A DNA stretch of 51,855 nt. Origin: a bacterium. Its GTDB lineage: Bacteria > UBA9089 > JASEGY01. Below the pieces are notes generated by a model, which searched no databases, was not told where the DNA came from, and saw only the letters and a list, made by a program, of their open reading frames with translations. The translations under genes and the position numbers were made by a program. Location: NCBI GenBank assembly GCA_040753085.1, contig JBFMHI010000007.1, forward strand, positions 1 through 51,855, in the 5' to 3' direction. Of the stretch, positions 1 through 51,855 are shown in pieces (positions within the stretch are counted from its first letter, which is position 1; each line of letters opens with the position of its first letter).

Positions 1-80
1 TTTAAACTTACTGTGGTAAGCTCTCTTCGTCAAGATTTAGCGATTTCAGAGAAGCGTCCAACGATGCACAACATATTGGG

Positions 81-523
81 TTACAGGGAGTTCTGGTGAA
101 ATTGAGTTTTCATATTCACGTTATTATAAACTTGGGCAAGATTCAAGTGAACATCAGCATTGTCTGGAGCTACTTGAACAGCTTTCTCTAATAATTCAAC
201 CACTCTTAATAAATCAGGATTTGGACACTTTTGAAGGGCTAAAGAAAGCAAAAGATATGCAGGAATGTAATTTGAATCAACATCCAAAACCTGCTTAAAT
301 TCACCAATAGCCTCCTCAATAAAATCCTCTTTCAAAAATATCTTACCCAATTCCATGCGACTTTCTACATCATTAGGATTAGTCCTTATGCTATTTTGTA
401 AATATTCTGCTTTTTTTCGGCATTTTCATCTTTAAAGATTAAAGTTCTTTGTTTTGGAGAGTGAGCACAATTCAAGAAAACCCCGGCTATACAAAAGATA
501 ACAATAATGTAAAAAACAGGCAT
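81..523 (-). pseudogene. TPR lipoprotein gene with a frameshift in a T7 tract
   Basis: Two minus-strand frames join into one protein. The first starts at ATG 523 with a hydrophobic leader (MPVFYIIVIFCIAGVFLNC) that resembles a lipoprotein signal, although Asn before the Cys is not a canonical lipobox. It runs out of frame at a run of seven T at 411-417. Adding one base there continues as AEKKAEYLQNSIRTNPNDVE and then MELGKIFLKEDFIEEAIGEF, a standard TPR helix pair, followed by a second TPR unit (AVQVAPDNADVHLNLAQVY). The product would be a small envelope TPR lipoprotein of about 145 residues. The break may be a real mutation, phase variation or an assembly homopolymer error; the sequence alone cannot tell. 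No neighbouring gene clarifies its role. Confidence 0.6.
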
Positions 524-616
524 CGTTTCAAAACTGAGGAATAATTTCCCCAAAGATGGTATACTTTGAATATATCCCAATCACACCACTAATCGGACTA
601 CTACAAGGAGGTTCAA

Positions 617-1339
617 ATGAAGGATACCATCACTCTACGGGATACGCTTCCAACCAGTCTATCCATAACTGCTTTTGGGTCAGATGGCTCGTTTCTCACT
701 CCCTTTGGGGAACCGGAGATAGGGAGATTTGCCGACCCTGACCCATCATCCACGACCAAACTATCTGCCTGCTACCACACTCAAGCAACAGAAGACACGC
801 CCTCCGCTTGCAAACTATCTGCTTGTCCACACCGCCAAGCGTGCTACCAGACCCTCAGTAAATGGCACGTGCGGCGTGGCCAATACCAGCGTCCGGATGT
901 GACAGCCTATGACCGCATAGAAATCGCTCAGCGGTATTACGCTCCTAACCGTCCCTGGGGTGGAGTGGTGCGTATGGCACAGGAATACAACCTCAGCCGT
1001 AGGACGATCTACGACATTGCTGAGCAGGGCGCTATTCTTTTCGAGCCACGTTTGCCTGGCCCAGTTCCCTGCCTCAAACAGTTACTGCCTTGCGGCCAGA
1101 TGCTTTCCCTGCCGAAGACTGAGAAAACAATCCTATCTCGAGAAGAAAAGGAACTGCAGCGCAACCGTTTGATTTTAACTTCGGTCTTCCCTGGTGGCGT
1201 AACGATGCGTCCGATAGAAGATGTCCTGACAGAAAGCACTCTGAATACAGCCTGGAAGTCTACCTTTTCGATTTCGAGGGGGATCTATATGGTCAATCTC
1301 TTCGGGTACGCTTTGGCCCCCGCCTCAGGTCGGATATGA
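617..1339 (+). pseudogene. Transposase-like protein with HTH, 3' truncated
   Basis: A good ribosome site (AGGAGG, 6 bases before ATG 617) starts a reading frame with Cys-rich motifs (SACPHRQACYQ) and then a helix-turn-helix at about residues 98-135 (RIEIAQRYYAPNRPWGGVVR, followed by MAQEYNLSRRTIYDI). This resembles the N-terminus of transposase-like proteins that use an RPWG...LSR.T(I/V)Y motif; the family assignment is from memory and tentative. Recognisable sequence stops near FPGGVTMRPIEDVLTE (about base 1233). From there a different frame encodes the end of a riboflavin kinase, so the last ~35 residues of this frame are probably not native. The gene looks like the left part of a mobile gene joined to foreign DNA. 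Confidence 0.5.
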
Positions 1340-1416
1340 CCTTCCGTGATTCCACCCAACTTAAAAGGCAGCTCGAACGTGATGAAGAAATAGCCAGGAA
1401 CCTACTATTGGCCTGA
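1234..1416 (+). pseudogene. ribF: C-terminal fragment of riboflavin kinase/FAD synthetase (RibF)
   Basis: Read in the frame beginning at 1234, the DNA encodes KHSEYSLEVYLFDFEGDLYG, then QSLRVRFGPRLRSDMTFRDS, then TQLKRQLERDEEIARNLLLA and a TGA at 1414-1416. This is the characteristic C-terminal end of the RibF flavokinase domain: the E-V-x-L-(L/F)-D-F-x-G-D-L-Y-G strand, the basic strand, R-x-(E/D)-x-x-F, and the final helix. The start, the FAD synthetase domain and most of the kinase domain are missing, and the preceding ~30 codons belong to the transposase-like gene in another frame. It is therefore a relic created by insertion or recombination within ribF; an intact ribF is expected elsewhere in the genome. 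Confidence 0.7.
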
Positions 1417-1510
1417 AAACCCTCAATTTTTTCCTGGCGGCGAGGGGTGGGATAGTCGCCATTAACCCCTGAGCGGCCGAAACGATGAACCTCGCCGAAC
1501 TATCTTATCT

Positions 1511-1696
1511 GTAACCGTTCAGCCACAAAGCCACGAAGAGAATGATAGAATAGCACACGGATGACACAGATTTTGGCGGATTCTCACGGATTTTTTCTAA
1601 TAAATTTTTATCCGTGTCAATCCGTCTCATCCGTGTAATCCGTGTGCTATTATTGGTAATCTTTGTGTCTTTATGCCTTAAAAGCTGAATAGTTAC
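1511..1696. repeat. MITE-like inverted repeat, GTAACCGTTCAGC family, copy 1
   Basis: The left end GTAACCGTTCAGCCACAAAG is matched at the right by AGCTGAATAGTTAC, an imperfect terminal inverted repeat. Inside is a long snap-back: TAGCACACGGAT near 1551 pairs with ATCCGTGTGCTA near 1640-1650, with several internal ATCCGTGT units. The same ends bound unrelated interiors at 49393, 49777 and 49978, so this is a family with shared ends and variable cargo. No coding potential is evident. Confidence 0.65.
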
Positions 1697-1705
1697 AAAA
1701 ATTTC

Positions 1706-1938
1706 CGACCTGTACGGTTAAGAAACCGCTGAAGCGGTTAGGAGGGGGCTTGTTCTCTACCGATTCACCCCGATAAATTGGGTTGCTATTCTCATCATCT
1801 CCTCATTTCTAGCGAGATTAATGTCCCCATTTCTACTGAGATTAGCACCCTGATTTATCAGGGTGATGCGAATAAGACAACATATAGAATCATAACCGCT
1901 TTAGCGGTTTCCAAGGCTCAGCCTAACCGTACAGGTCG
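1706..1938. repeat. Inverted-repeat element with perfect 15-bp ends
   Basis: CGACCTGTACGGTTA (1706-1720) is the exact reverse complement of TAACCGTACAGGTCG (1924-1938). Small hairpins lie just inside each end (AACCGCTGAAGCGGTT near 1724 and AACCGCTTTAGCGGTT near 1896), and CCCTGATTTATCAGGG lies near the centre. The 233-bp length, symmetrical structure and lack of a credible gene fit a non-autonomous miniature element. No second copy was seen in this window. Confidence 0.5.
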
Positions 1939-1980
1939 AAAATCCCCCCTCAACTTTCATTACCCCCTAAACGGTTACTC

Positions 1981-3723
1981 TTATCTAAGCTTCCAGTGGC
2001 CGTCCAACTGGAGGTGGGTTTTTTCGTCGTTGATGTCCTGATATTTAAAGAAGGGACATTCCCGACATTCGGCCGGGGGATGGTCGCTGTTTACTCTCTG
2101 GCGGAAGTTTGTGTAGGCTTTAGAATTCCATATTTCTTCAAAGGTGTGTTTAGAGAGATCGCCTAAGGGGGTGGAAATCTTACAACAAGGGATGACCTTG
2201 CCTTCGTTGGAGATATAGGCATTGGTCCAGGGTTCATAACAGACCTTGCGTTGGGAGCCGTTGTCACTCTTCCGCCCAAAGAAACCGGGAAGGTCTATGG
2301 AAACACCCAGCCTTTTAGCCTCTTCCAGGCCGGCCTTAAGAAACTCATTAGCCAATTCCTGATGATAGTAAAGGGATTCATCTCTAAGTTCCGGCCTATT
2401 TACCACCAGATAAGTAATTAGTATCTTTTTTACTCCCAGACTTGAAGCTAATCTGACCAGTTGAGGAAGCTCCCTGATATTCTTTCGCATGGCTAAAAAG
2501 GCGATCCTCAGGTTGGGTTTCGAGCTGATAAAGCGTTGCTTTAAGTCTTGCACCATTTCCACCGCCCGGACAAGCCTTGAGAAGTCTAAGCCCCGCCGGA
2601 TGTATTCCGAGGTCTCTTTGGTTGCTCCGGCAAAGGAAAAGACCAGATCGCGGCACCCGCCCACAACTATCTCCTTAGCTATTTCTTCCGTTAGCCTCAT
2701 CCCATTAGTATAAAGAAGGACATCCGCCTGGTATTTTCTCATAATCCGAAACATCTTTAAATAGTCGGGATGGAGGAGGGATTCCCCCCAGCCGTAGGAG
2801 CTGACCTGAGGAAGATAAGACAGGACATCCTCGGTTTGCTTAAATAAATTCAGGGGCATATCCCCCAGCCTTAGCCCATCCTGCCTTTTCTGACCGCACA
2901 TGATACACTTCAGGTTGCACCGAGAAGTAAGCTCTAATTGAAGCCATATTGGCCGGGAGAGGAGTTCTTCTTTCTGGAGGTGACATTCGATCATATTGAG
3001 CTTCTTGTTGTATAATTTACGGGCAAGCAGATTTGACTCGGCCGTCATTTTCTCCGCCAGGGTTTCTTGATAGCCTAACAAAAATTCAACCGCCTCTCTG
3101 AGGCTGATTTCTTCTATGGGCCCGCCCATGAGGTCGAAGATCTCTGATAGAAAATAGGCATCCTCTTTCCGGTTGATACCCAACTTTAAGGCCGGCCCCA
3201 TTAAGGGATCCTTTATCTCGAACCTATTGACCCTCAGATTGTCAGCGACCTTCTCGACAGATTGAGGCCTTGGGAAGGGTGTCTTAGAGGGGTTATTATT
3301 AGATGTGGGCCAGGCCTTATTGGAAAACACCTCTGCCTCTGTCCCTTGAGGAAGGCCAACCAGACAGGTATAATCGGCTCCTTTTTGTCGATGGGATTCA
3401 ATCATTTGATCGATGATGGCCGGATCAACCAACATATTTCCCCCTTTTACTCGGAGGAACGTATCTGTCCCTATTTGATGGCTTACCTCAGCTATGTCTC
3501 CGGAAAAAACCTCTATCCCCCACTCCTTAGCCCGTCTAAAGAAAGGCTCATTCTCTGGTCGGGCTGGACCAAAAAAGACGATCTTTCCCACACGCCTGGA
3601 CCTTTTTAATCTATTCAGGAGATGCTCCAGTGCAGGCTTGCCCTGAATCGGTTCTAATATCCAACCTCGTTCTCCCTGCCAGTTGGGAGAAAGGTCTGTC
3701 TCAATGATGGCAGTTACTCTCAT
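1981..3723 (-). CDS. Nucleotidyltransferase/radical SAM-SPASM fusion (paralogue 1)
   Basis: This 580-residue protein has two parts. Residues 1-~225 look like a cytidylyltransferase of the SpsF/KdsB type (short N-terminal strand, a G-K-P-A-L-E-H-L-L-N-R-L sugar-nucleotide motif, and a D-T-F-L-R-V-x-G-x-N-x-L-V-D-P segment). Residues ~255-560 are a radical SAM enzyme with TSRCNLKCIMC (CX3CX2C, about residues 268-275) binding the SAM [4Fe-4S] cluster. A SPASM-type Cys-rich end follows (CYEPW, VIPCCK, ECRECPFF) for an auxiliary cluster. The order matches the gene at 26217-27908. The last gene of the glycan operon, it follows an AlbA_2 relic. A role in making or modifying an activated acidic or unusual sugar is inference; the substrate is unknown. 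Confidence 0.8.
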   Translation of the reverse strand: MRVTAIIETDLSPNWQGERGWILEPIQGKPALEHLLNRLKRSRRVGKIVFFGPARPENEPFFRRAKEWGIEVFSGDIAEVSHQIGTDTFLRVKGGNMLVDPAIIDQMIESHRQKGADYTCLVGLPQGTEAEVFSNKAWPTSNNNPSKTPFPRPQSVEKVADNLRVNRFEIKDPLMGPALKLGINRKEDAYFLSEIFDLMGGPIEEISLREAVEFLLGYQETLAEKMTAESNLLARKLYNKKLNMIECHLQKEELLSRPIWLQLELTSRCNLKCIMCGQKRQDGLRLGDMPLNLFKQTEDVLSYLPQVSSYGWGESLLHPDYLKMFRIMRKYQADVLLYTNGMRLTEEIAKEIVVGGCRDLVFSFAGATKETSEYIRRGLDFSRLVRAVEMVQDLKQRFISSKPNLRIAFLAMRKNIRELPQLVRLASSLGVKKILITYLVVNRPELRDESLYYHQELANEFLKAGLEEAKRLGVSIDLPGFFGRKSDNGSQRKVCYEPWTNAYISNEGKVIPCCKISTPLGDLSKHTFEEIWNSKAYTNFRQRVNSDHPPAECRECPFFKYQDINDEKTHLQLDGHWKLR

Positions 3724-3756
3724 TAGTGACCCTCTTTTTTTTGTAACTACTCAGGT

Positions 3757-3806
3757 GGATAGGCTGACGACTGAAGGCTGACGACTGAAGGCTGAAGATC
3801 GAGGCA
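3757..3806. repeat. Short direct repeat, GCTGACGACTGAAG units
   Basis: Two and a half copies of GCTGACGACTGAAG stand in tandem between the radical SAM gene and the AlbA_2 relic. Similar short intergenic repeats occur near 32970-33026 and 34505-34550. There is no evidence of function. Confidence 0.5.
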
Positions 3807-3808
3807 AA

Positions 3809-3957
3809 TTAGCCGATAAGAGCTGATGCCTCAACCCTATTTCTTATCTCAGATGAACCAAGGCCAAGGTCTTCCAGGAAAATGCCCATAGGTGATACCC
3901 TGGGGCTTGTAATCTCAATTCGATCATCAAAGATGGCGGATTTTATATCCGACCCAA
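3809..3957 (-). pseudogene. Relic of an AlbA_2/Schlafen-type ATP-binding gene
   Basis: The minus strand encodes [15 protein letters not shown], then SPMGIFLEDLGLGSSEIRNR and a stop at 3809-3811. This matches the C-terminal HATPase_c_4-like part of AlbA_2 proteins, and the intact relative at 17563-18771 has AIRVAIYDNRIEITSPGLLP followed by RTRNPLIAKIL. Only about 45 residues remain and there is no start codon or AlbA_2 domain. The relic abuts and slightly overlaps the end of the GT4 gene, so an insertion or deletion has occurred at this junction. Confidence 0.6.
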
Positions 3958-5583
3958 AGCTTCCTGGTAAACTTCTAAGGTCTCTCTGGCGCACTTCTCC
4001 CAGGAAAATTTACTTACTTGCTCTAAACCTTTTTCTCTCATCTGATCCTTTAAGGCGGTATCTGTTAAAACCCTATGCATCGCTTCAGCCAATTCTTCTA
4101 CATTATGAGGATCAACCAGAATAGCCGCCTCACCGGCTACTTCAGTTAAGGATGATGTATTTGAGGTTATAACCGGCGTCCCACAGGCCATTGCCTCTAA
4201 TACTGGCAAGCCAAATCCCTCATAGAAGGATGGAAAGACAAATAGCTCGGCCGCATTATATAAATATGACAGTTCCTCATTTTCTACCGCTCCTGTAAAG
4301 ATGACATCCTTCTCCAGCTCTAAGTCTCTCACCAGTTGAAAGATCTCATTATAGAGCCAGCCTTTCCTTCCCGGAATAACCAATTTATAGTCTAAGTAAT
4401 TATCATTTTTAAGCTTATAATATGCCTTTATTATCCCCTGAATATTCTTTCGGGGCTGCAATGCCCCTACATTCAGGATAAAAGGATCAAAGATATGGTA
4501 TTTCTGCCTGATTTTCTCCATCGACCTGGTATCTTCAATAGGTCGATATACCCTCTTATTTACTCCCTCATAAACCACTTTAATCTTGTTCTCGGGGACA
4601 CCAAAGAATTCTATTATATCCTCCTTTGTCTTCCTCGAAACGGCAATGATAAGGTCGGCGCCTTTGATGGAGATAGGTATCCATTTCTTCAAGCCTGAAA
4701 GAAATGGATCTGGTAGATATTGAGGGAATCGGACCCAGGCGAGATCGTGGATAGTTATTATCGATTTACACGGTCTTATGAGGGGAGTAATACAGGCAGT
4801 GCCGTGGAATAAATCTATCCCCTGCTTTGACAACTCCACTGGCCAGAAGATCTGCTCTTGAAAGTGAAAAGAAGGGATTCTGATAGTCTGTTGCCTAATG
4901 TTACTGTTAGCCGAGAAGGAGTTTCTCTGCCCCCCCTGAAATATTATATACTTAAATCCATTCTCCTTCATCAAACCAAGATTTTCAACCAGGTTATATA
5001 TGTACTCCGGCACCCCCCCCTTATAATAACCCAAGACACGTCCATCTATTCCTATACATACCATCTTCTTTTTTCTCTTTATACCCTTGGGGAACTCTTT
5101 CCTTGACTTTATGTTGAAAGCGATAAATAAAAATATGAATAAGTCTATTACCTTCTTTATAGCCCTTATGAATTTCAGAGGGCAGAAATACCATGGGAGA
5201 ACAAAGCTATGGCCGTCTAATTCATAGACCATTCTATATTTAGCCCTAATGAGTAAGGCAAATAATTCCACATTGAGGCAGCCAACCCCAGAAGGGGTAT
5301 TGTATAGAATAACGGCTAAATCAAATCTTTTTTTCCTTATTTTAGATAAATATTTAAGGCCATTCCAGATGTTAAATTTTCTCTCATTATATAAAATTAT
5401 CTCCTCTACCTGTGAATCCTTCCTTAATTCATTCTCTACTTGAGCTTGGGCCAAAACTGTGATGGAAGCTTGAGGGGATTTCATCTTTAAATCATGGAGC
5501 ACCCTATTTACTTGTTCCATACGAGCTGACCTGATAAGAAGAATCTCTTTGATCTCATTAGGTATAAATCTCTTCTCCTTCAT
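3943..5583 (-). CDS. Glycosyltransferase family 4 with an N-terminal heptosyltransferase-like domain
   Basis: The protein has 546 residues. Residues ~175-540 form a complete GT4 (GT-B fold) enzyme: [11 protein letters not shown] in the acceptor domain, [19 protein letters not shown] in the hinge, and [17 protein letters not shown] near residue 450 carrying the family E-x7-E nucleotide-sugar motif. Residues 1-~165 ([32 protein letters not shown]) resemble the N-terminal Rossmann half of GT9 heptosyltransferases; this part is inference. ATG 5583 overlaps the stop of the GT2 gene by four bases, so translation is coupled. A G8 tract (C8 on the plus strand, about 5013-5020) encodes the Gly-Gly of YYKGGVP and could slip. 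The acceptor and donor are unknown. Confidence 0.85.
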
Positions 5584-6992
5584 TTGTCTGTCATCCTCAG
5601 TGGAGAAGGAAGAGTGGAGAGATAACTACTCAGGTGTTTAGGCTCAAGGCTATAAAACATCAAACTCTCCCTTGCTTTTCTGTGCTGGGGTGTAAATCTT
5701 AGACATTCCTCCAGGTGATGTCTTGTCTCTTCTGTCCTATTCAATCCCTTATAAATACATCCCAGATGGAAATGAGCTCCACCAATATATTTATTTGAAT
5801 TATATGAGGCAAACTCCTTACTTAATTCTATAACTTCATTGAATTTTTCTTTGGCTTTATCTAATTTACCTTGCTTTTCATAATTTGATCCCATGGCATA
5901 ATAAATAGATACTACTCTACTTTTATCCTTAGGTTCTAAGGATATGGCTTCCCTTAGTTTCTCTTCTGCTTCGCTGAATTTTCCTTGTTGGGAGTAAAGG
6001 TTCCCCAGATGAATTAGGCTGGTTACCCTTATATTCTTACTACAGTTATCCTTCAATGATATTATGAATTTAAACCATCTCTCGGCGGTATTAAATTTTT
6101 TACTTTCATAAAATATATCTTTCGCCACGCCTAATCCCCATTCATAGGCCCATCCACTATTTAATTCCGTAACTTCATCTAATAATAAATATATTTTCTT
6201 TATTAAGTAATCCGATTTTCCTAATTCTCCTTCTTCTTGAAGAAATAATGCTTTAACAAGGAAATATTGCCAATAGCTATTTTTTTCAAGGTATTTATCT
6301 ATTAATTTTTCTTTTATTGAAAATATTAGACGCTTAACCCGGTGGTAATTCCATCTTTTTAAAAATACTCTATAATCATCATAGCCCTGGAGCGCAAAAT
6401 CTTTTCTAATGTGGTCATCTACTAAGTAATGCTTAAGCTTTGCTTCCCTCACCCCCACCGTTACCAAGCCTCTTTCCCAGGCTCTTAAGTTAATATCTGA
6501 ATCTGAATGGAATCTAACAAAGGTCTCATCAAAATATTTCAATTTCTTCATAACTGAAGTCTTGGCCATCCCAAAGCTGGCATCAGGCAATCCAAAGGTA
6601 GATCTAATATCAAAATTATTCTCTTCCACTTCGGAAAAATAAAAGGCCCCTATTATTTCTACCCGGTTACCTTTCTCTCTCTCTAAAAAATTTAACAAGT
6701 TCATCAGAGAATCATTTACTAACATGAGATCGTCATTTAACCAACATACATACTCGCCCTCAGCCGCCCTAATCCCCTGGTTGTATGCCTTTGTTGGACC
6801 TTCCCGCTTATCTTCAATAATTCTTGTATAGGGCTGTTTCATTAGAAATTCTTGGGTGCCATCAGTTGAACCACCATCAACTACCACTATTTCATAATCC
6901 ACCTCGATATTTCCTTGAAGAATAGAATGGAGGCAATTCTTCAAATATTTCCGCCTATTATAAGTGGCTATGACGATACTTAGTTTCTTCAC
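5580..6992 (-). CDS. Glycosyltransferase family 2 with C-terminal TPR cassette
   Basis: Residues 1-~230 are a GT2 (GT-A fold) domain: KKLSIVIATYNRRKYLKNCL at the start, EIVVVDGGSTDGT for nucleotide binding, and CWLNDDLML containing the DXD-like metal site. Residues ~300-450 are TPR helices (LIHLGNLYSQQGKFSEAEEK and a G-G-A-H-F-H-L-G-C-I-Y block). The TPR part is shared with three unrelated enzymes in this locus. The start is GTG 6992, which overlaps the stop of the reductase gene (GTGA). The tail SLEPKHLSSYLSTLPSPLRM looks like run-through into intergenic repeat DNA. The enzyme probably adds a sugar in surface-glycan assembly, with the TPRs recruiting partners. Confidence 0.88.
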   Translation of the reverse strand: MKKLSIVIATYNRRKYLKNCLHSILQGNIEVDYEIVVVDGGSTDGTQEFLMKQPYTRIIEDKREGPTKAYNQGIRAAEGEYVCWLNDDLMLVNDSLMNLLNFLEREKGNRVEIIGAFYFSEVEENNFDIRSTFGLPDASFGMAKTSVMKKLKYFDETFVRFHSDSDINLRAWERGLVTVGVREAKLKHYLVDDHIRKDFALQGYDDYRVFLKRWNYHRVKRLIFSIKEKLIDKYLEKNSYWQYFLVKALFLQEEGELGKSDYLIKKIYLLLDEVTELNSGWAYEWGLGVAKDIFYESKKFNTAERWFKFIISLKDNCSKNIRVTSLIHLGNLYSQQGKFSEAEEKLREAISLEPKDKSRVVSIYYAMGSNYEKQGKLDKAKEKFNEVIELSKEFASYNSNKYIGGAHFHLGCIYKGLNRTEETRHHLEECLRFTPQHRKARESLMFYSLEPKHLSSYLSTLPSPLRMTDK

Positions 6993-7921
6993 TGGGCTGA
7001 TCCAGACTCCTTATACCAATCGTAGGTGGCTTTTGTGCCTTCTTCCAAGCTTGTTTTAGCCTTCCAACCCAGACTTCTTATCTTGCTTACATCCAGAAGC
7101 TTCTTGGGCATACCATCAGGCTTGGTCTGATCATACACTATGCTACCTTCAAAACCCACTACTTGCTTAATTAGATTAGCCAGTTCAGCTATGGATATAT
7201 CTTCTCCTGACCCAACATTTATTATTTCACAGCTATTATATTCATTCATCAAGAAAATACAGGCCTCGGCAAAATCATCCACATAGAGGAATTCTCTTTT
7301 AGGCTGACCGGTTCCCCAGATAACTACATCCTCTTTGGAGAGGTTGGCCTTATGAAATTTCCTAAGCAAGGCCGGTATCACATGACTATCCCGTGGGTCA
7401 AAGTCATCATTCACCCCATATAAATTGGCCGGCATAGTGACTATGTAGTTTGTGCCATACTGCCGGTTATAAGACTGGCACATCTTTATACCGGCTATTT
7501 TAGCTATCGCATAAGCTTCATTGGTGGGTTCCAGATAGCCAGAGAGCAGATACTCTTCCTTCATAGGCTGTAGGCACATCTTAGGATAGCTGCATGAGCT
7601 TCCCGTAAACAGGAGTTTTTTGACCCCATTTCGGTAGGCCGAATCAATAACATTCGTCTGAATCATAATATTTTGGTAAATGAAATCGGCTGGGTAGGTG
7701 TTATTAGCCAGGATACCGCCCACCTTCTCGGCGCATAGAAACACATATTCCGGCGCCCCCCTTTGGAAAAACAGCCTGGTCTCGGCCTGGTCAGTCAGAT
7801 TGAGTTCCGCCTCTTTCCTGAGGAGTAAATTTCTATAACCCAGGCACCTTAACTTTCGGACAATGGCCGAACCAACAAAGCCTTCATGTCCGGCCACATA
7901 TATGAGCGCGTCTTTCTCCAT
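6989..7921 (-). CDS. fcl: GDP-L-fucose-synthase-like epimerase/reductase
   Basis: A 310-residue extended SDR enzyme. It has an N-terminal NADP-binding loop GHEGFVGSA, the catalytic Ser in TGSSCSYPK, the Tyr/Lys pair in EAYAIAKIAG, and family signatures NLYGVNDDFDP and GTGQPKREFLYVDD. Length and motifs match GDP-4-keto-6-deoxymannose 3,5-epimerase/4-reductase (Fcl/WcaG). ColC, the colitose-forming enzyme, and the heptose-specific reductases belong to the same family. Because the next upstream gene is a ColD-like 3-dehydratase and hddA/hddC follow, a role on a GDP-linked deoxy(hepto)se is as likely as plain GDP-fucose. It starts at ATG 7921 inside the upstream gene (38-base overlap) with GAGG upstream. 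Confidence 0.85.
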   Translation of the reverse strand: MEKDALIYVAGHEGFVGSAIVRKLRCLGYRNLLLRKEAELNLTDQAETRLFFQRGAPEYVFLCAEKVGGILANNTYPADFIYQNIMIQTNVIDSAYRNGVKKLLFTGSSCSYPKMCLQPMKEEYLLSGYLEPTNEAYAIAKIAGIKMCQSYNRQYGTNYIVTMPANLYGVNDDFDPRDSHVIPALLRKFHKANLSKEDVVIWGTGQPKREFLYVDDFAEACIFLMNEYNSCEIINVGSGEDISIAELANLIKQVVGFEGSIVYDQTKPDGMPKKLLDVSKIRSLGWKAKTSLEEGTKATYDWYKESGSAQ

Positions 7922-9125
7922 AGCTTACCTCTAAAAATCTATCCACCACCTCGATGAAATAATCTATCTGCTCTTCATCTATGTCTTGGTGCACCCCGAT
8001 GTGAAGTCCATTATTTCCTATGTATTCCGCCTCGGGGAACTCACCCAGTTTATATCCCAGAAATTTAAAACCCTGACACTGAGTTGGCATCGAGGCGAAT
8101 AGACTCCTTGTCTCAATCCCATTCTTTTCTAAAAAATCAACGAAATGGTCTCTACTAAATCTAACACCTTCCTTGAGAACAATCGGAAAGGCATGTGGTC
8201 CAATCTCCTCATAAGGTTCTTCCTTGATAGTAACAAAATACTGGTCAAACCTTTTAAACTTCTCACTCATCGTAGCAAAATTCTTCTTCCTCTTTCTTAG
8301 GATTTCGTCGTAGATTTCCAGGCTTCCCAACCCAACAGCCGCCTCTATTTCATTCATCTTACAGGAGAATCCAATCCTTTCAAATATGAACCTGAGATCT
8401 ACTCCCTCGCCATACTCAAATCTCTTGGGACAATAGGCTGAGGCAAGATTTAAGACACAACTTTTGCATTTACAAGCCCTTCCATGCGACCTTAAAGACC
8501 TTAAGACCTCGGCAAATTCAGGATGGTTGGTAGTGATGACTCCCCCCTCTATAGTAGTGATCATATGGGCTAAGTATAGACTATAGGCCGCCATATCCCC
8601 CAGAGTTCCTATATTCTTACTCTTATACCTTGCCCCATGGGCCTCAGCCGCATCTTCTACCACATAGAGATGATGCCGCCGGGCAATCTCATTAATCGTG
8701 TCCATCTCAGCCGGTTTTCCCATAAGATGAACCGGCATTATGGCCCTTGTCTTGGTGGTGATGGCCTGTTCTATTTGATGGGGGTCTATATTTAAGGTCT
8801 CTCTTTCAATATCCACAAAAACCGGCTTAAAGCCGGCTTGCAGAACAGCATTGCCCGTAGCTACGAAAGATAAGGCCGGCACAATGACTTCATCGTCTCG
8901 CTTGGCCCCCAAATCATAGAGAACCGCTAAAGCCAAGGCATCGGCATCCGCTCCACTTGAGACGGCCACCGCCTCTTCTGTTCCGACTAACTCGGCAAAT
9001 CTCTCCTCAAATTGCCTTACATACTTACCGCAGGAAACCCTTTTAGAATCAAGTATCTCGTTGACCAAGTCCCTGGATTTCTGGGTGATCACCATTGTTC
9101 CAAAAGGCATCTGTTGAGTAGGCAC
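7884..9125 (-). CDS. DegT/DnrJ/EryC1-fold sugar 3-dehydratase with His replacing the PLP Lys (ColD-like)
   Basis: This is a 413-residue member of the sugar aminotransferase fold. SSGADADALALAV near residue 57 and VVEDAAEAHGA are PLP-site motifs. Where aminotransferases have the Schiff-base Lys (F-S-F-x-x-x-K-x-x-T-T-G-E-G-G), this protein has YSLYLAHMITTIEGG, with His in the Lys position. That substitution defines the GDP-4-keto-6-deoxymannose 3-dehydratase ColD. The end NNGLHIGVHQDIDEEQIDY also resembles ColD. The predicted reaction is PLP-dependent removal of the 3-hydroxyl from a GDP-4-keto-6-deoxy sugar. An unusual Cys cluster (ACKCKSC) follows RSHGR. The start is GTG 9125, with AGGAGG six bases upstream; the first 77 bases overlap hddC. 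Confidence 0.82.
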   Translation of the reverse strand: MPTQQMPFGTMVITQKSRDLVNEILDSKRVSCGKYVRQFEERFAELVGTEEAVAVSSGADADALALAVLYDLGAKRDDEVIVPALSFVATGNAVLQAGFKPVFVDIERETLNIDPHQIEQAITTKTRAIMPVHLMGKPAEMDTINEIARRHHLYVVEDAAEAHGARYKSKNIGTLGDMAAYSLYLAHMITTIEGGVITTNHPEFAEVLRSLRSHGRACKCKSCVLNLASAYCPKRFEYGEGVDLRFIFERIGFSCKMNEIEAAVGLGSLEIYDEILRKRKKNFATMSEKFKRFDQYFVTIKEEPYEEIGPHAFPIVLKEGVRFSRDHFVDFLEKNGIETRSLFASMPTQCQGFKFLGYKLGEFPEAEYIGNNGLHIGVHQDIDEEQIDYFIEVVDRFLEVSYGERRAHICGRT

Positions 9126-9852
9126 TCAAGCCTCCTTTTTCGTAGATAAAATCTCTGGCCTTTGCGTATCGCTGGGGAGTCCCAATGTCTATCAGCCCCC
9201 CCTCGGTCACATACCCGTAAACCTTTCTGTCAATAATCATGGGGAAGAGGTGGTATTCGAGAGAATAATTTCTATGGGGAGGTATCAGAGAAAGCACTTC
9301 TTCTTCCATAAGATATACCCCGGCGTTAATAAGCCTTCTACCTCCCCGATAGACCTTTTCATCGAATCTCAAGATTTGCCCTGAGGAATTTATAGTTACT
9401 GAACCATAATCTGCCGTCTCTCCAGCCCAAGCCAGGACCATAGTAACCAAGGTCCCTTTAGTGATATGGAAATCAATGAATCTATCCAGCTCTACCTGGC
9501 AGAATGAATCTCCATTCATAACCAGAAACGGGCTGCTTTGAATGAGTGGTTCGGCATTCTTTATGGCCCCTGCCGTGCCTAAGGGTTCTTTTTCCTCGGA
9601 AAATAAGATAGTCGAAGGGCGACGGCTCTTTTGATAATGCCCTCTGATCACCTCACCCATATATCCTATGCACAGAATAAAGCGATTAAAACCATACCCA
9701 GCCACATATTCTATCAGGATATCTAAAAAAGGCCGTTGGTTTATCTCAGCCATAGGCTTAGGCCGATCAGCCACTACACCCTGAAGTCGTTTACCTAACC
9801 CACCACAGAGAATAACCACATCTATATCTTTCAGACTTAGCGGTGTCCCCAT
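9049..9852 (-). CDS. hddC: Nucleotidyltransferase, D-glycero-D-manno-heptose 1-phosphate guanylyltransferase-like
   Basis: A 267-residue sugar-phosphate nucleotidyltransferase. VVILCGGLGKRLQ followed by DRPKPMAEINQRPFLDIL is the NTP-binding and sugar-binding signature, and FLVMNGDSFCQVEL carries the metal-binding Asp. GLIDIGTPQRYAKARDF is typical of the HddC/RfbF group. It sits beside hddA, which supports transfer of GMP to a heptose 1-phosphate (GDP-heptose synthesis); specificity for another sugar cannot be excluded. The last ~25 residues overlap the next gene and are probably a weakly conserved tail. The start ATG 9852 lies 5 bases after the hddA stop. Confidence 0.83.
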   Translation of the reverse strand: MGTPLSLKDIDVVILCGGLGKRLQGVVADRPKPMAEINQRPFLDILIEYVAGYGFNRFILCIGYMGEVIRGHYQKSRRPSTILFSEEKEPLGTAGAIKNAEPLIQSSPFLVMNGDSFCQVELDRFIDFHITKGTLVTMVLAWAGETADYGSVTINSSGQILRFDEKVYRGGRRLINAGVYLMEEEVLSLIPPHRNYSLEYHLFPMIIDRKVYGYVTEGGLIDIGTPQRYAKARDFIYEKGGLSAYSTDAFWNNGDHPEIQGLGQRDT

Positions 9853-9857
9853 TTTCT

Positions 9858-10856
9858 TTAATAAAACCCATTCGGCTGGTAGAAGATAATCTGGCTGCCT
9901 TGATTTTCAAACTTAAAAGGAACCTCCAGGAGACCCATCAGTCTGGCCCTTATCCTTGGCTGAATCTCCGGCTCAGCAAATATCACCATAAACCCGCCGC
10001 CTCCTGCACCTAACAGCTTTCCGCCTACCGCACCGGCCCTCCTGGCGACCTCATAAATATTATCGATTTCAGAAGTCGATATCTTCTCGGTTAAACCACG
10101 CTTGAGGACCCAAGATTCATGCAATAGCTTCCCAAAATCTAAGATATCTCCATGCTCATTGGTAAGAATGGCCAGGGCTTCATCTACCATTTGGTGCATG
10201 GTGGATAGTTCTTTCTTCTTTTTAGGGATATTTTCAATCTGCTTTTCGGCCACTTCAGAGGCAATTCTTGAGAATCCACTAAAGTAGAAGATCATCCGGG
10301 CATGGAGTTGATTCAGCTTCTCTTTGTTTATAATTACAGGATTGACCTTGATGGTGTTATCCCGATGGAAGTCTATCCGGTTAAAACCACCAAAGGCTGC
10401 TGAGACCTGGTCTTGAGAGCCGACATTCTCTTTAATGATATTCTGCTCCACATGGATGGCCTCCTGGGCCAATTGCATTTTGGTAGCCATGATACCCTTC
10501 AAGGCATAAATGGAATGCAAAAGCCCTACGGTAAATGATGAGCTTGACCCCAGCCCTGTCTTGGCGGGTAAATCTCCATCATGGTGTATTTCCACCCCGG
10601 CATTTACATCCATAAACTGCAACACCGCCTTAGCGGCGGGGTGCTGAATCTCCGAGGCGGTCTTTACATTCTCTATCTGAGAGTAAACAATCCGATGGGT
10701 ATGGTCAAAGAAGGGCGGGAGATATCGACAGGTAATGTAGCAGTATTTATCGATAGTAGTAGCCAACACCGCTCCCCCATGTTCCCGGTAATACACGGGA
10801 TAGTCTGTCCCCCCACCAAAGAAGGAAATCCGAAAGGGGGTTCTACTAATAATCAT
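9858..10856 (-). CDS. hddA: GHMP kinase, D-glycero-D-manno-heptose 7-phosphate kinase-like
   Basis: IISRTPFRISFFGGGTDYP at the N-terminus and the GHMP ATP loop KTGLGSSSSFTVGLLHS (about residue 100) identify a sugar 1-kinase of the HddA family. VGGKLLGAGGGGFMVIF is the C-terminal GHMP motif. HddA phosphorylates D-glycero-alpha-D-manno-heptose 7-phosphate at O1. About 332 residues is normal. The start ATG 10856 is preferred because AGGAGG lies just upstream; a start at 10880 would place that site inside the gene. The gene lies between the B12 radical SAM gene (overlapping or nearly so) and hddC, in a clear operon. Confidence 0.85.
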   Translation of the reverse strand: MIISRTPFRISFFGGGTDYPVYYREHGGAVLATTIDKYCYITCRYLPPFFDHTHRIVYSQIENVKTASEIQHPAAKAVLQFMDVNAGVEIHHDGDLPAKTGLGSSSSFTVGLLHSIYALKGIMATKMQLAQEAIHVEQNIIKENVGSQDQVSAAFGGFNRIDFHRDNTIKVNPVIINKEKLNQLHARMIFYFSGFSRIASEVAEKQIENIPKKKKELSTMHQMVDEALAILTNEHGDILDFGKLLHESWVLKRGLTEKISTSEIDNIYEVARRAGAVGGKLLGAGGGGFMVIFAEPEIQPRIRARLMGLLEVPFKFENQGSQIIFYQPNGFY

Positions 10857-10872
10857 CTTATTAAACACCTCC

Positions 10873-12345
10873 TCAGGCATATCGGCGTTTCAACTTCTTC
10901 TTTAGCATGTCAAATATAGACCTTTCTACCTCTTCCCCAAACTTCCTTCTTACTTTTTCGAGGTACTTCGGATTAGAGAAATACTCATGAAATGCCCTGT
11001 CTCTAAATCTTAAGACATCCGGTCCGGAAAGATACTTGGTAGGAAGAGGCAAGGTCTCATAGCCCAGTTGAGCATATCCAAGCCAGGTCTCTGGTAACGG
11101 CCATCTCTGCTCCAAGGCGTAATTATAAAGCTGCGATCCAGGATAGGCCATAGCCGTGTAAAAATTCACATATTCAAAATTGTAATCCTTGGCCATATTC
11201 AGGGTCTCCTGCATTGTCTCATAATCATCATCAGGAAGGCCGAAGATGAAATTCCCCATTATGTTGATACCGGCCTGGTAGGTCATGTCGATAGCCTCGC
11301 TTATCTTCTCCTGGTGAATCTTCTTGGAGACACCCTGGCGGACTCTTTCGCTGGCAGATTCAAATCCATAGGCCACCCAGTTGATACCTGCCTGTTTCAT
11401 CTTTTTAAGCACATTCTTGTTCACCGTATCAACCCTGGCATAGCACCACATATTCAATCTATATCCCCTCTGAATAATGAGGTCACAGAATTCTACCAGC
11501 CGGTCTTCCCTAAGAACAAATAATTCATCCATAATCTTAATATTCTTAATATTATAATTCTTTACCAAAAGATCTATCTCCTCTACTACCTTATGGGGAC
11601 TTCGATACTGGATGCCTGGCTTACCATAAAAGGCATGGATAGGACAATAGCTACATCTAAAAGGACAGCCCAGACTAGTGTAGATAACTCCATAAGAATC
11701 TCTACTACTCAGGTCCTCAAAGCAGTGCCAGTTGTGAGCCCTGTATTTATTCATAGATAGGAGATCCCAGGCTGGAAATGGAAGTTCGTCAAGGTCTTTA
11801 ATTAATGGAGCAGGGAGGTTTGAAATCACCTTCCCATCTTTGATATACCAGAGGCCCTCGATCTGGTAATCATCAGTTCTTTTCTCCGACTTCAACGTAT
11901 CTAAGAGCTTGAGGATAGTATAAAATCCTTCACCCTCGCAGACAAAGTCAACACCTTCTTTCCTCAGACTCCTTTCGGGAAGGGCTGATGGATGAAGACC
12001 ACCAAGGAGTATCATGAGATCAGGCATTTTCTCTCTCAATGCCTGAATAGTCTCTCTTACTGCCGGCATCTTTGGTGTAGAAGAGGCTGAGGGGTTTGTC
12101 CCAAGAACAATGATACCTACAAGGAGGGGGCTATACTCAGCGATTTTTTCGGCGACATATTCCGGGGCCCAATTCTCGGCATCGGCATCAATGATCTTTA
12201 CTGAGCAACCATGGTCTCGAATAAAGGCGGCCAGCATAGCACACCAGATCGGCGGTTCAATCCCCGAAAGTGACAGGCTCAAATCACCATACACCTCTTT
12301 CTGATTGCCTGGATTAACAATTAATAAGTCCAACCGCTCTTTCAT
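10873..12345 (-). CDS. B12-binding radical SAM protein
   Basis: About 490 residues. The N-terminal ~145 residues form a B12-binding-like Rossmann domain (LDLLIVNPGN, a D-A-D motif, LILLGGLHPSALPE), though a D-x-H-x-x-G cobalamin motif is not obvious. TSLGCPFRCSYCPIHAFYG near residue 233 is the CX3CX2C [4Fe-4S] motif. Typical downstream strands (YGFESASERVRQGVSKK, NFIFGLPDDDYETM) complete the barrel. Such enzymes methylate or rearrange unactivated carbons; the substrate here is unknown but the operon suggests a sugar or lipid carrier. The start ATG 12345 has GAGGAGGG eight bases upstream, which lies inside the longer reading frame. Confidence 0.85.
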   Translation of the reverse strand: MKERLDLLIVNPGNQKEVYGDLSLSLSGIEPPIWCAMLAAFIRDHGCSVKIIDADAENWAPEYVAEKIAEYSPLLVGIIVLGTNPSASSTPKMPAVRETIQALREKMPDLMILLGGLHPSALPERSLRKEGVDFVCEGEGFYTILKLLDTLKSEKRTDDYQIEGLWYIKDGKVISNLPAPLIKDLDELPFPAWDLLSMNKYRAHNWHCFEDLSSRDSYGVIYTSLGCPFRCSYCPIHAFYGKPGIQYRSPHKVVEEIDLLVKNYNIKNIKIMDELFVLREDRLVEFCDLIIQRGYRLNMWCYARVDTVNKNVLKKMKQAGINWVAYGFESASERVRQGVSKKIHQEKISEAIDMTYQAGINIMGNFIFGLPDDDYETMQETLNMAKDYNFEYVNFYTAMAYPGSQLYNYALEQRWPLPETWLGYAQLGYETLPLPTKYLSGPDVLRFRDRAFHEYFSNPKYLEKVRRKFGEEVERSIFDMLKKKLKRRYA

Positions 12346-12355
12346 CCGACCCTCC

Positions 12356-13288
12356 TCAAACATTAGAGAACTGATTTCTCCTGATAATCTGATATCCTTT
12401 GATTAATTCCTCTATTCCTTCTTTTAAAGAAATTTCTGCTTTAAACCCCCTCGCCTCTATCTTTTCATTGCTGATGATATAATCTCTTTTATCCGGGTCT
12501 TCGCCGACCTCAGCCTCTATAAAATAAAAATCAGGAACCTGCTTTTGTATCTTTTCACACAGTTCCCATTTACTCAGGTTGGCCTCACTTAAGCCTACGT
12601 TATATGGTTCATTCTTCATTCTATCGAGGTTCTCAAGGCAGTGGATAAAGACTCGGGTTGCATCCCTTATATGTAAATAATTTCTCTTAAAGTGTGCCTC
12701 GAAAAGAACAAGAAAGCGATCTGTAACGGCCCGATAGACAAAGTCATTGACCAATAGATCAAGGCGCATCCTGGGGCTTATCCCAAAGACTGTTGCCAGA
12801 CGGAGTGTAATGCAGTTTCCATCATCTAAGAGCATTTTTTCTGCCTCAACTTTCAGTTGGCCATATAATGAGATAGGTCTCAACGGCGTCTCCTCAGTGC
12901 AATACTTGCTCTTCTCCCCTATCCCATACCCACTATTCGTGGTGGGAAAGATAATCGGTTGATCCTTGCTTCTCAGTTCCAGGATCATCTTCACGGCCTC
13001 AAGGTTGATAGTTTGAGCCCCAATCGGGTTTTTGGCACAGAGTGGCGCCCCGGTAAGACAGGCTAAGGGAAAGATGGCCTCGACCTCCTTCAGACAATTA
13101 GAGATGAGATCTCTGTTGCGAACATCGCCACGGATAATCTTTAAGTTCTCATTGTAACAACAGTCCAATAGAGATACCTGGTTATACATAAAATTGTCTA
13201 CGGCAATTACCTCATAGCCATTCTTTAAGAGTTCAGGAACTAATATAGATCCAATATAACCAGCCCCACCAGTTACTAATATTTTCAA
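12356..13288 (-). CDS. NAD-dependent epimerase/dehydratase (extended SDR)
   Basis: A 310-residue extended SDR: ILVTGGAGYIGSILVPELLK binds NAD, DVRNRD follows, TTNSGYGIG is the substrate strand, and SLYGQLKVEAEK carries the Tyr-x3-Lys pair. The position equivalent to the T-S-E/T-D-E of sugar 4,6-dehydratases reads T-T-N, so a 4,6-dehydratase role is unlikely and an epimerase or reductase is favoured. The start is TTG 13288 with AGGGGTG eight bases upstream. It is the first gene of the 1981-13288 operon, so its promoter should lie in the 13289-13503 gap. Confidence 0.8.
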   Translation of the reverse strand: MKILVTGGAGYIGSILVPELLKNGYEVIAVDNFMYNQVSLLDCCYNENLKIIRGDVRNRDLISNCLKEVEAIFPLACLTGAPLCAKNPIGAQTINLEAVKMILELRSKDQPIIFPTTNSGYGIGEKSKYCTEETPLRPISLYGQLKVEAEKMLLDDGNCITLRLATVFGISPRMRLDLLVNDFVYRAVTDRFLVLFEAHFKRNYLHIRDATRVFIHCLENLDRMKNEPYNVGLSEANLSKWELCEKIQKQVPDFYFIEAEVGEDPDKRDYIISNEKIEARGFKAEISLKEGIEELIKGYQIIRRNQFSNV

Positions 13289-13503
13289 TATCTATACACC
13301 CCTTTCAACAAAGAGATTGCCAAAAAAGCAACTATTCAGCCACAAAGCCACTGAGTCACGAAGAAAATAATGGAATAGCCCACGACATTACGGTAACTTT
13401 AGCTATTTATCGGGTTGTTGAATTTTTTGACAGATACAGCCTAAATAAAAGTGGGCATTAGAGACAAAAAGACAAATTCTGTCTCAGACAAATTTTGTCT
13501 GTT
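13289..13503. other. Intergenic gap with a degenerate repeat end and a palindrome
   Basis: Near 13327-13375 is a degenerate left end of the GTAACCGTTCAGC family (AACTATTCAGCCACAAAGCCA) without a clear partner. CAGACAAATTTTGTCTG (13485-13501) is a 17-base perfect palindrome directly after the ATPase stop codon, and further (A)GACAAA units lie beside it. It could be a transcription terminator for the ATPase gene or an operator; a strong T-run is missing. No gene is seen. Confidence 0.4.
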
Positions 13504-14631
13504 TTATAATATCTTCTCGCTAAATCTAAGAATTAGATACTCTTTAAAAAAAGGATCTGCAATCTCATATGCTTGATTAGTTTTCTTAATGATTCCTTTG
13601 CCTTTTAATCCTCTTAAAATTCGAGAAAGATTGATTTCTTTCAACTCTTTTATGGAATAGAGAGGTTTCTTAGAGAAAAGTATGGTTCTTAAGGCATCAC
13701 GGTAATGCCTCTTTCCTAATAGCTCTGTCCACAATTGCTCAAAGAAGTTCCGTTCCTCTAAGATGGCATCCAAATAAGCCCTCTCAATATCTTCCTTCTC
13801 AATGGTATTTTTTCCAAGCAGATTAAAGTAGATCCTTTGGCAGAGAAGTTGGGTATAATAGGGATGGCCTTTGGTCTTTTGGGCAATGAAATCAGTATGT
13901 TCTGAGTTGATTGCAATTCCCTCCTGGCTAAATTTTTTCTCAACATATCTTCTTATTCTATCAAGGGGTAAGAGGTTCAAATTTTGGATAATACCAAATC
14001 TAAAAAAGGGCTGCTCTCTGCTTAGAAAGAGTTCGTTCATCACGCTTTCTTGGCTTCCAGTAAAGAGATAACTTGTCTTTTCCTGAAGTTGAAAAATAGA
14101 TCTCATTAGCTTCAGTAATTCTAAGCCATTTAATTTTGCCAGATCGCCAAATTCATCAAAGACCACCACCATTTTTTTGTTCTCTTTTATTCCTATCTTA
14201 TCTGGAAAATTTAAGGTTTCTCGTAAGAGTTCCCATTCATCTACGCCTTCATCCTTAAACTTCAGGACAAACTCAAACTCTTCTATAACTTGTTTAAATT
14301 CTATCGATTTCAGTAGAGTAGCAAACTTTTCTCTTATCATCCTTGAAAAATTTCTGATTTTCTTATTCTCTAAAGTTTTTTCTGTAATCTGCCTGGCTAA
14401 ATCATATCTATCAAGGATAGAAAAGATATCTAAATAAAGAGTGTAACATCCTTCCTTCTTTAACCTTCTTAATATCTCCAAACTCAGAGATGTCTTTCCA
14501 TATCTTCTTGGAGAGATTAAAATGACACTCTGGCCGGACATAAGCATCTTAGAAATACTTTCTAATTCCTTCTCTCTTCCTATCAGATCGTCACTTTTGG
14601 CTGGAATGCCCACTGGAAATGGATTCTTCAT
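13504..14631 (-). CDS. AAA ATPase, archaeal-type (PF01637-like) with C-terminal winged helix
   Basis: 375 residues. The N-terminus LIGREKELESISKML is the usual pre-Walker segment of this ATPase group. ISPRRYGKTSLSLEIL is a Walker A variant (P-R-R-Y-G-K-T-S), VVVFDEFGDL is Walker B, and LFTGSQES is the sensor-1 strand. Residues ~290-375 look like a winged helix (IKELKEINLSRILRGLKGKG). Such STAND-like ATPases are abundant in archaea and uncultivated bacteria, often next to toxin-antitoxin genes, with unknown function. It lies between the glycan operon and a HepT/MNT pair and is probably an insertion, not a glycan gene. Confidence 0.8.
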   Translation of the reverse strand: MKNPFPVGIPAKSDDLIGREKELESISKMLMSGQSVILISPRRYGKTSLSLEILRRLKKEGCYTLYLDIFSILDRYDLARQITEKTLENKKIRNFSRMIREKFATLLKSIEFKQVIEEFEFVLKFKDEGVDEWELLRETLNFPDKIGIKENKKMVVVFDEFGDLAKLNGLELLKLMRSIFQLQEKTSYLFTGSQESVMNELFLSREQPFFRFGIIQNLNLLPLDRIRRYVEKKFSQEGIAINSEHTDFIAQKTKGHPYYTQLLCQRIYFNLLGKNTIEKEDIERAYLDAILEERNFFEQLWTELLGKRHYRDALRTILFSKKPLYSIKELKEINLSRILRGLKGKGIIKKTNQAYEIADPFFKEYLILRFSEKIL

Positions 14632-14664
14632 TGATTAAAAACTCCTCTTTCTTCAACCGGCAAT

Positions 14665-14727
14665 TCACAATTCTCTTAGATTCTCTCTTGCCTTTTTATG
14701 CCCTGGAATAAACTGGAGGCACCTTTC
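14665..14727 (-). pseudogene. Relic of the locus TPR cassette (last helix only)
   Basis: The minus strand reads FERCLQFIPGHKKARENLRE, then Leu and TGA at 14665-14667. This is the same C-terminal helix as (F-E-E-C-L-R-x-I-P-x-H-K-K-A-K-E-N-L) in the four TPR-fused enzymes. An in-frame stop lies immediately upstream, so only about 20 codons survive. It marks the former 3' end of another TPR-fused gene removed by the ATPase/toxin-antitoxin insertion. Confidence 0.6.
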
Positions 14728-14778
14728 AAAAAACTACCAAGATCATTTTGTGTAAAAAGAATTATTTCATCAATCCTT

Positions 14779-15213
14779 TTACATCTTTTTTGCAAGATAC
14801 ATCTCAATTCTCTTTAAGGTTTCAAAGACTACTTTTGACCTTTCATAAATCTCATTATAAAGGTCTTTTAACTCTTCGGTAATATATGCATGAGCTATTT
14901 TATTCCTAAGTATTCTTGCCTCAAACCAGAAATCAACATCATCTATAATCTCAATCTTCTGCATATTTAGTAATCTATCTCTCAAGGTATCACTTATCCT
15001 TGCATGAGTAAACATCTCAAGTCCTTTTAAAAAACTGAGTGTTAATTCTATGCTTTTTTCAAATCTGAAAGACAAAGAATCATAGTATTCCAGCTCCTCA
15101 GGAGTATATATCTTATGTATCTTATAAGGTTTATACTTCTTTATTGATGCCTCAAGTAATATAACAGCCTTTTTTAGGTCTTCAAATTCCTGAAATATCA
15201 ACTCTTTTTGCAT
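14779..15213 (-). CDS. HepT-like HEPN ribonuclease toxin
   Basis: A 144-residue all-helical protein. RNKIAHAY near residue 109 fits the R-x4-H-x-Y motif of HepT HEPN RNases; in known systems the Tyr is AMPylated by the MntA antitoxin. It overlaps the upstream MNT gene by 32 bases, the usual antitoxin-then-toxin order. The likely role is a type VII toxin-antitoxin module that maintains this insert or defends against phage; the activity is inferred from family only. Confidence 0.75.
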   Translation of the reverse strand: MQKELIFQEFEDLKKAVILLEASIKKYKPYKIHKIYTPEELEYYDSLSFRFEKSIELTLSFLKGLEMFTHARISDTLRDRLLNMQKIEIIDDVDFWFEARILRNKIAHAYITEELKDLYNEIYERSKVVFETLKRIEMYLAKKM

Positions 15214-15469
15214 TCTTCATAACCTCTCTGCAAAATGGGGTATCCCTATAAACTACAATATCAATCCTTTCCTCACACTTTGAAAAAAATCTTGCCTGAA
15301 TCCTTAAGGAAAGTTTTAATCTGTTTACATTAGTTTGCGGAATTAAAAGCAAATCAATATCGCCACCTTTCTTTTTCTCATCAAGCCTTGAGCCAAAAAG
15401 ATATATCTCACCTTTAAAATCCGCCAAGGCAAATCTCAACCCTTCTTTCTCCTGTTTATCTAAACGCAT
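15182..15469 (-). CDS. MntA-like minimal nucleotidyltransferase antitoxin
   Basis: About 95 residues. EIYLFGSRLDEKKKGGDIDL carries the G-S-x(n)-D-x-D metal and nucleotide site of minimal nucleotidyltransferases, and RIDIVVYRD supplies a third acidic strand. A start at ATG 15469 is preferred, with AGGTGA about 9 bases upstream; GTG 15484 is possible. Paired with the HepT gene that it overlaps. It would silence the toxin by transferring AMP to its Tyr. Confidence 0.75.
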   Translation of the reverse strand: MRLDKQEKEGLRFALADFKGEIYLFGSRLDEKKKGGDIDLLLIPQTNVNRLKLSLRIQARFFSKCEERIDIVVYRDTPFCREVMKNAKRVDISGI

Positions 15470-15624
15470 TGTATATGGGGTCACCTATTTAGGTAATTGT
15501 CAAGTACAAACAGAGTAATCCCTTTAAGTGATTCCTCGCTCCAAAAAAATAAGGGACGTTGCGTTGGTAAAAAACGTAAGAAATCATCCTAATAGCTTAT
15601 CTTTTAAGTCACTATTGTTGTTAA

Positions 15625-15754
15625 CTTGACAGTTAAAAGTTCTCACGGGTTTTCAAGCCTAACCCATTTAGAATAGGACATTTACCTCTAAAGGCGGCTC
15701 GGCTTACAAACACCAACAATACCAATGGGTTACGGAGAACTTTTAGCTGTCGAG
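15625..15754. repeat. 130-bp MITE-like element A, copy 1
   Basis: The ends CTTGACAGTTAAAAGTT and AACTTTTAGCTGTCGAG are near-perfect inverted repeats. The interior (ACCCATTTAGAATAGGACAT and CAAACACCAACAATACCAAT) is almost identical to the copy at 28006-28135, and both are 130 bp long. It lies in the gap between the MNT gene and the transketolase genes. The rest of the gap (15485-15624 and 15755-15780) shows no gene. Confidence 0.75.
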
Positions 15755-15780
15755 TATTTAGGTTACGTGATAATCCCTGT

Positions 15781-16749
15781 TTAACAAAAAGATTGCTCGA
15801 AGCCTTTAATAGTCTTAATAATGCTCTCTTCATCAAAGCCATGTAATCGGTATAGGTAATCCCTACTTCCCATATCAAAGACATATTTATCCTTAAACCC
15901 AAAATTCATCAATCTGATCCTCGAGTTTTTATTCTTTAATATATTTAATACCAGACTATCTAAACCCCCTTTATCTATAAATGCCTCTTCAATTGTGAAA
16001 ACAGATTCATATCCCTTTAGTCTCTCAAAAAGAAGAGTCTCATCAATTGGTTTTAACCTAAAGAGATCTATCACTCCAAGATCTATTTTACTCTTCTTTA
16101 TTTCTTTTGCTATCTTTAGCGCCTTATGAGTCATATATCCTGTAGAGACTATGCAGACTTTCTCTCCTTTCAATAGTTCACAGAATCCATTCTCTAAATC
16201 GAATCTTTCAACATTATTATATATTTGTGGCAATGGCTTTCCGTCTAATCTTATATACTTGGGTTTCTTAATGTTAATAGAGAGATCTACAAAACTCTCT
16301 GCAAGTTGCCAGTCACTTGGTGAGAATACCATAAAATTAGGAAGTGTTCTTATTATGGAGATGTCCTCAAAGCAATGGTGTGTAGGTCCGGATACTTCGT
16401 AACTCACTCCTGCTCCAACTCCTATTAGATTAACATTTATATCTTTTATTTGTGAGGTCAAAGATAGATTCACCCGCAGCTGTTCATAGGCCCTCATTGT
16501 CAAAAAGGGGGCTATAGCATAGGCATATACAGTAAAGCCCTCAAGAGCCAACCCTGCCGATAGATTTATAAGGTTTTGCTCAGCAATTCCAACATTTATA
16601 AATCTATCTTTAAATTTTTTCCTCAGTTTATCAAGGGCTGGTGATCCAAAATCAGCAGATAGAAAGAAGATATTTTCATTATGAAACATCCTTTTATAGA
16701 CCTCTTCTATCAAAACATCCCTCATTATTTTTGCCGGGGTACTTTTCAC
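15781..16749 (-). CDS. Transketolase C-terminal subunit
   Basis: The 322-residue half of a split transketolase. RFINVGIAEQNLINLSAGLA contains the Glu that activates thiamine diphosphate, GPTHHCFEDISIIRTLPN is the Pyr-domain signature, and the last ~120 residues form the transketolase C domain. GTG 16749 overlaps the stop of the N-terminal subunit gene by four bases. Together they would transfer two-carbon units between ketose and aldose phosphates. In a locus with hddA and hddC, supply of sedoheptulose-7-phosphate for heptose synthesis is a reasonable inference. Confidence 0.9.
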   Translation of the reverse strand: MKSTPAKIMRDVLIEEVYKRMFHNENIFFLSADFGSPALDKLRKKFKDRFINVGIAEQNLINLSAGLALEGFTVYAYAIAPFLTMRAYEQLRVNLSLTSQIKDINVNLIGVGAGVSYEVSGPTHHCFEDISIIRTLPNFMVFSPSDWQLAESFVDLSINIKKPKYIRLDGKPLPQIYNNVERFDLENGFCELLKGEKVCIVSTGYMTHKALKIAKEIKKSKIDLGVIDLFRLKPIDETLLFERLKGYESVFTIEEAFIDKGGLDSLVLNILKNKNSRIRLMNFGFKDKYVFDMGSRDYLYRLHGFDEESIIKTIKGFEQSFC

Positions 16750-17573
16750 TTCAACTCCTTAAGTAAACTGTCGACTTCGTCTTTAGTTAACGATTTTACA
16801 TGGCAGAGGGGGTCATTTTCTAATGAAGGAACACCCTTTCCTTTTATTGTATTTGCGATTATTGCCTTGGGATGGCTGCCATCTTTATTCTTAAATTCTG
16901 TTATAGCAAGATATAGTTCTTCTACATCATGACCATTAACACTCTCTGCATTCCAGTTAAAACTCCTAAACCTATCCTCTATTGGTTCCAAGTCTATGAT
17001 ATTTTTGCAGTAATCAAGCATAGATCTCTTATTATTATCAACAATAGCGATTAGATTATCCAGTCTATGATGAGAGGCAAACATAATTGCCTCCCAAACA
17101 GCCCCTTCAAACAATTCACCGTCACCCAACACAACAAATATATAAGCCTCTATTCTTCTCCTTTTAAGTGCCAGAGCCATGCCACAGGCAACTCCAAGTC
17201 CATGCCCTAAAGCGCCATTCACTGTCTCAAAACCTGGGATTATAGGGTCTGGAATACCCCCCAAGAAAGAGCCTTCCTTACCAACCCTTTTGAGTTCCCT
17301 TTTATCAAAGAAACCAAAGTCAGCAAGTATGGGGTATAAAGATATTGCTCCATGACCCTTACTCACTATCAATCTATCTCTACTTTCCCATTGTGTATTA
17401 TCTGGATCAAACCTCAGAATCTTCCCATACCATAAGACGGTAAATATCTCCACATCGGATAAAGAGGATGCCAGTCTTGTTCCTGGGGCAATCTTGTGTA
17501 TTTTAAGGGTCTCTTGCCTTACCCACAAAGCCTTTTGTTTTAAGAATTCAATCAAATCCAAACTAACCTTCAT
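16746..17573 (-). CDS. Transketolase N-terminal subunit
   Basis: 275 residues, the thiamine diphosphate-binding half. SKGHGAISLYPILADFG carries the catalytic His, GALGHGLGVACGMALA is the phosphate loop, and VVLGDGELFEGAVWEA through IVDNNKRS is the G-D-G...N-N cofactor motif. Split transketolases are common in archaea, in sugar clusters and in many uncultivated bacteria. The start ATG 17573 overlaps the end of the AlbA_2 gene by 11 bases; the pair is translationally coupled. Confidence 0.9.
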   Translation of the reverse strand: MKVSLDLIEFLKQKALWVRQETLKIHKIAPGTRLASSLSDVEIFTVLWYGKILRFDPDNTQWESRDRLIVSKGHGAISLYPILADFGFFDKRELKRVGKEGSFLGGIPDPIIPGFETVNGALGHGLGVACGMALALKRRRIEAYIFVVLGDGELFEGAVWEAIMFASHHRLDNLIAIVDNNKRSMLDYCKNIIDLEPIEDRFRSFNWNAESVNGHDVEELYLAITEFKNKDGSHPKAIIANTIKGKGVPSLENDPLCHVKSLTKDEVDSLLKELK

Positions 17574-18771
17574 CCAATGTTTCCCTCTTCAAAAAATCCT
17601 CACCAGGTCCAAATAAGGTTACCCTAAATTCATCTCCTATCTCTTCAAAAACTGGTTCAGAAAGATTGGCCTCTTTCATAAAACGTCTCATCTTATTTAT
17701 ACCCTGCCCCCATTCATCAAAGTAGTTCATCTCAAACAGTATCTTGGCAATTAGTGGATTCCTTGTCCTTTGCTGAGTTCCGATGTATTCAATATCCACT
17801 CCGATGGGTAAAAGACCAGGGCTCGTTATCTCGATTCGATTATCGTATATGGCCACGCGAATGGCACTCTTATCTGCCTGAAAGTAATCACGATGAACAA
17901 CAGCATTCGTCACTGCCTCTCTAAATACCTCTGGTGGATATTCATATGTGTCCTGCCTTAATAAACCTTTAATCACACCGCCTAACCGGATATTCTTAGC
18001 GATAAAGCGAACCGTATTATCTATCTGTTCATAGAGAGAATCTTCAAAAACCGCCTGATCAAGGAACAATCCCTTTTCGTTTCCTTTAAATCGTGCACAC
18101 TTTACTATAGCCCTCGGGAGATCAGTTATCTTCTGTGGGGCCTTTCCCATCAATAGAAGACCACCAATAGTTGGATAGATACCTCGGTTAAGCCTTTTCA
18201 TGATCCCAACTTTTTCTAAAAAGTCTTCATTTACATCCTCGAGAGGGGTATTCAACCGTTCATTCCTTCTCTTTTGGTAAAATTTTATCTTCTCAAGGTC
18301 AAAATCATCAAATCTTGCCCCTATCACCTCTAAACGATCATAGGTTATATTTCTACTTTGTCGGGCTAACTCATCTATCCATGCTTTATCCGCTACCCTA
18401 TTGGTTGAACCAATCCGGATATAAACACCTTTCTCAGGACCAATTCTTCTCACAAAATATGGTTTTAGTCTACCTGGAAAAATTTCAATCATACATATTG
18501 TTTTGCCCTGCAATGTATAAAATTCAACCAGTGGTGAAATCATGGGATGGCAATTATTAGTGGCCACATTCATGATGAACTCTTCCCAGTCCTTGGTAAG
18601 ATCAATACCAACCGCCTCCCTTGTTTTATCATCAACTCCAATGACAATCCTACCGCCTTTGGTGTTAGAAAATGCCACTAACTCCTTGGCCAGAGATAAT
18701 GGTTCTCCTAACTCCCTTTTGAACTCCAATCGATAATCCTCTGGTTTTTTAAGTAATTTCTCTATACCCAT
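17563..18771 (-). CDS. AlbA_2 (Schlafen-like) putative ATP-binding transcriptional regulator
   Basis: 402 residues. The N-terminus YRLEFKRELGE then AFSNTKGGRIVIGVDD is the AlbA_2 domain, whose E-x-K motif is catalytic in eukaryotic Schlafens and of unknown role in bacteria. Residues ~270-380 form a HATPase_c_4-like domain (FREAVTNAVVHRDYF, NRIEITSPGLLPIGVD, FDEWGQGINKMRRFM). Such genes are common, mobile and often annotated as transcriptional regulators or helicase-related. A relic of a second copy lies at 3809-3957, also beside the glycan genes. It is coupled with transketolase here, but a functional link is not shown. Confidence 0.8.
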   Translation of the reverse strand: MGIEKLLKKPEDYRLEFKRELGEPLSLAKELVAFSNTKGGRIVIGVDDKTREAVGIDLTKDWEEFIMNVATNNCHPMISPLVEFYTLQGKTICMIEIFPGRLKPYFVRRIGPEKGVYIRIGSTNRVADKAWIDELARQSRNITYDRLEVIGARFDDFDLEKIKFYQKRRNERLNTPLEDVNEDFLEKVGIMKRLNRGIYPTIGGLLLMGKAPQKITDLPRAIVKCARFKGNEKGLFLDQAVFEDSLYEQIDNTVRFIAKNIRLGGVIKGLLRQDTYEYPPEVFREAVTNAVVHRDYFQADKSAIRVAIYDNRIEITSPGLLPIGVDIEYIGTQQRTRNPLIAKILFEMNYFDEWGQGINKMRRFMKEANLSEPVFEEIGDEFRVTLFGPGEDFLKRETLDEG

Positions 18772-18828
18772 AATTAGATCCCTCTGTTTTTCTCCGCTAA
18801 CTCAGATAGAATCTCTGAAAGGGGCGCT

Positions 18829-21585
18829 TCATCTCTCTGCTTGAACCGAAGCATCCTGATGGCTATTCTCACTAAGGCTCTCCAAATTCTCCTTTGCCTT
18901 TTTATGTTCTGGAATAAGCCTGAGGCATTCCTCAAAGTGCTGCTTTGCCTTTTCGTTTTCTATCATCCTTTGGTGAATGCAACCAAGATGGAAATGAGTA
19001 CCTCCTATGAGATCAGTTCTCTCGGTATAAGTCAAACCTGTAAAAGCCTCAAATATCTGCTTCGCTTCCATTAAAAAACCTTGACTTTCAACTGCACTTG
19101 CGAAATTGTAAACTCTGGTAAGGCTCACTAAAAAAGTATCTATTTCTTTCAATCTCAATAATTTGGCGTATACTTTGGAAGCATTTTGATAATCCCTTAT
19201 CTCTGCGTAAAAGTCCCCTAAGCAATATAAGAATCCTGGATTGCTAAAGAGAGCGTTATCTTCGCTTAGAATCTGGCACAATTCAACTAACTTACCTTCT
19301 TCTTTGAATACCCTTGTTATAACTTCCATTTCAAAAGGGGTGAATTGATAGATTTCCTTCCCTTCGAACAATTGATTTATTTTAAAAAATAGCTCTTTTG
19401 CTTCAGAAGGAAGGTAATTGTTAAATTTCAGCATCCTTTTAACAAAATCTCTGTCAATGGGCCATACCTCGAATTGTTCTCTAGTCCGTTTAAAGAGAAG
19501 AAACCAATTCCTGAGAGCCTCGATAGATTTTTCTTCCTCTCCTAAGGCTTGAAGCGCTTCCACATAAAAAATGATATTTGGATGAATCAATCTTGGATAT
19601 TCATTTACCGCCTCTTCAAAAAGTTGAATCATCTTTTGGTAATCATCTGGTTGTTTTTCCTCCCACTTACCCAACACTTCTACCAGAAGCATTTTGCTAT
19701 ACATATTCGAGGGAAAATAAATTAATGATTGGTTAGCATAATCAATGGCTTTGGGCAGATTCTGTTCAGCAAATAATATCTTTGCAAGGTAGAAGGCAGC
19801 TCCACTCATAATGATTGATTTGGGTGAGACGGTACTCTTACGCCTTAATAAAGCTAACATTATTTGATCCACATAGTCTCGATAAGGGAAATAGTCACCA
19901 AAGAAGAAAAGAGGAGACATAATATCATCGTTTACTTCATCGAGTTCCAGCTTATCTCCATCTTCAATAAGAAATAAAAAAGCCTCCTTTGCCTTTTCTT
20001 GATCATTAAAATGATACTGTGTCCTGGCCATGTTAAACCATAGAACCATCTTTTCTCTATAACGCTCAATCGCCTGATAGAAAGTTCTTAGGGCCTCCTC
20101 AACTAAATATTTATATTCACCAGCAAACATGGAAGGATATTTGAGAACAAGTTGGTATTGATAAATGTAGTGAATGGCTGAATTATTTAAGGTATGATAA
20201 GTCTCTTTTTTCTCCTTATTTACCCGGCCTATTTTTTTGAGGTCCTCCATCCTCTCCTTCGGAGTAGAATGTAGTCTAATGGAGTCATGACAATACCCCA
20301 CTGCTTTAGTATGCACTTGAGGAAGGGCATCACCTTGTTTGGGATTATTAGGAAGTAAGGAGATAAAAGAACAGAACTTAAAAAACCTCTCTATTGATCT
20401 ATTTTTTTCAAATAAATTCAAATGATCTGACTCAGCATTCTTCACCTCATCAAAACGGTTAATTGCTGTTTCAAATGCCTTTGTAATATCATCACTATAG
20501 GGAAAGATATCCTTTTGCTTATCAAAAAAAAGTTCCATAACTCCACTATCATAGTGTAAGATTAGAGAGCCAGCCGCCAAAGCCTCCAGACCTCTTGTAG
20601 GAAAAGTCCCCTCAAAACGGACAAAAGTAGGGCATATTTTGGCAGTTGAAATAAGTTCAAGGTAGTCCACAAAAGTAATATGGCCATCTACCAACAGAAT
20701 TCTGTATTTCTGGTTTGAAGTCCCAAGTTGAGCAATGAGTTTTGCTTTATCTTTGAAAAGAGGAATAAAGGTGGAACCTGTAACAATAAGATCATATATC
20801 TTTGAGTTTCTTCTCATTCCTTTAGGAAAGAAGTGAATGGGTATAGTTGAGAAAATAAAAGTAAAGGTTCTTTTGTTGAATATTCTCACGACTTCAAAAT
20901 GTTCTATACTTGAATAAACCACTAATTTGTCAAATTTGGTGAAATCATGATATTTCTGATAGATATGCAGATCAAAGTCTGTGGTAAATGCGATTTTTTC
21001 AAAGGGAAGTTTTTCCATATTGGCAAATATTGGAACATACTCTGGCCGATAAACAAAAAAGAAGTCAGGTTCAAAGTGCTTACACTGTAAAAGAGAAGGC
21101 AGCATCTTTCCATCGAAATCAAAATCGATGTAAAAATCATCGGTTGGAGAATAGCCAATGGTCTTAATGTTGAACTGATCCCTGAATAAGAACTTAGGAA
21201 TGTCAAACTCAGCATTCATTATTAACAAATTAATTCTTTCTTTTCTAAGCAAATTAAGAAATTTACGACAAAGAAGAGTTGCATTACCTTTTTGAATTAA
21301 CTCCTCCAAAAGGATAATCCCTTCTTCCTTTCTTCCCATGCACCAATGAGCAAAGGCACGATGAAGTTGAGCCCTTGGGGTATTCACTCTCTCTTCATCT
21401 AAAAGCTCCAACCCCTTAGGAAAGTTTCCCAACATAATGAGGGCACAACCCTGTAGTTCCAGGTCATCCTTGGCAAAGGTGGCTACAAATGTGTAATTTC
21501 CATCCAAGAAGGCCTCCTCAAAGGATTTATAATAATCTAAAATATCTTGGTATGTTGTTCGATACTCTAACTTAAAATTGAACAT
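18829..21585 (-). CDS. CgeB-like glycosyltransferase with long TPR region
   Basis: 918 residues. Residues ~110-400 look like a CgeB/Glyco_trans_1_2 GT-B domain: RINLLIMNAEFDIPKF, several aromatic D-F-D segments, and FPTRGLEALAAGSLILHYD followed by DIFPYSDDITKAF, the usual donor-site end of the family. Residues ~440-905 are helical repeats ending in GGTHFHLGCIHQRM and QHFEECLRLIPEHKKAKENL, the shared C-terminal cassette. The start ATG 21585 directly follows the upstream stop (gap of no bases), so the genes are co-translated. The predicted role is sugar transfer in surface-glycan assembly or protein glycosylation, with the TPRs binding partners. The family call is moderately sure. Confidence 0.72.
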   Translation of the reverse strand: MFNFKLEYRTTYQDILDYYKSFEEAFLDGNYTFVATFAKDDLELQGCALIMLGNFPKGLELLDEERVNTPRAQLHRAFAHWCMGRKEEGIILLEELIQKGNATLLCRKFLNLLRKERINLLIMNAEFDIPKFLFRDQFNIKTIGYSPTDDFYIDFDFDGKMLPSLLQCKHFEPDFFFVYRPEYVPIFANMEKLPFEKIAFTTDFDLHIYQKYHDFTKFDKLVVYSSIEHFEVVRIFNKRTFTFIFSTIPIHFFPKGMRRNSKIYDLIVTGSTFIPLFKDKAKLIAQLGTSNQKYRILLVDGHITFVDYLELISTAKICPTFVRFEGTFPTRGLEALAAGSLILHYDSGVMELFFDKQKDIFPYSDDITKAFETAINRFDEVKNAESDHLNLFEKNRSIERFFKFCSFISLLPNNPKQGDALPQVHTKAVGYCHDSIRLHSTPKERMEDLKKIGRVNKEKKETYHTLNNSAIHYIYQYQLVLKYPSMFAGEYKYLVEEALRTFYQAIERYREKMVLWFNMARTQYHFNDQEKAKEAFLFLIEDGDKLELDEVNDDIMSPLFFFGDYFPYRDYVDQIMLALLRRKSTVSPKSIIMSGAAFYLAKILFAEQNLPKAIDYANQSLIYFPSNMYSKMLLVEVLGKWEEKQPDDYQKMIQLFEEAVNEYPRLIHPNIIFYVEALQALGEEEKSIEALRNWFLLFKRTREQFEVWPIDRDFVKRMLKFNNYLPSEAKELFFKINQLFEGKEIYQFTPFEMEVITRVFKEEGKLVELCQILSEDNALFSNPGFLYCLGDFYAEIRDYQNASKVYAKLLRLKEIDTFLVSLTRVYNFASAVESQGFLMEAKQIFEAFTGLTYTERTDLIGGTHFHLGCIHQRMIENEKAKQHFEECLRLIPEHKKAKENLESLSENSHQDASVQAER

Positions 21586-23481
21586 TTAACTTCTTTCCCT
21601 ATTCGTCAAATTCTCCTTTGCCTTTCTGTGATCTGGGATAAATCTAAGGCACTCTTCAAAGTGATGTTTTGCCTTTTCTTCATCTCCCATTTTTTGATAA
21701 ATACTTCCTAAATGGAAATGGGCACCACCTATAAATCTATTTCTATTTGCAAAAGAAGGGATTTCTTTTGCAAAATTTATTGTTTCTTCAAATTTCTCTT
21801 TTGCTTTTTCTAATTCTCCTTCTCTCTCATAATTTGAACCAAAGCTATAGTGATTTAAAACTATTATTCTTCTATTCTCTGGCTCTAAGGAAAGTGCCTT
21901 TTCTAACTCTGGTTCTAAGGCAATCGCTTTTTTGATCTTCCTTTCGATACTCTGTTTTGCATAAGCTCCAATATATATACCACCATTCCATAACGCGAGA
22001 GTAATTCTTTTCAATCGATCAATTCTTACTTCATGATCAATATATGGGTCAACACTATACCAAAGTTCAGAGGGAATAGCATCTGGATATTTTTCATAAA
22101 TATCCTGCTTTTTATCTTTAAAACGAATGTTGTAAAGTTGTGGATTTTTGTAATACTCACTACCATGTCCCAATATAAGTGGTTCAATAGTTCCTACAAC
22201 ATCAATATACTCTTTGTTTTTAAGCATATTATCAATACTCTCCTCAACATCTTCTTCTGTTTCTCCAGGAACACCTATTACTATGTTCACAGACACGAAA
22301 ATCCCGGCTTCGTAACAATCACGAAGATTTTGCTCCACTATTTCCATTGTATACCCTTTTCTTTGCAAGCGAAGTGTATGGTTTGTCCAACCATCAACCC
22401 CTAATTGCAAGGAAGTAAAACCAGCAGCATGGAGATGGTCAAAAAATTCTCTGGTATTACGTCTGTCAATACGAAATCCTGCAGCAGCAAAAGAAATTTT
22501 TAGCTTACGTCTAATGATTTCATTGCATAACTCAAAAGTAGTATCCTGGTCACAGTTGAAATCACTCTCGTTAAAATGGAAGCTCGTGAATCTTTGTTCC
22601 GCAAACCACTCAATTTCATCGACAACTTTTTTGGGATCTCTTTTACGCCAATGAAAGCATTCACAACAGAAGCGGCATTTTGACCAGCGACAACCACGGT
22701 TTGCTACAATAGGTACTAAATACTTACTATCGTAGGTATGGTATAGATTAATTTCAGTCCACTCATATCGTGGAAAATCAATTGAATCAAGGTCTTGAAA
22801 TAACGGGGCACTTTCCCAAACTCTGTCTGGAGAATCATATCGAGAAATAATTCCCGGCAGGTTTTTTGGTTTCTCTCCAACAAGTAGTGCCTTTACAAGT
22901 GGGCTAAGAGTCATTTCTGCTTCATTAATAATCATGTAGTCAAATTCTGAAAATTTCTTTGGCCCAACCTTGGGGTATACACAATCATAACCTCCAACTA
23001 TAACGATAACCTCTGGCATCGTCTTGCGAATTTCATTGACAACCTCTCGTGAAATTGAAAGATTAGTCCCATTCAACGAAAGACCAATAATTTTAGGATG
23101 TGCTTTTATTAAACTATTAACAATCTTTTTAATTTCTGGTCGAAAATGTTCAATAACCTCTAATTTATTCCATTCATCACAGTTAGTATTATCCCATGGG
23201 TCATCTTTCATAACATATCCACTTGGTGTAACTATTTTCTCTAATCTATTGAGTATTCTTTTAGAGTGATAAAGATGATAAAAAATAATATTCAAATCTA
23301 CTGTCTGGAAACGAATTCTTGTTCTTTTTAAAATATTATGTACATAACCTAATCCATTTGGCATCATTGGCATATATCTCATAGGTAGTTGGAGAAGTAT
23401 AAAATCCTGGTCAGGAAGAAATTTAATCTCAGGAATCTCAATTGGATAGATGGTAAAAACAGTAGATATTTTTTCAGACAT
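21586..23481 (-). CDS. Radical SAM enzyme (B12-type) with C-terminal TPR cassette
   Basis: 631 residues. Residues ~30-220 resemble a B12-binding domain (VIVIVGGYDCVYP). NRGCRWSKCRFCCECF near residue 261 is the cluster motif, but the spacing is C-x4-C-x2-C in place of C-x3-C-x2-C. Later strands (TSLQLGVDGWTNHTLRLQRK, VIGVPGETEEDVEES) are normal radical SAM. Residues ~545-631 are TPRs ending in FEECLRFIPDHRKAKENL. A 142-base stretch of this cassette (21696-21837) is identical to 24469-24610 in the methyltransferase gene. The substrate is unknown. Confidence 0.83.
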   Translation of the reverse strand: MSEKISTVFTIYPIEIPEIKFLPDQDFILLQLPMRYMPMMPNGLGYVHNILKRTRIRFQTVDLNIIFYHLYHSKRILNRLEKIVTPSGYVMKDDPWDNTNCDEWNKLEVIEHFRPEIKKIVNSLIKAHPKIIGLSLNGTNLSISREVVNEIRKTMPEVIVIVGGYDCVYPKVGPKKFSEFDYMIINEAEMTLSPLVKALLVGEKPKNLPGIISRYDSPDRVWESAPLFQDLDSIDFPRYEWTEINLYHTYDSKYLVPIVANRGCRWSKCRFCCECFHWRKRDPKKVVDEIEWFAEQRFTSFHFNESDFNCDQDTTFELCNEIIRRKLKISFAAAGFRIDRRNTREFFDHLHAAGFTSLQLGVDGWTNHTLRLQRKGYTMEIVEQNLRDCYEAGIFVSVNIVIGVPGETEEDVEESIDNMLKNKEYIDVVGTIEPLILGHGSEYYKNPQLYNIRFKDKKQDIYEKYPDAIPSELWYSVDPYIDHEVRIDRLKRITLALWNGGIYIGAYAKQSIERKIKKAIALEPELEKALSLEPENRRIIVLNHYSFGSNYEREGELEKAKEKFEETINFAKEIPSFANRNRFIGGAHFHLGSIYQKMGDEEKAKHHFEECLRFIPDHRKAKENLTNRERS

Positions 23482-23486
23482 TTTAC

Positions 23487-24332
23487 TTACCTCACAATAA
23501 GTAGTTTATAATAGGGTTCTGTATAGCAAAATTGCAGATGCCGTCCATCACGATGAAAAAAGTAGCCGTTTGGCCCTCCTTTTGGATGAGATAATAGGAT
23601 GAGCACCATGCTACAAACTGCATAAGGACTTTGGGTTGGACCTTGATTCATCTCTGTTCTTGCCTCACCGGGATCTAACGCATTCATCTGAATATCTTTT
23701 CCTGGAAAACTATGAGCATATTCTTGTGCCATTGAGTGACAAAGGCTGTTTAGGGCTGCTTTTGATACATTATACATCCCTACACCAGATGTGGATGCCC
23801 AACCAGCCCCAGAAGTTAAAAACAAAACCCTAATACTCCCGCTATTAAGCATATACGGGAAGATTGTTTTGGTTGATAACCATGGTGCAGTAACATTTGT
23901 TGCCATTATCTTATTCCAATATTCTAAAGAATCTTCTTGAAGTGGATTAAGGCTACCAGGCTTGCTGGGTATAGCAGCGCAGTGTACCAAACCATTTAAA
24001 CTACTGCATAGGCTTTTTACTTTATCGCAAGCCCTTAGGATATCATCATAGTTGGTAACATCGCACTTTACTATATGGCAGCTTTCTGTAGTGATACTAA
24101 AAGATGCTATTTCTTCAATAGTTTCCTGTAATTTTTCAATACGCCTGCCTGTCAAAAAAACCTGAGCTCCAGCTGCAGCCAAAGCACAAGCTATACAACG
24201 ACCATAACCTGTTCCTGCACCAGTAATCCAAAAATTTTTCCCATGGAATGAATTCCATCGTTCTAGTGTAAGTCCATAAAGATGTTCATACCATTTTACA
24301 GGATTAACATCTTGACTCACTTGTGTTTTCAT
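23487..24332 (-). CDS. Short-chain dehydrogenase/reductase
   Basis: A classical SDR of about 281 residues. NFWITGAGTGYGRCIACALA is the T-G-x3-G-x-G NAD(P) loop, HCAAIP is near the N-A-A-G position, and GVGMYNVSKAALNSL gives the catalytic Tyr-x3-Lys with a preceding Ser in LFLTSGAGW. NALDPGEARTEMN follows as in the family. The start ATG 24332 is preferred because GGAGGAGG lies just upstream and inside the longer frame. It sits between two TPR-fused enzymes; it probably reduces or oxidises a sugar or acyl intermediate, but no specific substrate can be named. Confidence 0.85.
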   Translation of the reverse strand: MKTQVSQDVNPVKWYEHLYGLTLERWNSFHGKNFWITGAGTGYGRCIACALAAAGAQVFLTGRRIEKLQETIEEIASFSITTESCHIVKCDVTNYDDILRACDKVKSLCSSLNGLVHCAAIPSKPGSLNPLQEDSLEYWNKIMATNVTAPWLSTKTIFPYMLNSGSIRVLFLTSGAGWASTSGVGMYNVSKAALNSLCHSMAQEYAHSFPGKDIQMNALDPGEARTEMNQGPTQSPYAVCSMVLILLSHPKGGPNGYFFHRDGRHLQFCYTEPYYKLLIVR

Positions 24333-24367
24333 CTCCAAAAACCTCCTCCATATCAAGCATCTTTATA

Positions 24368-26143
24368 TTAGAACCTCTCCAAATTCTCTTTTGCCTTTTT
24401 ATGGTTTGGAATAAACCTGAGGCATTCTTCAAAGTGTTGTTTCGCCAGTTCTTCTTTCTTCTGTTTTCGATAAATACTTCCTAAATGGAAATGGGCACCA
24501 CCTATAAATCTATTTCTATTTGCAAAAGAAGGGATTTCTTTTGCAAAATTTATTGTTTCTTCAAATTTCTCTTTTGCTTTTTCTAATTCTCCTTCTCTCT
24601 CATAATTTGAGCCGAGGGTATAATAGATTGAAATTACTACGTTCTTGTCAGATGGTTTTAAGGAGATAGCCTCTTTGAGTCTTTCCTCTGCCTCTTTATG
24701 CTTTTGTTGTTGGGAGTAGAGGTTTCCAAGAGCAATTAAGATGTTTGCCTTGGTGTTCCTGTCAGGTGGTTCTAAAGCCAAAGCCTTCTTCAACTCTTCT
24801 TCTGCTTCATTGAATTTGCCTTGTTGGGAGTAGAGGTTTGCGAGCTGGATTAGAATACCACATCTTAGATTCTTATCTGGTGGCTCTAAGGATAATGCCT
24901 TTTTATATTCTTCTTCGGCATCCTTGTATCTTTGTTGAAGGGAGTAAATATTCCCCAGACTGATTAAGATGTTTGCCTTGGTGTTCCTGTGAGTTGGTTC
25001 TAAAGCTAAAGCCTTCTTCAACTCTTCTTCTGCTTCATTGAATTTGCCTTGTTGGGAGTAGAGGTTTGCGAGCTGGATTAGAATACCACACCTTAGATTC
25101 TTATCTGGTGGCTCTAAGGATAATGCCCTTTTATATTCCTCTTCGGCATCTTTGTATCTTTGCTGAAGAGAATAGATATTTCCAAGACCGAACAAGATGC
25201 TTGCTCTTGTGTTTCTGTCTGGGGGTTCAAGAAAGAGGGTCTCTTTGAGTTTCTCTTCTGCCTCGGGGAATTTGCCTTGCTGGAAGTAGAGGTTTGCAAG
25301 GTGAATTAGAACATTTACCTTTGTATTCTTGTCTGATGGTTCTAAAGCAAGGGCTTCTTCGTATCTCTCCTTGGCTTCAGAATATCTCCGCTGCTGAAGG
25401 TAAATATCTCCCACAGTGAGTAGAATGTGTTTCTTCATATGCTTATCTAATAGCTGAAAGGATAGTGCTTCTTCTATTATTTTTGAAATATCCGGATATA
25501 TTAAATTAGTTGGTTTCCATTTACCTTTTTTAGTGAGTTGGACACTCCAAACACCATTATCAATTGAATAATCCTTAAATATAGAACCCACAGCAAGAAC
25601 AACTCCACAGTGAACACCGCCGTAGCAATCAATATCTTTATATTGTTCTAAAATTCCTTTATCAAAATCAAAGATACTTCCTTCACAGTCATGCCCACAT
25701 AGTATTCCATTAGGACGAACTAAAGAGAGATACTCCTGAATATCTTTTAATACCGCCTCATATCTATGGTCTCCATCAATATAGATCAGGTCGAACATTT
25801 TCTCTTTCAAAATCTTAGAAGCAATATCAGACCGTGTTCTGATAGGGATAACCACATCTTCAAGACCTTCATTATATATCCGACTCCAAAAAACTGAAAA
25901 TATATCCACCTTCTTTGCTATATCCTCCAATTCAGTCCCTCGATTACCTTTCCACCAATCTATGCAAAACACCTGCCCACCTACTTCTTTAGCAACTTTC
26001 GCCAATATAATCGTCGAATCACCACACCAACTCCCTATTTCAAGAAACTTGCAACTTTGCCTTGCCACAGATTGAGCAAGTCTCCTTAAAATCATTACCT
26101 GTATAAAATCAGCGAACTGATTTAGTTTGACCTCAATATCCAT
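24368..26143 (-). CDS. SAM-dependent methyltransferase (Methyltransf_24-like) with TPR array
   Basis: 591 residues. Residues ~20-215 are a class I methyltransferase: KFLEIGSWCGDSTIILA is the SAM-binding motif I, FCIDWWKG motif II, and DLIYIDGDHRYEAVLKDI carries the D-G-D-H of the Methyltransf_24 group. Residues ~235-590 are TPRs with a period of 38 residues, including a near-perfect doubling of a 76-residue pair, and the final shared cassette. Probably methylates a sugar, as in glycan or glycopeptide pathways. ATG 26143; the next gene downstream (SDR) starts 36 bases after its stop. Confidence 0.85.
   Translation of the reverse strand: MDIEVKLNQFADFIQVMILRRLAQSVARQSCKFLEIGSWCGDSTIILAKVAKEVGGQVFCIDWWKGNRGTELEDIAKKVDIFSVFWSRIYNEGLEDVVIPIRTRSDIASKILKEKMFDLIYIDGDHRYEAVLKDIQEYLSLVRPNGILCGHDCEGSIFDFDKGILEQYKDIDCYGGVHCGVVLAVGSIFKDYSIDNGVWSVQLTKKGKWKPTNLIYPDISKIIEEALSFQLLDKHMKKHILLTVGDIYLQQRRYSEAKERYEEALALEPSDKNTKVNVLIHLANLYFQQGKFPEAEEKLKETLFLEPPDRNTRASILFGLGNIYSLQQRYKDAEEEYKRALSLEPPDKNLRCGILIQLANLYSQQGKFNEAEEELKKALALEPTHRNTKANILISLGNIYSLQQRYKDAEEEYKKALSLEPPDKNLRCGILIQLANLYSQQGKFNEAEEELKKALALEPPDRNTKANILIALGNLYSQQQKHKEAEERLKEAISLKPSDKNVVISIYYTLGSNYEREGELEKAKEKFEETINFAKEIPSFANRNRFIGGAHFHLGSIYRKQKKEELAKQHFEECLRFIPNHKKAKENLERF
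24741..25196. repeat. Tandem 228-bp repeat inside the TPR array
   Basis: Two near-identical 228-base units (76 codons, two TPRs) stand in tandem, seen as two copies of GNIYSLQQRYKDAEEEYK and NLYSQQGKFNEAEEELKKAL. Their DNA differs at only a few places (for example PTHRN versus PPDRN). The copy number is likely to vary between strains by recombination. Confidence 0.8.
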
Positions 26144-26216
26144 TCAACACCTCAAAATCAGTATTTGCTCAAATGCCAAAAAACAAAGAGAGTAAGCATC
26201 CAAGTTTAATATGAGG

Positions 26217-27908
26217 TTAAGCATAAATATTATAATACCACTCTTTGCAATTAGCACAAAGTGGTAATCTCTTATAGTTCTTATTCTTGTGTATCTGACA
26301 GATGCCTTTTAATCTCTTACTTTCTATGATTTCCTCCAATGCTTGACCTTTAAGATTTCCAAAGCTATACTCTCCATTAAAGTCCTGGCGGCAATGGACT
26401 GCATCTCCGTTCCATAACACAGAAAGGCCTGCTTTCAGTTGCTTGCAGGGAAATCTCTTTAAGGGGGTAACATCTACGACACTTCTATCCTCTATCTGAC
26501 CACAGAAGTTATTGAAATGTCCAATGATAGCATATTCAACTGGTAAGAATTTCTCATAAAGGGTTTCCCATAACTCAACATTTACCCGTGAATCCTTCTG
26601 TTGTACCCCGTTTCGGTAATTAATCATCTTTTTGGCTTTCTCTTGAAAATCCCATCTTTCCATAAATTGTTCAATCTCAGCCTCATTCTCTTTCATTTTA
26701 ACAATTTGAATACCAACTAACGGCTTTCTTGTCCCATAAACCCTGGGAGCATCTTTTAAAAGCTCTCTCTTTAGCTCCAAAAATTTTGTAATATTATATA
26801 CTGCCTTATCAAATAAATCAACTCCTTTTATCTTAGCATAAGTCTCTTTTGTTGCTGCATCTAAACCTAAAATTATATAGTCCAGAAGTCCTTTCTCAAT
26901 AATATCCCTTGAAAATTTTTCATCTAAATTTAGTCCATTCGTCCAGAGGCCAACTTCAAGCCCTTTATCTTTAGCATAAGCAAACATCTCCAAAACATTT
27001 GGATGAAGTAGAGGTTCTCCAAGACCTGAAAAATGTACACTTGAAGCAGATGTTTCGTCTATTATCTTTTTAAAAAGATCAAAATCCATATAGCCAGTTT
27101 CCCGTGTCATCTTTGAAGTTCGAGGGCATATAATACAATTTAGATTACAGTCATTAGTCAATTCAATCTCAATCTGATCACGATGTAAAACCTCGAAGAA
27201 TTCTGGTTCTTCTTCATAAGTTCTTAAAACCTCTTTTGTATCAACTATCTCTCCCTCTTTATAGAACCTATCATAAATTTTTCTCATTAAACTTAGTTGC
27301 TTTGATGAATCAATTGATAGATTAAGATCTAGTTTATTCCAAATATTCTCAGCTTTTACACAATATTTCTTGAATAAAGTTGATGTTTTTGCAAATGAGT
27401 GATGTCCCCCAGTAATTCTCAAGAATATTCCTTTTGGATCAATTTCGCAAAATTTATGCCAAATATCCGCTTTCCATAGCTCTGTTCCTATCCCTTCTGG
27501 AAAGCCTTCTGTCCACATATAATCAATTTCTAATGATTTAATTTTTTCTACCAAAAAATCTACAATTTCCGGATCAATTAAGGGCGAATTAATTGGAATA
27601 AATAGAATATCATTGTCTTCAATTCCTATATTTTTTTGAAACTCAAGCATACTTTCCCATCTATCAGTCTTTATAAAATATAACTTTAACCCATACCTTT
27701 CTGCAAGCTCCAGTGCCTTTTTATCCTCTTCTCCTTCTTTCCAAAGATGTGTATAAGGAATGATATCAGTTATCTTCCTGCCTATCTTCAGTCTATCTAT
27801 TATATGCAAAAGGACAGGCTTTCCTTTCAGGTCTTCCCAGATAAAATTTTGGCAAGGGTTCCCAAATCCACCCACAAAACCAACAAAGATATAGGCTACA
27901 ACCTTCAT
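26217..27908 (-). CDS. Nucleotidyltransferase/radical SAM-SPASM fusion (paralogue 2)
   Basis: About 563 residues with the same architecture as the gene at 1981-3723. Residues 1-~215 are an SpsF-like cytidylyltransferase (GKPVLLHIIDRLKIGRKI, LFIPINSPLIDPEIVDF). TNDCNLNCIICPRTSKMTR near residue 253 is the CX3CX2C SAM cluster motif, SGLGEPLLHPNVLEMF follows, and the end is Cys-rich (FPCKQLKAG, AVHCRQDF, LPLCANCKEWYY) like SPASM. The start ATG 27908 has GGAG close upstream; a start at 28001 would run through intergenic repeat DNA. It is the first gene of the 15781-27908 operon. Confidence 0.8.
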   Translation of the reverse strand: MKVVAYIFVGFVGGFGNPCQNFIWEDLKGKPVLLHIIDRLKIGRKITDIIPYTHLWKEGEEDKKALELAERYGLKLYFIKTDRWESMLEFQKNIGIEDNDILFIPINSPLIDPEIVDFLVEKIKSLEIDYMWTEGFPEGIGTELWKADIWHKFCEIDPKGIFLRITGGHHSFAKTSTLFKKYCVKAENIWNKLDLNLSIDSSKQLSLMRKIYDRFYKEGEIVDTKEVLRTYEEEPEFFEVLHRDQIEIELTNDCNLNCIICPRTSKMTRETGYMDFDLFKKIIDETSASSVHFSGLGEPLLHPNVLEMFAYAKDKGLEVGLWTNGLNLDEKFSRDIIEKGLLDYIILGLDAATKETYAKIKGVDLFDKAVYNITKFLELKRELLKDAPRVYGTRKPLVGIQIVKMKENEAEIEQFMERWDFQEKAKKMINYRNGVQQKDSRVNVELWETLYEKFLPVEYAIIGHFNNFCGQIEDRSVVDVTPLKRFPCKQLKAGLSVLWNGDAVHCRQDFNGEYSFGNLKGQALEEIIESKRLKGICQIHKNKNYKRLPLCANCKEWYYNIYA

Positions 27909-28005
27909 TACTTCTCCTTTTTTAGGTCTATTGTAACTATTCAGTTCTATTTTTGACGGGATGAACAGGATTGACGGGATTAAATTTATCCTGTTCATCA
28001 TAATT

Positions 28006-28135
28006 CTTGACAGTTAAAAGTTATCACGGGTTTTCAAGCCTAACCCATTTAGAATAGGACATTTACCTCTAAAGGTGGCTCGGTTTACAAACACCAACAA
28101 TACCAATGACTTACGAAGAACTTTTAACTGTCGAG
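28006..28135. repeat. 130-bp MITE-like element A, copy 2
   Basis: Same ends and interior as 15625-15754 with a few substitutions; same length. Its right end (…CTGTCGAG at 28135) is exactly the point where the truncated MNT copy begins, so the element is at a recombination breakpoint. Upstream, 27940-28000 contains a partial TAACTATTCAG end and repeated GACGGGAT(T/G) units. Confidence 0.75.
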
Positions 28136-28309
28136 ATAAAGTTTATCCTTCAATCTTCTATCTTTTTGAGGAATTACTATCAATAAATCGTAGTCTGAAT
28201 TGGGCCTGGCAGTTCCCCTTACCTGTGATCCAAAGAGATATATAGTATCAATCTCATCTCTAAAATCCTGAATTCTCTCTAAGAATAAGGCAATAACCTT
28301 ATCGTCCAT
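28136..28309 (-). pseudogene. Truncated MNT antitoxin gene (duplicate of 29915-30229)
   Basis: Residues 1-58 match the N-terminus of the intact MNT gene (LFGSQVRGTARPNSDYDLL, GS...DxD site) with identical DNA over the coding part. The copy ends abruptly at the edge of MITE A copy 2, giving three foreign residues before a stop. The third acidic strand and C-terminus are missing, so it is not expected to be active. The duplication extends upstream through the hairpin element at 28334-28467. Confidence 0.8.
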
Positions 28310-28333
28310 ATCTTGTCTCCTGATTTTCGATGT

Positions 28334-28467
28334 TCAAGTTTTTTTATAATCCCTTGATTTCATTGGGCTTACATTGGACTCAAAAAAGAAGAAGGGTAGC
28401 AGATTAAAATCAAGGGAAATCAGATACTTACGTCGTTTCCCTTCTTTTTGGGACTTCAAAAACTTGA
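28334..28467. repeat. Hairpin element B, copy 1
   Basis: The ends TCAAGTTTTT and AAAAACTTGA are inverted, and inner segments (CCCTTGATTT/AAATCAAGGG and GGACTCAAAAA/CTTTTTGGGAC) also pair, forming a long imperfect hairpin. The copy at 30254-30386 is about 95% identical. It stands just upstream of both MNT copies and was duplicated with them. Confidence 0.6.
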
Positions 28468-28650
28468 TATAATATCTTCTTTTGCTAATATCTTTAATGA
28501 GTCCAAATTGAAGATACTTTCATTTTTTCAGAATTATACCTCATTTTTAAGAAAAAGATAAAGTAAATTTTTTAGTCATGAATAAGAATATTTAACAGTG
28601 ATTTGAACGAGACTTATACGAGACATTACAAGAGTATATTTTGATTATTT
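28468..28650. other. Intergenic, AT-rich, nothing recognised
   Basis: This stretch lies downstream of hicA and upstream of element B. It is AT-rich with no gene, hairpin or repeat that I can support. Confidence 0.4.
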
Positions 28651-28989
28651 TTAGGTCTCTTTATGTCTCTTAAAGTCCCTGTTGATTAATCTTGTGGTTT
28701 CAGGCAATCGGTATATACCACTCTTTACACCTCGTACAATTAGTGTCGATTTCCTTTTTTGAATTTCATTAATCAACTCAAAATATTTTTCTTGAGTCAT
28801 AGCAACAGTTTTCATGTTAGCCTTGATTATAGAAACACTGACTTCTTTATGTTTTGGAATTACCACTGGTCTTTTTGCGCCAGAAAATCGAAAGATTAGA
28901 TGAGATCCCTTTTGTCTTTTAAAAATACACCCAAATCTTTCAAACACTTTTACTTGAGTTTCCCAATTAGTAGGAATCATTCGTTGCAT
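28651..28989 (-). CDS. hicA: HicA-like mRNA interferase toxin with C-terminal extension
   Basis: 112 residues. Residues ~4-70 match HicA/YcfA: VFERFGCIFKRQKGSHLIFR contains the catalytic His (G-S-H), and VVIPKHKEVSVSIIKANMK is the dsRBD-like end. HicA is usually about 60-80 residues; the last ~40 here (ending NRDFKRHKET) are an extension, perhaps run-through. ATG 28989 follows the hicB stop with no gap, and GGAGTG inside hicB serves as ribosome site. A type II toxin-antitoxin pair in reversed (B before A) order. Confidence 0.8.
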   Translation of the reverse strand: MQRMIPTNWETQVKVFERFGCIFKRQKGSHLIFRFSGAKRPVVIPKHKEVSVSIIKANMKTVAMTQEKYFELINEIQKRKSTLIVRGVKSGIYRLPETTRLINRDFKRHKET

Positions 28990-29268
28990 CTAAACACACT
29001 CCAATTTAACAAACGACTTATCGAAACCTATAATTTCTCTTTGAGAGGTTAATATGTCATCTATAATCCTAAAACCTCTCTCTTCTAAAAACTCATTAAG
29101 TGTACCCATTTCCTCCATTTCTTCAAATTGAATCTCTATAACCTCAAAGAGGTTTTTCTTTGCTTCTTCTAAAGAATATCCTTGGGCTATCATATCAAGT
29201 TCTGGACAGTGAATTACATACAATTCACCTTCCCTCCAGAATTCCATAGTAATCTTTAGTTCTTTCAA
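28990..29268 (-). CDS. hicB: HicB-like antitoxin
   Basis: 92 residues. ITMEFWREGELYVIHCPELD and GYSLEEAKKNLFEVIEIQFE form the partial RNase H-like HicB fold. The C-terminus lacks an obvious ribbon-helix-helix or HTH DNA-binding domain, so autoregulation by this short form is uncertain. The start is TTG 29268, nine bases after AGGAGG. It precedes and is coupled to hicA. Confidence 0.8.
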   Translation of the reverse strand: MKELKITMEFWREGELYVIHCPELDMIAQGYSLEEAKKNLFEVIEIQFEEMEEMGTLNEFLEERGFRIIDDILTSQREIIGFDKSFVKLECV

Positions 29269-29568
29269 GGCAAAACACCTCCTTCTTCATCGGGATTTTA
29301 AGAAATCTAACCACAGAATTTTACGAAAATAATATGGGGTCATCCATTGACCAAAATGTCAATAAAAAATACAGTCCTTCCATCTAATAACTTTAAAGCT
29401 TTAAAGGGTCAAGGGTCAGGCCTTAATAATAATAAAATAGATGCAGGATTGTATTCTATCTTTACTTTCGGCCACCTCTTGGATCAACCCGAGATTGCTG
29501 ATTCCAAACTTACATCTTCAATCCGGGAGAATACTTTTGGTCTGAATTTTGCAATCTTTATATAAATC

Positions 29569-29712
29569 TATACTTTTGCACTTTTTTGTAACTACTTGAA
29601 ATACAAATACTTTACAATAACCTCTCGTCATTCCCGCGAAAGCGGGAATCCAGTAATATCAAGGCTTCTGGATTCCTGCTTGCGCAGGAATGACAAAAAG
29701 TGCAAAAGTATA
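29569..29712. repeat. 144-bp inverted-repeat element C with a REP-like core
   Basis: TATACTTTTGCACTTTTT at the left is matched by AAAAAGTGCAAAAGTATA at the right. The core is the widespread palindrome TCATTCCCGCGAAAGCGGGA with its partner CTGCTTGCGCAGGAATGA. ATTTATA flanks both sides (read on the minus strand), a possible 7-bp target duplication overlapping the ends. It is inserted in a HEPN gene. The last bases of the window (51845-51855, TATACTTTTGC) match this end, so another copy may begin there. Confidence 0.7.
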
Positions 29713-29907
29713 AATAAAATATAAGCCGAATAACTGTCTTACTCCTGAATGGCTCTCGGCCTTAACTCCAATACTAAGAAGTAATGCCTGGGCACAATGG
29801 AAGACAGCGTAATATGCTCGAGAGACTGCATCATCATACTTACAGTGGTCCAATAGAATCTTAGCCGCCTCAATCTTACTCCTTGCAGTATTGAGATATC
29901 CTACCAT
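29659..29907 (-). pseudogene. HEPN gene disrupted by element C
   Basis: The N-terminal ~65 residues are a HEPN helix pair (LNTARSKIEAAKILLDHCKY, SRAYYAVFHCAQALLLS). After GLYFI the frame enters repeat C and ends in FALFVIPAQAGIQKP, the well-known translation of that repeat. If the repeat and one ATTTATA are removed, the frame continues as GLYFIYIKIAKFRPKVFSRI and then EDVSLESAISG before a stop. It follows and overlaps or abuts the MNT gene at 29915. Probably inactive, leaving an orphan MNT. ATG 29907 is preferred; TTG 29922 is possible. Confidence 0.65.
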
Positions 29908-29914
29908 AATCTCT

Positions 29915-30229
29915 TTATTCAATCTTTATACCTTCTCTCAAGATATTCTCCATAAATGGAGTGGGAATCTGCGATAAATAATCAAAGTCTTCCCTTTTTA
30001 GGATCTTAAGTGAAATATCCGTTCCCGTTTCGCATAAGATATCAACAACCACATCATAAAGTTTATCCTTCAATCTTCTATCTTTTTGAGGAATTACTAT
30101 CAATAAATCGTAGTCTGAATTGGGCCTGGCAGTTCCCCTTACCTGTGATCCAAAGAGATATATAGTATCAATCTCATCTCTAAAATCCTGAATTCTCTCT
30201 AAGAATAAGGCAATAACCTTATCGTCCAT
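29915..30229 (-). CDS. MNT nucleotidyltransferase antitoxin, intact copy
   Basis: 104 residues. LFGSQVRGTARPNSDYDLLI is the G-S-x-x-R-G-x-A-R-x-x-S-D-x-D motif of minimal nucleotidyltransferases; DISLKILKREDF carries the later strand. AGGAGA lies seven bases before ATG 30229. Its partner HEPN gene is broken by element C, and its first 58 codons are duplicated at 28136-28309. Confidence 0.82.
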   Translation of the reverse strand: MDDKVIALFLERIQDFRDEIDTIYLFGSQVRGTARPNSDYDLLIVIPQKDRRLKDKLYDVVVDILCETGTDISLKILKREDFDYLSQIPTPFMENILREGIKIE

Positions 30230-30253
30230 ATCTTGTCTCCTGATTTTTAATGT

Positions 30254-30386
30254 TCAAGTTTTTTTATAATCCCTTGATTTCATTGGGCTTACATTGGACT
30301 CAAAAAGAAGAAGGGTAGCAGATTGAAATCAAGGGGAATCAGATACTTACGTCGTTTCCCTTCTTTTTGGGACTTCAAAAACTTGA
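30254..30386. repeat. Hairpin element B, copy 2
   Basis: Inverted ends TCAAGTTTTT and AAAAACTTGA with internal pairing as in copy 1 at 28334-28467. The two copies differ by a few substitutions and one base of length. The remaining gap to 30495 contains no gene that I can support. Confidence 0.6.
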
Positions 30387-30495
30387 TCATCGAGTGATTA
30401 GTATCCTTCCCACTCGAGTCTGAGGCCCCAAGATAGCGATATTCTTCTTTTAAGGCCATGACAAGCCGTTTGCTTAGAGTTAATGACCGCTTCTG

Positions 30496-31353
30496 TCATG
30501 ATGATTCCCTCTCAAGAAATTCTTCCACCCTTTTGGCAAACTCATCAAGATCAGCTAAATTTTCGGTTATGGCTTTATAGATAACCTGGTAATCTAAGTT
30601 CCAATAAACATGCACAATAGCATTTCTCATCCCGGCCATACCTTTTATCTTATTGGCAAATGAGTATGGCAAAAGCCCCTTCTCTCCAGATAGCTTTATC
30701 AGGTTAGTAGAGTTATAATCTGTCAAGCTCACACCTGTTACGGCTAAAAAATGCCGGCAAACATCAAGCACTGATTCAAGCGCTATCCGGAGATAATGAA
30801 TACAGAGATCCCTTGTCTCTTCCATAGCCTCAAATTCACTAAAAGAGGAAAATCTACCAGATAGTTTTTTAAGCTTCTTCATTGCTTCTCTAAGTTGAGA
30901 AAGGTAAGTGTGTAATCTTTCTTCGTTTAATTCTCTATGGGACACAGATAAGCCCTCCTTTATGCTAAGTCTAAGATTTTCCAGGTATTCCCTTTTAAAC
31001 TTCTGGTATTCTTCATATTCGAAACAGGTATTGACGCTAAACTTGCTCCAGGTTTTCTCGTTATTTGAGTAAAGTATTCTTCCCTTCAGCAAAGATTCCA
31101 TCTTAATAGCCGGATTCGACCGGTTAAGCACTACCAGGTCTATCTGCCTTGTTTTTAAGATTCGACACAGGTCCTCATAAGTGTTGATATATTTATCGAA
31201 ATCATACTTACTAAAAAGGACAGCGATATCGATATCCTTAGCCTCCTCAGTTTCTAAGATGGAACCAAAGAGAAAGGCTAATTCTATCCGGTTTTGATTA
31301 AAAAGAGGCTCCATTGGCCCTCTTTTTTTCATAACCTCCTCTACGCCTTTCAT
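30496..31353 (-). CDS. Single-chain MNT antitoxin-HepT toxin fusion
   Basis: About 285 residues. Residues ~15-100 are a minimal nucleotidyltransferase: ELAFLFGSILETEEAKDIDI gives G-S-x9-D-x-D, and RQIDLVVLNRS the third acidic strand. Residues ~115-285 are a HEPN/DUF86-like helical domain with RNAIVHVYWNLD, an R-x4-H-x-Y motif identical in pattern to HepT. Two proteins that are normally separate antitoxin and toxin are thus joined. ATG 31353 lies 7 bases after the kpsF stop; TTG 31392 would overlap kpsF. Fusion would fix the 1:1 ratio; regulation by self-AMPylation is inference. Confidence 0.8.
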   Translation of the reverse strand: MKGVEEVMKKRGPMEPLFNQNRIELAFLFGSILETEEAKDIDIAVLFSKYDFDKYINTYEDLCRILKTRQIDLVVLNRSNPAIKMESLLKGRILYSNNEKTWSKFSVNTCFEYEEYQKFKREYLENLRLSIKEGLSVSHRELNEERLHTYLSQLREAMKKLKKLSGRFSSFSEFEAMEETRDLCIHYLRIALESVLDVCRHFLAVTGVSLTDYNSTNLIKLSGEKGLLPYSFANKIKGMAGMRNAIVHVYWNLDYQVIYKAITENLADLDEFAKRVEEFLERESS

Positions 31354-31360
31354 TATCCGC

Positions 31361-32341
31361 CTATCCTTCAAATCGGAATCTTCCTCGGCCAAGTAGATCG
31401 TGAAGATGGATTATTCCGGCCGGTTTTTTCGCCTCATTTACAATGACCAGGGAGGTAATTTCATGCCTTTCCATCATCTCGACCGCCTCCACCGCATACC
31501 TGTCAGACTCAATAGTCTTCGGATTCTTACTCATTACATCCTTCACTCTTTGCTGGTAAAAATCTCTATGCGCCTGCACAATCCGCCTGACATCTCCATC
31601 AGTTATTATTCCTACCAGCCTGTCTTCTTGATTTACCACGGTAGTGAATCCCAATCGCTTCCCGGTTATCTCCAGGAGGGCCTCTTCCATCGTGACGTCT
31701 TCGGAAACCACCGGGATCTGTTCCCCGGTGATCATTATATCCTTCACTTTAAGCATCAATCTTCGGCCCAGACTACCGCCCGGGTGGAGGAAGGCAAAAT
31801 CTTCCCGAGTAAAACCCCGGTTATTCAATAAGGCCACGGCCAGGGCGTCTCCCATTACCAGGGCGGCCGTGGTACTGGCGGTAGGGGCCAATCCCAGTGG
31901 ACAGGCCTCTCTTTTCACACCAACGTCTAAATAAATATCGCTTTCTCTGGCCAGATAGGACCCTTTATCCCCCACCAGAGAGATTATCTTCAGGCCCATC
32001 TTTTTTAGCACCGGCAAAAGAGCATTAATCTCAGCCGTCTCGCCGGAATTAGAGATGGCCACCACCAGGTCTTTACCGCCCACCATACCCAGATCGCCGT
32101 GAATCCCTTCCGCCGGATGTAAAAACATAGCCGGCGTTCCAGTGCTGGCCAAAGTAGAGGCAATCTTCTGACCGATCAAGCCAGATTTACCCATCCCGGT
32201 GACGATTACCTTACCCTGGCAAGCCAAAATAAGCTCTACTGCTTTGACAAAAGACTCATCTATTCGAGGGGCCAGGACCTCCACGGCCTCAGCCTCAATG
32301 CGAATTACCTCTTTGGCCTTCTCAATAATGTCTGCTTTCAT
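31361..32341 (-). CDS. kpsF: Arabinose-5-phosphate isomerase (KpsF/GutQ/KdsD family)
   Basis: 326 residues. A SIS domain (KVIVTGMGKSGLIGQKIAST, then TPAMFLHPAEGIHGDLGMV, and ISNSGETAEINALLPVLKKM) is followed by two CBS domains (VKDIMITGEQIPVVSEDVTM and VKDVMSKNPKTIESDRYAVE). This is the standard architecture of D-arabinose 5-phosphate isomerase, which converts ribulose 5-phosphate for Kdo synthesis and so supports LPS or capsule. Length is normal. It lies between the winged-helix gene (6-base gap) and the MNT-HepT fusion. Confidence 0.92.
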   Translation of the reverse strand: MKADIIEKAKEVIRIEAEAVEVLAPRIDESFVKAVELILACQGKVIVTGMGKSGLIGQKIASTLASTGTPAMFLHPAEGIHGDLGMVGGKDLVVAISNSGETAEINALLPVLKKMGLKIISLVGDKGSYLARESDIYLDVGVKREACPLGLAPTASTTAALVMGDALAVALLNNRGFTREDFAFLHPGGSLGRRLMLKVKDIMITGEQIPVVSEDVTMEEALLEITGKRLGFTTVVNQEDRLVGIITDGDVRRIVQAHRDFYQQRVKDVMSKNPKTIESDRYAVEAVEMMERHEITSLVIVNEAKKPAGIIHLHDLLGRGRFRFEG

Positions 32342-32347
32342 CTTACA

Positions 32348-32962
32348 TCACAGTTTCCGCACCTTGATCCCCTGCTCTTCCAGACGCTTAATTGATTCGT
32401 ATATCTGGTGGTGATACCCCATTGAGGTAATAATAACCCCATCCGGTCTAATCCGTTCGATATGACTTGGCGCCAGGATAATCCGCCCCGCAAATTCCTG
32501 GCCCTGTTTTTGTGGATCATTATCTACCACCGCCACCACATTAAACCCCAGCTCTTCAGCCACGGGAAAGACTACTTCGGCTGTCTCCCCGGCCCCATAA
32601 AAGATTACCCGTTCAAGTCCCTCTTCAATAAATTTATTTAGCCGAACCTTAAACTCTGCCTTGGCATTCTTGTATAATTTTATGGTCTCAATCATGTAAG
32701 AGCTTAGGAGCAAGGCCCTTTGGTCAAGCCCTTTAGAAGTCAAGGAGTAAGTCAAACGGCGGTGGCTCTCGCCCTTGACCTCGACAATCCCTCGTTCGGT
32801 AAGACCTTTAATGTAATTATTGACCATAGAAGGAGCCAATCCAACCCGGTGAGCCAGGATATGTTGACTTATTCTTGAATTCTTTTCGATTTCGAGGAGG
32901 ATCATTAACTCCCGGAAGGGAGGTGTAGGTTGCAGAAATTTGAGGTGGTTGTTATTAATCAT
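32348..32962 (-). CDS. Winged-helix regulator with a Rossmann-like C-terminal domain
   Basis: 204 residues. Residues ~15-85 are a MarR/ArsR-type winged helix (SRISQHILAHRVGLAPSMVN, YIKGLTERGIVEVKGESHRR). Residues ~105-204 form a small Rossmann-like sensor (RVIFYGAGETAEVVFPVAEE, VVAVVDNDPQKQGQEF) similar to the N-terminal part of PglD-like or CoA-binding domains. Proteins of this type are often next to nucleotide-sugar genes. Two CATTCA-N-TGAATG palindromes upstream are candidate operators. No clear ribosome site precedes ATG 32962, so the start is uncertain. Confidence 0.75.
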   Translation of the reverse strand: MINNNHLKFLQPTPPFRELMILLEIEKNSRISQHILAHRVGLAPSMVNNYIKGLTERGIVEVKGESHRRLTYSLTSKGLDQRALLLSSYMIETIKLYKNAKAEFKVRLNKFIEEGLERVIFYGAGETAEVVFPVAEELGFNVVAVVDNDPQKQGQEFAGRIILAPSHIERIRPDGVIITSMGYHHQIYESIKRLEEQGIKVRKL

Positions 32963-33040
32963 AGGAGGAGACAGGAGATAGTAGTCAGTGATCAGTGGTT
33001 TCTACTGGCTACTGTTCACTGACTACCGTCTACTTTTATA

Positions 33041-33053
33041 CATTCAGTGAATG
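33041..33053. promoter_or_regulatory. Candidate operator CATTCAGTGAATG
   Basis: A perfect palindrome of CATTCA and TGAATG around one central base, 79 bases upstream of the regulator start. The same half-sites recur at 33270-33282. Binding by the adjacent winged-helix protein is inferred from position only. Confidence 0.45.
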
Positions 33054-33074
33054 AATACTAAAGGGAAAATATCC

Positions 33075-33102
33075 GCCCTGCCGGCCATAAAACCGGCAGG
33101 GC
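33075..33102. terminator. Strong GC-rich hairpin
   Basis: GCCCTGCCGG and CCGGCAGGGC form a 10-bp perfect stem with an 8-base loop. No full T-run follows on either strand, so it may be a terminator of the lhgO-like gene (about 255 bases downstream of it) or a structured leader of the regulator. Confidence 0.4.
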
Positions 33103-33269
33103 CTATTATTAGCCTTCGTTAATATTCTTTTCGGCAGGAATAAACAGAACCTTTAAGGCGATATAAAGCGATTTGGATGATATATCTTTAAGTTAAAACC
33201 AATCCCTTTTTGTTCCCCTCTAAATTATCCTATTTTATCTTTCGGCTCTCTTTTATCTACCGGAATATT

Positions 33270-33282
33270 CATTCAATGAATG
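33270..33282. promoter_or_regulatory. Candidate operator CATTCAATGAATG
   Basis: Second perfect palindrome with the same half-sites as 33041-33053, 217 bases away centre to centre (about 20.7 helical turns at 10.5 bp), within the same intergenic region. Confidence 0.45.
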
Positions 33283-33355
33283 ATTAACTGCCTGGCTTAC
33301 ATGCTGTCTCTCCCACGTATCTTCTCAAATTGGCTACGCCTCACCGATAACCTGG

Positions 33356-34492
33356 TTACCCCGATTTATTGAGAAGATACCCTTCAACCATCTCTCTTAC
33401 GTATCCAGCAATAGCCGGAGCAGCGGTTAAACCAGGGGATTCTATGCCGATGAGATTGATCAGACCGCCTAATCCTAAGGACTCTTCGTGTTTGATGATA
33501 AAATCCCTGACCGGCTTGCCCGGAGCTTGAAGCTTTGGTCTGATCCCGGCCATATCCGGAGTAAGATCTTCTTCTTCCACAAAAGGAAGAATTGGCTTGA
33601 CAGAGGTCAAAAAGTCCTTCTTATGGGCTTCTTCCACCTGATAATCAATCTCATCGACATAGAAGGCATTAGGGCCTAACTTCATCATCCCCTGTAGATC
33701 CAAAACAGTATGTATGCCCAGGCTGATGGCCGTAGGAGAAGGATAGATAAGGTGATGGACGAGCTTATGTTTGCCTCCCCTCACCTTGAAATATTCCCCT
33801 TTACAATAGTGTATCCGATATCCAGCCGTATCAATATCTATACCAGCTAAGGCGGCTATTTTATCCGCCTGAAGGCCGGCCGAATTGATTACTACCCGGC
33901 TTAAAAAGGAAAATACCTGGCCATCTACATCCTGGAGGCCTACTTTGTATCCTGGCGCCCACCTTTCGACGGACTGCACTTCACATTCATAAGCTAAGGT
34001 GGCGCCTTTATCTTTGGCTGTAAATTCGAAATATTTCATTAAACGGTGGGTATCAATAATCCCAGTGGAGGGAGAATAAAGAGCCGCTTTAGCCTTAATG
34101 TGCGGTTCCATCCTTTTGACTTCATCGGCCGAGATTATTCGGAGATCATTAACCCCGTTTTGCTCTCCTTTAGCTAAAAGCGCTTCCAGCCCCTTAATCT
34201 CTTCCTCATTTAAAGCCACGATCAATTTGCCTATTTGTTGACAGGGAATTCCCTGGCGGTGACATATCTGGTAGAGGAGTTGTTTCCCCTCAACACATAA
34301 TTTGGCCTTTAAGGAGCCTTTGGGGTAATAAATGCCGGCGTGGATGACCTCACTGTTTCGGCTACTGGTCTCCTGTCCAAAGCTTTCGTGCCGTTCTATC
34401 ACCAGCACTTCTCTGGCTTCATTAGCCACCTCCGCCGCAATGGCCAGACCAACCACACCGGCTCCAATAATGGTAATGTCTACCTTCTCCAT
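33356..34492 (-). CDS. lhgO: L-2-hydroxyglutarate oxidase-like FAD enzyme
   Basis: 378 residues. VDITIIGAGVVGLAIAAEVA is the FAD-binding G-x-G-x-x-G loop and EVLVIERHESFGQETSSRNS then EVIHAGIYYP is the signature of the LhgO/L2HGDH group of DAO-type oxidoreductases. VVINSAGLQADKIAALAGID and the C-terminal NLIGIESPGLTAAPAIAGYV complete the FAD fold. It would oxidise L-2-hydroxyglutarate (or a related 2-hydroxyacid) to the keto acid at the membrane or quinone pool. AAGAAGG precedes ATG 34492; mutM ends 14 bases upstream, so the two are co-transcribed. Confidence 0.87.
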   Translation of the reverse strand: MEKVDITIIGAGVVGLAIAAEVANEAREVLVIERHESFGQETSSRNSEVIHAGIYYPKGSLKAKLCVEGKQLLYQICHRQGIPCQQIGKLIVALNEEEIKGLEALLAKGEQNGVNDLRIISADEVKRMEPHIKAKAALYSPSTGIIDTHRLMKYFEFTAKDKGATLAYECEVQSVERWAPGYKVGLQDVDGQVFSFLSRVVINSAGLQADKIAALAGIDIDTAGYRIHYCKGEYFKVRGGKHKLVHHLIYPSPTAISLGIHTVLDLQGMMKLGPNAFYVDEIDYQVEEAHKKDFLTSVKPILPFVEEEDLTPDMAGIRPKLQAPGKPVRDFIIKHEESLGLGGLINLIGIESPGLTAAPAIAGYVREMVEGYLLNKSG

Positions 34493-34506
34493 CTTGCCTT
34501 CTTAGT

Positions 34507-35361
34507 TCAGAAGTCAGATGTCTCTGCCTTCTGACCTCTGACCTCTAACTTCTGGCAATTAGGGCAGAAGTAAGTAGAGCGGCTGCCCAGCTTAATTCGC
34601 TTAACAGGTTGCCCGCATTGGAAACAAGACTTGCCCTCCCGATCATAAACTTGATGAAAAGCCTGGTAAGCACCTCGCTCACCCTCTGAATCGACATAAT
34701 TATCTACACTTGATCCTTTTAACTCAATGGCTTTAATTAAGATCTTTCGGATGGCCTGATAAAGTTTCTCAATTTGGGAGGGAGTTAAGGTGTTGGCTGG
34801 TTGAAGGGGATGGATTTGAGCCCGATGGAGGGCCTCATCTGAATAGAGATTTCCTACGCCGGCCAGAAGGCTCTGGTTAAGAAGTAACGACTTAATGGCT
34901 CCCCTCTTAGAGGAGATTAGTTTTCCGAAATCCTGAGAAGAAATTTCTAAGGCATCAGTTCCTAGTTCGGTCAACTGAGGGAGGTTATCTACCTGGTCTG
35001 TCCTGGCCAAAAGCAGAAATCCTAACTGGCGCAGATCTAAATAGCGAAGTTGGTTTCCCCTCTCCAGCTCGAAGATGATATGGGTATGTTTAGCTACTGG
35101 CGCTTCCGGCTGAGTATAGATAAGCTGCCCGGTCAGCTTAAGATGGACCACTAAGCTCCAACCTTCAGAGAGATGGAAGACAATCATTTTCCCCCGGCGC
35201 CTGACATCCTGAAAGGCAAGCCCTGTCAACCGTAAGCCAAAATCCTTTTTATCACCCTTTACGACCTTGTCCAGATTTACTTTCACCCGGTTTATTTGTT
35301 GGCCAGGGATCTTTTCTTTCAACCCCCTGACAATGGTCTCCACTTCTGGTAATTCCGGCAT
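34507..35361 (-). CDS. mutM: Formamidopyrimidine-DNA glycosylase
   Basis: 284 residues. The mature N-terminus PELPEVETIVRGL carries the catalytic Pro and Glu; RRRGKMIVFHL holds the conserved Lys, VVHLKLTGQL the intercalation strand, and GNLYSDEALHRAQIHP the H2TH motif. A zinc finger of four Cys (SCFQCGQPV and YFCPNCQKL) closes the family part. It excises 8-oxoguanine and formamidopyrimidines and cleaves the strand. The tail LEVRGQKAETSDF is encoded by a short TCTGACCTC repeat and is not a family feature. GGGAGGT precedes ATG 35361. Confidence 0.95.
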   Translation of the reverse strand: MPELPEVETIVRGLKEKIPGQQINRVKVNLDKVVKGDKKDFGLRLTGLAFQDVRRRGKMIVFHLSEGWSLVVHLKLTGQLIYTQPEAPVAKHTHIIFELERGNQLRYLDLRQLGFLLLARTDQVDNLPQLTELGTDALEISSQDFGKLISSKRGAIKSLLLNQSLLAGVGNLYSDEALHRAQIHPLQPANTLTPSQIEKLYQAIRKILIKAIELKGSSVDNYVDSEGERGAYQAFHQVYDREGKSCFQCGQPVKRIKLGSRSTYFCPNCQKLEVRGQKAETSDF

Positions 35362-35517
35362 CTTCAGACCTCCCGCTGTCCGGGCAAGACAAAGGAAAGT
35401 TGAATAAGAAAGATATTGCCCCGGTCAGACAATAGATGAATATTTATCCTCGAACCTCGAGGGTTGTAATCCTAAACAAATATTTCCGCCTCCTTGGAAG
35501 GCTTTAACGTAACTGAT

Positions 35518-36606
35518 TCATTTCCTTTCCTCATAAAAAGAACTGTCCTCAATCCGCCTGATCCGATCTTCCTCCGGACGCATCTCCCGTTTTACCCGGG
35601 TAATGCCGAAGAGGCCCTCCGGCCGGTAACGCATAATGAGGATCATAATCAGGCCATAAAAGAGAAACCGGGTATCAGCCGGCAAGCCAAATCTATCCAG
35701 CAGGAAGCGCAAGATTTCGGTCAGGGAAATGAGGATAGCGGTGCCCATCATTGCCCCCCGAATACTTCCCAGTCCACCTAAGACAATGAGACAGAGAATA
35801 AGAATCGATTCCCAGAATTGAAATCTTGACCAATGCAGGTTGCGGGCATAAACCGCGTAAAAGGCTCCGGCCAGTCCAGCCAGAGAGGCAGAGATGGCGA
35901 AGGCAATGGTTTTATACCACATTATGTTTATGCCGGTGCTTTCAGCCGCGACTTCGTCCTCTCTAATGGCGAACCAGGCCCGGCCTAATCTTGAATTGGC
36001 TAGGCGATGAATCACAAAGATGGTTAGCCCCAGAAAGAGGATAATAAGGTAGTAGTAAGCCCTGGGTGGAACAAGGGCGAAGGTGTAGACTCCCCCCGCC
36101 CCTTCTTTTAAGGCCAGAAGACTTACCAGCGATTCCTTGAGAAAATCGGGCAGCCAGCCTAAGTTCAAACTCGGTGAGGGTATGCCCGGAAAACCACGAG
36201 CGCCGCCGGTAACCGAGGTCCAGTTTCTTGAAAGCAACACCACCATCTCAGAAAAACCAAAGGTGACAATGGCAAAATAATCTCCGGTTAACCGAAGGGT
36301 AGGCGCCCCCAGCAGGATGCCCCAGACAGCTCCGGCCAGGAGGGCGAAAGGAATAATGAACCAGAAACTCCAGCCGCAAGTCTTGACCAGAAAGGCCGTG
36401 GTGTAGGCACCGGTGCAGAAGAAACCCACATATCCCAGGTCCAGCAAGCCACAATAGCCCGGGAGAATATTTAAGCCCAGGGCCAGGACCATATACAGGG
36501 CAATCACGATGAGAACACTCATGAAGTAGGAATTAACGGTAAAGGGGATAATCATTACCCCAATGGCCATCAAAATCCCGATGAGGTAAGGATGTTTTTT
36601 TAGCAT
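35518..36606 (-). CDS. livM: Branched-chain amino acid ABC transporter permease LivM
   Basis: 362 residues, about nine predicted membrane helices. LGLNILPGYCGLLDLGYVGF and DYFAIVTFGFSEMVVLLSRN are typical LivM segments, and GRAWFAIREDEVAAESTGIN is the cytoplasmic coupling loop that contacts the ATPases. The C-terminal ~25 residues (EMRPEEDRIRRIEDSSFYEE) are charged and unusual. It forms an inner-membrane channel with LivH; the livG and livF ATPase genes do not follow in this window. It starts 37 bases after the livH stop. Confidence 0.92.
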   Translation of the reverse strand: MLKKHPYLIGILMAIGVMIIPFTVNSYFMSVLIVIALYMVLALGLNILPGYCGLLDLGYVGFFCTGAYTTAFLVKTCGWSFWFIIPFALLAGAVWGILLGAPTLRLTGDYFAIVTFGFSEMVVLLSRNWTSVTGGARGFPGIPSPSLNLGWLPDFLKESLVSLLALKEGAGGVYTFALVPPRAYYYLIILFLGLTIFVIHRLANSRLGRAWFAIREDEVAAESTGINIMWYKTIAFAISASLAGLAGAFYAVYARNLHWSRFQFWESILILCLIVLGGLGSIRGAMMGTAILISLTEILRFLLDRFGLPADTRFLFYGLIMILIMRYRPEGLFGITRVKREMRPEEDRIRRIEDSSFYEERK

Positions 36607-36643
36607 ATCTCAGGCTCCGGGTTCCTCGAAACTCGAAAGCAAT

Positions 36644-37750
36644 TTAGACTCTTTTCACCGTAGTCTTTCCCAGTATCCCTGAGGGCCGCAGGACGATAAA
36701 GGAGATCATCACCGCATAAGCCACGCCGTTCATCCACTGGGAAAGCCCTAAAGGAACAGCCAGGCTTTCAGTAATTCCCAGGACAAAACCACCCAACATA
36801 GCTCCAGGGATATTTCCGATCCCACCTAACACCGCCGCAGCAAAGGCCTTGACGCCCATATAATAGCCCATAGTGGGTTTAAGATCATGATTGGCCAGGC
36901 CATTCAAGATGCCGGCCACGGCACCCATAGTAGAACCGATGGCGAAGGTGTAAATAATCACCCGATTTACGTCAATCCCCATCAAGGTCGCCATAACCCT
37001 ATCCTGGGCACAGGCCCGCATGGCCTTGCCTATCCTGGTCTTGTGAATAATAAGATGAAGAATAAACATCATCAAAAGGGTGACCACCAGGATGATAAAT
37101 CTGAGCAGGGTAAGGTAGGTGTCACCAAAAAGATGAATCCGGTGTCCTTCCAGGATCAAGTTAAAGAACCCCATTTGTCTTAAGAATTCATCTGAGAAAA
37201 TGGGAATCTTAAGCAAAGAAGGGATAAATTGGTCAGGATAGCTTTGAGTTCTGGCCGTCCAGATTAGCCGAGCAACATTCTGAAGGAAAAGGGACATGCC
37301 AATCGCCGTAATGAGGGCAGCCAGTCTGGGCGCCTTTCGGAGCGGCCGGTAGGCAATAGATTCTATGGCCATCCCCAGACAGGCCGTTAAGGCAAGGGAA
37401 ATAAGCACGGCTAAGTAAAAGGGGGTGGAAAAAACAAATAGAGGATAAAGAGAACTGCTTATGATAACAGCGATACAAAGGCTTAAGAAAAGAGATACCA
37501 GAGAGGAGAATCGGTCTTTAAGAAAGGTATGGGCGGTAATAAGGAAGGTTGTTCCGGCCATCGAACAGATCGCCAGGGCGGTCGGCGATGGCGTAGGGAT
37601 AATCAGGGCCAGGACAAAAAAGGCCCCGAACATATAAATCTCGCCGTGAGCAAAGTTGATCAGTTGGATGATCCCGTAAACCATAGTGTAGCCCACGGCG
37701 ATCAGGGCGTATGTCCCCCCTTTAGTCAGGCCAATAAGCAAATACTCCAA
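36644..37750 (-). CDS. livH: Branched-chain amino acid ABC transporter permease LivH, extended
   Basis: 368 residues, longer than the usual ~290-300. GGTYALIAVGYTMVYGIIQL then INFAHGEIYMFGAF is the classical LivH start and GKAMRACAQDRVMATLMGI the coupling loop. The extra length is an insertion of about 60-70 residues near residues 60-120 (DRFSSLVSLFLSLCIAVIIS) that adds hydrophobic segments. The start is TTG 37750 with AGAGGA eight bases upstream. It precedes livM; livK lies at 38938-40158 but is separated by toxin-antitoxin-like genes. Confidence 0.92.
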   Translation of the reverse strand: MEYLLIGLTKGGTYALIAVGYTMVYGIIQLINFAHGEIYMFGAFFVLALIIPTPSPTALAICSMAGTTFLITAHTFLKDRFSSLVSLFLSLCIAVIISSSLYPLFVFSTPFYLAVLISLALTACLGMAIESIAYRPLRKAPRLAALITAIGMSLFLQNVARLIWTARTQSYPDQFIPSLLKIPIFSDEFLRQMGFFNLILEGHRIHLFGDTYLTLLRFIILVVTLLMMFILHLIIHKTRIGKAMRACAQDRVMATLMGIDVNRVIIYTFAIGSTMGAVAGILNGLANHDLKPTMGYYMGVKAFAAAVLGGIGNIPGAMLGGFVLGITESLAVPLGLSQWMNGVAYAVMISFIVLRPSGILGKTTVKRV

Positions 37751-37801
37751 GCTCTATTCCTCTGTTATCCAATGCTAAACTCTAAACTTAAAGAGGACGC
37801 C

Positions 37802-38113
37802 TTAAGCCGAAGGGTGCTGTTTGTCAGGCACTAATTGAATCTTCAACTGTGCATCCAGCGCACGCGCCAGTCGGTACAGAAATTCGATCGAGCCAAGTTG
37901 CCCGTGTTCCAGACGGGAGATGCGGGGCTGCTGGGTGCCTACTTTTTCAGCTAGCGCATGCTGACTGAGTCCCTTCTTAAGCCGTAAGTCAATTAACTGA
38001 CGGATGAAATTGAACTCTGATTCCAATGCTTTATATTCAGCACGAAATTCAGGGTCTTCCATTTGTTTGGCAGTGTACTCGTCGAGAGAGTACGTGCTCG
38101 CCGATGGGTTCAT
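37802..38113 (-). CDS. XRE-family HigA-like antitoxin
   Basis: About 103 residues. FIRQLIDLRLKKGLSQHALA, EKVGTQQPRISRLEHG is a Cro/CI-type helix-turn-helix. ATG 38113 is preferred (AAGGTGAG immediately upstream, one base after the toxin stop); TTG 38143 would overlap the toxin. With the upstream gene it forms a HigB-HigA-type module in toxin-first order; the protein would neutralise the toxin and repress the promoter. Confidence 0.8.
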   Translation of the reverse strand: MNPSASTYSLDEYTAKQMEDPEFRAEYKALESEFNFIRQLIDLRLKKGLSQHALAEKVGTQQPRISRLEHGQLGSIEFLYRLARALDAQLKIQLVPDKQHPSA

Positions 38114-38114
38114 C

Positions 38115-38363
38115 TCACCTTTCTCCTTCCCTTCTTTCGTCAAGCAATTCGTCCATTCGCCATAGGGCTATTTCGATCTCTCGTCTCGGTGTCTTCCGGG
38201 TCTTCTTCTTGAAGATGTGCAGCAATACAAACCGCCGCTTGACACGAGCGAAGTAAAGCACACGATATTCAATCCGACCAAATGAAATACGCAGTTCCCA
38301 TAGCTTGCCTTCCAGATGACGGGCGTATGGCATCTGTAGATCAATGCCGTTCTTTATCTTCAT
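38115..38363 (-). CDS. HigB/RelE-like toxin (Gp49 family), probably N-terminally truncated
   Basis: 82 residues. MPYARHLEGKLWELRISFGR, then IEYRVLYFARVKRRFVLLHI and FKKKTRKTP match the core and C-terminus of phage-derived Gp49/HigB toxins that cleave ribosome-bound mRNA. The family is usually about 110 residues with a preceding helix region; here an in-frame TGA lies 7 codons before ATG 38363, so about 30-40 residues are missing. It follows the PaREP1 gene by 7 bases. Confidence 0.75.
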   Translation of the reverse strand: MKIKNGIDLQMPYARHLEGKLWELRISFGRIEYRVLYFARVKRRFVLLHIFKKKTRKTPRREIEIALWRMDELLDERREGER

Positions 38364-38370
38364 CTTCTTG

Positions 38371-38748
38371 CTACTTATTTTTCAATATTTCTTTTATTTT
38401 ATCATAAAATGCCTTTACCTCGCAAGCATAATCCTCTACCTCTCTTTTGTTAAGCCATCCTTCGTAAAAATTTGTGTGCAACATACCTGCCAAACCAAAC
38501 TCTTTTCTCAAAATAGGTTCTTTTTCTTCTTCAGAAAGCCTATCCGCCGCCTCAAATAGCCAGGCATGACCGTTATGCTGTATGCCTTTGGCAGTTGCCC
38601 AGGCCTTTAGCATTTGTGTTGCTGCACCCCAGTATTTCTCTCCTGCTTGACGCAAATAACCCGCTTCAAACTCCTTTTCGCCTTGCTGTAAGTATCTCTC
38701 TGCCTGAGCTATATATCGGCTTACCTTATTGTCCTTGGTCGCCTTCAT
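38371..38748 (-). CDS. PaREP1/HEPN-like protein
   Basis: 125 residues, all-helical. YLQQGEKEFEAGYLRQAGEK then YWGAATQMLKAWATAKGI is the PaREP1 signature, a HEPN-superfamily group abundant in archaea. The R-x4-H nuclease motif is not evident, so RNase activity is uncertain. It has a strong GAGGAGG site seven bases before ATG 38748 and is preceded by leader element A. It is immediately upstream of the HigB-like gene and may be co-regulated with it. Confidence 0.7.
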   Translation of the reverse strand: MKATKDNKVSRYIAQAERYLQQGEKEFEAGYLRQAGEKYWGAATQMLKAWATAKGIQHNGHAWLFEAADRLSEEEKEPILRKEFGLAGMLHTNFYEGWLNKREVEDYACEVKAFYDKIKEILKNK

Positions 38749-38771
38749 CTCTTTTCCTCCTCGTATAATAT

Positions 38772-38829
38772 GAACCCTCTCGGATAATCCAAGGCTTTCT
38801 GTTTACTCATCTTAGTAAAGCTGCCCTAC
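38772..38829 (-). promoter_or_regulatory. Conserved two-hairpin leader, copy A
   Basis: On the minus strand, TTTACT-AAGATG-AGTAAA forms the first stem and CTTGG-ATTAT-CCGAG the second, 24 bases before the PaREP1 gene. Copies B and C precede livK and a MNT gene. In stem 1 the fourth base pair is A-U here and G-C in copy C, a compensatory change that supports RNA pairing. Confidence 0.6.
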
Positions 38830-38937
38830 CCGCCCTTGTGGCTAAGGAGGTAGCTACAACTGCCGATGGATAGAGGGCGCCAGTGGCTCCCTAACGGTGG
38901 CGGATCGGATCGGTCTTGGGATAGGCTCTAAACAGAA
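38830..38937. other. Structured intergenic DNA upstream of leader A
   Basis: CGCCCT near 38831 and AGGGCG near 38874 are inverted around GTGGCT...AGCTAC, forming a possible hairpin. It could terminate livK transcripts or extend leader A. No gene is seen. Confidence 0.35.
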
Positions 38938-40158
38938 TTAAGGCAACCCGGCGGCTGTCTCTGTTTCTACTTCCGGCTCTGTTCCTTCCTCTATCTCCAT
39001 AATCTGCTTTGGAGCCGGCATGAATTTAGCATCTTTGACGATGGCTACATGGATAGGTTTCTTGCAGTCGCCATTGGCATCGAAATAGGTCAGCCCAGTG
39101 ACGCCATCATAGCCGGTTTCAGAGTTGGCCATAGAAGCTAAATGATCCCGGATAGCCTTTCGATCCTGACCCGCCTTCTCAATGGCCGTAGCCGCAATCC
39201 CCACGGCATCATAAGTCAGGGCTGCCCAGGCATCGGGTTCCATCTGATATTCCTGTTGGAACCGGTTGACAAATTCTTCGGCCTTTTTCCCGCCTAACTC
39301 AAAGAGAAAAGGACAGGAGAGGATAGTTCCCTCCGTGGCTTTACCACCAATCTTGATGTAATCAGAAGACAGGATGCCATCGGCGCCTAAAAGCTGGGTT
39401 GACATACCCAGTTCTCTGGATTGAGCCGCAATCTGGGCCGCTTGAGTGTAAAGGCCGGACATAAATATGGCTTCAGGTTTGAGTTGTTTAAATTTAGCCA
39501 ACTGCGGCCTAAAATCAGCCGTGTCTCGTTCGTAAGCCTCTGTGCCTACTATCTCCAGACCTATTCGTTTAGCCTCATTCACAAAGGTATCCTTTAAGCC
39601 GGTGCCGTAGTCATCATTGTCATAAAAGACCGCTATCCGCTTAAGCCCCAGTTTCTCTTTCACATAGTTAGCCATTGATATTCCCTGAAAGGTATCTTCG
39701 TAAATATTTCTGAATGTCCAGTCACTACCTTTGGTTACCGTAGGATTAGTCGAGGCTGGCGAGAGTTCCACTAAGCCGGCTTCTTGATAAATAGGTTTCC
39801 CGGCCAGGGAGCAGGAAGAGTTAAAGTGTCCAATGACAATAAGCACCTCAGGGTTATTCGCAAATTTTTGGGCTACTGTAGCTGCTTCCTGAGGGTTGGC
39901 CACATCATCTTCTTCTATTAATTTAATCTTGATCCCCTTAATTCCCCCGGCGGCATTCAGTTCTTTGACCTTCAATCCAGCCCCACGTTTGATCATCTCA
40001 CCAAATTGGGCATTGTCACCGGTCATAGGCGCCGCCAGCCCCATAGTTATTACCTGCTCTTCCCTTGCCTCTTCCTTCGGCGCACAACCAGGGGAGAAGA
40101 AACCAAAGCCGAGCCATAAAACAATCATCAAACTACGCCAGAAACTTTGAAAAGACAT
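38938..40158 (-). CDS. livK: Branched-chain amino acid-type ABC transporter substrate-binding lipoprotein
   Basis: 406 residues. A signal peptide ends in FFSPGC, a lipobox-like site for lipidation. Two lobes of the Peripla_BP_6 fold follow (VITMGLAAPMTGDNAQFGEM, GHFNSSCSLAGKPIYQEAGL, YDNDDYGTGLKDTFVNEA, YDAVGIAATAIEKAGQD). The C-terminus TEPEVETETAAGLP is acidic and disordered. It captures a branched-chain amino acid or related ligand for LivH and LivM; in this genome it is separated from the permeases by four genes. AAAGGAGG precedes ATG 40158, and leader copy B lies 27-82 bases upstream. Confidence 0.9.
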   Translation of the reverse strand: MSFQSFWRSLMIVLWLGFGFFSPGCAPKEEAREEQVITMGLAAPMTGDNAQFGEMIKRGAGLKVKELNAAGGIKGIKIKLIEEDDVANPQEAATVAQKFANNPEVLIVIGHFNSSCSLAGKPIYQEAGLVELSPASTNPTVTKGSDWTFRNIYEDTFQGISMANYVKEKLGLKRIAVFYDNDDYGTGLKDTFVNEAKRIGLEIVGTEAYERDTADFRPQLAKFKQLKPEAIFMSGLYTQAAQIAAQSRELGMSTQLLGADGILSSDYIKIGGKATEGTILSCPFLFELGGKKAEEFVNRFQQEYQMEPDAWAALTYDAVGIAATAIEKAGQDRKAIRDHLASMANSETGYDGVTGLTYFDANGDCKKPIHVAIVKDAKFMPAPKQIMEIEEGTEPEVETETAAGLP

Positions 40159-40184
40159 TTGAATAAACCTCCTTTTAAAATAAG

Positions 40185-40240
40185 GAACTCTCTCGGATAA
40201 TCCGAGACTCTCTCTTTACTCACCCTATCAAACCTGCCTA
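40185..40240 (-). promoter_or_regulatory. Conserved two-hairpin leader, copy B
   Basis: Same layout as copies A and C: a first stem near TTTGAT/AGTAAA (imperfect here) and a second stem CTCGG-ATTAT-CCGAG, located 27 bases before the livK start and just 5' of its ribosome site. Confidence 0.6.
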
Positions 40241-40337
40241 ATATTTTCCCCCACTTTCTTTACCTAAGATCTCCCAAAAGCTCCCCAAATCTTCTGATCT
40301 TCTCAGCCTCAAAAAGAATCTCCCCTATTCCTTCCCT

Positions 40338-40754
40338 TTATGGTTCTATTAATCTCTCCACCTCTCTTACTATCTCTTGAGATTTATCTATTGATTGTTG
40401 GGCATCAGATTCAAAATAGGCCTCTTCAGGAATTAAAGGCCAAGGGAGACCATTGGGATAGCGCGTAGGAATGTAAAACCTATCCAAGAAAATAGCGTCT
40501 TCTCTAAGAGGAAGCAATCTTTTTTTAAATTCAGTAGAGGTTAATCCTTCAATCATCTTCTCTACTGAATGACCCCAGGGTTCTTCATCGAGATAATACC
40601 AGACTGCCTTCAATGCCTTTTCTGCGCTCTGATGAGTAAAGAAACAGGCAGCAGCAAATCTCTTATTTTCGAGCAAAATCTGGGCGGTCTCCAAATCTAA
40701 CCTCGCTTGCCTAAGCCATCTTAAGGCTTCATCTCTCTGGTTTTCTTTGCTCAT
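40338..40754 (-). CDS. HEPN domain protein
   Basis: 138 residues. EALRWLRQARLDLETAQILL then ACFFTHQSAEKALKAVWYYL is the classical HEPN helix bundle. No R-x4-H-x-Y motif is evident, unlike the two HepT-type proteins in this window, so it may belong to the non-nuclease HEPN branch or use another site. It overlaps the upstream MNT gene by 26 bases. Confidence 0.85.
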   Translation of the reverse strand: MSKENQRDEALRWLRQARLDLETAQILLENKRFAAACFFTHQSAEKALKAVWYYLDEEPWGHSVEKMIEGLTSTEFKKRLLPLREDAIFLDRFYIPTRYPNGLPWPLIPEEAYFESDAQQSIDKSQEIVREVERLIEP

Positions 40755-41088
40755 AGATTATCTTTCCTTCTTTGAGTATTCTTTTAATGAAGGGATTATT
40801 ATTTTTAATCATCCGATTAAACTCTTTAGGGGTATAGACAAGAACCTCTATAGGTAGGTTTATACCCTGAGATAGATCCCCCCATAAGGTCTCTGTCCTC
40901 TCTAAGAAGCGTTTCTTTGTCTCTTTTATAAAGATGAGGTCTAAATCGCTCTTCTTACTCTGAGTCTTGCGACTGAAAGAACCAAAGAGAATCACTCTTT
41001 TAACCCTGTGTTTCTGAGCTATCTTGTTAATCTTATCTAAGATCTCTCTCATCAATGACTCAGCCATCATTATATTCTTTAAAGGCAT
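40729..41088 (-). CDS. MNT nucleotidyltransferase partner of the HEPN protein
   Basis: 119 residues. RVILFGSFSRKTQSKKSDLD then LIFIKETKKRFL carries G-S-x9-D-x-D, and INLPIEVLVYTPKEF gives the third acidic strand. ATG 41088 has no close ribosome site; an AGGAGG lies about 22 bases upstream near 41111-41116, an unusual spacing. Leader copy C precedes it. Confidence 0.83.
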   Translation of the reverse strand: MPLKNIMMAESLMREILDKINKIAQKHRVKRVILFGSFSRKTQSKKSDLDLIFIKETKKRFLERTETLWGDLSQGINLPIEVLVYTPKEFNRMIKNNNPFIKRILKEGKIIYEQRKPER

Positions 41089-41129
41089 TGTGTTATGTGG
41101 TGCAGGAAGCCTCCTCTTTTTCTAAGGGT

Positions 41130-41186
41130 GAACTCTCTCGGATAATCCGAAACACTCTGTTTGCTCATCTTAGCAAACCTGCTTAG
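41130..41186 (-). promoter_or_regulatory. Conserved two-hairpin leader, copy C
   Basis: TTTGCT-AAGATG-AGCAAA forms stem 1 (a G-C pair where copy A has A-U) and TTCGG-ATTAT-CCGAG stem 2. It lies 42 bases upstream of the MNT start. Confidence 0.6.
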
Positions 41187-41616
41187 TGCCTTGTCAAGTT
41201 AGTATTTGTGGGTAAAGCCTCTTTTACCCCTCACCCTACCCTCTCCCCTGAGGGGAGAGGGTAAGTAAGAGAAAGTATATCAAATCATTGTTCCTCTGTC
41301 AAGCAAAATAAGTCTTAAGTATCGACTTTAAAATGCCGATAAAGAAAGAAAAGGGAATACACTAAGCAAGGAGGCTTGTTTTGAGGAAGGAGATCCTCAG
41401 GATAAGTCTCTTTTGTTTAATTAGGCGGCAGATAAAGGCAGATTTTCAGGATTCTTATCCGGCGAATCTGCGAAAATCTGCGTCTCCATCCAGCATCGTT
41501 CTATTTCATCTCACCAGGATTCATACCACCTATCCCAGCCCAATCAACCAGCTATCATTTCAAGTAATTAACCATCATTAGTTACCAATCGCTAAATAAA
41601 CTTAGGAGGGTTTTTT
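41187..41616. other. Intergenic region upstream of the giant surface protein
   Basis: A strong hairpin at 41237-41263 (TACCCTCTCCCC with GGGGAGAGGGTA) is part of a CCCTCACCCTA-type intergenic repeat seen again near 50761. Inverted GCAGATTTTC/GAAAATCTGC units lie near 41440-41480. The strands diverge here, so promoters for both the MNT gene and the giant gene must be in this region; I cannot assign them confidently. AGGAGGG stands seven bases before ATG 41617. Confidence 0.45.
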
Positions 41617-44600
41617 ATGAGACGATGGCCTTATCTTATCTTAATTCTTTTAGTCTGTTTAATCTGGGCAGATAAGGAGGTCTGGGCGGCGGATACCGGG
41701 CCTTATCTTATTAGTCCGGCCGATGCCCATGATACGGTTTCGGCTGTGCCTACCTTTAGCTGGGCTCCGGCGGATACACCCACGACACGCTATCTCTTTC
41801 AGTTAGCTACTGATGTTACCTTTGGGACCGTCAGGCGGAGCGCTGAACTCGATACCTCTACCACTACCTACACCCTCTCTTACAGTGAAACTGATCCCCT
41901 CACCGGAACCTTCTACTGGCGGGTTCTGGCGGATAATGAGGCCAGCACTGAATCCAGACAGATCATTTTTTCATTACCGACGCTTACGGCTCCGGCCGAC
42001 GGGACTAATACCACCAGTCAAATAATCACCTTGATCTGGTCAGAGGTAACTGGCGCTGATACTTACTCTATCGAGATAGACGGCGCCAGCACCCCTTCTC
42101 AAACCATTACTTCGGATACTTATTACGTGGATGCCCCTGCCTTAGATAATGATGTCTATACCTGGCGAATCCAGGCCTATCAAGGAGGGTCGGAGTATAC
42201 TAATTGGAGCGGCAGTTGGACTTTTACCATCCAATCCATTACCCTCCTCTACCCGGCCAACGGAAGTGACACGGCCAGTCAAACCCCAACCTTCCAGTGG
42301 GAGCCGGTAGATGGTCTGGCTACTGATGGTTCGGACAGCTACTGGATTCAGATAGCCCCAAACAACACCTTTGGCTCAATCACCATAGAGGATACCTTCT
42401 CCGCGGCCGCTGCCTATTTTGACACAACTACGGCCTTGAGCGAGGGAACCTACTACTGGCGCGTAAAAGGCATTGATGATAACGATAGCCTTACCACCAA
42501 CTGGAGCGATATCTGGAGTGTCATCATAGACACGGAGGAAGGGGCGCCGGATGTGCCTACCCTCACCGCCCCGTCTGATGAAAGCTGCACTAACAGCGGG
42601 CAACCCCTCTTCCAATGGTCAAACGTGGCTGATGAAGGTTATTACACCATTCAGATCAGCGCTGATGCCACCTTTGCCACGCCGGAGGTAAGTGACACCA
42701 CGACGGCTGATGTCACCGCCTCTACGCCGTCAACTGTTCTGAGTGAAGGCCTCTACTACTGGCGGGTCAGGGCGTATGATGACAGCAACGACGATCTGGT
42801 CAGCAATTGGAGTACTGTCTGGGAGGTAACCATTGATTCCACGGCTCCGTCAGCGCCGAGTTTATCATTACCGGCCAATGGAAGCTGGGTCAACCAGGCC
42901 CAACCTACCTTTTCCTGGACGAATGTGAACGGTCTTACCTACACCCTTCAGATCAGCAGCAGTGATACCGGAGATTTCGACGCCTCTTATCTGGTTTCAC
43001 TGACCGGCAATACCGGACTGACCGGCTCTTCTTATACCTCCACGACTGCCCTGGATGAGAGTGAGACCTACTACTGGCAGCTAATAGCCACTGATTGTGC
43101 CGAGAACACCAACACCTCAACCCTGTGGTGGTTTGGAATAGATACGACGGCCCCGACTATGCCGGCTGATCTCTCGGATACACCTGACGATGGCCAGTAT
43201 TTATCCAGCTCCACCTATTCCTTTGTCTGGAATGCGGCTACTGACACCAGCGATACGATCACTTATGACTTTGAGATCGATACAGAAAGCGGTTTTTCGA
43301 GCCCGCTGACTGCTTCGGCCTATGATCTGACAGTCCTTACTAAAACCCTCACCCTGGCTGATGGCATCTATTACTGGCGGGTCAGGGCCAAGGATGCCGC
43401 CGGGAATGCCAGCTCCTGGATGACCCAGACCGTAACTATCGATACCACCTTCCCCACCGCGCCGGTAGCGGTTTATCCCACTAATGGGAGTTTAATTAAC
43501 GACACCACCCCGCTTTTTGATTGGCAGGATGTAACCGAGCTTAATTTTACCAAATACACTATCGAGGTAGGCACCGGCCCCACCCTGACCAGCCCACTGA
43601 TCGTCGAAGACACCACGTCGCTGACTTCCAGAACAACTTCCGCTTATCAATATACGGGCACGGACATGGTGGATGAAACCACTTATTACTGGCGGATTAC
43701 GGCTATTGACGAGGCCGGCAACACCACCATAGGCTCCATCTGGAACTTTACCCTTGATACCACTGACCCGCCGGATCCTGAAATCCCTTCCTCTCTGGGC
43801 AATCCTACCCTGACCAATGATTCTACGCCGAGTCTGGACTGGAATGATGCCGATACAACCGGCGAGGCAGGAAGCCTTACCTATCGACTTGAAATAGACG
43901 ATGACAGTGACTTTCTCACGCCTGTTCTCACCAGGCTACTTGATGTCTCCAATTACATCCTGACCAGCGCCCTTTCCGATGATCTTTATTACTGGCGGGT
44001 AATTTCTATTGATGCGGCCGGAAACGAAAGCGACGGAAGCATCTTCCAGATGTTGACCATTGATACCCAGCCCCCGGATGAACCACCGGCCCTCATCTGG
44101 CCCCCTCAAGGGCAAGAAACGGTTACTAATGACAATACCCCCACCCTGCAGTGGCAGACCGTAACCGGGGCGGCTGAATATGGCCTTCAGGTGGATAATA
44201 ATCCGGATTATGCCTCGCCCGTCATCGATATCACCGGTTTGGCCGGACAAACCAGCTATACTGTAACCAACCCTCTGGCGGATGGGACTTATTACTGGCG
44301 AATGCGGGCCAGAGATGCTGCCGAAAACTGGACCGGCTGGATTCAGGTCAACTCATCGCCGGGTTCATTCACCATCGACACAACGGCCCCTGATGCGCCG
44401 GCTCTTGTCTCGCCGGATAACTACAGCCAAATCAAAGATCAGACCCCCTTCTTCGATTGGTCGGAGGTGACCGATACCGACGATATAACCGACACGATTT
44501 ATTACATCATCCAGGTGGATACCGGGCCGAGCTTTGGTTCGGCCATTATGTTCAGCAATGATCCGACAGATACACCTTATTATTACCCCGGTCTCTTCAC

Positions 44601-47600
44601 CGGCTCCAGTTGTATCTTTACTTTCCTGGGTGAAGGAACTTACTACTGGCGGGTAGCGGCCAGAGATGAGGCGGATAATACCAGCACCTGGAGCGAGACC
44701 CGGCAATTTGTGCTCGACATTACGCCCCCGTCAGCCCCCAGCCTTGTCTCTCCCGATGACGACAGCTACCTGTCTAATAATAAGCCGACTTTTGATTGGT
44801 CTGATGTGACCGGGGCCACTTACACCCTCCAGGTAGACGATAACCGTGATTTTTCTTCGCCGGAGCTTAATGTAAGCGGATTGTCTCTCTCCAGTTACAC
44901 CCCGGCGACTCCTCTAAGCGATGGGCAATATTACTGGCGGGTCAGGGCGTATGAGTTAGCCACCAATCAAACGGCCTGGAGCACTGAAACCTTTGAATTT
45001 GTAGTCGATACTCTGCCCTCGGATGGCGAGGCCTTTCCTATTCTTCTAACCCCGAAGGATAAGACGGTCATAAATACTCAACGTCCCACCTTTGAATGGA
45101 AGGCAGTGGCTGATCCGTCTCAGGTTACCTATCAGATCCAGGTGGCCAAGACCTCGGGTTTCCATAACCTTGAGATAGATAATAGCGAAGATACCAGGAC
45201 CTACCACCCGGCTGATACAGACTTAGACGAAGGGACCCATTACTGGCGGGTAATCGCCACTGATGCCGCCAGCAATAAGAGCCATACCAGCACCGCCTTC
45301 AGCTTTACCGTGGATATTACCGCCCCTGATACACCCGCCCTGATCTCCCCGACCACGGGAAGCTCTGTCAGCGACGTTACGCCGGCCTTTGACTGGGCGG
45401 ATGCCCTGGGGGCTTCATCTTATGTTATTGAAATAGACCGGGATAATGATTTTTACTCGCCGCTCTTAAGCGTTACGGTGACCGCCTCTGCTTATACCCC
45501 TGGTCTCGAGTTAGAGAATGGGCGGACCTATTACTGGCGGGTCAATGCCATCGACCAGGCCGGAAATGAAAGCGGCTTCTCTAACACCTGGAGTGTGGCC
45601 ATCAGCTCCACTTATATTAACCGCGTTAATGGGGAGATAAGAGAATATGCGGTGACCGGTGAGGAAACCTGGCGGGCGAAAAATAGCCCCATTATTGTGG
45701 AAGACAATTTGGTCATCAACCAAGATGCCCATCTGACCATTGAGCCAGGGGTGGTAATAAAATTTGAATCCGGTTCAGACCTCAGCCTTACGGTTAAGGG
45801 GAGACTGACGGCCGCAGGGACTTCCAGCAGTCGGATAACCTTCACCTCCAACGCCTCTTCTCCGGCCGTCTGCGATTGGCGCGGCATTATCTTTACGGAT
45901 GAGAGCAGTGATTCATCCATCTTGAGCTACTGTGACATCTACTATGCCGGTTCCAGTGATACCTTAAAGAAAGATAACCTCGAAATTCGGTCAGCCTCGC
46001 CCACTATTAGTTATTGTCGAATATCTAAAGGCTGCGGCTATGGGATCTATGTCCAGGGTGATTCCCATCCTAATATCATTGGATGTGAGGTTACCGATAA
46101 TGAATCAAGCGGGATACTCTTTGAGGTCCCCAGCGGAACTCTGACCGTAACTAACTGCACCATCAGCTCTAATGATGGATGGGGCCTTGAAAATCTGGGC
46201 GATTCACTGATCGGGAATACCACTGATCTGTCTGTCTCTGGATGCACTATCTCCGCCAATGCCTCAGGCGGAATTTACACCACCGCCTCATCTTCTGAAA
46301 CCATAGTGGATAATCAGATCAAAGACAATCTGGGCTGGGCCGTGGTTAAAGGCAAACACAGCCTGGCTGCCTATATCGGCGGTTATGTGATCAAGGATAA
46401 TAACGTATCTAGCAATAACCACAATGGCATTTACCTGACTGAACCCAAACACAGCTTGAATACTACCTGGTATAAAAATTGGAATAACTTTAAAGACATC
46501 CCCGTGCCCATCTACTTTGAGTGGGTGACGGTTGACAGCGGCGTGACTTTAACCATTGACTCCGGCGTGGTGGTCAAGATCAATACGAAACTGACCATTC
46601 AGGGAACACTAAAGGCCAATGGAACCGGCACCAGCCAAAGGGAAGGGATTATCTTTACCTCCTATCGGGATGATGATGCCGGCGGAGATACCAACCATGA
46701 TGGAGACACGGATGGTCAAAAGGGAGATTGGGATTTCGTCCAGATGAATAACGCCTCGAATAGCTCTATTCTGACCTACTGCACCCTTCGTTATTCCAAA
46801 TACGGGCTGGAACTGAACGGCACCTCGCCCACCATTCAAAATTCCATCTTCGAACAAAACACCTACCGGGCGATTGCCTGCCGGAATGGTTCATCTCCGG
46901 CCATCACCGGCAATATCTTTTGCAGCAACGACGGGTTTGACCCCCATTCTCTGGAGGGAGGGGTCGTTACCACCTTTGGGTATGATGCGGCTAAGCCTAC
47001 TATTAGCAACAACCAATTCATTAATAATAGCCACAATTACCCCATCCTCATCACGGCCGATAATGCCGGCCGGATAAGCGGCAATACCATGCAGGGCAAC
47101 ACCTACAATGCCATCCGGATTCAGGAAGTCACGGCCGATGCCGGAGTAGATACTGATGTGGCTTGGGTGGAAACAGCCGTTCCCTTCCTTTTAGCTGAAG
47201 GAACCAGGGTGGGCGCAAGGGCATCTGCCGCCTTATCGGCTCCCAAACTGGAGATCGGCTCCGGCGTGATCATCAAGACTATTGGCGCTATTGAGATAAA
47301 TACGGGCTCCTTTACGGCTGATGGGGCCACTTTTACTTCATATCTGGATGATTCGGCCGGAGGAGACACCAACAACGATGATAATGCCACCACACCGGCG
47401 GCTAACGATTGGAGAGGCCTCCTCTTTTCTAAATACAGCCTGGCTTCTTCCCTTCAGGATTGCACCATCCGGTATGCCAACACCGGGATAGGACTCACCT
47501 CGGCTTCTCCGACCATCACCCGGTGCATCATTTCAAATTCCAGAAAGGGAATTGAATGCCTCCAGGGCAGCTCGCCAACTATCAGCGATTGCACCATAAA

Positions 47601-49308
47601 CAGCAACTATCAGGGGATAGCCGCGGCTTCCTCTTCCGCCCCTTCCATTGCTAATTGTGAGATAACAGACAACTCGAATTATGGGATCATTAATTCCGAC
47701 ATCTCGGTAACTATCCTGGCTGAGAATAACTGGTGGGGTGATTCTTCCGGCCCCGAAGACGGGTCATCTCTTGGCCTCTACAATCCGGAGGGGAAAGGCA
47801 ATCGGGTGAGCGATTTTGTAGATTATCTCCCCTGGCGGGGAACAGGCTTAACCCCCGTAGCCGATGCCGGCCAGGATCAGACGGTTTACCTGGGAAGCAT
47901 GGTCATCCTTGACGGTGGGGGAAGTTACAACCCTGGTGGAGGATCGCTTACCTATAGCTGGACGCAAAATCCAGATAATCCGGCCTCATTTACCCTGTCT
48001 CAAACCAGGGAAGTTAGTTTTACGCCTGCCGTTATCGGAGATTATGAATTTCAACTGACGGTCAATAATGGCGCCCAATCCAGTGTGGCGGATGAGATAA
48101 CCGTACATGTATTGTCTCCGGATACAACCGCTGCCCTGCACCTTAATCCTGCCTCCTACCAGGTGGCGCCGGGAGATGTTTTTACCCTGGCGGTCGAAGT
48201 AGGGGATTCGACCTATCCGGTGGGTGACCTCTTTGGCCTCTCCTTTAGCCTCAATTTTACCCCGGCCAATTACCTGGAGGTCACTTCGGTCAGCATAGGC
48301 GATTTCCTGGGCATGGATTCTGACAAACTGGTTTTTGATTACGAGGTGGATCGGGATAGGGGACAGGTGGAGGTGGGCGTCAGCCGGAAGGCCTCCTACT
48401 TTACGGGCGGGGCAAATGGATACGGGGTGGTAGTCGGCCTAAGCTTTCAGTTGTCAGACAATGCCGCCTATCAGGAAACAGTAAGCCTCAGTTTCAGCAA
48501 TATCTCGGCCAGACACTATGACGGCACCGAATTTGGCCTCTCCGTGCAGGGGGGACAGATTACGGTCGGCACAGTTACCGGTGTGACCAGCCTCTATGTC
48601 TGGCCAGGAGATACTAACAATGATGGTTATGTGGACGCCAAGGATGTCCTGCCTATTGGCTACTATTGGCATTACAAGGGTGATACCCGTCCGGCGGCCA
48701 GCACCTTATGGACTGCCCAGGAAGCGTATGCCTGGTCAACCTCGGCAGCTACTTGCGCTGACGCCAATGGAGACGGGGAAGTTAATGCCTCTGATGTGCT
48801 GATCATCGGACTTAACTGGCACAAGAGTCACCAGAGTGGATCAGCGGCGCCATTGCAGGCGGCCAATGATTCCCTCGACTACTCTCAGTATTTAGACGCC
48901 TATCGGGCTATTTACCAGGCCCTGGAAGATGCCCCGGTCGGGTCGGCCACTTCAGAAATCAAGGAGTTCTTAACCTCGATCATCCAAATCGGGATAGCCC
49001 AACATGTCCCGGCCGTGCCTCTTTTAGGTCAAAATTATCCTAATCCGGTAAATCCTGAGACCTGGCTCCCCTACGTCCTTCCTGGAGCAGCCGCCGTTGA
49101 GATCAGGATTTACAGCCTGAGCGGCCAGTTGATGCGCACACTCAGCCTGGGAGAGATTGAGGCTGGTTCTTATCTAACCAAAGACCGGGCCGCTTATTGG
49201 GACGGCAAAGACGAATCCGGCCGGCCAGTGGCCTCCGGCACCTACCTTTACCAGCTTAAAACCGGAGATTGGCGCTTAACCCGGCGGATGATTGTCCTTA
49301 ATCAGTGA
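41617..49308 (+). CDS. Giant secreted protein: Ig/FnIII-like repeats, beta-helix, PKD, cohesin, dockerin, FlgD/T9SS-like end
   Basis: 2563 residues. A Sec signal (RRWPYLILILLVCLIWA) is followed by about 13 repeats of ~100 residues to residue ~1330, each with a W-S/Y-Y-W-R-V-x-A motif and linked by I-D-T-T-x-P-x-A-P. Residues ~1335-2070 form a parallel beta-helix made of three similar modules (SGVVIKF-type starts, P-T-I-S-x-C turns). A PKD-like domain (PVADAGQDQTVYLGS) lies at ~2078-2166, a cohesin domain at ~2169-2325, and a dockerin at ~2328-2405 with two Ca-binding loops (DTNNDGYVDAKD, DANGDGEVNASD). The end (QNYPNPVNPETWLPYVLP, ASGTYLYQLKTGDW) resembles FlgD/T9SS sorting domains. Predicted adhesin or scaffold; self-pairing is inference. 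Confidence 0.9.
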   Translation: MRRWPYLILILLVCLIWADKEVWAADTGPYLISPADAHDTVSAVPTFSWAPADTPTTRYLFQLATDVTFGTVRRSAELDTSTTTYTLSYSETDPLTGTFYWRVLADNEASTESRQIIFSLPTLTAPADGTNTTSQIITLIWSEVTGADTYSIEIDGASTPSQTITSDTYYVDAPALDNDVYTWRIQAYQGGSEYTNWSGSWTFTIQSITLLYPANGSDTASQTPTFQWEPVDGLATDGSDSYWIQIAPNNTFGSITIEDTFSAAAAYFDTTTALSEGTYYWRVKGIDDNDSLTTNWSDIWSVIIDTEEGAPDVPTLTAPSDESCTNSGQPLFQWSNVADEGYYTIQISADATFATPEVSDTTTADVTASTPSTVLSEGLYYWRVRAYDDSNDDLVSNWSTVWEVTIDSTAPSAPSLSLPANGSWVNQAQPTFSWTNVNGLTYTLQISSSDTGDFDASYLVSLTGNTGLTGSSYTSTTALDESETYYWQLIATDCAENTNTSTLWWFGIDTTAPTMPADLSDTPDDGQYLSSSTYSFVWNAATDTSDTITYDFEIDTESGFSSPLTASAYDLTVLTKTLTLADGIYYWRVRAKDAAGNASSWMTQTVTIDTTFPTAPVAVYPTNGSLINDTTPLFDWQDVTELNFTKYTIEVGTGPTLTSPLIVEDTTSLTSRTTSAYQYTGTDMVDETTYYWRITAIDEAGNTTIGSIWNFTLDTTDPPDPEIPSSLGNPTLTNDSTPSLDWNDADTTGEAGSLTYRLEIDDDSDFLTPVLTRLLDVSNYILTSALSDDLYYWRVISIDAAGNESDGSIFQMLTIDTQPPDEPPALIWPPQGQETVTNDNTPTLQWQTVTGAAEYGLQVDNNPDYASPVIDITGLAGQTSYTVTNPLADGTYYWRMRARDAAENWTGWIQVNSSPGSFTIDTTAPDAPALVSPDNYSQIKDQTPFFDWSEVTDTDDITDTIYYIIQVDTGPSFGSAIMFSNDPTDTPYYYPGLFTGSSCIFTFLGEGTYYWRVAARDEADNTSTWSETRQFVLDITPPSAPSLVSPDDDSYLSNNKPTFDWSDVTGATYTLQVDDNRDFSSPELNVSGLSLSSYTPATPLSDGQYYWRVRAYELATNQTAWSTETFEFVVDTLPSDGEAFPILLTPKDKTVINTQRPTFEWKAVADPSQVTYQIQVAKTSGFHNLEIDNSEDTRTYHPADTDLDEGTHYWRVIATDAASNKSHTSTAFSFTVDITAPDTPALISPTTGSSVSDVTPAFDWADALGASSYVIEIDRDNDFYSPLLSVTVTASAYTPGLELENGRTYYWRVNAIDQAGNESGFSNTWSVAISSTYINRVNGEIREYAVTGEETWRAKNSPIIVEDNLVINQDAHLTIEPGVVIKFESGSDLSLTVKGRLTAAGTSSSRITFTSNASSPAVCDWRGIIFTDESSDSSILSYCDIYYAGSSDTLKKDNLEIRSASPTISYCRISKGCGYGIYVQGDSHPNIIGCEVTDNESSGILFEVPSGTLTVTNCTISSNDGWGLENLGDSLIGNTTDLSVSGCTISANASGGIYTTASSSETIVDNQIKDNLGWAVVKGKHSLAAYIGGYVIKDNNVSSNNHNGIYLTEPKHSLNTTWYKNWNNFKDIPVPIYFEWVTVDSGVTLTIDSGVVVKINTKLTIQGTLKANGTGTSQREGIIFTSYRDDDAGGDTNHDGDTDGQKGDWDFVQMNNASNSSILTYCTLRYSKYGLELNGTSPTIQNSIFEQNTYRAIACRNGSSPAITGNIFCSNDGFDPHSLEGGVVTTFGYDAAKPTISNNQFINNSHNYPILITADNAGRISGNTMQGNTYNAIRIQEVTADAGVDTDVAWVETAVPFLLAEGTRVGARASAALSAPKLEIGSGVIIKTIGAIEINTGSFTADGATFTSYLDDSAGGDTNNDDNATTPAANDWRGLLFSKYSLASSLQDCTIRYANTGIGLTSASPTITRCIISNSRKGIECLQGSSPTISDCTINSNYQGIAAASSSAPSIANCEITDNSNYGIINSDISVTILAENNWWGDSSGPEDGSSLGLYNPEGKGNRVSDFVDYLPWRGTGLTPVADAGQDQTVYLGSMVILDGGGSYNPGGGSLTYSWTQNPDNPASFTLSQTREVSFTPAVIGDYEFQLTVNNGAQSSVADEITVHVLSPDTTAALHLNPASYQVAPGDVFTLAVEVGDSTYPVGDLFGLSFSLNFTPANYLEVTSVSIGDFLGMDSDKLVFDYEVDRDRGQVEVGVSRKASYFTGGANGYGVVVGLSFQLSDNAAYQETVSLSFSNISARHYDGTEFGLSVQGGQITVGTVTGVTSLYVWPGDTNNDGYVDAKDVLPIGYYWHYKGDTRPAASTLWTAQEAYAWSTSAATCADANGDGEVNASDVLIIGLNWHKSHQSGSAAPLQAANDSLDYSQYLDAYRAIYQALEDAPVGSATSEIKEFLTSIIQIGIAQHVPAVPLLGQNYPNPVNPETWLPYVLPGAAAVEIRIYSLSGQLMRTLSLGEIEAGSYLTKDRAAYWDGKDESGRPVASGTYLYQLKTGDWRLTRRMIVLNQ

Positions 49309-49340
49309 TCGGTAATCGATAACCGATAACTGGAGCTGGT
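49309..49340. terminator. Hairpin after the giant gene
   Basis: ATCGGT...ACCGAT around ATCGAT pairs directly after the TGA stop at 49306-49308. There is no T-run, so terminator function is only possible; it may be part of a repeat. Confidence 0.35.
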
Positions 49341-49392
49341 TCATCGTTTCGGCCATTACGAATAGCCCTCTGGCCACTGGGTGTAATCATTC

Positions 49393-49617
49393 GTAACCGT
49401 TCAGGTATAGCTGCACGGATTAGCACAGATAAATAACACAGGACAGAAGGCGGAAGTGTAGGGACAGGGCTTGTCCCTGTCCGTGCTTGTCCATGTCCGT
49501 TCCGTAGACGGACAACCACAAGGGTTGTCCCTACAGCCTAAGGACAGACCCGAATCACGGACACGGCTCACGGATTTTCCGTGTTTCATCTGTGTGCATC
49601 TGTGGCTGAACGGTTAC
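49393..49617. repeat. GTAACCGTTCAGC-family element, copy 2
   Basis: GTAACCGTTCAG at the left and CTGAACGGTTAC at the right bound a 225-bp interior containing paired GTAGGGACAGGGCTTGTCCC/GGGTTGTCCCTAC segments and CACGGATT repeats. The sequence GTTCATCGTTTCGGCC just upstream (49339-49354) occurs inverted at 1472-1487, before copy 1. Confidence 0.65.
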
Positions 49618-49776
49618 AATCATTCTTCCTCTTGATCCTGCCTTTCGTAACAGTACCCGTTCGGTGAGTTCTACTTCGTGCTACAAAATCACCGGATGTT
49701 GGATTCTGCGGCAAAACCGTAAGGCATTTAAGTAACAGAATAAAAAGTCGATAACTACTATTGACCTAAATAAAAA
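49618..49776. other. Intergenic, nothing recognised
   Basis: Between two repeat elements. No gene, hairpin or repeat could be supported. Confidence 0.4.
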
Positions 49777-49910
49777 GTAAGCGTTCAGCCACTAAGGCAC
49801 AAACTCGATGCTCGATGCTCGATCCTGGATACTGGATCCTTTACCAGCATCGAAGATCGAGCATCGAAGATCGAGCATCGAGGATCCAGCATCATGTGCT
49901 GAACGGTTAC
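49777..49910. repeat. GTAACCGTTCAGC-family element, copy 3
   Basis: GTAAGCGTTCAGCC and CTGAACGGTTAC are the ends; the interior is a snap-back of CGATGCTCGAT/ATCGAGCATCG units around GGATCCTTTACC. Confidence 0.65.
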
Positions 49911-49977
49911 AATAAGAATTGCTGTCTCATTCAAGATTTTAGTTGACATAGATTCTAACTCTGTGATAAAATAAAAA

Positions 49978-50224
49978 GTAACCGTTCAACCACCAAGGCA
50001 CGAAGACACAACCTCGATCCTCGATTCTGGATGCTCGATCCTGGATACTGAATCCTTTACCAGCATCGAAGATCGAGCATCGAGCATCGAGCATCGAGCA
50101 TCGAGCATCGAGCATCGAGGATCGAAGATCGAGCATCGAGGATCGAGCATCCAGCATCATGTGCTGAACGGTTACATAATTCTTTAATCTTTGTGTCTTA
50201 GTGTCTTTGTGGTCGAACACTTAC
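49978..50224. repeat. GTAACCGTTCAGC-family element, copy 4, with nested ends
   Basis: GTAACCGTTCAACCACCAAG opens the element. An inner end CTGAACGGTTAC lies at 50164-50175 and an outer, more divergent end (GTGTCTTTGTGGTCGAACAC then TTAC) at 50201-50224, suggesting nested or expanded copies. The interior carries the GAGCATC tandem array. Confidence 0.6.
50058..50155. repeat. Tandem array of GAGCATC/GAGGATC heptamers
   Basis: About a dozen 7-base units, mostly GAGCATC with GAAGATC and GAGGATC variants. A similar, smaller inverted array is in copy 3. The reverse strand reads as a repeated LDARSSM-type peptide, which is a by-product of the repeat, not a gene. Confidence 0.75.
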
Positions 50225-50251
50225 TAAGAAACGATGACTGAGGTGCCAAAT

Positions 50252-50635
50252 ATGGGGAAGGTAATCGAAAAGGTCAAAATTACGAATTTGCTTGAGACGA
50301 TGAAGTCCATTGAGATCGATGCCGTCATTGATACTGGCGCCACGATGGTTGTGTTACCTCACAATATCGTGAAGGAACTTGGATTGAAGAAGATTCGGGA
50401 AGTAAAGGTCAAATATGCAAACAACAGCACAGAATCAAAATCAATATATGGTGTAGTAACTATAGAAATTAAAGGACGAACTGGTAACTTCGATGTGTTG
50501 GCAGAGGCGGAAGGCTCACCGCCTCTCATAGGACAAGTAGCTTTAAAGGTATTAGACCTGGTAGTTGACCCAAGGACAAGAATCCTCATGCCGAATCCCC
50601 AATCTCCGGAGATGCCAATGGTGGAGATATTATGA
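50252..50635 (+). CDS. Retropepsin-like aspartyl protease
   Basis: About 127 residues. EIDAVIDTGATMVVLPHNIV carries the catalytic D-T-G-A motif, and YANNSTESKSIYGVVTIEI with PPLIGQVALKVLDLVVDP complete a single-domain retropepsin fold (clan AA, active as a dimer). Such small proteases are common in uncultivated bacteria, often near toxin-antitoxin genes; substrate unknown. ATG 50252 is preferred, with GAGGTG eight bases upstream; ATG 50234 is possible. It stands alone after the repeat cluster. Confidence 0.8.
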   Translation: MGKVIEKVKITNLLETMKSIEIDAVIDTGATMVVLPHNIVKELGLKKIREVKVKYANNSTESKSIYGVVTIEIKGRTGNFDVLAEAEGSPPLIGQVALKVLDLVVDPRTRILMPNPQSPEMPMVEIL

Positions 50636-51067
50636 CGGCCGGTCAACACTCTCGCCACCCGCCTAAGGAGATGGTCGCCTTTTCCCCCTCAAACAAGGGA
50701 GGCCCAAACGTAACTACTCAAAACTAAGTTAAGCAGTTAGTTGGGAGATAAAGCAAAATTCCCTCTCCCTTGATGGGAGAGGGATAGGGTGAGGGTGAAA
50801 TGGGCGGGCAATATTATTACTCTTGCTAAAAACCTTAGAAAAAGAGCTACCACCCTCCCCTAACCCCTCCCATCAAGGGCTTATCCTTACCCACAAATTG
50901 GGTAAAAGGATGGGGTAAATAAGGATAAACCACGAAGAGCACGAAGGACACGAAGAAAAAAATATTTCATCCTCGGACGGGAAAGGCTGGCCGTCCCAAG
51001 TCCCCTTACCAGGTGCCACCAAAAGGCTTGAAGTAGGCGATCGCCCCTAACCTTTTTAAACCAGGGT
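50636..51067. other. Intergenic region with repeat hairpins
   Basis: CCCTCTCCCTTGATGGGAGAGGG (50761-50783) is a strong hairpin of the CCCTCACCCTA repeat type; a related inverted unit (CCCTCCCCTAACCCCTCCCA) lies near 50851. No gene is supported. Confidence 0.5.
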
Positions 51068-51493
51068 TCATTTCCCACTAATCCTGTTTAAAAGGTAGTC
51101 TCTGCCGATCTCCCTCCATTTAGAGTTTACTAAGGATGGGCACATATTACAGGCGGTCCAACACCTACACCTTCCGCTCTTGATTAACCGGCGCATCCTG
51201 TTCATCTTATCGCTATACCATATCTCATCAAGGGGTTGTGTCTTTATATTTCCTACTGCCCCTATCCCAGATACCGTACAGGGATAGACACCGCCGTCCT
51301 CAACGATCAAAAGGGTAGCGTATCCAGCCGCACAGGGCAGAGGTAATCTCTTTGGATTCTTTCACATCTTACACTTAAGGTTACACCTTCGGGTAATCCC
51401 AAGGATAAAGCTAATCGGTTTCAAAAACGGCTTCCATTCGGTTTTATAGCCAATGATATTCTTCATCCCATTAACAACCCTGGTTATCGACAT
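51068..51493 (-). pseudogene. Radical SAM/SPASM gene with a large internal deletion
   Basis: ATG 51493 begins SITRVVNGMKNIIGYKTEWK and reaches ITRRCNLKCKM, the start of a CX3CX2C motif, but the last Cys codon is replaced by TGA at 51362-51364. The same frame then continues KNPKRLPLPCAAGYATLLIV and a SPASM-like end (GGVYPCTVSG, RCWTACNMCPSL) to 51068. The radical SAM barrel of about 200 residues is missing, so the two halves were joined by a deletion whose junction creates the TGA. It is not functional as a radical SAM enzyme. The intact parent would resemble a heme/peptide-maturation type SPASM enzyme. Confidence 0.7.
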
Positions 51494-51855
51494 AATCCTA
51501 TTTCTTCTCCCTCGTAGTTATTTTTATCGTTCTTTGTGCCCCGCAGGGGCATGACGGTTTCTCCATCTATCTGTGGTTTTATGCAAAAGCTTGGTTGCAA
51601 AAATTATTGGACTGAATACCCTTCCCTTCAGGTCGAAGTAATTCATCTAATGAACCGTATAGTTAATGGATAACGGTATTGCTTACCTTCATTGGCCGTG
51701 ATAGTTGCAATAATAACTACTACGATGTTAAGGCATTGTCTCATTTCGGTCAGAAACAGCCCTAAAAAGTGGTAACAGTTTTGGCCGAAGAGACAATACG
51801 CCCCTTGTATTTTGAAGGTTGTTTTTTAGACCTTCTGGTGTTACTATACTTTTGC
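51494..51855. other. Terminal non-coding stretch
   Basis: No gene is supported. The last 11 bases (TATACTTTTGC) match the end of element C (29569), so another copy may start at the window edge. Confidence 0.4.

Follow-up and report, generated by a model that had tools for sequence, protein, structure and literature searches.

Hairpin leaders upstream of livK and two neighbouring operons in a UBA9089 genome are truncated ends of a phylum-restricted MITE family in register with the Shine-Dalgarno motif

Why should a branched-chain amino-acid transport gene and two neighbouring toxin–antitoxin operons share a structured element in their 5′ leaders? The question arises from a stretch of 51,855 nucleotides (hereafter the window; contig JBFMHI010000007.1, positions 1 to 51,855) in a draft genome, G000, of the phylum UBA9089, also named Ca. 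Omexiota and comprising 19 genomes (PMC11382960). An earlier note on this DNA had described three copies of a two-hairpin leader and proposed a structured element matching no familiar riboswitch class.

The three copies exist, all on the minus strand (A, B and C; Table 1), and CTCGG-ATTAT-CCGAG is common to them, A and C each having a single G·U wobble. The exchange reported in stem 1 is likewise present, as TTTACT/AGTAAA in A versus TTTGCT/AGCAAA in C, and copy B carries TTTGAT/AGTAAA with an A·G mismatch. Pfam confirmed the downstream genes as PaREP1-Gp49-HTH (A), LivK (B) and nucleotidyltransferase plus HEPN (C), and the copies bear out the description of a shared 5′ element near the start codon. 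The note put that distance at 24–42 bases; the measured hairpin-to-start distances are ~30 nt (A), ~33 nt (B) and ~48 nt (C). Three points had been missed: copies occur elsewhere in the genome, the shared block extends upstream in B, and it stops 10–14 nt before the Shine-Dalgarno motif (SD) in all three copies. The start of the MNT gene behind copy C is uncertain, as its SD lies so far from the predicted ATG.

Table 1 Features around the three copies, in window coordinates.
Feature	Position	Strand	Remarks
Copy A, truncated right end of type III MITE (element positions 147-201)	38772..38825	-	aligned to complete 201-bp G005 copy
Copy A right terminal repeat			TTATCCGAGAGGGTTC, exact; element upstream of PaREP1-HigB-HigA genes
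AGGAGG (SD) of PaREP1 gene	38756..38761	-	10 nt beyond copy A end
PaREP1/HEPN-like gene	38371..38748	-	Pfam PF05942, E = 3.8e-19
HigB-like toxin gene (Gp49)	38115..38363	-	Pfam PF05973, E = 4.9e-21
HigA-like antitoxin gene (HTH)	37802..38143	-	Pfam PF01381, E = 2.9e-10
Copy B, truncated right end of type III MITE (element positions 82-201)	40185..40282	-	upstream of livK
AGGAGG (SD) of livK	40168..40173	-	11 nt beyond copy B end; conserved in G001
livK, branched-chain amino-acid binding protein (Peripla_BP_6)	38938..40158	-	Pfam PF13458, E = 6.8e-61
Copy C, truncated right end of type III MITE	41130..41185	-	upstream of MNT/HEPN pair
AGGAGG, likely SD of MNT gene	41110..41115	-	14 nt beyond copy C end; ~20 nt before predicted ATG
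TTGACA, candidate -35 just outside copy C	41192..41197	-	19-nt spacer to TAAGAT, z = 3.1 vs shuffles; putative
TAAGAT, candidate extended -10 (TTTGCTAAGAT) in copy C	41167..41172	-	overlaps stem 1; putative
MNT nucleotidyltransferase gene	40729..41088	-	Pfam PF18765, E = 7.5e-14
HEPN gene	40338..40754	-	Pfam PF05168, E = 3.8e-27

A cis-regulatory RNA formed by the two hairpins, whether riboswitch-like or a protein-binding leader, would fit the leader position, the conservation of hairpin 2 (97% of cells) and the single A-U/G-C exchange in stem 1. However, over 12 copies of the window subtype there was no covariation beyond shuffles, the covariation score being reached by 101 of 500 shuffles and the number of two-sided pair changes by 103 of 500, and a structured RNA class is therefore not supported; the pair put forward as compensatory (7–19, the A/C exchange) is itself broken in 4 of 10 copies. 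Comparison with Rfam agreed with the note that no known class fits, giving no match to the element in the window or in four loci, and this too speaks against such an RNA, as does the fact that other subtypes occupy the same position with different internal sequence and that hairpin 2 can be explained by terminal repeats and duplications, described below. We consider a regulatory RNA very improbable. A loop-to-flank pseudoknot seen by eye in subtype I (AACGCT/AGCGTT) was not kept in all copies.

A sequence-only model made from seven copies returned many weak matches limited to its 3′ third. In several families of the phylum these read TTTTATCCGAGAGCGTTC, then ~10 nt of spacer, AGGAGG and a start codon, and upstream of this the sequence differs. 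Counting both strands revealed a second, outward-facing end (...GGCTTC and similar), typically 150–300 bp away. Among the matches listed, 27 complete elements measure 134–548 bp, mostly 150–300 bp, and carry 16-bp terminal inverted repeats, GAANNCTCTCGGATAA...TTATCCGAGAGNNTTC, with no more than three mismatches over both ends. Target duplications of 5 bp, or sometimes 6 bp, are exact in 11 of these 27 element pairs versus 0.6 expected (by permutation, eight of 5 bp with 0.5 expected and three of 6 bp with 0.1 expected), and the flanks agree at four or more of five positions in 13 pairs versus 1.5 expected. Because it has terminal inverted repeats and target duplications, the element is a mobile repeat, and its identity as a family of miniature inverted-repeat transposable elements (MITEs) is strongly supported. 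The family is short and multi-copy; in G013 there are 97 end matches (at most two mismatches) versus 28 for the reversed pattern. The terminal repeats at complete copies also account for hairpin 2, in which the terminal repeat pairs with a piece of itself that lies inverted inside the element. No transposase was found for the family, and a search for an autonomous relative yielded no end pair 0.6–3 kb apart in G013 or among the matches listed, all from draft genomes.

Elements of 134–548 bp are unlikely to encode a protein, and the one open frame noted in the right end is unconserved at the protein level. The block might be read as a leader peptide, [MV]SK[QE]xxSDYPRxF, that is conserved among copies and runs over the start of the following gene: it is open in several copies, and its stop overlaps the next ATG in copy A and in L006. 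Changes are, however, as frequent at codon position 2 (eight kinds) as at position 3 (six kinds); a TAG interrupts the frame in one copy, an 11-nt deletion breaks it in another, and the G005 copies have no start codon. The codon-position counts, the in-frame stop and the frameshift refute this peptide as a general feature, and we regard it as extremely improbable.

The window subtype, type III, is complete in contig C148 of G005 (201 bp, duplication TGTTCT) and nearly complete in C135 of the same genome (211 bp). Copies A, B and C keep merely 54–98 bp of the right end and have the right repeat only, lacking the left terminal repeat (none was found for copy B) and the duplication; their membership therefore rests on homology to complete copies. 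They match the family at E = 7e-8 to 6e-14, beyond chance similarity. Their 16-nt right ends are the sole matches to TTATCCGAGAGNNTTC in the window with fewer than three mismatches, and match exactly, as TTATCCGAGAGNGTTC. The three copies are thus eroded, 5′-truncated right ends from a MITE family restricted to the phylum, and not a structured RNA class.

Within the phylum, of which 19 genomes were searched, four further copies of the window subtype in G000 precede genes for an alpha-amylase, a 4Fe-4S protein, an antitoxin/PIN pair and a second PaREP1 protein, and an rmlD-like gene is preceded by a partial copy that lacks hairpin 2. In G005, which belongs to a different family of the phylum, the subtype stands before two LolA-like genes, a glutamate dehydrogenase gene and a TonB receptor gene, and some contig edges hold shorter copies. 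Also in this genome, a direct tandem of two type III copies (~180-bp unit) precedes a TonB-dependent receptor gene (L091:1-300, contig C89). Across 290 genomes, members of the phylum alone have the 16-mer (at most one mismatch) in abundance, and no genome outside it has more than one match; a two-part pattern scan of genome contigs found UBA9089 plus one apparent chance match, in a Ruminococcaceae MAG (L062). The two-part pattern was absent from viral contigs, where the 16-mer matched only twice and without an SD, and plasmids gave no 16-mer match, such that these searches lend no support to a phage or plasmid origin.

Several other repeats and one known RNA were also observed. A second repeat, CCGTGTCTCTGTGTCTCTGTGGTGAACGATTAC, occurs in both orientations and stands directly where the left part of three type III copies would be (upstream of the copies at L002/L085, L003/L084 and L006/L086). 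At L084, another inverted-repeat element (GGTCATCGTTTCGG...CCGAAACGATGACC) parts MITE copy L003a from the start of the 4Fe-4S gene, and an Acido-Lenti-1 RNA (RF01687) scores above its gathering threshold at L084:3000-3045 (contig C223 of G000). Five G000 loci (L118, L119, L121, L115 and L117) hold a MITE subtype with an extra hairpin (CCTGAAC..GTCAGGAACAGG) beside the right terminal repeat; its SD register is unchanged in most copies (offset 9–11), L115 having a weak motif only, at 14. In the window, a perfect GC-rich palindrome, TACCCTCTCCCCTCAGGGGAGAGGGTA, lies upstream of copy C (41230-41270), and related repeats of the form 'ctcccc...ggggag' are found close to other copies of the MITE (L123, L165 and L170). 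Two near-identical direct repeats of ~330 bp (98–99%) lie 1.9 kb apart at 28136-28468 and 30056-30387.

The most distinctive property of the family is its position relative to the SD. Sites were chosen by their match to the terminal repeat and not by an SD, and the set is large, with at least 42 right ends. Among the matches listed, AGGAGG at five or more of six positions stands beside 39 of the 42 distinct exact right ends, at an offset of 10 nt in 26, 11 nt in eight, 9 nt in two, and 7, 14 and 15 nt once each; one of the three right ends without it is a left end that chances to read NGTTC. Offsets of 10–11 nt thus account for 34 of these 42 ends and offsets of 7–11 nt for 37, compared with 3.8% in shuffled flanks. 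Every one of the 27 complete elements listed has exactly one end 7–12 nt from AGGAGG, and this is the NGTTC end in 23 of them (two, L187 and L190, share flanks and are not independent). The spread is also narrower around the SD (sd 0.95 nt) than around the start codon (sd 2.4 nt). It had been suggested beforehand that a mobile repeat would show itself by copies lying equally outside 5′ untranslated regions; the element is a mobile repeat, but its copies are not so spread, because nearly all right ends directly precede an SD.

The same register could arise if the MITE inserted at random and selection for expression kept those right ends that came to lie beside an SD. In keeping with this, the right end has a conserved -10-like box and some good -35 boxes, an ORF start follows 35 of the 42 right ends among the matches listed, and just two independent insertions beside AGGAGG have no obvious gene start. 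On the other hand, promoter use would not require a spread as tight as the ~1 nt found over dozens of copies, and no complete copy among the matches listed lacks AGGAGG. The identical register is found without the terminal hairpin (L028) and at a motif inside an intergenic repeat that no gene start follows (L187/L190), and it still holds at L211, where the apparent gene begins later; in addition, the seven matches from viral contigs or from beyond the phylum all lack an adjacent SD. The gene-less and late-start loci and the matches outside the phylum favour motif recognition over selection, which we rate as possible but doubtful. The near-fixed orientation and SD distance suggest that the transposon homes on the SD signal, and we hold at even odds that its target selection reads the SD motif itself, in one orientation and ~10 bp 5′ of AGGAGG; in that case it is the transposase that would recognise the motif.

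Orthologous sites indicate whose SD this is. In the congener G001, livK (85% identical protein) lacks the element and has the same SD and start; the two livK leaders share TATTTTAAA(A)GGAGGTTTAT.CAAATG, homology ends at the element boundary, and another repeat stands at the site. Similarly, a gene that we take, from reading by eye, to be rtcB has the element in G013 (duplication TTCTG), whereas in G018 it is without the element and keeps ATAAAAGGAGGTAAACATAAAGATG; the element is absent from G016 and G017 too. As the livK and G018 rtcB leaders retain the SD without the element, the SD belongs to the gene and not to the element. Both orthologues have other sequence at the site and cannot serve as clean examples of its state before insertion.

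The right end may also supply a promoter, which we consider plausible from its sequence. A -10-like box lies 28 nt before the right end in subtype I (TAAAAT) and 36–38 nt before it in subtype III, that of the window (TAAGRT), and candidate -35 boxes accompany it as TTGCAA-N17-TAARAT in three G005 copies, TTGACA-N17-TAAAAT in G001 (contig C108) and TTGACA-N19-TAAGAT in copy C, just overlapping its edge. Promoter scores were clearly beyond shuffles (z > 1.5) in 11 of 40 copies, with a weak signal in most, and do not support a strong sigma-70 promoter for all copies. Should this -10 box be genuine, stem 1 lies partly over promoter DNA and would not be transcribed, leaving hairpin 2 alone in the leader. 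Just downstream of the -10-like box lies a near-perfect 15-bp palindrome, CTCGGATTATCCGAG, which might be taken for the operator of a repressor whose regulon includes the transporter and toxin–antitoxin genes. Other subtypes, however, lack the palindrome at the same position, its distribution is patchy, and the downstream genes (amylase, LolA-like, GDH, TonB receptor and toxin–antitoxin) are functionally unrelated, which makes such a regulon very improbable.

The proximity of the three copies probably has a local origin. The livK-livH junction holds toxin–antitoxin genes in both G000 (PaREP1-Gp49-HTH) and G001 (ParE plus antitoxin), and is therefore a site of repeated insertion, a hotspot inside a transport operon. 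The two modules differ (window 37802-38748 versus L097:872-1401 in G001). Copy A resembles L006 (89% over 148 bp) and, as the likeness reaches into the PaREP1 gene, element and PaREP1 were duplicated as a unit. It is therefore most likely that the clustering reflects local insertions and duplication and not a regulon.

The explanation we prefer, at a probability of about 0.78, is a MITE with SD-registered transposition whose right end then serves as a proximal promoter and leader. The mobility of the family, its boundaries, its restriction to the phylum and its SD register are established by the observations above. A non-autonomous DNA transposon would have spread through UBA9089, inserting in one orientation with its right end ~10 nt upstream of AGGAGG and leaving a 5–6 bp target duplication. 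An insertion at this distance spares the gene's own ribosome-binding site, such that the gene would retain that site while its proximal promoter region and 5′ leader would be new. In copies A, B and C, the right ends may have been retained for their promoter activity while the left halves were lost.

As a kind of element the family is ordinary; its SD register and one-sided orientation are unusual. Tn7-type insertion also combines a 5-bp duplication, a fixed orientation and a fixed distance from a recognised sequence, a likeness of insertion pattern; the terminal repeats differ in sequence, and the apparent target here is a short motif that recurs before numerous genes. Correia elements of Neisseria duplicate TA and have a terminal repeat differing from GAANNCTCTCGGATAA, in contrast to the 5–6 bp duplications and nearly fixed orientation found here. 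In the sections consulted of a published account, Correia elements (CREE) are small, non-coding, multi-copy MITEs with terminal repeats, predominantly located immediately upstream of genes and carrying sigma-70-like promoters (PMC10969869), and thus resemble the present family in size, terminal repeats, copy number and gene-upstream location. Those sections describe the location without a fixed SD distance (PMC10969869), whereas the distance here is nearly constant. The same sections present MITEAba12, BrickBuilt, QMITE1 and SonMITE_1 as promoter-bearing bacterial MITEs (PMC10969869), which are likewise non-autonomous with terminal inverted repeats and promoter-like sequences. Pneumococcal BOX, RUP and SPRITE repeats are also small, intergenic and able to alter the expression of neighbours, but their placement is the opposite, being over-represented between convergent genes and away from upstream regions (PMC3049150). 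SD-registered insertion in one orientation was not found for any promoter-bearing MITE in the literature searched.

Conserved structured leaders in uncultured genomes can thus be transposon ends, and should be read with that caution. Promoter-carrying MITEs are already known; what is unusual here is that every complete copy among the matches listed lies 7–12 nt, usually 10–11 nt, from AGGAGG in a near-fixed orientation. If the targeting is true, the family would constitute a self-spreading, gene-safe mobile promoter, a mobile element for which a universal gene-start sequence is a safe place to land, and a profitable one, and it would show how regulatory DNA gets rewired across a whole phylum.

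Follow-up and report, generated by a model that had tools for sequence, protein, structure and literature searches.

The window, here the whole stretch of 51,855 nucleotides of bacterial DNA that was analysed, carries a gene for a 2563-residue protein whose features are collected in Table 1. An aromatic-x-W-R/Q strand motif served to count the repeats in its N-terminal half, giving 13. The beta-helix region was matched in three stretches by Pfam Beta_helix, in four by NosD and in five by TIGR03804. An earlier, sequence-only reading of this DNA had proposed about 13 Ig/FnIII-like repeats, a three-part beta-helix, a PKD domain, a cohesin, a dockerin and a FlgD/T9SS-like end; this architecture was recovered by Pfam and NCBIfam models together with the motif count. 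The same Pfam and NCBIfam scans recognised no catalytic domain. The protein is probably an exported, stalk-like or adhesin-like giant of the cell surface.

Table 1. Features of the gene for the 2563-residue protein (positions are those of the window).
Feature	Residues	Positions	Strand	Basis or remark
Whole gene, giant surface protein (predicted)	2563 aa	41617..49308	+	ATG start; stop codon included
Sec-type signal peptide MRRWPYLILILLVCLIWADKEVWA	1-24	41617..41688	+	hydrophobic; judged by eye from sequence
13 Ig/FnIII-like repeats	about 26-1330	41692..45606	+	Pfam Big_13, Ig_Rha78A_N; 13 motif copies
Right-handed parallel beta-helix region	about 1345-2075	45649..47841	+	outer limits by eye
PKD domain	2084-2165	47866..48111	+	Pfam K319L-like_PKD, 44.3 bits
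Cohesin	2172-2318	48130..48570	+	Pfam; AlphaFold2 fold; profile against solved scaffoldins
Type I dockerin	2324-2407	48586..48837	+	Pfam; profile against solved dockerins
Dockerin calcium loop 1 DTNNDGYVDAKD	2332-2343	48610..48645	+	
Dockerin calcium loop 2 DANGDGEVNASD	2382-2393	48760..48795	+	
Helical linker, dockerin to C-terminal domain		48838..49026	+	two helices, H251-266 and H272-292 of the 392-residue AlphaFold2 model
T9SS/FlgD-type C-terminal domain (CTD), begins NYPNPVNPETWLPY	2473-2563	49033..49305	+	TIGR04183, FlgD_ig

The cohesin is the weakest domain call of the protein. PF00963 of Pfam has a cut-off of 24.1 bits; the domain fell slightly short of it when the whole protein was scanned (23.5 bits) and passed it in the genome search (30.8 bits). 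In the AlphaFold2 model of the 392-residue tail, residues 1-153 were superposed on the solved cohesin 4uyp_C with a Z of 17.8 and an rmsd of 1.9 over 141 residues. Among the 50 rows returned by VIA-align, 49 were titled cohesin or scaffoldin and the other was 3kcp (C. thermocellum multimodular components); since the list is taken up by cohesin matches to model residues 1-151, it barely probes the dockerin and the CTD. In the Foldseek list for the model, ScpA takes rows 49 and 50. A 12-row cohesin profile matched six distinct solved sequences, all of them scaffoldins. A chance match to an Ig or PKD domain was considered and rejected: the cohesin profile built for this study finds a single match in the protein, despite its 13 Ig repeats and PKD domain, and PF00963 independently recovers most such cohesins, although not all, since two lipoprotein-like ones described below fall under its cut-off.

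The dockerin is more readily recognised. Dockerin_1 (PF00404) matched residues 2330-2397 with 30.3 bits in the whole protein and 38 bits in the genome search, compared to a cut-off of 22.9. When a dockerin profile was run against solved sequences, the top 16 of 134 matches were dockerin-bearing proteins (e.g., 2y3n_B and 4fl4_A), and many of the remainder of the best 60 were EF-hand proteins such as calmodulin. The sequence-only reading had left both domain calls to the judgement of HMMs, and these find Dockerin_1 over its cut-off and the cohesin over its own in the genome search. The two intact calcium loops claimed in that reading are borne out, with D/N ligands at positions 1, 3, 5 and 12 of each 12-residue loop. 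Across a 12-row alignment drawn from two phyla, loop 1 does not vary at its ligand columns 1, 3, 5 and 12, nor loop 2 at columns 1, 3 and 5; position 12 of the second loop holds either D or E. The AlphaFold2 model places a helix after each loop (H170-178 and H220-235). The dockerin of the window protein also carries between the loops a W..Q..W insert of about 20 residues, which is missing from the Poribacteria rows. This insert and the lack of a recognised catalytic domain would suit a purely structural role, in which the two domains have no binding partner and act as spacers, stabilised by calcium, within an exported stalk. We consider that role very unlikely, given that the calcium-ligand columns are invariant at all but one D/E position; further observations that speak against it are given below.

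The export route was approached through the CTD. TIGR04183, the T9SS type A sorting domain, matched residues 2474-2560 with 29.5 bits (cut-off 23), and FlgD_ig of Pfam matched with 33.5 bits (cut-off 27). The Pfam sorting-domain models remained below their cut-offs on this CTD, Por_Secre_tail with 14.9 and CHU_C with 15.7 bits, each vs. 27. The genome (3.05 Mb in 250 contigs, 97% complete) has 18 matches to the PorV family, 12 of them over the cut-off, and encodes a SprA-like protein of 2486 residues that TIGR04189 matches in four stretches (175 bits vs. a cut-off of 200, E 1.4e-51); Pfam SprA_N gave 15.9 bits vs. 27. Peptidase_C25 (PorU-type) had no match in the genome, in a search that was equally silent in control genomes. 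On these matches a T9SS-type export route is probable in this organism. In Bacteroidota, cargo of the T9SS is attached covalently to lipopolysaccharide.

The inventory of other cohesin and dockerin proteins that the sequence-only reading had called for was taken across the genome. Pfam places 19 of 23 dockerin matches and 20 of 24 cohesin matches over the cut-offs, to which lipoprotein-like cohesin proteins must be added. The CTD has 50 matches in the genome, and 25, counting itself, share at least 54% identity over most of the domain. According to the profiles built here, 13 proteins, including that of the window, end in the same order: cohesin, a linker of 11-18 residues, dockerin, helical linker and CTD. 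In three further proteins the cohesin lies 282-341 residues before the dockerin. The order cohesin-dockerin-cohesin-CTD is found in an 878-residue protein (C5) and a 1284-residue protein (C8), and a 1316-residue neighbour of the latter resembles it, with a dockerin below the cut-off. The cassette looks like a portable C-terminal unit, because the heads of these proteins differ. They include Ig/beta-helix/PKD stalks like that of the window protein, FG-GAP with Ig repeats (4051 residues), a subtilase S8 (1168 residues), a GDSL lipase with GH20b (1487 residues) and He_PIG repeats (530 and 812 residues).

The possibility that the window protein is a one-off fusion or a misassembly was rejected. 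There are 13 tandem cassettes in this genome, 11 in a sister species and five in three related genomes, and their cohesins form one clade; that of the window protein pairs in the tree with the cohesin of a 2647-residue frame of the sister species (G011:C83). Of the 29 cassettes, 28 keep S-R at the end of the cohesin strand and 24 keep S-R-K, a conservation that may count against mere spacers.

The shortness of the linker, and its similarity in the 13 tandem cassettes, are what would be expected of an intramolecular clasp, in which the dockerin pairs with the cohesin that precedes it by 11-18 residues; the stalk would then stand on a rigid, calcium-locked base adjoining the export domain, and the dockerin would take no part in assembly. 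On the whole of the evidence, part of which follows, such a clasp is a serious but rather unlikely alternative. Distances among cohesins and among dockerins correlate beyond what is shared with the CTD (partial r 0.44; none of 2000 permutations was as high). Cohesin and dockerin thus travel together, as a clasp would have it; the correlation does not separate pairing in cis from pairing in trans, because neighbouring domains are linked anyway.

AlphaFold2 offers the clasp little. The pTM was 0.52 for the 392-residue tail and 0.61 for the cohesin-dockerin pair alone (243 residues; a shallow alignment of 28 rows). By our estimate, 0.61 is close to what one well-placed domain of 150 residues within 243, or two domains unplaced relative to each other, would give. 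Since the value is near this expectation, the models give no confident packing of the two domains and do not bear out a clasp in cis or any specific interface. For the tail, 63 rows were aligned with the window protein, and for the pair 27, chosen from 99 candidates; all rows were from Poribacteria, except for one labelled Rhodothermaceae and one labelled Chloroflexi in the tail alignment.

Candidate partners are found elsewhere in the genome. Five of its proteins (G000) have a single C-terminal cohesin, no dockerin, and what by eye is a lipoprotein-like signal (..LFGC, ..LTGC, ..LVGC etc.), atypical in one of them (L091_2902, ..FPSGC). Two of the five genes lie directly downstream of cassette genes on the same strand (C77 and C41). 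On C41, four cassette genes, the lipoprotein-like cohesin gene and a CTD-only frame follow one another in a row on one strand. These two gene-adjacent cohesins scored 17.2 and 20.2 bits with Pfam, below the cut-off of 24.1, and 83.4 and 83.9 bits with the iterated profile built here. The other three were over the Pfam cut-off in the genome search; in one lipoprotein-like protein, of 707 residues, the cohesin that scored 36.1 bits in that search is unlisted in the whole-protein scan. Eight selected regions of the sister species G011 showed five proteins of this kind, a minimum for the species; all five were above the Pfam cut-off, and the gene of one follows a cassette gene. No cohesin-only gene lies beside the window gene. 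The sequence-only reading had allowed that the dockerin might bind another cohesin protein; that option has now gained concrete candidates, two of which adjoin cassette genes. As free-standing cohesins these proteins are hard to account for as structural spacers, and under a cis clasp they would be left with no obvious partner.

A maximum-likelihood tree of 100 cohesins, in which columns are few, branches long and some forks open, and from which two stretches under 85 residues among 82 cis cohesins were left out, unites the 29 cassette cohesins in one clade (support 99/95). Nine of the ten lipoprotein-like cohesins lie beside it, in a group of 38 rows (94/92). The cohesins of the multi-cohesin FnIII giants on C8 and C20 branch away from those of the cassettes.

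The first option of the sequence-only reading was that complementary partners on one chain could allow self-assembly. Identical or related giants would be linked into a calcium-dependent surface fibre seeded by a lipoprotein cohesin. Such a polymer would be suited by cassettes with one cohesin and one dockerin each, by the single clade of their cohesins, by the many paralogues and by the supply of lipoprotein-like cohesins as possible seeds. Both domains are C-terminal, however, and a polymer joined through them would have a cohesin-dockerin backbone from which heads of 2000 residues hang, and would not be a fibre of stalks. We regard the fibre as improbable.

When the survey was extended to 19 genomes of the phylum, at E <= 1e-4, the 15 with cohesins proved also to be the 15 with dockerins, and the other four gave a match to neither domain. 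A match of this kind has a chance of 1 in 3876 if relatedness is ignored, a figure that overstates the co-occurrence because the four with no match belong to the smaller genomes of the set and to three families, and the 19 genomes are not independent. Domains that bind nothing would have little reason to keep such company. A CTD lies downstream of 69 of the 83 dockerins of the phylum. A cohesin stands within 60 residues of 66 of them in the same frame (before the dockerin in 31, after it in 21, on both sides in 14), as it does for 15 of the 19 in this genome, and this close neighbourhood is consistent with a clasp. Of the remaining 17, which it would not explain, nine have a cohesin farther off and eight have none in the fetched frame; many frames end at the borders of the fetched stretches, and neighbours are therefore undercounted.

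A scan of named genomes, which may omit the records closest to the window, gave 557 relatives; of the best 80, 78 loci were labelled Poribacteria, one Rhodothermaceae and one Chloroflexi. All six Poribacteria proteins scanned with Pfam have Cohesin, Dockerin_1 and FlgD_ig over the cut-offs, in that order. Of 29 Poribacteria frames in which a cohesin lies near the CTD, all but L186 have a dockerin between the two; it was recognised by Pfam in six frames and by eye from the sequence in the remainder. These giants share with the window protein the order cohesin-dockerin-linker-CTD and a CTD of the NYPNPFNPETWIPY type. They differ from it in their heads, which are leucine-rich repeats, accompanied in four of the six scanned by cytochrome-c-like matches, in the absence of the W..Q..W insert, and in a cassette identity of about 30%. 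The recurrence of the order in Poribacteria is a further point in favor of a clasp.

The reading preferred here, with a probability of about one half, is that the cassette works as a plug-and-socket module on exported proteins, with docking in trans of its dockerin on lipoprotein-like or neighbouring cohesins. The giant would carry a Sec signal peptide, and a T9SS-type outer-membrane route would recognise the CTD and export the protein, perhaps with removal of the CTD. The calcium-loaded dockerin would then plug, in trans, into a cohesin of related subtype, provided either by a lipoprotein-like cohesin protein serving as membrane anchor or by another exported cassette protein, and the giant's own cohesin would become the next socket. 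Export, lipid anchoring, calcium-dependent binding, the preference for trans over cis pairing and assembly at the surface are steps that we infer. The recurrence of the cassette and the lipoprotein-like cohesins suggest a cellulosome-like way of building the cell surface.

On the side of docking in trans stand the recurrent cassette, the co-occurrence in the phylum, the candidate partners and their closeness in the tree, the correlation of cohesin with dockerin distances, and the export components. Pairing in cis would suit the shortness of the linker and the frequency of a cis neighbour equally well, and these two points weigh against a reading in trans alone.

Docking in trans can be carried further, as a tentative and on balance doubtful proposal. 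Most dockerin-bearing T9SS giants would have a plug and a socket of their own, and lipid-anchored single cohesins would seed calcium-dependent chains of different giants. The surface would then be a mixed, extendable cohesin-dockerin backbone showing stalks, peptidases and esterases, and encoded by a duplicating cassette that at least two phyla share.

The individual elements are already known. The clostridial cellulosome (type I/II) has the same cohesin fold, dockerins with two calcium loops, and membrane-associated cohesins comparable to the candidate anchors described here. It differs in that cohesin and dockerin of the window protein are adjacent, C-terminal and on the same chain, below a non-catalytic stalk head. 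The candidate anchors here are single-cohesin lipoprotein-like proteins, the dockerin has about 20 extra residues between its loops, and a T9SS-type CTD takes the place of the SLH or sortase anchors (PMC9012536). A dockerin-bearing catalytic subunit, which is a cellulosomal trait, is not seen in the window protein; two cassette paralogues carry an S8 peptidase or a GDSL lipase. The trait of a multi-cohesin scaffoldin may have a counterpart in the FnIII giants on C8 and C20, whose cohesins lie apart from the cassette clade.

Two related systems lie outside the clostridia. In Cloacimonadota, 'Ca. Stygibacter', like the present organism a member of an uncultivated lineage, is described as having a cellulosome-like complex of dockerin-bearing exported enzymes and a scaffoldin with a CTD; the consulted parts of the paper place its dockerins and cohesins on separate proteins and mention neither a cohesin-dockerin-CTD cassette nor lipoprotein cohesins (PMC8542988). 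In ANME archaea a dockerin and several cohesins, up to five, are reported on one chain (PMC9012536). These organisms are not cellulose degraders, and surface attachment has been proposed for their proteins; they differ in being archaeal, in their S-layer context and in having several cohesins to a dockerin instead of a one-to-one C-terminal cassette, and the parts of the account consulted mention no T9SS CTD (PMC9012536).

A search of titles and abstract openings, with most subscription papers outside its scope, found no literature on Poribacteria with dockerins and, among the entries listed, no cohesin-dockerin-CTD cassette with lipoprotein cohesins. The combination appears to be new; this is not a claim of priority. 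Two questions arise from it: do uncultivated bacteria assemble their surfaces with cohesin-dockerin pairs outside the cellulosome, and can a protein plug retain cargo of the T9SS in place of covalent attachment to lipopolysaccharide? The parts are small enough to be expressed: a cohesin-dockerin unit of about 240 residues and a lipoprotein-like cohesin protein of 270 residues. Chains, if they do form, would amount to a natural display system on the supramolecular scale, built from blocks that each act as plug and socket at once.

With respect to base composition, the sequence-only reading had noted that the gene differs from the AT-rich region upstream. Locally this holds, the G + C content being 52.4% in the gene and 36.1% in the stretch from 14 to 30 kb. 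The gene is not singled out against a sample of 431 kb of other stretches of the same genome, which are partly overlapping and biased to such genes, with a mean of 48.7%. A foreign origin of the gene, considered on the grounds of composition, was rejected, as its 52.4% is closer to this sample than is the 36.1% of the upstream stretch. The outlier is the AT-rich stretch, not the gene.

Cassettes in which a cohesin, a dockerin and a T9SS/FlgD-type C-terminal domain (CTD) follow one another, as at the end of the giant protein, occur at two sites within one genome directly ahead of a gene for a lipoprotein-like cohesin protein (Table). The two gene pairs, on contigs C41 and C77, are highly similar to each other and have the appearance of a pair that was recently duplicated. 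A second arrangement, in which a single chain carries a dockerin between two cohesins, recurs across other families of the phylum; a cohesin lies within 60 residues on both sides in 14 of the 83 dockerins. In the L104 protein, two cohesins flank a cysteine-rich loop pair that is dockerin-like by eye (DCNRDCYINYDD .. DCPADDYVDYRD). The dockerin profile search of the genome gave no match at this loop pair, and the protein is perhaps a cohesin-(degenerate dockerin)-cohesin-CTD chain. The CTD-type Ig-like fold may also serve as a repeat unit, as suggested by the L080 frame, in which six of the seven CTD-like domains are internal.

Location of the features discussed
Feature	Location	Strand
Cohesin-dockerin-CTD gene, then lipoprotein-like cohesin gene	L098:5429-8801 (C41)	
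Cohesin-dockerin-CTD gene, then lipoprotein-like cohesin gene	L102:1425-4147 (C77)	
Cohesin-dockerin-cohesin	L284 (G005:C115)	
Cohesin-dockerin-cohesin	L280 (G007:C324)	
Cohesin-dockerin-cohesin	L300 (G003:C9)	
Cohesin-dockerin-cohesin	L289 (G013:C194)	
Cohesin-dockerin-cohesin	L311 (G014:C1)	
471-aa protein, cohesins either side of loop pair	L104:3665-5077 (C116)	
2447-aa frame, seven CTD-like (FlgD-like) domains	L080:11660-19000	
Overlapping HEPN-domain (138 aa) and Pol-beta nucleotidyltransferase (119 aa) genes	window 40338-41088	-
298-aa frame, Pol-beta nucleotidyltransferase (31-112) and HepT-like domain (168-289)	window 30496-31392	-
133-aa frame, retropepsin-like aspartyl protease match, downstream of giant gene	window 50234-50635	+
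AT-rich stretch, 36% GC	window 14000-30000	

Outside the phylum, four Poribacteria loci encode cohesin-dockerin-CTD giants, the heads of which have cytochrome-c-like matches and leucine-rich repeats; PSCyt1 scored above the cut-off in L112, L119 and L136 and slightly below it in L111. Among the best 80 of 557 relatives, the CTD family was also present on contigs labelled Rhodothermaceae (L135) and Chloroflexi bacterium (L187), which are possibly mis-binned Poribacteria or cases of transfer.

Just upstream of the giant gene in the window lie the overlapping HEPN and Pol-beta nucleotidyltransferase genes, which we take to be a HepT/MntA-type toxin-antitoxin pair. The 298-aa frame, with both domains, resembles such a nucleotidyltransferase/HepT-type pair fused in a single protein. 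The protease matches of the 133-aa frame were both above the cut-off (gag-asp_proteas, 35.3 bits; Asp_protease_2, 34.4 bits). The compositional outlier within the window is the AT-rich stretch, which contains radical SAM/SPASM, TPR-methyltransferase, split transketolase and Schlafen AlbA_2 genes.
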